From assembly GCA_035533075.1 (NCBI GenBank), contig DATLUO010000182.1, positions 1 to 35,247 of the forward strand: 35,247 nt of DNA, read 5' to 3'. Made by a program: the position numbers and the translations under genes. The notes beneath the pieces are model-generated. The model saw only the letters and a list, made by a program, of their open reading frames with translations, did not search any database and was not told the origin of the DNA. This DNA is from Pirellulales bacterium. GTDB taxonomy: Bacteria; Planctomycetota; Planctomycetia; Pirellulales; JAICIG01. Position 1 is the first letter of the stretch, and every line of letters begins with the position of its first letter. This document shows positions 1 to 35,247 of this stretch, piece after piece.

Positions 1-189
1 GGCGGAATCCGACAGTTGGCCCATTGGTGGGGTTCGCTCCGACCGTGAAGGCTGCCAAGTGAGTTCGAAGGCTGCCAACGTTTGCAAAAGCCGGTGTTCA
101 TCGCTCTGCTTCGTTTGGCGCGAGTTGGCCATCTTCGAAATGCCCTGAAGGCGCCGTTGTAGAAACGGATGCCGACGCATTCCGTCGCG

Positions 190-463
190 GGTAAAGCTTC
201 GCCGAACCCGTCCCCATTTCACACTAACCCGAAGCGCAAGCGAGGTTTTGTCGCCTTTTTCACGTTCCTCGCTAGCCCGGATGATTCACCGGCCCCCGAA
301 CTTGGCGCGCAGACTGCGCGAACACCAACCCGAAGCGCAAGCGAGCTAAGTCCGTTGCTGATCCTCGCTTGCGCTTCGGGTTGGTGTGGGCCGGTGAATA
401 ATCCTCGCTAGCGCTTCGGGTTGGTGTACGGCACCTGCGTACCGGGTTCGGCGAAGCTTTACC
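190..463. repeat. Composite inverted-repeat element (NPKRKRG-type planctomycete repeat)
   Basis: Perfect 21-bp outer arms lie at 190-210 and 443-463 as reverse complements. Inside are four copies of the core AACCCGAAGCGCAAGCGAGG or close variants: two forward (about 225-245 and 325-345) and two inverted (about 363-386 and 403-427). An inner segment also has GGATGATTCACCGGC near 278 matching GCCGGTGAATAATCC near 390, the same framework as the element at 9203-9327. No transposase is present, so it looks like a non-autonomous or REP/MITE-type repeat. Its function is unknown. Confidence 0.85.
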
Positions 464-539
464 GTCGTGCAAGCGCAAAATCTTTGGCGACACGGCTTTG
501 CGACTCGTCCGTTGGAGGGGTGTCATCCGTCATCCTGCT

Positions 540-565
540 CACTTTGGCCGCGCGCGGCCAAAGTG
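540..565. repeat. Perfect 26-bp palindrome
   Basis: Positions 540-552 are the exact reverse complement of 553-565, centred on GCGCGCGC. The outer part (CACTTTGG...CCAAAGTG) matches the start of the hairpin in the 33-bp repeats at 13385-13549, so both may belong to one dispersed hairpin family. It lies about 100 bp beyond the stop of the DUF1501 gene, but no T-run follows in the direction of that gene. Confidence 0.85.
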
Positions 566-601
566 CCTGCGGCCCGTTCGTCTCCGGCGGCACGCGCCGA
601 G

Positions 602-617
602 GCGACACGCGTGTCGC
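602..617. repeat. GCGACACG-type palindrome, copy 1
   Basis: The sequence GCGACACGCGTGTCGC is a perfect 16-bp palindrome. Related palindromes occur at 13006-13027, 29051-29066 and 30786-30801. All copies sit in intergenic or decayed sequence. Confidence 0.8.
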
Positions 618-661
618 ATGGGCACGGAGTAGACGGCTTTCCTCTCGCTCCAGCGAAAGGG

Positions 662-2119
662 CTACGCGAACAGGCCCGAAACGACGCTCCCCTTCACCAG
701 CTCGCGAGGCTGATTGAGATGGTTGTAGACGATCGTGTCGGGATTGATGCCGCAAGCGTGGTAGATCGTGGCCAATATGTCGGTCGGATGCACCGGGCTG
801 TCGACCGGCGCCGATCCGGTGGCGTCGGACTTGCCATACACAAAGCCGCGCTTGAGGCCGGCGCCGGCCATCACCGCCGTGTAGCAGTATGGCCAGTGGT
901 CGCGTCCGTCGTCGGTGTTGGAGTTGCCCGACGTGCTCACGCCGCGCTTCGGACTACGGCCAAACTCGCCAATGGCAATCACCAGCGTCTCGTTCAGCAA
1001 GCCGCGATCGTCGAGATCGGCCAGCAAGGCCGACACTCCGGCGTCGAGCAGCGGCGCCGATTGGTTCTTCATGCGGGTCGAGAGACCGGCGTGAACGTCC
1101 CAGGAGTGGTTGTCGCTGTTGGCAACCTTCGGCCAGTTGATTTCGACGAACCGCGTGCCCGCTTCGATCAATCGCCGGGCCAGCAAGCAGCTTTGCCCGA
1201 ACGTGTTGTTGCCGTAAGCCTCCTTGGTGGCCGGCGTCTCCTTGCCGAGATCGAAGGCGTCACGCGCCTTGCCCGAAATGATCAGCGACAAAGCCTTGTC
1301 GTAGTATTCGTCGAGATCGTACTTGGCGGTCGCCTTCTCAACCGCCGGCATCCCCTCTTTGATCACCTCGCGCAGCTTGGCCCGCCGCTCCAGCCGGGTG
1401 GCGGTCAGTTCAGGACGCAACTGCAAGTCGTCGACCTTGATCCGCGACATCTTGGCCATGTCCATGTCGTCGCCGGCCGGATAGAGATAATAGGGGTCGT
1501 AGGCGCGGCCCAAAAAGCCGGCCGTGCCCGCCTTGCCCACCACGTTGCTCTCTTGCGTCGGCCGCGGCATCATCACGAACGGCAGCATCGGCACCGTCGT
1601 CGGCTTCAGCCGGACGATATTGCTGCCGAGGTTCGGATAGTCTTTCGGGCTGGGCGGCTCAAGCTGGCCCGACGGGCTCACCTTGTCGGCGGTGTAACCG
1701 GTGAGAAGCTGATAGTAAGCGGCCGTGTGATTGAAGAGTCCGATCGGCGTGTAGCTCACGGAGCGGAGCAGGGTCAGCCGGTCGGTGACGGAGGCCAGCT
1801 TGGGCAACAGCTCGGTGACTTCCATGCCCGACACCTTCGTGCCGATCGGGTTGAAGATGCTCTTCACATTGTCGGGCACGTTGGGCTTGGGATCCCACAG
1901 ATCGAGATGGCTGGGTCCGCCTTGCAGGAAGATAAAGATCACGCTCTTGGCTTTGTTCCAGCCCGGCCCGCCGACGCCGACTTCTTTGGCCTCGGCCTTG
2001 AGCCGAAACAAATCGGCCAGCGAAAGTCCCAAGGCGGCCGACCCACCCACGCGCAGCAACTCGCGTCGCGTCACGCCGTCACAGGTGTCTTTGCCTGTTC
2101 TGCCGGGGATTATCAACAT
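662..2119 (-). CDS. DUF1501 domain-containing protein with Tat signal
   Basis: This is a 485-residue protein of the DUF1501 family (sulfatase/alkaline-phosphatase-like fold), abundant in planctomycetes and usually exported. The N-terminus has a twin-arginine motif ([10 protein letters not shown], arginines about 18-19) followed by a hydrophobic stretch, so Tat export is likely. The family hallmark [13 protein letters not shown] follows at about 65-77, and the C-terminal part has [10 protein letters not shown] and [16 protein letters not shown] chose the ATG at 2119 because the further 19 upstream residues are proline-rich and unlike the family. DUF1501 genes often sit beside DUF1549/DUF1553 cytochrome genes, but none is visible here. 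The precise substrate is unknown. Confidence 0.92.
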
Positions 2120-2173
2120 GGCAATCGTCTCCGAGGTGGGATGAGAAGGCGGGAGTGGTATTGGGGGCAGCCG

Positions 2174-2238
2174 CACACAAACCCGAAGCGCGAGCGAGGC
2201 GAGCCAGTTGCCGCCTCGCTGGCGCTTCGGGCCAGTGT
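2174..2238. repeat. NPKRKRG-type inverted repeat, short copy
   Basis: ACCCGAAGCGCGAGCGAGGC at 2181-2200 is followed by its imperfect inverted copy at 2213-2238 (CCTCGCTGGCGCTTCGGG). It lies between the start of the DUF1501 gene and the end of the preceding minus-strand gene. It belongs to the same family as 190-463 and 9203-9327 but lacks the outer arms. Confidence 0.8.
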
Positions 2239-2297
2239 CAATGCAAATCGGCTAGTCCGCAATATATCGTCGGCCGCGGCGGCCTGTCAACGTTCCA

Positions 2298-3479
2298 TCA
2301 ATTCTCGTCGATGCGTCGCTGCTCCGCCAGCCCCATCACAAAACCCAGCAGGTCGCCACGCTGGCGGCTGATTTCCAGCAGGCGCGAGTAATTGCCCGAG
2401 CGTTGAGCCAATTCGAGCACGCTGGGAGCGAAACCGCTTGTTCGGGCACCGGCCAGCAACCGGGCGGCGACTTCGAACGCCTCGTCGATGCGGCCCAGAC
2501 GAGACAACAACGCCACCCACACTTCCGCCGCCCACGGGCCCTGATCGGCGTCGGCAAGTGCCTCGGCCCGGCCGCGAAAGTGATCGAGCGCCTCGTCAAC
2601 CTGTTCGCCGAGCAGTGCCCGAAAGAACAACGCGTGGGTCGGGTAGGTGTCGGCAAACGGCTCTTGGCCGGGATATTGAAACATCGGACTGAGCCGCCGG
2701 CCATATTCGGTCAGATCGACTGCCAGCCGCAGGATATCGGGGTCGTCGATGACCAACGCAAAGCGGACCACCGCGGCGAGGTGCGAGGTATCGATGTGGT
2801 ACTCGTTATCGTCGAACAGCCAGTCGCGTTCGGCAACCAGGCCGGCGATGGTCGTTTCCTGCGGCGGCTTGCCTTGCTTCTTTTCGACGTACTCTTTCAG
2901 ACTGCGCAGCAGATCGCCGTGAATCTGCCGCACCAGCAGGGCCGCCACCTCCGCTCGCTCGGCCCGCGGCCGCTGGTGCATCTGGGCGTCGTAGGTGGTG
3001 ATGGCGTTACAGAGACCGAAGTTTTTCAGCACCAACTCGAAACCGAGCCGCGGATGCACGCCTTCATAGAGGGCGACTTCGACGATCTGCTCGGTGTTGC
3101 CTTCATCCGCCATCAGCTTTTCCAGCGCGGCGGCCACGGCCGGACGATCGCCCACGGGCCGCAGATACATCCAGGCTTCGCGGACCCGGCCATCGGCCAG
3201 CAAACGGTGGCCGACCTCACGACAGGCATCGAGATAGCGGTCTTCCATCTGCGTGCGCAGCGGGTCTTCCAGGTCGTCGAGACCCTTCGTCAGGATCGCC
3301 GGCAGCCCAAGACCGAGGCGGGCTTGCAGCAGCCGCAAGTCGAACAACTCGTGGTAATGCTCGGTCGACTGGAAATACTGGGCAAGCCGATCGGTGGCCG
3401 CCGCCATGCCTTCGGAAGCCGCAACGTCGGCCAATTCATCGAAGGTCTGGACCAGAGAAGAGTCAGTGTCGGTCGTCAT
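2298..3479 (-). CDS. Conserved hypothetical protein, all-helical
   Basis: I do not recognise this 393-residue protein as a named family. It has no signal peptide or membrane segment and is rich in Leu, Ala, Glu and Arg with regularly spaced amphipathic helices, like a TPR-type or alpha-solenoid protein (for example residues 27-60 and the C-terminal third). Codon usage and length support a real gene. The ATG at 3479 (MTTDTDSSLVQTFDEL) was chosen because the extension upstream of it runs into the inverted repeat at 3523-3618. It lies upstream of the DUF1501 gene on the same strand, with a 178-bp gap holding a repeat, so co-transcription is possible but not evident. Confidence 0.82.
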   Translation of the reverse strand: MTTDTDSSLVQTFDELADVAASEGMAAATDRLAQYFQSTEHYHELFDLRLLQARLGLGLPAILTKGLDDLEDPLRTQMEDRYLDACREVGHRLLADGRVREAWMYLRPVGDRPAVAAALEKLMADEGNTEQIVEVALYEGVHPRLGFELVLKNFGLCNAITTYDAQMHQRPRAERAEVAALLVRQIHGDLLRSLKEYVEKKQGKPPQETTIAGLVAERDWLFDDNEYHIDTSHLAAVVRFALVIDDPDILRLAVDLTEYGRRLSPMFQYPGQEPFADTYPTHALFFRALLGEQVDEALDHFRGRAEALADADQGPWAAEVWVALLSRLGRIDEAFEVAARLLAGARTSGFAPSVLELAQRSGNYSRLLEISRQRGDLLGFVMGLAEQRRIDEN

Positions 3480-3522
3480 GTTCGCAAGGCGGGAAGTTTG
3501 GGTGGGCTGCGGATGGCAAATT

Positions 3523-3618
3523 GTAAGGTGGGACCAGCGAGCTTGCGAGCGCCGGCCCACCGTTAACGACGTCGCTTACGGTGGGCCGGCGCTCGCAAGC
3601 TCGCTGGTCCCACCTTAC
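3523..3618. repeat. Long perfect inverted repeat, family 2
   Basis: Two 41-bp arms (3523-3563 and 3578-3618) are exact reverse complements separated by 14 bp. The arm begins GTAAGGTGGGACCAGCGAGC and ends GCCGGCCCACCGT. A related element with degenerate arms and a longer centre lies at 10636-10773. It separates divergently transcribed genes. Transcribed, it would form an extremely stable hairpin. Confidence 0.92.
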
Positions 3619-3700
3619 GGGGCGCGTCGACGGCACGAGCACGGGGCAGCACTCGTCTTTACCTGGCTTGCGCTTGGCCCATAGTTTAACCGAGGCGCCA

Positions 3701-3745
3701 ACAAATAAAAACAGTCCGGGCGGCCGAAGCCGGCACCGGACTGTT
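3701..3745 (-). terminator. Strong hairpin, possible bidirectional intrinsic terminator
   Basis: Perfect 10-bp arms AACAGTCCGG (3710-3719) and CCGGACTGTT (3736-3745) enclose a further GC-rich inner stem. Read on the minus strand, the stem is followed by TTTTTATTTG, which suits an intrinsic terminator. On the plus strand only a pyrimidine-rich CTCTCTCCC tract follows. No gene obviously ends here, since the flanking genes are divergent, so its role is unclear. Confidence 0.5.
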
Positions 3746-3966
3746 CTCTCTCCCTCCCGGGAACTTTCCTCGAACGCACTTGCGATGCGCTACGCGGTGG
3801 ATCCAGCGTGGGTTCGCTGGCAGACAAAAGAGCTATCGGCCGATTCCCGCGCGGCACTTTCAGGCAGTTTCCGTATTGTATGGACGGTGCAGTTTGAAGA
3901 GACTACGCCCGCTTTTCCGCCCGTTTCGTTCATCAAGTCTGACGATCGGGCCGATTGTATCGAAAG

Positions 3967-3973
3967 AAGGAGG
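3967..3973 (+). promoter_or_regulatory. Shine-Dalgarno site AAGGAGG that fixes a GTG start
   Basis: AAGGAGG lies 5 nt upstream of GTG at 3979. A longer reading from TTG at 3955 would place this site inside the coding sequence, so GTG is the better start for the ExbB-like gene. Confidence 0.8.
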
Positions 3974-3978
3974 CCGCC

Positions 3979-5283
3979 GTGAGCAAAGCCAACCGTATCT
4001 CGCTGTCGATTCTGCGTTCGTCGGTGCTGTGGGGCACCCTGGCCACGATCGCTTTTTATGCCCCGATTCAAGCCGGCTATTGGCGCGACGAATTCGTCCT
4101 CCGCTACTTCGCCGGCCACTGGGTCGAATATCTCGAAACGGCGATGTTCTTCGTCGGCCTCACCGGGCTGATCTTGAAGGCGCTCGACATCGGTCGCCAA
4201 TCGACCGCGTTGTCTCAGCCGATGCTGCCCGAGCGCAGCTCCGAGCCGCAGTCGCCGAGCGACGCCCAGCGGCTGCTGGCCCATTTGGCAAAGCTGCCCG
4301 AAGCGCAACACGAGGATTACTTTCCGCGCCGGCTGCGCGAGGCCCTGCAGTCGGTGCTGTTCGCCGGCTCGGCCGACAAGCTGGGCGACGAGCTGAAATA
4401 CTTTTCCGAATCGGACGGCGCCCGCTCGCACGCCGGATATGCACTGCTGCGGATCATTATTTGGGCCATCCCGATTCTGGGCTTTTTGGGCACGGTCATC
4501 GGCATCACGATGGCCATCGCCAGCCTGAACCCGCAGGCCTTGGAGGATTCGCTGCCCACCGTCACCGGCGGCCTGGGCGTGGCCTTCGACACCACGGCCT
4601 TGGCCTTGGGCTTGTCGATGGTGCTGATGTTCACGCAGTTCTTCGTCGACCGCATCGAGGGCCGCCTGCTATCGGCCGTCGACGCCAGGGCGGCCGACGA
4701 GCTGGCGGGACGCTTCGAGCAACTCGGCAGCGGCGACGATCCGCAAGTCGCCACGATGCGCCGCCTGGCCGACACCATGATCCGGGCCAGCGAGAAGCTC
4801 GTCGAGCGGCAGAGCGAGTTGTGGCAGCGCTCGATCGACGCGGCCGCCGCCCGTTGGAACGAGATGTCCACCTCCGCCGGCCGCCAGCTCGAAAGCTCGC
4901 TGGCCGGCGCGCTCTCGCAAAGCCTGGTGGCCCATGCCGAGAAGCTGGCTGCGTCGGCCGAAGCCACCACCGAGCAAAACCGCCGCAACTGGGGCCGCTT
5001 GCAGCAGACGCTGGCAGACAGCGCGCAAGCGATGAAAGCCCAGCAGACCGAGCTGGCGCGGCAGACCGAGATTCTTCTGCGGGTGGTCGAGGCCACCGGC
5101 CACGTCGCCAAGCTCGAAGAACAGCTCAACAGCAACCTGGCCGCGCTGGCCGGCGCCCAGCACTTCGAAGAAACGCTGCTGAACCTGGCGGGCACCGTCA
5201 ACCTGCTCAACGCCCGCCTGGGGCACGTGGCTGCGCCCCAAGTCGGCCTGACCCATAACAGCACGGTGGGCAAGGCCGCATGA
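3979..5283 (+). CDS. MotA/TolQ/ExbB proton channel family protein
   Basis: This is a 434-residue inner-membrane protein with membrane segments at about 12-32, 52-68, 157-182 and 200-223. The paired segments around AIPILGFLGTVIGITMAI and GGLGVAFDTTALALGLSM match the MotA/TolQ/ExbB domain, which forms the pentameric stator pore that converts proton or sodium flow into mechanical work. From about residue 225 to the end is a long predicted coiled coil rich in Ala, Glu and Gln, unlike classical ExbB or TolQ, which end soon after the last membrane helix. Its stop overlaps the next gene by 4 nt (ATGA). Two single-pass partner-like proteins follow, so this is the channel subunit of a three-component machine of unknown function. 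Confidence 0.88.
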   Translation: MSKANRISLSILRSSVLWGTLATIAFYAPIQAGYWRDEFVLRYFAGHWVEYLETAMFFVGLTGLILKALDIGRQSTALSQPMLPERSSEPQSPSDAQRLLAHLAKLPEAQHEDYFPRRLREALQSVLFAGSADKLGDELKYFSESDGARSHAGYALLRIIIWAIPILGFLGTVIGITMAIASLNPQALEDSLPTVTGGLGVAFDTTALALGLSMVLMFTQFFVDRIEGRLLSAVDARAADELAGRFEQLGSGDDPQVATMRRLADTMIRASEKLVERQSELWQRSIDAAAARWNEMSTSAGRQLESSLAGALSQSLVAHAEKLAASAEATTEQNRRNWGRLQQTLADSAQAMKAQQTELARQTEILLRVVEATGHVAKLEEQLNSNLAALAGAQHFEETLLNLAGTVNLLNARLGHVAAPQVGLTHNSTVGKAA

Positions 5284-8024
5284 GACGCCGGGCTTCGCCC
5301 AACCGACAAACCGCCGGTGTTTCGCTGTTTCCCTTCCTGGCGGTGCTGCTCTGCACGATGGGCGCGCTCATCGTGGTGTTGGTCGTCATTGCGCGCCAAG
5401 CCCAGGTGCAGGTGGCCGACGCCGCCCGGCAGGCAGCCGCGGCAACCGTCAACAGCGAATTGAAAACCACGAGCGATGAGTTGGAGTGGCGCATTGCGGA
5501 GATGAAACGGTCTCGCAAGGAAACACAAAAGATCATCAACGAAAAGCAGCTCGAGCTCAGCCACATTGAAGAGCACACTCGTCGGCTGCGAGACCAACTC
5601 GAAGAGCTGGAGAACGCGCGAGCGCACTTCAGCGAGCTGGCCGCCGGTGATGCCCGTGAAAACGAGGACCTGAAAAAACGCCTCCTGCAATTGCGGTTCG
5701 AAGCGGGTCAGACGAAGGCCGAGATCGATAAGCTTCGCCGCGGCTCGGGCGGCAACGGGCAGTCGTATGCGATCATCCCGTATCACGGCTCCAGTGAAAC
5801 CCGCCGCCGGCCGCTGTACATCGAATGCCGCAAAGACGAAATTGTCTTGCAGCCCGAAGGAATCGTGCTTACCGAAAACGACTTCACGGTCGACCTGGGT
5901 CCCAGCAATCCGCTGGTGGCGGCCTTGCGCGCGGCGAAGGACCACCACATTCGCAACCAGCTTGCGGGCAAAGGCGAGGCCGGCACGCCCTATCCGTTGT
6001 TCATCGTTCGGCCCGACGGGATCATGATGTGGTACGTGGGACGGATGGCCATTGCATCCTGGGGATCCGATTTCGGCTACGAACTGGTGGGGCAAGACTG
6101 GGCATTCGAGTTTCCGCCGGTCGAACCGATGCTCAAACTGTCCATGAACCAGGCGGTGGAAGAGGGACGGATTCGACAACAGTACTTGGCAAGCGCCGCA
6201 CCGGCCTTGTCGCACGCGGGCGGTGGGACATTCCGGGTGTCGTCTCACGGCGGCCTGGTGCCGGCCGATGGTTCACCGGCGGGCCGTTCGGGCGGTCGCC
6301 GTGGCCGCGGGCGGCCTGCGGGGCTGCCGGGGCGACGGTCCGGCGGAGGTTCGCAAGTCGGTGGGTCGCCAACGGGCGGTGGCGGACTGCTCAACTCGCC
6401 TTCCGACGGCACGGGACCCGTGCATAGCATCGATGGCGACGACAATCCCTACATCACCGCGATGGGAACGGGACGGCAGCGGGGCGGCAGCGGCACACAG
6501 GCCTCGGCGGGAGGTGCGGGAGGTGCGGGTTTTGGATCGACGCCGGGCAGCGGAGGGACGGGCAGTGGTGCCTTGCCCGGTGGTCTGGCCGGCGGACCGG
6601 GCAACCCTTGGACCGGTGGCCCGTACGCCAACCGTGGTCCGGGCGGCAGCGGCTGGCGAGGCGGCGGCAACGCCGGAGGTTCGGCGTTCGGCGATCCGAC
6701 GGCCTCCGCGCTCGGCAACGGCGGAGCCGGTCGACCTGGCATGCCCGGCGGCACGGGCATGTCCCCGTCGGGAAATCGCTTGGCGACGGGAGGCGGCCCA
6801 GGAGCGGGTACATCGGCCAACCAATTGGCGATGGGCGGCGGAACCGGTCAAGGAATCTACCCGGCCGGCACGACGGGCATGTTGCCCGGTGGCGGCGGAG
6901 GGCCAGGCAACGCGCGAACCGGAAATCGTTATGGTGGCCCCGCCGGGCTCCAGCCTGGCGGGCAGCCTGGCAACGGTTTGCCAAACGGTCAATCCAATGC
7001 GGCAGCCCTGGGCGGCCCGCAACCGGGAAAAACAGGCAACACGGCCACCGGCACAGCCGCTCGCGGCCAGCGCGGCGCAGCGGCGCCTGGCTCCGCAACC
7101 GGCAACACGGGCCCCGGCTCGTCGGACTTGACCGACGCAAAGGCCGGCTCCAACACGTCGTCGGGCGGACCCAACGTCGCGGCCAGCCCCAACGGGATTG
7201 CCGGAGCCACCGTGGTCGAAAACGGCGCGTCGAGCGGCCGCGGTACGGCGGCGACCAACCGCTTGGCCGGCACCGCCGGAGAGGCGACCTCCGGCTCGCT
7301 GACCGGTGCGGACGCCGGTGGCCCGTCGGGAACGTCGAGTGGCGGCGGCGCCGGGAATGCGGGCAGCCCCAGCCGGGCCGGGTCTGCGAACCGCCTGGCC
7401 AGTGGCGCCCCCGGCTCTTCGCAAAATGCGTCGTTGGCCAATGTGAATAAGTTGATGTCGCAGAATTCGTCGAGCGGTTCGTCGTCGAGCAGCTCGTCGG
7501 CGGGTCAACAATCGCCGTTTGGAGGCAGCGCCGGTTCGTCCGCCTCGTCTCCGCAGATGATGGGCGGCATGCCGTCGCCCAGCCTCAATATGGGTCAGCA
7601 GCAAGCGGAAGACCAAAAGCAACAGCGCCGTCACCGCCAGCGCGAAAAGAACTGGGCCAATCCCGACGCCAGCACCACGAACGTGCCGATCGAGCGGCCG
7701 ATTCGCGTGGTCTGCGACGCCGAGCACCTGACGTTGCTGCCCGAAGGACGCGGCAAGCAAGGCATGCGCGTGATTCCCTTCAAGCCGCGGACGGCCGAAT
7801 CGGTCGACGACCTGGTCGGCGCCGTCTGGGACCGCATCGACTCCTGGGGCACGGCGGGGCGCAACATGTATTGGCGGCCCACCTTACTGATGGAGGTCGA
7901 GCCCGGCGGGCAGCGCCGCTACGCCGAGCTGCAATCGTTGTTGGCCGACAGCGGCTTTGACGTACACGGCAAACCACGCCGCAGAATCGTGGGCGACCGC
8001 CGCTTGGGGCGCGCTGGAAAATAG
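5280..8024 (+). CDS. Single-pass membrane protein with Gly-rich linker, ExbD/MotB-like position
   Basis: This is a 914-residue protein with one N-terminal membrane helix (about 14-38), a coiled coil (about 45-155), a globular domain (about 163-285), a glycine/serine/asparagine-rich low-complexity stretch (about 313-780) and a second globular domain (about 810-905). The two globular parts look homologous: RPLYIECRKDEIVLQPEG is matched by RPIRVVCDAEHLTLLPEG, each followed by a segment ending in a GY/GF-x-V/L turn. The topology and coupling (ATGA overlap with the channel gene) suit an ExbD/TolR/MotB-like partner. However, the membrane helix SLFPFLAVLLCTMGALIVVL contains no Asp, the residue that carries protons in that family. 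The linker could span the periplasm. Function unknown. Confidence 0.82.
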   Translation: MRRRASPNRQTAGVSLFPFLAVLLCTMGALIVVLVVIARQAQVQVADAARQAAAATVNSELKTTSDELEWRIAEMKRSRKETQKIINEKQLELSHIEEHTRRLRDQLEELENARAHFSELAAGDARENEDLKKRLLQLRFEAGQTKAEIDKLRRGSGGNGQSYAIIPYHGSSETRRRPLYIECRKDEIVLQPEGIVLTENDFTVDLGPSNPLVAALRAAKDHHIRNQLAGKGEAGTPYPLFIVRPDGIMMWYVGRMAIASWGSDFGYELVGQDWAFEFPPVEPMLKLSMNQAVEEGRIRQQYLASAAPALSHAGGGTFRVSSHGGLVPADGSPAGRSGGRRGRGRPAGLPGRRSGGGSQVGGSPTGGGGLLNSPSDGTGPVHSIDGDDNPYITAMGTGRQRGGSGTQASAGGAGGAGFGSTPGSGGTGSGALPGGLAGGPGNPWTGGPYANRGPGGSGWRGGGNAGGSAFGDPTASALGNGGAGRPGMPGGTGMSPSGNRLATGGGPGAGTSANQLAMGGGTGQGIYPAGTTGMLPGGGGGPGNARTGNRYGGPAGLQPGGQPGNGLPNGQSNAAALGGPQPGKTGNTATGTAARGQRGAAAPGSATGNTGPGSSDLTDAKAGSNTSSGGPNVAASPNGIAGATVVENGASSGRGTAATNRLAGTAGEATSGSLTGADAGGPSGTSSGGGAGNAGSPSRAGSANRLASGAPGSSQNASLANVNKLMSQNSSSGSSSSSSSAGQQSPFGGSAGSSASSPQMMGGMPSPSLNMGQQQAEDQKQQRRHRQREKNWANPDASTTNVPIERPIRVVCDAEHLTLLPEGRGKQGMRVIPFKPRTAESVDDLVGAVWDRIDSWGTAGRNMYWRPTLLMEVEPGGQRRYAELQSLLADSGFDVHGKPRRRIVGDRRLGRAGK

Positions 8025-8065
8025 TGGTTAGCGGCTAGTGGTTAGTGGTAAGTGGTTAGTAGTTA
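8024..8065 (+). repeat. Degenerate heptamer array GTGGTTA, six units
   Basis: Beginning at the last base of the preceding stop codon, six 7-bp units run in register (GTGGTTA, GCGGCTA, GTGGTTA, GTGGTAA, GTGGTTA, GTAGTTA). It is followed 41 bp later by the cleaner CCCTGAA heptamer array. It is noncoding. Confidence 0.8.
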
Positions 8066-8106
8066 GCGATGAGGGATGGGGGACGAGGATTCGCAATCGC
8101 CCTGAC

Positions 8107-8189
8107 CCCTGAACCCTGAACCCTGAACCCTGAACCCTGAACCCTGAACCCTGAACCCTGAACCCTGAACCCTGAACCCTGAACCCTGA
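8107..8189 (+). repeat. CCCTGAA tandem heptamer array, almost twelve units
   Basis: Eleven exact copies of CCCTGAA (8107-8183) plus CCCTGA form an uninterrupted microsatellite. It ends 3 bp before the start codon of the next gene in the operon, and so occupies the place of its Shine-Dalgarno site. Copy-number change by slippage is likely. Because it lies outside coding sequence, it would change spacing rather than reading frame. Confidence 0.95.
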
Positions 8190-8192
8190 CCG

Positions 8193-9182
8193 ATGCCCCG
8201 CAAACCCCGACAAGACGCCGAAGCCGTTGGCAGCGACTCCTTTCTGGACGTCGTGACGAACATCGTCGGCATTCTGATCATTCTGGTGATGGTCGTCGGC
8301 ATCCGCATCAAGAACACGCCTCCTTCCGAGATCGACAACGATGCGGAAGTGAAACAACATATCGCGCAGCTTGGCGGAGAGTCCGAAGCGTTGGAGCGAG
8401 ACACGGTTTCCCTGGAGCAGCAAGTGCAATCGGTGACGTTCTCCACCCAGGCCAAATACCAGGAACGCTCCACGTTGGCCTTCCTGGTGGCCGAGCACCA
8501 ACGCCAGCTCGACGAGGCCAAGAAGACCCTGGGCAGCGAGCATCAGGCGTCGTTCGAGATGCGTCGGGCGTTGGCGGCCGCCGAAAACGATCTCAAAAAG
8601 TTGGGCGAGGCGAAGGCCGAAGTGGCCAAGCCGAAAAAGCGGGCGCCGATTCAAATCAAAAGCTATCCCACGCCCATCAGCCACACCGTATTTGGCGCCG
8701 AAGCCCATTTTCAGCTCAAGCACGGCCGCCTGGCCTGGGCGCCGCTCAACGAGATGGCCGAAATGTGCAATCAGGAGGCGCGGTCGAACCTGGAGCGGCT
8801 CCAGAACGTCGCCGAAATTTCCGACGTGGTGGGGCCGCGGCAAGGCTTTCAGGCACGTTGGGTCGTGGAGCGGCTCGACGAGGCCGAGCACGATGGTCGG
8901 ACCCCGGTCAGCTTTTCCTTCGAGATGTTTCCCGTCTCGGAAGAGTTGGGGGAGAAGGTCGACGAGGCATTGCAGCCGACGTCACGCTTTCGCATGAAGC
9001 TTTCCGACTATCCGCCGCGGCAGAGCACCGTGACGCTTTGGACCTACGGCGACAGCTTTGTTGATTACGCGCGCGTCAAGGAGTTGCTTTACAGCCTCGG
9101 TTATAACGTGGCTGCCCGACCGCTGCCCGACGACATCAACATCGGCGGCTCGAACCACGGCTCGCATTCGGCGGCACAGTGA
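8193..9182 (+). CDS. ExbD/TolR/MotB-like single-pass membrane protein
   Basis: This 329-residue protein is the third gene of the channel operon. It has a short N-terminal cytoplasmic part, then SFLDVVTNIVGILIILVMVV (about 16-35), a membrane helix with Asp19 at its start, as in ExbD, TolR and MotB where that Asp is the proton carrier. A coiled coil (about 50-150) and a C-terminal globular domain (about 155-315) follow. The end of this domain (STVTLWTYGDSFVDY...LLYSLGYNV) resembles the repeated domain of the preceding protein. The start codon follows a heptamer repeat directly and has no visible Shine-Dalgarno site, so translation may be leader-dependent or weak. I infer that it is the energised partner of the ExbB-like subunit. 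Confidence 0.82.
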   Translation: MPRKPRQDAEAVGSDSFLDVVTNIVGILIILVMVVGIRIKNTPPSEIDNDAEVKQHIAQLGGESEALERDTVSLEQQVQSVTFSTQAKYQERSTLAFLVAEHQRQLDEAKKTLGSEHQASFEMRRALAAAENDLKKLGEAKAEVAKPKKRAPIQIKSYPTPISHTVFGAEAHFQLKHGRLAWAPLNEMAEMCNQEARSNLERLQNVAEISDVVGPRQGFQARWVVERLDEAEHDGRTPVSFSFEMFPVSEELGEKVDEALQPTSRFRMKLSDYPPRQSTVTLWTYGDSFVDYARVKELLYSLGYNVAARPLPDDINIGGSNHGSHSAAQ

Positions 9183-9202
9183 TCGAGCTCGGCCCCTATT
9201 CC

Positions 9203-9327
9203 GGATTATTCAACGGCCCACACAAACCCGAAGCGCAAGCGAGGACGGGCAATCGACTTACCTCGCTTGCGCTTCGGGTTAGTGTCCGCGCAGTCTGCGC
9301 GCGAATTCGCGTGCCGATGAATAATCC
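9203..9327. repeat. NPKRKRG-type composite inverted repeat between convergent genes
   Basis: Outer arms GGATTATTCA (9203-9212) and TGAATAATCC (9318-9327) enclose inverted copies of the AACCCGAAGCGCAAGCGAGG core (about 9226-9245 and 9260-9280) and a small GCGCAGTCTGCGC hairpin (about 9288-9300). It fills the gap between the stop of the ExbD-like gene and the stop of the DUF190 gene, where its hairpins could end transcription from both sides. Confidence 0.88.
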
Positions 9328-9330
9328 GTG

Positions 9331-10107
9331 CTATTCCGCTTCCGCCGCACGATGCCCGGCACGGTACTTTAATACCCGCACGCTTTCGATGGTGATCATG
9401 CCCTCCTCGACAACTTCATCGAGGAACGGCAGCAAACTCTCGATCTTCTCGGCGGTGTCGACGATCTCGACGACGATCGGCAGGTCGGTTGACAGTTCCA
9501 AGAGACGGCTCGTGTGGACCCGGCTGGCCGCGCCGAAGCCCATCGTGCCGTGCAACACCGTTGCCCCGGCCAGCCCCAGCTCGCGGGCCTTGAGCACGAT
9601 CGCTCGAAAAAGCGGCTCACCCTGCCAGGTATCGGATTCACCGATAAACACGCGCAACAATTGCCCGTCTTCGCTCAGTTTCATGATGGGGAAATCCTCC
9701 GCGGTGGGAACAGTGGAGAGATCGGCAACCGTGCCAGGAAGCTGCAGATGCCGCCGGGCGCGGGCGGTACCGGCCGTGCTTTCGCGATACACAAGAACGT
9801 GCGCCCGCTCAAGCGTGACGATGCCCTCCGGGATAATTTCGCCGAGCGTTGATAAAAAGGGACCGATGAGTGCCGCACCATCGACAATCTCGACGATCAC
9901 CGGCACCCGCTCGACGAGCGACCAAGCACTTGGGCAGAGCAGTTCGCCGCTGAGATCGAGGCCACACGTGCCGCGCAAAAGCGTCGCCCCCGCCAGGCCG
10001 GCCTTCTTCGCCCGTTCGACGACTGCCTCGGCGGCGGTTTGCCAGCCGTGCCTATCGGTGCTCCGCAGCCAGACGCGCAGCAGAATTTGTTCGCCTTCGA
10101 GCTTCAT
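9331..10107 (-). CDS. Tandem DUF190 protein
   Basis: This 258-residue protein has two DUF190 domains (about 1-105 and 135-245). Each has the pattern LLRVW/FIGESD ... RAKKAGLAGATLLRGTCG or KARELGLAGATVLHGTMG, then VPVIVEIVD / LPIVVEIVD and IPEGIVTLERAHVL / VEEGMITIESVRVL. DUF190 proteins are small PII-like soluble proteins of about 100 residues, so this one is a duplicated fusion. It begins 1 nt after the stop of crcB (TGACATG). DUF190 genes commonly neighbour crcB, which suggests a regulatory or accessory role in fluoride export; this is inference. Upstream extension beyond the ATG at 10107 would run into the crcB coding region. Confidence 0.9.
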   Translation of the reverse strand: MKLEGEQILLRVWLRSTDRHGWQTAAEAVVERAKKAGLAGATLLRGTCGLDLSGELLCPSAWSLVERVPVIVEIVDGAALIGPFLSTLGEIIPEGIVTLERAHVLVYRESTAGTARARRHLQLPGTVADLSTVPTAEDFPIMKLSEDGQLLRVFIGESDTWQGEPLFRAIVLKARELGLAGATVLHGTMGFGAASRVHTSRLLELSTDLPIVVEIVDTAEKIESLLPFLDEVVEEGMITIESVRVLKYRAGHRAAEAE

Positions 10108-10108
10108 G

Positions 10109-10510
10109 TCAAATCCGCGCCAGGATGACGCCCCATCGCACCGCGAGCAGGCCGAGCACGACGCTGAGGAGCAGGTATAGAGTTCCCGTCGACGTTTCTC
10201 CGTCGCGGAGCAATCCGTGTGCTTCCCATTCAAACGTTGAAAACGTCGTATAGGCGCCCGTGAAACCGACCGCAATCATCAACCGCAAGTCGTCGGGGCG
10301 CAGCCAGGGATGCTGGCTGAGGACCATGCGGTCGGCGATCAGCGTCAGGAACCAGCCAAGGAAGAGACTTCCGCTGAGGTTGATGATGAAGGTGCCATAC
10401 GGCAGGGCCGTGCCGAGAAGCCTCGCGGCCCCCGTGCCGACGCCCCACCGCAGCAGGCCGCCGCACGCCGAACCGAGGGCCACCAAACCGATCTGAAACA
10501 GTAACCGCAT
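10109..10510 (-). CDS. crcB: Fluoride-specific channel CrcB/FluC
   Basis: This 133-residue four-helix membrane protein is a dual-topology fluoride channel that exports F- across the inner membrane. Family signatures are present: GGLLRW near the N-terminus, GTFIINLSGSLFLGW in helix 2 with the conserved Asn, and GFTGAYTTFSTFEWE with the Phe box and central TTFST sodium-site motif. The ATG at 10510 has GGGAG 8 nt upstream and is preferred to a TTG two codons earlier. It is translationally coupled to the DUF190 gene. I looked for a fluoride riboswitch in the leader and did not see one. Confidence 0.95.
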   Translation of the reverse strand: MRLLFQIGLVALGSACGGLLRWGVGTGAARLLGTALPYGTFIINLSGSLFLGWFLTLIADRMVLSQHPWLRPDDLRLMIAVGFTGAYTTFSTFEWEAHGLLRDGETSTGTLYLLLSVVLGLLAVRWGVILARI

Positions 10511-10635
10511 CGTCAAGCTCCCGCACTTCCGGTCCGTTTCCTGTCAATGTACACGAGCTTTGCCGCCTCGGCCAAAGGAGCCGAAGGGTGGTAGTGTCTT
10601 AAAGTTGAGTTGGTCGTGGAGATGCAGCCATCGCC

Positions 10636-10773
10636 GTAGGGTGGGACAAGCGAGCTTGCGAGCGCCGGCCCACCACGAGCGGAGGCTTCAGGCATCAGGC
10701 GCCTGATAGCTGACGCCTGACGCCTTTTACATGGTGGGCCGGCGCTCGCTAAAGCGAGCTTGTCCCACCCTAC
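10636..10773. repeat. Inverted repeat of family 2, with longer centre
   Basis: Left arm GTAGGGTGGGACAAGCGAGC (from 10636) through GCCGGCCCACCA, and right arm TGGTGGGCCGGCGCTCGC through GTCCCACCCTAC (to 10773), match the arms at 3523-3618 with a few substitutions and a small AAAG insertion. The centre holds CAGGCATCAGGCGCCTGATAG and CTGACGCCTGACGCC, themselves partly palindromic. It lies between the alginate-export-type gene and crcB. Confidence 0.9.
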
Positions 10774-10786
10774 ACTCGCCGTCGGA

Positions 10787-12376
10787 TCAAAACCGCCACG
10801 TCCATTGCGAGTAGTAAAAGTCGGCGTTGCCGCTGACGCCGGCGGGGTCCGTGTTTTTGACGAAGCTGCCGGCGAAGAAATGCGAGTAACCGAAGAGCAC
10901 ATCGGCCCGCGGATTGACGACGATTTGAAACAGTAAGTCCAATTCCTGCCCGACGTAGGTGCCGGCGGTGCCGTTCGGCGAAATGCGAATGGGCGTGCCC
11001 GTGGCGTTGTATAGGGCGTCGCGTGCCTGGGCCAGGTGAAAGATGTGATACCAAAGTAGGAAGTTCGTTTTTTCGGACGGCGAGAGCGCCGCCTGCAGGT
11101 TCAGGTCGCGAATGTTCTGACGCCCGACGAGATCCATAAATCCGAAATAGCGGTGCCCCCAAGGGAACAACTGGTTGAACGTGCCATGGCGACTGTTGCC
11201 GGGGTTGGCGTCGCCCGAGGCCCAGTCGTAATAGAGCCACAGCCGCGGCTTCGTTCGCGCTTGGGCATATTCATAACCGACGCCCGAAACCGTCATGCCG
11301 GCCGATTGCAGTTGGGTGCCGTAACGGCCGAATTGATAGGCGCCCTGGAATTCCCAGAGCAGATTGTCGCGGCGGCCCTGCCAGCGCGAGCCGATGGTTT
11401 GAAAGTCCGCGTTGACCGGCAACGCCGCGGAGATCGGCGCGTCGTAGACGTTCAGGCCCAGGTAATAAAAGTCAAAGGTCTGCTTGATGCGCGTGCCGCG
11501 TCGGGGAGTCTCCGCCTCCTCCGCAACCTCTTCGGGTTCGGGGGACGGATTGTAGGTGCTCCACACGCCGTAGAAGTCTTCGGTGAGGTCGATCCGGCCG
11601 GAAGCGACTTGGTTTGTCGGCAACGTGCCGAAGGCGACCGGGCGGAGCCAAAAGCCGTCGATGTTCCACTTGTTTCCGCGCCAAAAGAGCTTGGCCCCGT
11701 CGAAGGTGCGCAGCACGTTGTTCCATTCGGCCGGCGAAATGAGCCGTTCGTTTCCGTAGGCCAGTTCCTGCCGGCCGACGCGCCCCCAGAGCTCGCCGCG
11801 CTCGGCGTCAAGCAGCCGCAGGTCGGCGAACAGGTTTAGCGCCTCGATGCCGTTGTCTTCGCTGGCCAGCGGCGTGTGCCTTTGAAAGGACGTGGCCGAG
11901 TCGAGCGCCTCTCCATAGAGCCGCACGGCTTCGTCCAGCTTCAGGTTGCCGTACAGCCGCGTGCGCTGGAGCAAGAAGTCGTCGCTCCGGCCGGAGAGAT
12001 TGCGGCCGCGCAGGTTGAACTCGTGATGATCTCGCAAGCGGTATTCGCCGCCCAGGTCGAGCATGCCGCGGCCTCGACGGCCGACACGCCACTGCTTGAA
12101 AACGTCGCCCAGGTAAAACTCGCGGTTCGCCGGGGCATTCAGGTACGTGAAGTCGTTGTCGTAATAAAGACGTTTATAAGCTTCCATCGCCGGCCGCGTT
12201 TCTTCCGGCGTGAGACGTTCCGGCGTCTCCGCCTCCTCCTGGATCTCTTCGGGCTCGCCCGGCACCGCGGAGGGGCTTTCCCTCGGCGCGGGCTGCTGCG
12301 CCCGCGCGGGACGGCAGAACGGGGCGACGTCGGCCGCCAAGGCGACGATGGTGGCGGCAATGACAAGCTGTCGCAT
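10787..12376 (-). CDS. Alginate-export-type outer-membrane beta-barrel protein
   Basis: This 529-residue precursor has a signal peptide (about 1-26, cleavage probably after ARA-QQ) and a low-complexity Pro/Glu-rich segment (about 27-60). A predicted barrel of alternating amphipathic strands follows and ends in an aromatic residue (WTWRF), as outer-membrane proteins do. The segment with ELWGRVGRQELAYGNERLIS and NNVLRTFDGAKLFWRG matches the alginate export (AlgE-like) family. Members are passive channels for polysaccharides or other solutes; in planctomycetes the substrate is unknown. The leader contains a hairpin that includes the likely ribosome-binding region, described separately. The gene is monocistronic as far as visible. 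Confidence 0.85.
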   Translation of the reverse strand: MRQLVIAATIVALAADVAPFCRPARAQQPAPRESPSAVPGEPEEIQEEAETPERLTPEETRPAMEAYKRLYYDNDFTYLNAPANREFYLGDVFKQWRVGRRGRGMLDLGGEYRLRDHHEFNLRGRNLSGRSDDFLLQRTRLYGNLKLDEAVRLYGEALDSATSFQRHTPLASEDNGIEALNLFADLRLLDAERGELWGRVGRQELAYGNERLISPAEWNNVLRTFDGAKLFWRGNKWNIDGFWLRPVAFGTLPTNQVASGRIDLTEDFYGVWSTYNPSPEPEEVAEEAETPRRGTRIKQTFDFYYLGLNVYDAPISAALPVNADFQTIGSRWQGRRDNLLWEFQGAYQFGRYGTQLQSAGMTVSGVGYEYAQARTKPRLWLYYDWASGDANPGNSRHGTFNQLFPWGHRYFGFMDLVGRQNIRDLNLQAALSPSEKTNFLLWYHIFHLAQARDALYNATGTPIRISPNGTAGTYVGQELDLLFQIVVNPRADVLFGYSHFFAGSFVKNTDPAGVSGNADFYYSQWTWRF

Positions 12377-12440
12377 AATAAACCCCGCCGTGTGCGGGGT
12401 TTAGCGCAAACCCCTACCACAGCGAAAAACCGCGGTAGGA
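12377..12440 (-). promoter_or_regulatory. Leader hairpin overlapping the ribosome-binding region
   Basis: On the minus strand AAACCCCGC and GCGGGGTTT form a perfect 9-bp stem with a 5-nt loop (12380-12402), ending 3 nt before the ATG at 12376. The GCGGGG part of the 3' arm is the only purine-rich, SD-like sequence. Just upstream, CCTACC and GGTAGG (about 12413-12440) can pair too. The leader could hide the ribosome-binding site and control translation of the barrel gene; this is inference. Confidence 0.45.
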
Positions 12441-13005
12441 GTCATCAGCCCGATCACGGGGCGGTTTCGTGGGGGACTCCATCCCCGTAGCTGGTTGCTC
12501 TCTTTGCCATCATCGGCTCGCTCGGCACAACCGCTACAGTCTTTCACAAAGCGTCGGCATGCGCCGCCGGCCTGAACCTCTTGTCTACGATCCTGGTCCG
12601 GCGAAAGCGGCTCACCATTTGCGGCTCGCGAAGTGGGAGCGACGGATGTCCTTCGAAAAGCGACACAAAGAGGTTCTGGTCAGCAGCTTCGCGAGTTTGC
12701 ACGATTGTCCTTCTCCGCTCAGCCGCGCCAGCCGCGTAGCGGCATGGCCGGCGTCGAGCAGCAGGTCGGTCGCCAGGGCGTTGATCCGCTCGGCCAACCC
12801 CGCCGCGTGGGCGCGGCGGCCATCGCGGCCACTGCGCCGGCGAGCTTGCGCAAGCGGCGCGCGGCGACGAACGACAACCGGCGACGCGCCGCCGGCTCGT
12901 CCGCCGACCCGGCGTTCGTACCGGCGACGGCGGGCGCGCCCGCCGCGGCGGACGGCCCCGTAAACACCACGCCGCGGAGGGCGCGCAAGAGCGCCGTCTG
13001 CGACC

Positions 13006-13027
13006 GATGCGACACGCGCGTCGCATC
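13006..13027. repeat. GCGACACG-type palindrome, copy 2
   Basis: GATGCGAC and GTCGCATC are 8-bp arms around ACGCGC, matching the palindromes at 602-617, 29051-29066 and 30786-30801. It sits inside the decayed DUF3102-like gene, where it encodes DATRVSHRS. Confidence 0.65.
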
Positions 13028-13384
13028 GATGGCGCTGGCCGGCAAGTGCCGCGCGACGCGCATATAGCGCTGCGCCGTGCGGACCGAGCCCTCGAAATTG
13101 GTCCGCAACCAGCGGAGCCAGCCCCCTTGTTCGCACAGATCGCGCGCCTGGGCGAGCGCGTGCCCGGCCGCCACGAGGTGCGCCATCGCGGCGCCGGCCG
13201 CCGCCACCGCCCAGCGGTGGCTGCGGTTGGCGGATTTCGCCAGCAGCGCCAGCGTGTTTCGCCGTTCGTCGGCCATCTGCGTCCAGGCGCAGGGCCTCGC
13301 GGACGAACGGCCCCGAGGCCCGCCACACGGGACCGGTCCGCCTGCGCTTGCGGCCCGCACTTGCGCCGCGTGCGGCCGGACCGA

Positions 13385-13549
13385 CGACGGCACTTTGGCT
13401 GCGCGCAGCCGAACTGGCGACGGCACTTTGGCCGCGCGCGGCCGAACTGGCGACGGCACTTTGGCCGCGCGCGGCCGAACTGGCGACGGCACTTTGGCTG
13501 CGCGCAGCCGAACTGGCGACGGCACTTTGGCAGCGTGCTGCCGAACTGG
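13385..13549 (-). repeat. Five 33-bp tandem repeats with covarying hairpins
   Basis: Five exact-length 33-bp units start at 13385, 13418, 13451, 13484 and 13517. Each reads CGACGGCACTTTGG, a palindromic core, then CCGAACTGG. The cores differ but keep pairing: GGCTGCGCGCAGCC (units 1 and 4), GGCCGCGCGCGGCC (2 and 3) and GGCAGCGTGCTGCC (5). The paired changes look like compensatory substitutions. The unit length is divisible by three, so all frames stay open across the array. The core and its CACTTTGG flank match the palindrome at 540-565. Confidence 0.93.
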
Positions 13550-13892
13550 CTGCGTCCGGGTTCCGTTCGTCCGCATGCACAATCGCCGCAAGTGCTTTCA
13601 GGGCCTGCCGTTGCGACGAAAATCCCGCGGGGTGCTGCGCGGTCAGCCGCGGCCAATTGCGGGCGAGCTGCATGTAGGTGCGCGCGGTCCGCGGCGAGAG
13701 CCGCTGGTCTTCGTCCTGCTGGAAGTGCATGCGGAACGCCTTGCGCGCGGTTGTCGTCCGAAACTTCAAGATCGAGCCTTTCGTGGTGGCCGTTCAGGCG
13801 CGCGACGGTATCGCTCAGCCGGTTGCTGGGCAGCGCCAGGCCGTTCCGGCAAAACGTACCCGTCCTACCCGCCCCTTTTCACGGCCCGTGGC

Positions 13893-16748
13893 TTACTCCC
13901 AGTCTTTTGTCTTAAAACCAAGGCTGGTGGCATTTTCGGTCACGGCACGCTTGATCTGGTCGCTGGCGCCGGCAGGAAATTCGGCGCTGATCTCCACGGT
14001 AATGCTGAGTGAGGCGCTGGCATCGCTCGCGAGAACGCTGATGATCTCCTCGGCAACTTGAAGCATTCGCATCTTAGCGGTCGCAGGATTGATCTCGACG
14101 GCGCCATGAAACATCTTGGCCTTGGCCGCGGCCGGGCCGCCCGCGTTTGCGGCGCCGGTTCCTGACGTCGCTCCAATTGGCGTCTCGCCTCGCGCCGGGG
14201 TCTCGGTACTTGATGCTCCACCCAGCGTTGCACTGCCGCCTCCGGCACTCGCGCCCGTAGCGCCGCCAATTCCGGCCTTCATGACGCTGGTTTCATATTG
14301 CCTCGCGGCTTCCGGCTCGATCAATAGCAAGGTGTCGTCGAACTGGACGCTGCCCTCGCCGAACTGAAAGCCTTCATACATGTCGCTGGTCTGACCGTAG
14401 GCGATGCCAAAAAAATCCTTGGAGGCTGCGCCCGCGCGGATGGCTTGCGAAAGCGAGTCGCGGTTCTTGAGTCTCGGCAAGTACAAGTACCGCAGCGTGT
14501 CTTCCCAAAAGGCCGTGGCGCCGGCCGCCGTCTTGCCCTCTTTCCAATACAGCTCTTTCAGCTTCGTCCGTAGGTGAATCGGCGACCAGGTTGTAATCAC
14601 CAGCTCATTATCGGTGCAGACGCGTTCGATCTCGTTGCCCATCGAGCCGCCGGTGCTTGTCAGTGGAAACGCCTCGACCACCGGCTTCGGCTCGGTCGGC
14701 GTGTTCTGAGACGGGCAAAGCAGCCACTTGTAGCATTCGCGCGCCACGCGCGGCACCACCTCCGCGGCGCTTTGCAGCTCTTTCTCCGCCTGCTTTCTCT
14801 GCAGTTGATCGATGACCAGGCGATCTTCTTTCACGTCGTCGACGATCGAGCTCCAGGCCAGCGCCACCCGCGCGGCGTCGCGAAGCCGGGCCAGCACCGC
14901 CATGTCGGGGGCGAGAAACAGCAGCCGATTGCCTCGGTATCGGGGTTTCGTGCCGTTGTTGCGCCAATAATCCAGCACCGCATTGGCGGCCTGCCGCTCC
15001 TCGTCGCGCGAATACCAGTGCTCCGGCGAAAGGACGACCAGCCGCAGCGCGCTGTCGTCGGGCACGTCGCCGTGCGGAGTAAAAACGTGAACGCCGTCGA
15101 AAAATGTGGCGCTGCCGACCAGCCTCTTGAGCGCCTCGGCGATTTTGCCCCGGACGTCGGTTCCGTCGTCAAAACGCCGCTTGCGGTCTTCCATTTCGCG
15201 GCGCAGGTTGGCGCGCGTGTCGAACCAAAAGCGCGTCGCCCCTTGCGCCTTGTCGCCGGAACTGTTGAGATAATGCAGGCGGTCCGCCAGCCGGTTCAAA
15301 GCGTCGGAATAGATGGCTGACGTTTGGCCCGGCTGCAGGCAACCCAAGAGTACCCGCGCCCGGTCCAACCCTCGAATGCCCGACTTCCCGGCTACGGAGG
15401 AGGGGGCGCTGCCCAAAAACAGCGTGCGGGCCACGCGGCGCGCGGCGTTCACTTGCCCGAAGCGGGGCTCGCGGTTCTCCAGCTCCGTCGTCTCCGCGCG
15501 GTCGCCGTCGATGTCCTTTTCGACTACGGCATCCCAGCCCGCCGGCAGGTAGTACGTCAGCTCGTTTCGCGAGCTGCCGTCGTCGAGCGGCAGGCTGCCG
15601 GGCAGAATCATCAGGTCCTTGTTGTCGTCTTTCCACAGCCGGCCGATGACCTTGGCCATGAGCTTCAGCACGCCGCGCGTGCGCTGAAAACCGTCGATCG
15701 TGGTCCAATCTTCATACAGCCGATCGAACACCTCGGGATGAATGGGGTAGGCTTGCGCCAGCCGGTCGTAATAGCGGCCTTCTTGCGTCTCGGCCGGCAG
15801 CTTGGCGCCTTCGGCCACGTAGGCGTCGGCAAACGCGCGGCAAACCGCGTCGCGCGCCTGGCCGTCGCGCACCGGTTCGAACAGCCGCCGCCGCACGATT
15901 TCGAACGCCTCTTCGGTGGCCACCGGCTTCCACAGGGCCTGAATGCGGCCAAAGGTCTTTTCGAGCGCTCGCAATGCGGCCACACCGCGCTGGCCGCCCG
16001 CCTCGTCGTCGGACTCGGGCAGCGACGCCAAGACAATGGCATTTGGCACCAGCTTGACCGCTTCGGTTAGCGCCTGCGCGAACGACAGGTTGCTTTCGTA
16101 ACTGCCGCCGCTGAGCGCCTGGCCTTCGGCGAATTGCCGCACGTAAGCCACCAACTCGTCGATCAGCACCACGCAGGGCGCATATTGGGCGAGCAGCTCG
16201 CGCAGCACGTCTTTGCCCGGCGATGTGCCGGTGGCGTCGGACTCCTTGACCAGTGCCAGCGCCTCGCCGCCGCCAAGCTGCCAGGCCAGCTCGCCCCATA
16301 GCGTCTTGATGGTCTGCTTGCCGTGTTTCCAGGCTTGGCCCGGCGCGTGGGCCGTTCCGTCGAGCACGGCCACTCGCGCCTGCGGCACGTCCATCATGCC
16401 GGCCTGGTCGACAATCGCCGGAATGCCGGCCAGCTCGGAGAGAGCGCATTTCCGCGTGGCCAGATGGTAGACGGCCAGCATGGTATGCGTCTTGCCGCCG
16501 CCGAAGGCCGTTTGAAGTTGGATCACCGGCTCGCCGCCTTGGCCGATCAGGCGCTGAGCGACCTGCGTCAAGAGCAGCCGCATGCCCTCGGTGATGAAGG
16601 TGCGATCGAAGAACGCGGCGGCGTCCTGATATTCCTGGGCGGCCTTGCCCGCATGCACCGCCGTAATATCCGCGGCAAACTCCGACTGCTGAAAAGTTCC
16701 CTCCAGCACGTCTCGGTGCGGCACCGCAATCTCTCGCCAGGGTTTCAT
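13893..16748 (-). CDS. DUF499 AAA-type ATPase, defence-associated
   Basis: This 951-residue protein opens with [17 protein letters not shown], typical of DUF499 proteins. It has a Walker A motif in [15 protein letters not shown] (residues about 83-87) and a Walker B motif [10 protein letters not shown] (about 193-201). The C-terminal third has a Gly/Ala/Ser/Thr-rich linker (about 790-845) and then a small domain of about 100 residues ([17 protein letters not shown]...) as in other family members. DUF499 ATPases accompany DUF1156 methyltransferases and helicases in predicted anti-phage systems; the biochemical role is unknown. The start ATG overlaps the stop of the small nuclease-like gene upstream (ATGA). 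It is the last intact gene of the seven-gene operon. Confidence 0.9.
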
Positions 16749-17341
16749 GGTCGTGGAGTTCCTATTTGTGTGACTACCCACGCGACTTGGCCCATACTGC
16801 TCATATCGAGAACAAGCGGTCGCGGGTCGATGGACTTGATGAGTTGTTTTAGCCGCTGCAAGACATTCGCCTTTCGCGAAGCCGCAGATTCGAGCGGCGA
16901 TTTTGGTGGAGGTTGTTCCAGGTGCAGGACGACCCTTAGGCGGTTGCAGTGTAAAGCTGCTTGTGCCAACTGTCTCTCTCCCGCGTCATTGGCGCTGATT
17001 GCGGCGACCACCAGACACGCCAGCGTGTCGCGGACCTTCAGCGCGACTTCATCCGCAAGAAAGGCGAAATTGGACACCCTGGTTTGCCGGTAGTCTTTGA
17101 TTTCGATTTGCCAGCAGATTGAACCCGGCTCGATCGCCAAAACATCGATCCCCTTTGTGCCCGCGACGTTTTTGTTGCCGCAATTCGCACAACGGATGCC
17201 GTCCTCGCATTTCGAACAATTCATACTGGCCCCAGCGAGTTTCATAAACTGATTGCGGTAGAAACTCCACTCATCGAACTTGGACGCCTGCCAATCGCTC
17301 GGAAACTCGAACCGCAGTTGCCCTTCGCTGATCGTCGGCAT
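16745..17341 (-). CDS. Small zinc-ribbon protein with PD-(D/E)XK-like nuclease motif
   Basis: I do not recognise the family of this 198-residue protein. Four cysteines in a CxxC-x5-CxxC arrangement (C42, C45, C51, C54) suggest a zinc ribbon. Just after it, [10 protein letters not shown] (D66) and WQIEIKDYR (E80, K82) reproduce the D...ExK core of PD-(D/E)XK nucleases, with hydrophobic strands around each. The C-terminal half ends in an amphipathic region. It may be a nuclease effector or a catalytically altered relative. Its ATG (17341) overlaps the stop of the AAA gene upstream (TGATG), and its stop overlaps the DUF499 start (ATGA). That coupling implies matched production of the three proteins. 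Confidence 0.8.
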
Positions 17342-18396
17342 CACTCCGTCTCGACTTTCAGATATCGGTCCGATTGGCTGAGCTCCTCGGTCAAAGCGTC
17401 GATCGAGCCGATGTCGTCGATCGTGTCGCCTTGGGTCGCCTCAACGCCTTCCTCACCGCGGTGCAATCCAATGAAGCGCGTCTTAACCGCCTTAAACTCG
17501 TCGCGCTGCAAAAGAATGTCGAGCTCGCGCAGCAAAAACAGGCTGTGGCTCGCAAGGAACACCTGAATGCCGCTTTGGCAAAGGCTCAGAATCGTGCGGG
17601 CGATCATCTTGATCGCTTTCGGGTTCAAGTTCGATTCGGGCTCGTCCCAAAACAAGAACCCCTTATCGACCAGCGAGCCGGTGGCGATCAGCCGCGCCAG
17701 CATGGCCAGCTTCCTCAACCCCTCGGCGACCAGGTGCATCTCCGTGCTGACGCCCGCGACATTCAAATAGAAGCGGCCGGCCTTGTCGAGCTCGACCTTG
17801 CCGCCCATCGCTTCCTCAAGTGGAACCAGCAATTCCCGAATGCGCTTCTCCCGCGGACCCCGGGCCAAGGGCGCGCCGAGCAAAATGCACGTGTCGCGCC
17901 AGGTTTCCTCGAAGGACAGATGCGTTGTCTCATAAAGCGAGACGAAGCCGGGGTAGATCGTCAACAGCTCGCGTGTCGGCAGGTAAACCGGCAGTTTATC
18001 GGGCCATGCCGAAGGGGTCTTGTCGATGGTGACTTCCGACTTGCTGGTGGTGTTGAACGAGAATGCCAACGGAGGCTTGTTGGGGGAAAACAGGCAGCTC
18101 ACTTCGCATCGCTGCCGCCCTGGGCTTGCGCGGCGCGCCAGCCGCCCCAACTCGTCCGGCCGGAAAACGGCGTTGAGCTTGTCGGCGATGGCGGTCTGCA
18201 AATACGCCTTCGTTGGCGTCCCCGGACCTTGTTCCTTTTTCCTCGTCGCGCCGGCATAGAGGGCCGAGTACGCCACCTTCAGGATGTGCGTTTTGCCCGT
18301 CGAGTTTTCGCCCACGATCACGTTGAGGTTCGACGCGAAGCTCAATCGTGCTTCAGTGAAAGCGGTGAAATTCTTCAGCGAAAGTGATTTAAGCAT
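17341..18396 (-). CDS. SMC/OLD-like AAA ATPase without nuclease domain
   Basis: This 351-residue ABC-type ATPase of the RecF/OLD class has N-terminal MLKSLSLKNFTAF, Walker A GENSTGKT (29-36), a signature-like AEGLRK (about 224-229), Walker B FLFWDEPESNL (about 247-257) and the histidine switch ASHS (about 282-285). It is too short for the TOPRIM nuclease found in OLD and GajA proteins; a small PD-(D/E)XK-like protein follows in TGATG coupling instead. I infer an ATPase-nuclease pair in which the enzyme activity is on a separate chain. The start lies 29 nt after the methyltransferase stop, with only a weak GGAA upstream. Its role in DNA or nucleotide sensing is inferred from its relatives. Confidence 0.87.
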   Translation of the reverse strand: MLKSLSLKNFTAFTEARLSFASNLNVIVGENSTGKTHILKVAYSALYAGATRKKEQGPGTPTKAYLQTAIADKLNAVFRPDELGRLARRASPGRQRCEVSCLFSPNKPPLAFSFNTTSKSEVTIDKTPSAWPDKLPVYLPTRELLTIYPGFVSLYETTHLSFEETWRDTCILLGAPLARGPREKRIRELLVPLEEAMGGKVELDKAGRFYLNVAGVSTEMHLVAEGLRKLAMLARLIATGSLVDKGFLFWDEPESNLNPKAIKMIARTILSLCQSGIQVFLASHSLFLLRELDILLQRDEFKAVKTRFIGLHRGEEGVEATQGDTIDDIGSIDALTEELSQSDRYLKVETE

Positions 18397-18425
18397 GCAA
18401 TCGTTCCGGTTTAGGCGTCCTGACT

Positions 18426-21335
18426 CTATTCAAACAGGCCGCGTTGGGCGGCGGGGGGTTGTTTGGCGGCGGCGGTTTCGATGCCGGTCCAAGAGGTGAT
18501 CAGCTCGTTGTAGGCCCGCGCGTCTTCCGCCCGGCCGGCCCGCTCGCTGAGCGTGTACAGCCGGTAGGCAAGCTGCCGAGCACTTTCGGCCTTGTGCGCC
18601 ACGGCCGCGAACACCGATCCCGCGCCCGTGTCGCCCGTCGAGTTGAAGACTCGGATGAGCTGGTGCAGCACCTCCCAGACGGGCAAACGCTCGTCGGCCT
18701 GCGGATCCCAGTCGGTGGGATACTCGGCCCACTTGAGCAACCGGGCCTGTCCGCCCGCGGAGCGCAGCACGCCCGACTGTTTGACGCCTTCGACGCTGGT
18801 TCCCTTGGCGCGGGCCAGCACGTCGGCTTCGCCGAACTGGCCGTTCTCCCAGCCATGCTGCTCGAACCAGCGCAAGCAGAACTGCGTATCGGCGTCGAAA
18901 TCGTCGTCGGCCAAAAAGCGGTTGATGAGCTGCAATGCCGTGCGGACCGTCATCGGCGTGCCATCGGCTTCCAGCACCGCCGAGTATTTGGAGAACACCG
19001 CCATGCCCGGCCCGATGATGGCTTGCGAGAGATCGACCGGAGCGACGGGGGAATGGAGCCCTTCGCTTTCGCGGGTCATGCTATCCAAGGCCAGAGGCAA
19101 AGCCGCGTTGAGCTCGCGAATGAATTCGCGACGAGAAACCATTGGTGCATCCAGATGTTTTGGACGGCACACGAGAACGATCGACGACGCCAAGGCATTC
19201 GTTCCGGAACCGACCATTCGATTGCCGAGCTCAGTGCGCATGGGCCATGTGCCCGTTAGGGACAGGCCGGCGCGGTAGACGGCTTCGAGAAAGGTCACCC
19301 AACCTGTGCTCGACGTTCCATCCTTCGATTCTGTCTCCGATTGCTTGAACGCGTAGTAAATAGTTAGTGGCGCGGAGGGGTGTGCGCTAACCGCGAGCCG
19401 ATGCATAACCTGTGTCATGCCGTCGAGAAAGAACTTCTCGGCCTTTTCTTTTGTTCCGTGTCGATAAGGGGTGGCGACCAATTCTTCGACTTTGGGGACC
19501 GCGATCGTTGCCAAGATGTCTGGAAAGACTGCGCGAAGTGAGCGTCGTAGCCAGACATAAAAGAAATCAGAGAGGTCGGCGTACCCAATGTTGTCGTAGT
19601 AAGGCGGATCTGTGGAGCAAAAGCGGTTGTTGCCTATGCCTTGCGATTGCGCGAGCCCTTGGATCGCCGTGCCACTAGCCGCCGCCGCGATTGCGCAGTT
19701 TTCAATGCTCTCCGCCGTCCAGTCAATTGCGCCGCAAAAGCTGCCGGTCCCGCCGAGTAGCACATTTAATTCGGCGAAGTCCCACGTCATCGGCAGCGCT
19801 TGCCTGCCGAATGTATTCCGCGTAGAGTCTCTCTCGGTGAACCAAGTGCATAAGCTTGAGCCCCTGTCAGCCAACTTATTTAGCCCAAAGGCCAAGTACA
19901 CGCTCACCGCTTCGGCGTATGCTCTGGCCCCGGTGCCGCAGGCATCGACCCCGCGATCGTCATCGTGCATCCCGGCGGCGAGGGCGTCGGCTCGGATGTG
20001 CGCCCGCGCGTCCGCAACCAGGTCACTGAACGTCGTCAGGGCCACCAACTGCCGCGGCGTGAAGAGATCGGCGAATGTTGTCATGCCGTAGTTGGGCGTT
20101 TTGAAGTCGCGCGGGTTGTCGGGCAGTTTCGCTTCGGGCGCCCACACTGGTATCGCCTTCGCCGCGAGACGCTCGTGCTGATCGGTTGGCGCAAGGTAGA
20201 CCCGTCTGCGCATTCCCTCAGCGACAATCGCCATCAGCTTCTGGCGCATACGCCCCGCCTGGCCTTCGGTGCGGATGTAACCATATTCCATCGGAACATT
20301 CGACATCAAACAGCGAAATGCTTGTCGCTTGCCCGCAGTCGTTCCACCTTTCGCCTCGGCGGTCGGCTTGCCGACTTTCACAGTGAAGCGGTATCCGCTC
20401 TTCCCGATCACGGGTTCGACGTAGGCTTCCTTGCCCGGCTTGCTGCTCAAGATAAACGTGCTGGCGAGCGGCACGTCGACGTGCGAAAACGCCGGGTTGG
20501 GACTCTTCACAGTCCGCGCCCAGAGCCAGGCGATGACGGTCAGCTTGTCGCCTTCATAGGGCTTCAGGTCGGGCCGCTCTTGGACCATTTCCGGCGTGAT
20601 CTCGATCGGCGGATACAAGTGGCCGATTCGCTTGAATGCTTCATCGCGCATCCATTTGCCGTAGTAACGCACGTCTTCGGCCAGCCCCTGCGCCCCTTTC
20701 CACTCGCGCCTCAGTAGCGAGCTCTCTTGACGCGCGGCGCGGTTGACCGGCGGCCGGCCGGCGAACTTGGGTGGGATCTCGATCATGGCCTTGTTAATCA
20801 ATACGGCCACGGGGTTCAGATCGCTGGCGTAGGCGTCCAGCCCCAACCGCTGCGCCTCCAGCGGTATCGTGCCGCCGCCCGCGAACGGATCGTGCAGGCC
20901 GGGCATCTTGTTGGCATCGAACAGCTCCGCCGCCCGCGGATGATGTTTGTTGAGCTCGCACGTCTCGCGCCAGCTTTGGCGGATCGCCTCACGGGCCTTT
21001 TCCAATACCGTTTCGTTGGTCGTGTTTTCCCACTTCACCAGGTCTTCGATGATGGCGAACAGCCGCGCGCGGGCCTTGGCCCAGTGGCCTTTGACCTGCT
21101 TGTTCGCCTCTTTGCCGGGGTTTTGGCATCGCCAGAGGTCTTCAGGATCGTTGACAAGTTGCGAGAAGATCACCGCCCGCGCCGCCGCCAACGGCCGCCG
21201 CGCCCACCACAGGTGCAGCGTGCTCGGGTGCCCATGCCGGATCGACTTCTCCCGGCTGCACGCCGCGTTGATCGCGTCCAGCGGCAAGGCGACCTCGATG
21301 AGCTTCTTCGGGCAAACGATGGTGTGTTCGTTCAT
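18426..21335 (-). CDS. DUF1156 domain DNA methyltransferase
   Basis: This 969-residue probable N6-adenine or N4-cytosine DNA methyltransferase starts with the DUF1156 signature ([34 protein letters not shown]). The SAM-binding motif [14 protein letters not shown] is at about 148-161 and the catalytic motif DPPYYDN at about 576-582. The roughly 415 residues between them would hold target recognition. It probably marks host DNA for the operon's defence function. The ATG at 21335 gives the usual family N-terminus; an in-frame ATG at 21350 is possible, which would leave only 2 nt after the protease stop. Neither has a clear Shine-Dalgarno site at ideal distance, so translation may depend on coupling to the protease gene. 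Confidence 0.92.
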
Positions 21336-21352
21336 GCGATCGCTAAACATCC

Positions 21353-23929
21353 TTAGCTGCCAAGTGGGTTTCGCGTTCGCACTTCGATGGTCGGCCGAAT
21401 ACGTGCGCGCACTTCCTGATAAACGGGAATCGCGACGCCTTCGGAAACTTCCAGCGAGACGACCAATCCGTAGGGGACTGGATGCGCCAGAGCGCCCGCG
21501 TCGGCACGGCAGTTCACTTTGATCGACAGCGAATCCCCGTCGGAAATGACATGCGCGTCACGCCCTTCAAACACTTCGTGGTGGACGGTCCCTCGTCGTA
21601 CTTCGTGCCATTCAGCGTCCGTTCGGTCGCGCGTAAGTCGCGGTCCTTGCACGTCAAACCAGAGACTGGCTGCGCGATATTTCTGGGTTGTCGGTAAGAC
21701 GGGCGAGAGCCAGGCAACGGTAACCGTCAAGCGCCTCCAGTCTGTGCGAGAACCAAGCGAGGGAGGAAGCGGAAGCTCAAACACGTGAGCCGCGCCGTCG
21801 CCAAGTTCACCAAAGCCAAGGACGGTCGCTCGTTGCTCCGCGCACTGCATCACCCGCTGCGTGTCTGGGACGCCGTATCCTAGCCATTGGCTCTTCCAGT
21901 GCCGTAGCGAGCGACCATCCGTGTGAGGGGATAGCACATCGTGGAGGCGATCTCCGCACATATCCCAAGAGCATCCATGCACGATCATCGCCTTAAGCAG
22001 CGGAGCAATGAATGCGGTCGCGTCGGGAACCTCCTGCTGAGATTCAAGCAGCGTGGCCAGCGAATCGTGACAGCGACCCAAGTGGTGACTAAGCAATGCC
22101 GCCGCATTGCTCGTTCCCGCGGAATGGAACGTTTTCCGGATGTCTCCGGGCAAGCTTCCGGGCGTGGCCGAGCACTGCCCGGGCGCGCTGCGCCGCGGGA
22201 AACAGGAAAGCGTGGTCCCCGTTGGTGAGTAGTTATAAAGAACCCTTCCGCCCGAGAATGTCAGGTCGGGCTTCACGGACCGACGATAGCCGCCGCCAAA
22301 AGCGGAAATGGGGCTTGGCAGCGGTACCGTAAACAGCTCAACGAGTCGTCCGACCGGGTTTGCTCCGGAGCCATCGTGATGGGTTGCGCCCACCGTAATC
22401 GCATTGATCGACTCGGCTGGCGAAAATAAGCGGCGGTTTCTCGCATCTTCGTAAAGTTTTCTGATAGCGAGCGCCTCGCGTTCCGCGTCGCCCAGCGCAC
22501 GGAACTCCGATTCGGAGATACCGAGGTCGAGGTCGTGCGTTTGATTCCCGGCACTCACCACAAACAGCACACCGTACTTGTGGCTTAGCCAGTCAAGAAG
22601 ACGCGCAAGCGAGCTCATCAGTTGGAAGAACGGACGGCTTGGGTCGCCAATGGCCAAATTGATGATTCGAACCGCGGGGGCGACGGCTGGTTGGTTTCCG
22701 TCGCCCTCACAAATCCTGCGCACCGCGCGATGAATCAGGTCAATCACCAGCATGTCGCGGGGCAGCTCCTCGGGCCACGGTTCGTGATGCCAGCTTACCG
22801 GCTTCATGATCGGTCGCACGTACACCGGCCGGGACAAGGCGCGGTTGCCGTCGCTCAAGTCTCCATGAACGACCAACGAACAGATCGACGTGCCGTGAAC
22901 ACGGCGAGCCGCCGGGCAATCCGGAGCGAAGTCGTCTGGGTCGTCGACGATCAGGCGACCGTCAAGCAGTTCGTGCTTTTCCAGGGGGAATCCGTCAAGG
23001 ACCGCGATGACCGGCGCGCCCGAGGGAAGCGGCTTCTCGTCGCGTTCCGGCAAATCTTCCGGATCCCCTTCGATTTCCTGTTTACCCGTCGCCATTTGGC
23101 CCACGGGACGAAAGAACATGATGCTATCGCACTTTACCAGTTCGACGGCCTGGTGATTGATGATTCGCTCAATCTCGCCCTGCGGCAGTTCGGCAAGGAT
23201 GCCGTGGTAGGCGATTTCCTGCAGCACATATCGTCCTGGAACGCTGCCCCCGGACTGCTGAATGAGCTGCGCGACCGCTGCTTCCGCGGCTTCTCGTTGA
23301 GGCAAGTTGCCGCGAAACCAGAGCTCAATCTCCAGCTTCACCGGCTGGTCGGGGCGATCGCGCAGATCTTCTTGCCACGCCTCGATGGCGCCAGTTTCCT
23401 CCAAGCGGTCGCGAATATCCCAGCGTCGAATGTCGTGAAGCAACAGGAACACGTCGCGAAACTTGGTCAGGCCACGCTGCCACGTCATCGACGGATCGCG
23501 CTTATAGTTGTCCCATAGGGAGAGCATCTCGCGCAGGCCCTGCTGATTGCTCATCAGCAAATAGAGCCGGCCGCCGAGTCGCTTGTCCTTGTGCTTCTTG
23601 TCGTAGAAGTCGTCGTCCGGCGCGATTTCATCAATCTCGTTCTCGCCCAACCATTCGAGTCCGTCGATCTTGGCTACCGCCTTGGCAAAATCATCGACGC
23701 TTCCCACGGTTTCGATCACGAGAACCTGTTCGGGATCAATTCCGCTCGGGCTTTGCCGAACTTCAACGGCACGAGCTTCGAATGCTTGCTGAAGCGAATC
23801 AAGTTTTGGGCCAATGCGCTCGCCCTGCCGGCCAACGCTTGGCCGGTGTATGTCAGGGGCGCCGCCGCGCCCTTTGTCACGGTCAGCGGTTTGAGGCCGC
23901 GGGAAAATCAAGAGCGGAAGCTCTGGCAT
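21353..23929 (-). CDS. S8 (subtilisin-like) serine protease, IetS-like
   Basis: This 858-residue protein has a complete subtilase triad: Asp312 in VIAVLDGFP, His345 in [16 protein letters not shown], oxyanion Asn462 in [10 protein letters not shown] and Ser607 in [12 protein letters not shown]. About 300 residues precede the protease domain and about 230 follow. There is no signal peptide, so it acts in the cytoplasm. An AAA+ ATPase gene lies directly upstream and shares one base (TAATG). This ATPase-subtilase pair has the layout of the IetAS system, described as a plasmid stability module and anti-phage defence, in which the protease is the toxic effector. Here it sits inside a larger operon, which is unusual as far as I know. 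An upstream in-frame extension was rejected because it overlaps the ATPase gene. Confidence 0.92.
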
Positions 23930-24954
23930 TAGCCTTCGGCTCCGTTGTTCAGCATCGACGTGACGGTGCGCGCCTTCCACGTCTTCAGGGTTTCAGCGAC
24001 GATCGCTTTGATGTTCGCGTCCGGCTGGCCCAACACGAACTTCCGAAACACCGAGGCGCCGAATTCCTCGGCCTCGGCAAAGTTCACTCCGGAGAGTTTC
24101 TTGGCGAGCGCGTCGGGCGGGTAGCCGAGCGGCTGCTTGACGCGCCGTTCAAAACTCGCAAACCATTCGGCCAATCTGGCCCGCGTCGGCTGCGGCAGTT
24201 CGATTCGCACTTGGAATCGCCGCCACGCCGCGCGATCGAGCAGTTCCGGATGGTTGGTGGCGCCAATGACGACCACGTGGCTTGGCAACGCGTCCACTTG
24301 CATCAGCAGCGAACTGACCACTCGCTTGATCTCGCCTGTTTCGTGGGTGTCGCCGCGCTCCTTACCGAGCGTCTCAAATTCATCGAAGAACAGGACGCAT
24401 CGCCGCGTGCTGGCAAACTCCAGCAGGCGCCGGAGGCGGACGGCGGTTTCGCCCAAATAGGCGCCCACGATGCCGTCGTATCGCACCTGGAGAAGCGGCA
24501 CCATCAACGCCTCGGCCACCGCCTCGGCGAGCGAGGTCTTGCCATTTCCCGGCGGCCCAATAAAAAGCAACCGGTTGCGAGGTTCGAGGTTGTAAGACCG
24601 AAGCAAATCGACGCGGTGGTGTTCGGAGACGACTTCGTTAATCACCGTGACGACGTCCGGGGGCAGAATCAATTCATCCAGCTTCTTCTGGGGAATCAAC
24701 TCCAAGACGAACGCGCTCACGTTCTTATCGAGCAGAGTGCTTCCATTTACCCGATTTGTCCCGGCGTGCGCCACGCCAACCAACTCCTGCAGCTTCTCAG
24801 CAAGCACGGAGTGGTTCTTCGCCCTCTCTTCCGCGATGAGCGCATCGACGACTTTTCTAAACTTTGCGCGATCGCCCGCCATCCCGGTCGCGACAAGGTC
24901 AGTGATTAAGTCAGCTCGCGCCATGGTTTCGTTCTGCTTTCCTTCCGCTGCCAT
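23929..24954 (-). CDS. AAA+ ATPase, IetA-like
   Basis: This 341-residue ATPase has an N-terminal helical region (about 1-95), then a classic AAA+ module. Walker A is GPPGNGKT (133-140), Walker B VLFFDEFE (about 187-194), sensor-1 region VVIGATNHPELLD, and candidate finger arginines in RAAWRRFQ. It resembles FtsH- or spastin-like ATPases more than Clp. Coupled by TAATG to a subtilase, it matches IetA, the partner that controls or unfolds substrates for the protease in IetAS. The start at 24954 lies 21 nt after the helicase stop; ATG 24924 (MARADLITDL) is a credible alternative, and neither has an ideally spaced Shine-Dalgarno site. Confidence 0.88.
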   Translation of the reverse strand: MAAEGKQNETMARADLITDLVATGMAGDRAKFRKVVDALIAEERAKNHSVLAEKLQELVGVAHAGTNRVNGSTLLDKNVSAFVLELIPQKKLDELILPPDVVTVINEVVSEHHRVDLLRSYNLEPRNRLLFIGPPGNGKTSLAEAVAEALMVPLLQVRYDGIVGAYLGETAVRLRRLLEFASTRRCVLFFDEFETLGKERGDTHETGEIKRVVSSLLMQVDALPSHVVVIGATNHPELLDRAAWRRFQVRIELPQPTRARLAEWFASFERRVKQPLGYPPDALAKKLSGVNFAEAEEFGASVFRKFVLGQPDANIKAIVAETLKTWKARTVTSMLNNGAEG

Positions 24955-24975
24955 CCGGTCGCTTGCCCCTGTTCA

Positions 24976-27900
24976 TCATACCCGCTTGCATCGCAGCAAA
25001 AGCTCTTTCAAATCGAAATTGATCGAGGCCACGCCCCAGCCCGGCTCGCGATCGAACGGTCGGCGAATATAGTAGGGGCCTTCGACGCTGTCATCCTCGG
25101 CGACAATCACAATGGCCAGCACGAACTTGTCGCCCTGGTTGAAGGCATAAAGTATCTCGTTACGGGTTACCGTGACCGTCGCGGCGCCCTTCGCGCGGCC
25201 CTTGACTTCGATGTGGCGAGGCTCTGTTTGCTTATGGTTGGGGGCTTGCCTATGGTCGAGGGCCGGCGGGTTCGACGTCAAATCCCAGCCGCACTTTTCC
25301 CGCGACACATCGACGACCTGGCAACCGCGGGCTTCTTCATACCGCCGCACCGCCTCCATCGCCAGCCGCTCGATACGGCTGCGCGCGAGGGGGCCGGCGG
25401 AGACCTCGGGCGCTGCGGCGTCGTCGCCACGCGCGTGCCGCAGCAGGCCCGCCGGCACGACCAGCGCGCCGCCCAAGACGATCGGCGTGCCGTTCACCAC
25501 GTGCCGCATCGACTGCAGCTCTTTCTTGCGGTTCTCCAGGCGGCCTTCCAGATCGGTGACGGTGCGGCGGGCGTTCTCGAGGTTGAGCCGCACGTCTTTG
25601 CCCGACGCCAGGTCTTCCTTGAGCCGCACCCAGCGATCGGTCCAGAAAGCGATCTCCTTGCTCAGCCGGTCGTGTACGGCGGCGAGCGTCTTGTCGACAT
25701 GGGCCACGCGGCGGTCCGAAACTTCACGGAAATGTTCGGGCACCAGCGTCTCGGCCGCCAGCGCGATGGCCCGCCGCTCCTGATCGGCGGCGATCCAAGG
25801 AGCGTCGAGCACGTTGTTGACGAGCGGCCGCTGGTGATCGGCCAGCGGCTCCAAGTCGAGGTGCGGCGCCCAACCGGCGAACGAAGTCGAGCCGTCGGGA
25901 TTGACGCGCACGAATTGCAGCCGTTTGGAAAGCGCCTGGCCGTCGCCCGACTTCACCTCGTGCGTCAGCAAGAACATCAGCCACGGCTCGTGGCCGGCGT
26001 CGGCGGGATCGACGAGCACCGTCCCCTGGCGCAGCAGGTTGGCGTGTTGCTCCAGCAGCAAATCGCTGACGGCGAGCATGAGTGGATGGCCGGGGTGCAT
26101 CAGCACGGCGCGCGCCAGGCCCGGCTTGTCGAGTGGCTGCATCGCCTCCTTGTCGAAACAGACGCGGTCGTAGCGCTTGAGCACCGGCTCCAGCTCGCGG
26201 CGATTGCGGCCCGTGATGCGGCGATCGCGCTCGCGGATGGAGGCGGGCACATGGGTGATTTCGAGGCGGCCGTGCTCGCGAGGATAGATCGAACCGCCGA
26301 ACTGCTCGAACGCCTTGAGAAAGAACGAGCGCACGAAGTAGGGTTGCAGCCGCCGGGCTTCGGCTTTTTCCATTTCCAGCTTGACGGCATACAGCCGCTC
26401 GGCGCTCATCGTCTCTTGGGCCAGGGCGTTGCGGTCGAGCAGCGACTTCAAATGATCGTGGTCGAGCGCCTGGTCGATCTTGCGCGTCAGGCGGGCGCGC
26501 ACCTCGGGCTGGTCGCCGTAGCGGATAGCTTGAATCAGCAGCTCCTTGAGGCTGGTTCCTTCGAACACCTCGCCCAGGATGTCGAACACGCGTCCCTTGA
26601 GTGCCTCGCTTTCGATTTCCAGCTTTTCGAGCAGCCGATGGTAGACGTCGCCTTCGCGGGTCTCTTTGGCGACGAGGTTCCACAAGTGGCAGACTTCGAT
26701 TTGCCCGATGCGGTGAATGCGGCCGAAGCGTTGTTCGAGGCGGTTGGGGTTCCAAGGCAGGTCGTAGTTGACCATCAGGTTGGCGCACTGCAGGTTGACG
26801 CCTTCGCCCGCGGCATCGGTGGCGACCAGCACGCGCACGTCGGAATCGGAGCGGAACAGGGCCTGCAAGCGGCGGCGTTCGTCGCGATGCGTGCCGCCGT
26901 GGATGGTGATGATGGCATCGGGGTTGCCGAGCACTCCGGCGATCCGCTGGTGCAGGTAGTTGAGGGTGTCTCGATGCTCGGAGAAGACGATCAATTTGCG
27001 CTGCCGGCCGAAAGCGTCTCGCATTTCGGGAGCGTTCTGCAGAATGGTCGAGAGCTCCTCCCATTTGCGGTCTTGCCCGGAGGCCACCACGGCCTTGGCT
27101 TGTTGCTCCAGGCGTTTAAGAATGACGATTTCCGCCCCCAGCTCGTTGATGGTTTGGGCGGCGGTGGCGTCGTCGACCAACGCTTCTTCGAGGTTTTCCT
27201 GTTCCTCGGCGTTGAGATCGTCGTCATCCTCGGGAACGACCGCCAGCGTTTCGGCCAGCGCTTGGCGGCCACGGATACCGAGCTTCTCTTCGCGGAGGCG
27301 GTTTTCCAACCGTTCTCTGCGGCGTTTGAGCGATTGGTAGATGGCCTCGGGGCTGGAGGCGAGGCGACGCTGCAGGGCGGTTAGCGCGAAGCCGACGGAA
27401 CCCTTTCGTGAACCGTGCAGTTCGTCGGCCTTGCCCATTTCGGTCTTCACATATTCGGTCACGGCCTCATACAAGGCGGCTTCAATTTCAGACAGCCGGT
27501 AGTTGACGGTGTAGGCCCGGCGTTCGGGAAACAAGGGCGTGTTGTCGAACTTGACCAGTTCTTCCTTGACCATGCGGCGCATGAGATCGCAGGCATCGAC
27601 TTTGTGAACGCCGTCGCGGAACTTGCCGTAAAAGCGGTCAGAGTCGAGCAGCGAGAGAAAAAGCTGAAAATCCTCTTCCTTGCCGCAGTGTGGCGTGGCG
27701 GTCATCAGCAGCAGGTGGCGCGCGTTTTGGCCCAGGCGTTCCGCGAAGCGAAAGCGGCCCGTTTTTTCGAGCTTCGAGCCGAAGTAGTGCGCGGCCAGTT
27801 TGTGGGCTTCGTCGAAGACGGCCAGGTCCCAGCCGGCATTGCAGAGCTTTTCTTGCAACTCCTCATTTCGCGACATCTGATCGAGGCGCACGATCAGTTG

Positions 27901-28500
27901 AGCATGGTCTTCGAACGGGTTGCCGCTGGGCGACGCCTCTTCCAGCGCCGCCGAGTAAATGCGGAATTCGAGGCCGAATTTCTCGAACAGCTCATCGCGC
28001 CACTGCTCTACGAGGCTGCCCGGCGCCACAATCAAAATGCGTCGCGCGTCGGCCCGCATGATGAGCTCGCGGACATAGAGACCGGCCATGATCGTCTTGC
28101 CGGCGCCAGGGTCGTCGGCCAGGACGAAGCGCAGCGGCTGCTTGGGAAGCATCGACTCGTAGACGGCGGTGATTTGGTGCGGCAGGGGCTCGACGTTCGA
28201 CGTATGCACCGCCATCATCGGATCGAAAAGAAACGCCAGGTCGATGCGTTTGGCTTCGCACGTGAGCTGGAACGCGGCGCCGTCGCCGTCGAACGACCAC
28301 GGGCGCTCGACGGTGGCCACGCGGATGTCATTTTCGTCGCCGCGGCCGAGCAAGCGTTCTTTCGTGGCGCCGTCGGGAGTGCGGTAGAAGACCTGAATTG
28401 CGCCGTCGCCAATCGGCACGACGGCGGCCACCGTTGCCACCGCCGACGGCTCCAGACCGACCAGCGGCAAACCAGGTTTGAGATCTTCGAGTTTCGTCAT
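24976..28500 (-). CDS. SNF2-like helicase with C-terminal DUF3883-type domain
   Basis: This 1174-residue protein is a DNA translocase or helicase of superfamily 2. Motifs in order are [13 protein letters not shown] (Walker A, about 132-136), FDEAHKLA (motif II, about 229-236), LLMTATPH (motif III), [15 protein letters not shown] (motif V) and [11 protein letters not shown] (motif VI, about 590-600). An acidic insertion ([16 protein letters not shown]) lies between the lobes. The C-terminal 100 residues (GWDL...[20 protein letters not shown]) resemble DUF3883, a PD-(D/E)XK-like domain with D and ExK in place. It is related to the large helicases of class 1 DISARM and helicase-methylase-ATPase systems. 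It is the first gene of the operon. I chose ATG 28500; a TTG at 28542 in frame is possible. Confidence 0.93.
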
Positions 28501-28560
28501 TGGTCGGTCGTGGTCCCGTGCGTTTTTCGCTTTTGGCGCCAATGCCTTGCCTGCGCTGCC

Positions 28561-28592
28561 TTAAATATCGCACGCCGGGCGCGACGGCTCAA
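28561..28592 (-). promoter_or_regulatory. Weak promoter candidate for the defence operon
   Basis: On the minus strand TTGAGC (28592-28587) and TATTTA (28567-28562) are 19 bp apart, in the only AT-rich spot upstream of the helicase start. A start of transcription near 28553 would favour the ATG at 28500 over the TTG at 28542. Planctomycete promoters are poorly defined, so this is tentative. Confidence 0.25.
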
Positions 28593-28890
28593 GGTGCCGT
28601 ACCCACGGTGCCCAGAGGCAAAATCGATTCTAGGCTCGCAGGCCCAATATCATACGCGCAAAGCGAGACACCGATCCCTGAGCCTCAAGAGTCAAGCGGC
28701 AAGATCGTGGTCACCCCAGGGCGACACGATCCGCATCCCGGCGGCTTCCAAGCCTAAGCCGCGCGGCGGCCCCCAACGGGCGCGGAGGCGATTTCCGCGG
28801 AGTTGCGACCGATTCTCCAGCGGCTGGCGATCAACGCCGAGACTTCGACACACTGGCTTGCTTTGGTCGCTCGCTTGCGTGTCGCTTTTG

Positions 28891-29202
28891 TTAAGGAAAG
28901 CGCCGCGCGCGGCGCTTTTGCCTGCACGCGCCAGCCGATCCGTGCAGCCTGCGCTCAAAGTGCTCAAAGACCGAATCGCTCAATTCGGCGGAACGGCATC
29001 CCGGCGCGCCGGGATTGCGTACAGAGGATTGGCCGCGTACCTCGTGGGACGCGACAAACGTGTCGCCTGCGCTCGGGTGAGACCCGGTCGGGCATGTGCA
29101 AAATCGTCGAAAATCGACGAACTTGCCGGTAAGACCGTACTCGGTTTTTGTTCCGATGGTAGGATCAGTCATTAGCAATGCGTCCCCTGCAATTCTTCTC
29201 AT
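28891..29202 (-). CDS. Possible small hypothetical protein or remnant
   Basis: A frame of 103 residues begins at ATG 29202, with GAGGAG about 7 nt upstream. The first 35 residues (MRRIAGDALLMTDPTIGTKT...) look protein-like. The rest runs through a repeat palindrome at 29051-29066 and the 22-bp palindrome at 28897, so the C-terminal part is probably not native. It may be the 5' end of a gene truncated by repeat insertion. I recognise no family. Confidence 0.25.
   Translation of the reverse strand: MRRIAGDALLMTDPTIGTKTEYGLTGKFVDFRRFCTCPTGSHPSAGDTFVASHEVRGQSSVRNPGAPGCRSAELSDSVFEHFERRLHGSAGACRQKRRARRFP
28897..28918. terminator. Perfect 22-bp GC-rich palindrome, terminator-like
   Basis: AAAGCGCCGCG is followed directly by its reverse complement CGCGGCGCTTT, with one more T on the plus strand. 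The stem is strong but the T-run is short (four), and both flanking genes are on the minus strand, where it is followed by TTTCCTT. It could end ruvB-side transcription before the defence operon. Confidence 0.35.
29051..29066. repeat. GCGACACG-type palindrome, copy 3
   Basis: GCGACA and TGTCGC flank AACG. It is related to the palindromes at 602-617, 13006-13027 and 30786-30801. Confidence 0.6.
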
Positions 29203-29292
29203 GGTCGTCTCCTCGACACTGAGGTTCCACTTCCATGTTAGCCTGCCGCATCATGTTCGAGAACGCACGCCGCAGTTCAGCAGTTCGGACGT

Positions 29293-30348
29293 CTAGAACA
29301 GCCGCCCCTGCGAATCGACTTCTCCCGGCTCGAGGCCGAGGTGCTCGTAGGCGGCGGGCGTGGCTTTGCGGCCGCGAGGTGTGCGGATCACCAGGCCGCT
29401 GCGCAGCAGATACGGCTCGACTTCGTCGACCAACGTGTCGGGTGCCAGGTTCATCGTGTGGGCCGCCGCCTCCACGCCCACCGGCCCGCCGTGAAACACG
29501 CGAACGATCGTTTCCAAATAGCGGCGGTCCTGGCCGTCGAGTCCGAGCGCGTCGATGCGCTGCATTTCCAGCGCCGATCGGGCCAAGGCGAGCGTGATGT
29601 GCCCGTCGGCCTTGCTGGTGGCATAGTCGCGCACCCAGCGCAGGCGATTGTTGGCCAGCCGGGGAGTGCCGCGGCTGCGCGAGGCGATCTCCGTGCAGGC
29701 GGTCGGCTCGATGCGGCAGCCGAGCTTGCCCGAATTGCGGCGCACGATCTCGGCCAACTCCTCGACGGTGTAAAAGTCGAGGTGCTCGCGCATCACGAAC
29801 CGGTCGCGCAGCGGCGCCGACAACAGGCCGGTGCGCGTCGTCGCCCCGATCAGCGTGAAGGGCCGCAACGACATGTTGATCGTCCGGGCATTCACGCCTT
29901 CGCCCAGCGTGATATCGATGCGAAAATCTTCCATGGCCGGATAGAGGAACTCTTCGACCGCCTTGGGCAGCCGGTGAATCTCATCGATGAACAGCACCGA
30001 GCCTTGCTCGGCGTTCGTCAGGTAAGGAATCAGGTCTTTCGGGGCCGTCATCGCCGCCCCGCTGGCGATCTGCAGCGTCACGCCCAGCTCGCGCGGAATC
30101 ACGGTGGCGAAGGTGGTCTTGCCCAGTCCCGGCGGGCCGTCGAAGAGAATATGGCCCAGCGTCTCGCGCCGCTTTCGAGCGGCATCCAGGGCGATTTCGA
30201 TTCGCGCAAAAACCTCCCGCTGCCCGATCATGTCGCGCATCCGCTGCGGCCGCAGGTCGCGATCGTCGTCCGCTTCCGGCAGAGCGGCGGCTGGGAGTGC
30301 CGCGGAATCGTCGGCGTCGTCGTGTTTCAGAATGGGTTCGCGGGCCAA
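29293..30348 (-). CDS. ruvB: Holliday junction branch migration helicase RuvB
   Basis: This 351-residue AAA+ motor drives branch migration of Holliday junctions with RuvA in recombination repair. Features are MRDMIGQ (about 37-43), Walker A GPPGLGKT (71-78), Walker B LFIDEIHRL (about 119-127), sensor 1 LIGATTRTGLLSAPLRDRF with the arginine finger, and a C-terminal winged helix ending GPVGVEAAAHTMN ... YLLRSGLVIRTPRGRKAT. Length and motifs are normal for the family. The start is TTG at 30348 with GGAGG 4 nt upstream; no other start gives the usual N-terminus. ruvA and ruvC are not adjacent. Confidence 0.96.
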   Translation of the reverse strand: MAREPILKHDDADDSAALPAAALPEADDDRDLRPQRMRDMIGQREVFARIEIALDAARKRRETLGHILFDGPPGLGKTTFATVIPRELGVTLQIASGAAMTAPKDLIPYLTNAEQGSVLFIDEIHRLPKAVEEFLYPAMEDFRIDITLGEGVNARTINMSLRPFTLIGATTRTGLLSAPLRDRFVMREHLDFYTVEELAEIVRRNSGKLGCRIEPTACTEIASRSRGTPRLANNRLRWVRDYATSKADGHITLALARSALEMQRIDALGLDGQDRRYLETIVRVFHGGPVGVEAAAHTMNLAPDTLVDEVEPYLLRSGLVIRTPRGRKATPAAYEHLGLEPGEVDSQGRLF

Positions 30349-30374
30349 AGTGCCTCCGTGATGCGGCCAAAGGT

Positions 30375-30605
30375 TCAGCCGCGATGTAACTGAAGCTTTT
30401 CCACAAACGCCGCATGCTCAGGCGGTGCCAGGCCGCGTTGAACGGTTTCTAAAAGCATCGCGTCGTTGCCGGGCCCGATGAGTTCCGCCCGGAAACCAGG
30501 CGGCATGGCCTCGTAGAGCCGGTGGAACGTGGGCTGGTCAAGATGATCGCCCGCATTGAGCCGAGGCGGCTTGGATTCCACGTCGGTCTCGGCGGCGCGA
30601 AGCAT
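30375..30605 (-). pseudogene. Uma2-type nuclease gene with large internal deletion
   Basis: The 76 residues start like planctomycete Uma2 proteins (LDQPTFHRLYEAMPPGFRAELIG). They jump after ELIG to the typical C-terminal tail (LLETVQRGLAPPEHAAFVEKL). The central catalytic part, roughly 130 residues in intact members, is missing, so the fold and active site of the PD-(D/E)XK nuclease are lost. GGAG lies 8 nt before the ATG at 30605, so the short peptide may still be made. The family assignment rests on remembered sequence patterns. Confidence 0.6.
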
Positions 30606-30720
30606 GGTCGGATCTCCAGCGACGTTTCCTTGGTGCCCGCAAGACCTTTATCGTAGCTTCTGCTTCAACCTTCGACCAGCCGCGCGAGCCATGCTGCAAT
30701 AATCCCAAACGGAGGGGCCT

Positions 30721-30780
30721 ATGCCGCTACGCGATCACTTTCGCCCACCGATCTCCGCGAATCATACGGTTTGTGGCGGG
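30721..30780 (+). pseudogene. N-terminal fragment of an MPLRDHFRPP-type protein
   Basis: A strong Shine-Dalgarno site (GGAGGGG) precedes ATG 30721, which encodes MPLRDHFRPPISANHT. This is the usual opening of a widespread planctomycete protein family that I cannot name with certainty (DUF4058-like). After about 18 codons similarity ends, where the palindrome at 30786-30801 begins. I read it as the 5' stump of a gene disrupted by repeat insertion or deletion. Confidence 0.45.
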
Positions 30781-30785
30781 CCGAT

Positions 30786-30801
30786 GCGACACGTGTGTCG
30801 C
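30786..30801. repeat. GCGACACG-type palindrome, copy 4
   Basis: GCGACA and TGTCGC flank CGTG. It follows the stump of the MPLRDHFRPP-type gene directly, which suggests it marks an insertion or deletion junction. Confidence 0.65.
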
Positions 30802-30954
30802 GCCGTTCTGCGTTCATCTTGCCGCATCCAATAGTCAACGGCAGATCGCCAACATGGCCGTTGAACTGGGTGCCGCCTCGACGACACGGTTGGCCTGGAG
30901 GACCGATCCCGGTAGCGCTCCAACGGCAAATCGCGAAAGACTTTGTCGACATCG

Positions 30955-31150
30955 CCGACGGAACAATGCAGTACAGCCCGCGGCCGGGACGTGGTAAGAT
31001 GGATTTCGTCTACCAGGTGGTCCGGCTTTGGGAGCGGCCCGCCGAGCAACTGCTCGTCGGCGAGCCGGGCCTGGCGCCATTGGCCATGCTCGGGCAACTT
31101 GCGGAAGGTGCGACCGTAGAGGATGGTCTGGTAGCGGTCGCGCAGCGTCG
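30955..31150 (+). pseudogene. Internal fragment of an Rpn-like nuclease gene
   Basis: About 190 bp closely match the intact gene at 33271-34128 (the part at about 33593-33785). Translated pieces are identical or nearly so: QYSPRPGRGKMDF, YQVVRLWERPAEQLL, GLAPLAMLGQLAEGATVEDGL. The N-terminal part with the nuclease motif and the C-terminal part are absent, and the fragment ends where the 43-bp repeat array begins. It is a decayed paralogue in the same orientation as the intact copy. Confidence 0.82.
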
Positions 31151-31165
31151 TCGTTCAAAACGACC

Positions 31166-31290
31166 AATCGTTTGCCTCGACCGTTGGCGCAGCGCACTGC
31201 GCGGCTGAAATCGTTTGCCTCGACCGTTGGCGCAGCGCGCTGCGCGGCTGGAATCGTTTGCCTCGACCGTTGGCGCAGCGCGCTGCGCTC
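31166..31290 (+). repeat. Three 43-bp tandem repeats with palindromic core
   Basis: Units start at 31166, 31209 and 31252 with AATCGTTTGCCTCGACCGTT. Each contains the core GGCGCAGCGC(A/G)CTGCGC, which folds into a hairpin. The third unit is cut short at about 31290. The array interrupts the Rpn-like fragment. The unit differs from the 33-bp repeats at 13385-13549, but the design (fixed flank plus GC palindrome) is the same. Confidence 0.9.
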
Positions 31291-31596
31291 TTCTCCGGGT
31301 AGCCCCCAGTACGGTTTACTTCTCTGTTTCTGCAAGTCCTTATTTCACAGAAGGTTACGGCTTTGCAGCCAAAACACCTCGTTGCATAATTCTCGCGGAA
31401 AGTGTCAGATTCCATCCGTGCGCGTGACGAGGTGACGGATCGCGAGGCTCTGACGAAGCTTGAACCGGCGGCGAAAGCGGCGGCTAATGCGGCGTGCGAA
31501 GGCCCCGCTACCCCGCATGCTCGTATTGAACATCCCGTCGCAGTGTTGTATCTTAGATCAACAGTTGAGATGTGGTTTGCCGGCAGCGTTGCAGCC

Positions 31597-31863
31597 ATGG
31601 TTTTTATCGAATTCATTTGGGATCTCGACGAAGATCCTGATGGCAACGTCCAGCATCTGCTGGAACACGACGTAACCAAGGAAGAAGCGGAACACGTTCT
31701 CCGACATCCCGACTCCGAAACGACGAGCGACAGTAGCGGCCGGCCCCTCACTTTCGGATATACGGCGGAGGGCCGGCACTTGGCGGTCGTGTGGGAGCAC
31801 GTTCTCGACGATCCATTGACAATCTACCCGGTGACGGCGTTCGACGCCAAAGAGCGAGCCTAG
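31597..31863 (+). CDS. BrnT-like toxin of a type II toxin-antitoxin pair
   Basis: This 88-residue protein has the layout of the BrnT/DUF4258 RNase-toxin fold: FIWDLDEDPDGNVQHLLEHDVTKEEAEHVL, then SSGRPLTFGYTAEGRHLAVVWE and YPVTAFDA. The family pattern of WD, a His-containing helix, GR and a final strand is kept. ATG 31597 was chosen for family length; an ATG at 31570 is also possible and neither has a good Shine-Dalgarno site. An Xre-type regulator starts 9 nt after its stop, as in toxin-first pairs. The cleavage activity is inferred from the fold. Confidence 0.72.
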   Translation: MVFIEFIWDLDEDPDGNVQHLLEHDVTKEEAEHVLRHPDSETTSDSSGRPLTFGYTAEGRHLAVVWEHVLDDPLTIYPVTAFDAKERA

Positions 31864-31872
31864 AGGTGTGAC

Positions 31873-32274
31873 ATGGAATTTCGTCGGCGACAAATGAAGA
31901 TTGACCGCACGCCCGAGGAGCAGGCGCGCCTAAAGGCGGTCCGCGCGCGGTTTCAAAAGGAAAAGCCGTCGCTGGACGAGCTCGTGGCCAGCGGCGAATA
32001 TACGCCGCCGATCAAGCAGGCCGAGTATTGGGAACTGATGAAAACTGCCGCGGCCCTGAAAAAGGCTCGCGAGGAGGCGGGCATCAGCCTGCGGCAAATG
32101 GCCGAGCGCATGTCGATCGACGTCGGCGCGCTCAGCCGGTTGGAAAACGGCGTCAACAGCAACCCCACTCTCGAAACGCTGTTTCGCTACGCCAACAGCC
32201 TCGGCAAGAAAGTGCTCGTCCAGCTCGTCGATATGCCGAAAAGCACTCCACGAAAGAGAAAGCCAGCCGTCTAG
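31873..32274 (+). CDS. Xre-family HTH antitoxin or regulator
   Basis: This 133-residue protein has a helix-turn-helix of the Xre/Cro type at about 62-112 (LKKAREEAGISLRQMAERMS, ALSRLENGVNSNPTLETLFRYA) preceded by a charged helical extension. GAGGTG lies 5 nt before ATG 31873. It follows the BrnT-like gene in the same transcript and probably represses the pair and neutralises the toxin. Its stop TAG shares the tetramer CTAG with the stop of the convergent VapC-like gene. Confidence 0.85.
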   Translation: MEFRRRQMKIDRTPEEQARLKAVRARFQKEKPSLDELVASGEYTPPIKQAEYWELMKTAAALKKAREEAGISLRQMAERMSIDVGALSRLENGVNSNPTLETLFRYANSLGKKVLVQLVDMPKSTPRKRKPAV

Positions 32275-32723
32275 CCTCGACGCCTTTCTATGCCCGCTTT
32301 TGGTGGCCACGTTTTCAATTTGGCCACGCTTTCGAGGTGCAGGTCGAGGGTCAGCAAGCGGTCAACGCCGTGGACCAGCATCGCGGCGACGAGTCGCGCG
32401 TCATGCCCGTTCTTGCCGATGACCTGATACTGAACGACAAGTTGCTGCCACACTTGAAACGCAGCGGGAAGGTCGTCGAGCACTGAAAAGTCGGCACCGA
32501 AACGAATCAGTTCTGCCGCAGCCTGCGATGGAGTCAAGCCAAGTCCGTTCTGCGTCGCAGGGCGCGTGGCGACGCTCCAATACTCATAGAAGTTTTGCGG
32601 CACCAGAAAGATTCCTTCGCCCTGTTGAAGCAAGGCGGCCACCGCGTCGGCCCCAAGCTGGTGCATCGGGTGCTGCGGCTCGCTGCTGCGCGTCAGAATG
32701 TTTGTGTCCAGCAGGATGCTCAT
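32271..32723 (-). CDS. PIN-domain VapC-like toxin
   Basis: This 150-residue PIN nuclease has the usual acidic residues: Asp6 in LLDTNIL, a Glu in NFYEYW, an Asp in NGHDARLVAAM and an Asp in LLTLD. Such toxins cut tRNA or rRNA. The ATG overlaps the stop of the antitoxin gene (ATGA), which supports a VapBC-type pair. The family, sometimes annotated only as type II PIN toxin, is common in planctomycetes. Confidence 0.88.
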   Translation of the reverse strand: MSILLDTNILTRSSEPQHPMHQLGADAVAALLQQGEGIFLVPQNFYEYWSVATRPATQNGLGLTPSQAAAELIRFGADFSVLDDLPAAFQVWQQLVVQYQVIGKNGHDARLVAAMLVHGVDRLLTLDLHLESVAKLKTWPPKAGIERRRG

Positions 32724-32977
32724 TCGCCGCGGTCGCCATACATGCTCTCGCGGCTATCATCGGCCACGTGCGGATTCGACGCATGGCTTGCTACCCACTC
32801 GCGCCACGCGGCAACTTTTTCTTGGGGCGTTCGTTGGGTCGGCGGACCACTGCCATTGGCCGCGGCGGAGACAGTGGCCAGCCATTCCAGATATGCCTCC
32901 AACGTCTGCCCCCGCCGCGCTGCGGCGTCTCTGAGCTTTTGCTCCGTGTCAGGCGGCAGGTGGATGGTTACGCTCAT
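32720..32977 (-). CDS. VapB-like antitoxin of the PIN toxin
   Basis: This 85-residue protein starts MSVTIHLPPDTEQKLRDAA, a ribbon-helix-helix-like opening (a beta strand followed by helices) expected to bind operator DNA. A Pro-rich tail probably wraps the toxin. It is coupled by ATGA to the PIN gene. GAGG lies very close to the ATG at 32977. A nonsense-mutated copy of its 5' end and leader occurs at 34867-34995. Confidence 0.82.
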   Translation of the reverse strand: MSVTIHLPPDTEQKLRDAAARRGQTLEAYLEWLATVSAAANGSGPPTQRTPQEKVAAWREWVASHASNPHVADDSRESMYGDRGE

Positions 32978-33084
32978 ATCCTCATTCTAGCAAGGCGGCC
33001 GGTTATCGGGCCAGTGACGATTGAACGGCTCGCCGCGGCAAGTGCGCGACATCATGCTGGCTATGTTCGCGGCTTGCGCCCATC

Positions 33085-33145
33085 GAGCCGTGATGGAGCG
33101 GCTAACGCGTGCCGCCGTTGAAGCTCAACCGAAGAATTGGACCGG
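33085..33145 (+). repeat. Direct repeat flanking the Rpn-like gene, left copy
   Basis: GAGCCGTGATGGAGCGGCTA (33085-33104) continues with ACGCGTGCCGC, then GCTCAAC (33123-33129) and AATTGGACCGGT. The same order of blocks recurs at 34181-34290. The heptamer GCTCAAC fits the RYYYAAC pattern of integron attC ends, but I cannot find a paired GTTRRRY. Confidence 0.6.
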
Positions 33146-33270
33146 TGCCAGTCCCTAAAACCGAACGGCAGCGTGGCTGCTTCCGCGAACCGCTTTTGGG
33201 CGGCATAATCCTGGCACGCGCTCGCCGGCCGGCGAGCGGCGACAAGTCGCGTTTCTCGAGGAGTAGCCAA

Positions 33271-34128
33271 ATGGCCATGACCTTTGATGCCACGTTGAAA
33301 GATCTGGCGCGCGAATGCCCGCTCGGTATTCTGGCCGAGTTCGACGAGCCGACCAGTTCGCCGGTGACACCGCTGAACGTCGACCTTTCGGCGGTGTCGA
33401 AGGCGGCCGACCTGGTGCTGGGCATCGGCGAGCCGCTGGTCGAGATCGTCCACGTCGAGTTCCAGTCGAGCGCGGCCGCGTGGAAGCACGCCGACCTCGT
33501 GCTCGATAACGCTCTCTTGTTCTCGCAGCACCACGTTCCCGTCCATACAATTTTGGTTCTGCTGCGTCCGCAGGCCGTTCACCCCAATGCCGACGGCACA
33601 GTGCAGTACAGCCCGCGGCCGGGACGTGGTAAAATGGATTTCGGCTATCAAGTAGTCCGGCTTTGGGAGCGGCCCGCCGAGCAACTGCTGGCCGGCGAAC
33701 TGGGCCTGGCGCCGTTGGCCATGCTCGGGCAGCTTGCGGAAGGTGCGACCGTAGAGGACGGTTTGACAGCGGTCGCTCAGCGGCTTGCAGAGCGTTTGAC
33801 GGCAGAGGCGGAGCCGGCACGGGCGACTAAGCTGTTGACATCGGCGCTTTTGCTGACGGGACTACGGGTTGACCGAGACGCGGCACTCAACATTTTTGGA
33901 GGAGTTCAGATGCTGGAAGAATCCGACACTTACCTGATGATCCTTGAACAAGGCGAGCAACGTGCGCGACGGGGCGACATTCTAGTGGTCGGCGAGGAAA
34001 GGCCGGGGACTGCTAACGAATCGGTGCGATCCAAACTCGATAACATTAAGGACCATGAGCGGCTGCTGCGCATGGTCCGCAAGGCGGCCACGGCGGCTAC
34101 TTGGCAACAAATCCTCGACACGCCGTGA
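33271..34128 (+). CDS. Rpn-like PD-(D/E)XK nuclease (transposase-like) family protein
   Basis: This 285-residue protein has Asp47 in ADLVL and the motif HVEFQS (Glu63-x-Gln65), the E-x-Q variant of PD-(D/E)XK seen in Rpn/YhgA-type nucleases. The sequence then continues with HHVPVHTILVLLRP and the YQVVRLWERPAEQLL block. GAGGAG lies 7-8 nt upstream of ATG 33271, which is better supported than earlier in-frame starts. A decayed paralogue lies at 30955-31150. Related direct repeats flank the gene, suggesting movement as a unit. Rpn proteins promote recombination or act in defence; the role here is unknown. Confidence 0.8.
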   Translation: MAMTFDATLKDLARECPLGILAEFDEPTSSPVTPLNVDLSAVSKAADLVLGIGEPLVEIVHVEFQSSAAAWKHADLVLDNALLFSQHHVPVHTILVLLRPQAVHPNADGTVQYSPRPGRGKMDFGYQVVRLWERPAEQLLAGELGLAPLAMLGQLAEGATVEDGLTAVAQRLAERLTAEAEPARATKLLTSALLLTGLRVDRDAALNIFGGVQMLEESDTYLMILEQGEQRARRGDILVVGEERPGTANESVRSKLDNIKDHERLLRMVRKAATAATWQQILDTP

Positions 34129-34180
34129 GCGTCTGCTAGACGGCTTTGGCACGCGGCCCCGACCGGGCCCTGTGCCCGGC

Positions 34181-34290
34181 GGGCCGTGATTGGCCGGCTA
34201 ACGCGCGCCGCGCAAACAGCCGCCGCCGCTGGGTGCATCCCAGCGGAGCGCATGATTCATGGGCCCGCTCAGCCTAACAATTGGACCCGT
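34181..34290 (+). repeat. Direct repeat flanking the Rpn-like gene, right copy
   Basis: GGGCCGTGATTGGCCGGCTA (34181-34200), then ACGCGCGCCGC, and after about 55 extra bases GCTCAGCCTAACAATTGGACC (34267 onward, split here as GCTCAGCC and AACAATTGGACC). It matches the left copy block by block. The insert contains the hairpin GCTGGGTGCATCCCAGC. It lies between the convergent ends of the Rpn-like and MazF-like genes. Confidence 0.6.
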
Positions 34291-34334
34291 CCCGGACCTC
34301 GTTTTTCTGCCGGCTTCGCACGTCGCCGCTTTGC

Positions 34335-34694
34335 TTAGGGTGCTCCGACGCATAGCGCGATGGCGGTGCCAATGTCATCCAATTCCGTCGACGTAGTCGT
34401 GCCTAGGCGTCGCACAAAACGCTGTTCAGATACGGATTTGGTCTGAAACGCGTCCGCGCCGGAGTCCTTGGCAAGCCCATTCGACTGCGTGGGCGGCAAA
34501 TGCACAAACCACGGATAGCTAACGTACTGCGGCTTCCAATCCGTAATCGGGACGACCATCCTCAACGGCAAACGCCCGATCGTGTCGAGGCTGACGACCA
34601 CGGCCGGCCGAATTTTGCGCAGTTCAGCCCCGATGGCCGGATCGAAGTCAATCAACCAGATTTCGCCGCGCTTCGGTGTTGGAACTTTCGCCAT
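34335..34694 (-). CDS. MazF/PemK-like endoribonuclease toxin
   Basis: This 119-residue protein has the MazF signature PKRGEIWLIDFDP...GAELRKIRPAVVVS near the N-terminus, followed by MVVPITDW and the C-terminal region with QTKSVSEQRFVRRLG. The conserved basic and Ser/Thr residues are in place for mRNA cleavage. Its start lies inside the antitoxin gene (47-nt overlap), which implies tight coupling. Confidence 0.9.
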   Translation of the reverse strand: MAKVPTPKRGEIWLIDFDPAIGAELRKIRPAVVVSLDTIGRLPLRMVVPITDWKPQYVSYPWFVHLPPTQSNGLAKDSGADAFQTKSVSEQRFVRRLGTTTSTELDDIGTAIALCVGAP

Positions 34695-34866
34695 AGATGT
34701 CGTTTGGGCCGAAGGCTTCGAAAGCGGTCAACGCCGGATCGTTCCGGTAATCCTCTTCGGCCATCGCGGCCGCGGCTTCCAGAATGGCGTCTCGTTCTGC
34801 CGGCGGCAGCTTGCGAAGTTCGGCCGCCGTCCATCTCTTGACGGGTGTGGTTTCATTAGGATTCAT
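34648..34866 (-). CDS. MazE-like antitoxin of the MazF-like toxin
   Basis: This 72-residue acidic, helical protein (KRWTAAELRKLPPAERDAIL, AAAMAEEDYRNDPALTAFEAF) occupies the antitoxin position upstream of MazF. It is not a classic MazE with an AbrB fold as far as I can see; similar short proteins accompany MazF genes in planctomycetes. GAGG lies 7 nt before ATG 34866 and comes from the remnant of a VapB-type gene. Confidence 0.78.
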   Translation of the reverse strand: MNPNETTPVKRWTAAELRKLPPAERDAILEAAAAMAEEDYRNDPALTAFEAFGPNDIYGESSNTEARRNLVD

Positions 34867-34954
34867 GGTTTGCCTCTAATGTCTCGCCGCGGCGCGCAGC
34901 GGTTTCCCTAAGTTTTTACTCCGTTTGAGCCGGCAGGTGGATGCTGATACTCAT
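34867..34954 (-). pseudogene. VapB-like antitoxin fragment with a nonsense codon
   Basis: From ATG 34954 the frame reads MSISIHLPAQTE, then TAA (34918-34916), then KLRETAARRGETLEA. This aligns with MSVTIHLPPDTEQKLRDAAARRGQTLEA of the intact antitoxin at 32720-32977, with a stop in place of Gln13. Sequence upstream of the ATG (to about 34995) is also similar to the intact copy. The fragment ends at the start of the MazE-like gene. Confidence 0.85.
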
Positions 34955-34995
34955 GTCCATATTCTACCAAGGCGCCCGGATATCGGGCTAGCCTG

Positions 34996-35247
34996 GATTC
35001 CCATAGTCCCCTTATCGGCTAAAGGTTCGCGGGCGGGAACCCGCTAATTTCCGGGCTTTTTTGACAGACTGCTATAGGTGATCTCTTTACTTAAAAGTAT
35101 GCTTCCACCTTGTTACACGAGATTCGCGCCCGCGATGGCCTTCGCACGCTGGGCATGAAAACGCCTGTTTTCACGGGAAAATAGGCGGTGTCGTGCTGGA
35201 CCGCCAAAAACGATCCGCGAGAAGGCATCCGAGCTGACATAGTGGAA
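34996..35247. other. Unassigned right end with a hairpin
   Basis: No gene is visible. CGCCTGTTTTC (35162-35172) and GAAAATAGGCG (35177-35187) pair over 11 bp with one G-U. A run of six T follows CCGGGC at about 35051-35062, and TTGACA occurs at 35061-35066 without a convincing -10 partner. The window may end within another repeat or mobile element. Confidence 0.4.

Follow-up and report, generated by a model that had tools for sequence, protein, structure and literature searches.

We describe a REP-like palindromic repeat that has been tandemly expanded within a decayed gene and whose cores have probably been homogenised by block copying of core haplotypes, a reading to which we give a probability of roughly two in three. 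The array in question lies in a window, that is, the whole stretch of 35,247 nucleotides that was analysed, and, though new, is of a fairly ordinary kind: as in known REP repeats, the arms probably stay matched mainly through the copying of whole palindrome cores between places. What it contributes is an intragenic, tandemly expanded REP-like palindrome, found in a REP-rich genome whose gene content (DUF1501) looks planctomycete-like. More generally, what looks like stem covariation within one genome can come from the copying of a few core haplotypes, which is a reason for care before a functional structure, RNA or DNA, is read from it.

Five exact 33-bp units of the form GACGGCACTTTGGC-core-GCCGAACTGGC start at 13386, 13419, 13452, 13485 and 13518, and TRF returned a period of 33 with a score of 297. 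A preliminary description had reported five units with three named cores, which is borne out over 13386-13550, CTGCGCGCAG and CCGCGCGCGG occurring twice each and CAGCGTGCTG once. Together with a degenerate sixth unit, they are arranged as follows:

13353..13385, forward strand: degenerate sixth unit, core CCGCGTGCGG, arm CACTTGCG
13386..13418, forward strand: 33-bp unit 1, core CTGCGCGCAG (T-A)
13419..13451, forward strand: 33-bp unit 2, core CCGCGCGCGG (C-G)
13452..13484, forward strand: 33-bp unit 3, core CCGCGCGCGG (C-G)
13485..13517, forward strand: 33-bp unit 4, core CTGCGCGCAG (T-A)
13518..13550, forward strand: 33-bp unit 5, core CAGCGTGCTG (A-T, centre GT unpaired), adjoining unique flank

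Covariation in the window amounts to a single base pair with three states, C-G, T-A and A-T. The paired core changes described earlier are real but are confined to this pair, columns 10 and 17 of a 26-mer. CAGCGTGCTG had been counted among the cores that keep pairing; it is an imperfect palindrome, its centre GT being an unpaired change. The fixed flanks CACTTTGG...CCGAACTG are mispaired at two positions. A CRISPR-like array was ruled out, as the units have no variable spacers, and the repeats matched no Rfam RNA family.

The array core had also been likened to a palindrome at 540-565. This palindrome is perfect over 26 bp, as stated, but it belongs to a ~132-bp mosaic unit and not to a 33-bp unit. 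The unit, which spans 540-665, contains:

540..565, no strand assigned: palindrome CACTTTGGCCGCGCGCGGCCAAAGTG, perfect over 26 bp and terminal in a mosaic element that consists of one ~132-bp unit
603..616, no strand assigned: palindrome CGACACGCGTGTCG, part of the same unit
641..665, reverse strand: GTAG-REP-like hairpin GTAGCCCTTTCGCTGGAGCGAGAGG, part of the same unit

About 100 bp separate the palindrome at 540-565 from a DUF1501 gene, whose 3' end faces it. Units of ~132 bp run head to tail, each combining the palindrome, CGACACGCGTGTCG and a GTAG-tagged hairpin; their arrays usually end in a common non-palindromic flank (AGCAGGAT...), and several contigs start or stop near them. With clustered palindromes, a GTAG-like REP hairpin among them, and conserved spacers, the unit resembles a BIME, from which it departs in that REP orientation does not alternate. 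A MITE-like element, whose ends are TAAAGCTTCGCCGAACCCG/CGGGTTCGGCGAAGCTTTA and whose interior carries AACCCGAAGCGCAAGCGAGG repeats, occupies about 320-470 of the window and is also present at loci L035, L046 and L048; its insertion site is the same in the window and in contig C183 and different in C32.

Genome-wide counts were obtained by pattern searches of the 8.54 Mb genome (296 contigs), with the loci fetched and scanned. The pattern CACTTTGGCNGCGNGCNGCC gave 92 strand-wise matches and a reversed control pattern gave 0, so the palindrome is not a product of chance. The family retained comprises 81 copies in 31 loci of this one genome, and scanning found consensus-matching outer arms in 31 copies of the 26-bp palindrome. 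Columns 10 and 17, which the copy filter left free, are complementary in 73 of the 81 copies, against a mean of 30.4 and a maximum of 50 when right arms were shuffled (10,000 trials); with one copy drawn per locus, 28.3 of 31 are complementary against 11.8 expected. About 10% of cores are unpaired at this position. The inner stem, GGC-N-GC...GC-N-GCC, is very G+C-rich and invariant apart from N, three of its columns having been fixed by the copy filter.

Among the 28 copies in 33-bp units, pairing fails in 27 at 3/24 and in 26 at 6/21, given here as raw counts because the shuffled expectation at these pairs is inflated by mixed strand orientation. Pair counting over the 18 distinct 33-bp units found one pair that changes on both sides (7 cells, a value reached in 0/500 shuffles), with unit pairs 5/26 and 8/23 unpaired in 17 and 16 of the 18 rows, respectively. 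Copies outside the 33-bp class have an excess of pairing at 6/21 (47/53) and 7/20 (52/53), which would fit some constraint on a perfect palindrome. The refutation proposed in the preliminary description, that unpaired substitutions be as frequent as paired ones, is thus answered differently by position: unpaired states are rare at 10/17 and common at 3/24 and 6/21.

Block copying is indicated by the base composition of the core centre. The centre is non-GC (AC or GT, one state read on opposite strands) in 13 of 16 A-T copies and in 3 of 57 C-G or T-A copies (Fisher p = 3e-9). Because the centre cannot pair, pairing leaves this linkage unexplained, and the unpaired central base serves as a built-in marker that separates block copying from compensatory mutation. 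Columns 10, 13 and 17 switch together between units with near-identical spacers. Mapped onto a tree built from the ~106-bp spacers, the state of the core requires 18 changes, compared with a mean of 16.4 for shuffled labels (no linkage), although the resolution of the tree is weak (1 starred branch) and the missing core-spacer linkage therefore partly reflects low signal. The linkage of A-T to an unpaired AC, together with the distribution of core type off the spacer tree, indicates that cores move as blocks. C-G and T-A cores have a GC centre and no linked marker, and these states may have arisen by independent paired substitution or template switching.

Further traces of exchange are found among the unpaired cores, CAGCACGCGG, CTGCGCGCTG and CCGCGCGCTG, which are mosaics of common cores and look like recombinants. 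Contig C196, in which 2/5 units among those listed have unpaired cores, holds a recombined array with some broken cores. At the sister loci window 540 and C183, the flanks are 97% and 99% identical and the palindromes differ only at 10/17, a difference that would fit either whole-core replacement or a single template-switch event.

A history consistent with these comparisons would begin with the tandem duplication of one palindrome-bearing 33-bp unit at the window locus, which would keep the reading frame because 33 = 3 x 11. A few core haplotypes (C-G, T-A, and A-T with central AC) would have spread among loci and units as blocks, by unequal crossing-over and conversion between near-identical arms, and the two arms would appear to covary as a result. 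We infer that ordinary recombination accounts for the block transfer and that no haplotype had more than a few origins, which may lie in hairpin-templated (template-switch) correction; this order of events is deduced from sequence. The comparison covers one genome of the species, in which no between-strain transfer event was caught. Selection on structure is not needed for the paired core changes, since the outer stem of the 33-bp units is nearly always broken and unpaired cores occur in C196. Where the preliminary description offered selection or gene-conversion-like copying on structure, it is the copying that gains support, from the A-T/AC linkage and the spacer tree.

Quasipalindrome template switching would copy a mutation in one arm to the other arm during replication, giving a paired change in one event without selection. 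It is an established mechanism and a proposed origin of compensatory stem changes (PMC8794818). The very G+C-rich inner stem is in its favour, as are the closest sister loci, window 540 and C183, which differ by one complete pair, and adjacent C196 units, which go from T-A to A-T with spacers that are 2/92 different. However, it does not predict that an unpaired centre base travels with A-T, and the outer mismatches of the 33-bp units at 3/24 and 6/21 have been left uncorrected. Template switching often produces loop inversion, whereas the aligned ~132-bp A-T units nearly all have centre AC, with one GT (C5), and so display little of it. On balance we consider this explanation unlikely. It is similarly improbable that a DNA-level process of hairpin-templated or arm-to-arm correction, outrunning flank drift, keeps the arms complementary in this genome; were that true, the arrays would record a correction process without selection on its product.

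Rather more doubtful is selection for a hairpin or cruciform (an RNA stem, a protein-binding palindrome or the REP substrate of a RAYT-type transposase), under which only compensated changes survive. The pairing excess at 10/17 would be expected, as would the otherwise unvaried inner stem (three columns of which were required by the copy filter), and the palindrome at 540-565, taken as DNA, folds well (z -3.7). For REP stems, changes of a complementary or compensatory kind have already been published and were interpreted as selection (PMC2817692; PMC3116915). Against this, single 33-bp units fold no better than shuffled sequences (z -0.3 to -0.9), and 27/28 and 26/28 of them are unpaired at 3/24 and 6/21. 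The cores unpaired at 10/17, including those of C196, also argue against it, and in this genome no copy of the palindrome was found closer than 1.5 kb to a RAYT domain.

The host of the 33-bp array is a DUF3102 gene that has one intact copy, on contig C121, and several decayed copies, that of the window among them:

12747..13283, reverse strand: gene 2 remnant (DUF3102), 95% DNA identity to C121, Pfam DUF3102 E 1.4e-6
13551..13739, reverse strand: gene 1 remnant (DUF3102-type, 5'-truncated), for which the array is the in-frame linker AASSAAR[S/G/C]QSAV, by DNA alignment

In C121, gene 1 is intact (267 aa, with two 33-bp units in frame), and the second gene, which comes after it, has DUF3102 and MUG113 domains. 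The gene 1 remnant matches the intact protein at 80% identity across 84 aa (13488-13739), and a deletion at about 13283 has joined the gene 2 remnant to it out of frame. Truncated copies are present on seven further contigs in addition to the window, with 1 to 6 units per gene copy and some frameshifts. Distant paralogues (33-38% identical) align poorly in the linker, where the C121 palindrome is in frame. The truncated copies at L034, L038, L050, L051 and L055 share a 3' extension (TGGTACTTGCCATCGGAACAA...), which suggests that it was this truncated form that multiplied.

Selection on the 11-residue repeat of the DUF3102 protein is largely refuted: 33 bp does keep the frame and the intact C121 gene does encode two units (AASLAARSQSAV / AAPAARGASAG), but in the frame of the gene the left base falls on a silent third position of an Ala codon whereas its right-arm partner changes Gly/Ser/Cys, the palindrome also occurs outside the DUF3102 gene, and in the window gene 1 has lost its 5' end and runs out of frame into gene 2. 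Coding constraint was rejected, and the preliminary description was right that the encoded peptide is not what is maintained.

We call the CACTTTGG palindrome REP-like and not REP, because it has neither a GTAG tag nor a neighbouring RAYT. Its length of 26 bp falls within the ~20-40 bp of REP palindromes, and it is dispersed at high copy number, although the usual REP copy number is >100 and its 81 copies fall below this. The palindrome at 540-565 is near a gene 3' end and the 33-bp arrays are in the gene linker or its remnants. No GTAG tag adjoins the palindrome; the sequence just after it is CGTC only in 33-bp units (GCCAAAGTGCCGTC), and the ~132-bp units carry CGAC. CACTTTGG was not found within about 1.5 kb of the genome's 12 Y1_Tnp matches. 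The genome does have a classic GTAG REP, GTAGCCCGCT[T/C]GCTCCGC[A/G]AGCGG, with 178 copies at up to 2 mismatches, and it forms inverted pairs that flank the RAYT gene of C26, as is expected of REPs and REPINs. Among 100 matches listed, its stem pair is T-A in 81, C-G in 17 and unpaired in 2; this paired two-state stem follows the same pattern as the CACTTTGG palindrome.

GTAG- and CGTC-tagged REP/BIME sequences (Di Nocera 2013, PMC3733652; Nunvar 2010, PMC2817692) are alike in having a 20-40 bp palindrome in tens of dispersed copies, hairpin mosaics, occasional location in ORFs and complementary stem changes. The CACTTTGG palindrome differs from them in lacking a GTAG head and an adjacent RAYT, and in the window it is tandem at 33 bp within a decayed gene, while its neighbouring hairpin in the ~132-bp unit has the GTAG tag. 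REPINs (Bertels & Rainey 2011, PMC3116915) are likewise hairpin repeats of one genome in which compensatory changes are common, and tandem REP arrays have also been described (PMC3116915); no inverted doublet with a RAYT was found for the CACTTTGG palindrome, whereas the genome's GTAG family does fit. Rickettsia palindromic elements and other protein-coding palindromes (cited in PMC3733652, PMC2996958) also occur in frame within genes and elsewhere, but the window repeat is shorter, tandemly expanded and confined to one gene family. PARCEL repeats (PMC2996958) are tandem coding repeats with dyad symmetry; they have 75-nt units that encode amphipathic membrane-protein repeats, in contrast to the 33-nt units, Ala-rich linker and decayed gene of the window array.

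The palindrome is species-specific. Its exact form was absent from all 56 relatives searched and was not found in viral contigs; eight matches in the genome collection were rejected, having unrelated cores and flanks and being about as numerous as expected by chance. In other genomes of the order, sequence resembling the ~132-bp unit is short and, where readable, consists of GTAG-type REP hairpins; the GTAG hairpins of relatives within the order have other compensated stems.

The array lies just downstream of hmaC, in a neighbourhood with several other features. An anti-phage defence island at 13893-28542 (reverse strand) encodes HmaC, HmaB and HmaA (helicase-methylase-ATPase) and has IetA/IetS and a HEC-02-like ATPase embedded in it. 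A fluoride riboswitch (RF01734, 54 bits) at 12429-12495 (reverse strand) is upstream of an alginate-export-family gene at 10787-12376. Other tandem repeats of the window are an almost perfect 7-bp repeat, CCCTGAA, at 8100-8189 (12.9 copies), adjoined by a TAGTGGT repeat at 8022-8066, and a 43-bp repeat at 31166-31288 (2.9 copies, 97% identical), each copy of which contains the near-palindrome GCGCAGCGCGCTGCGC.
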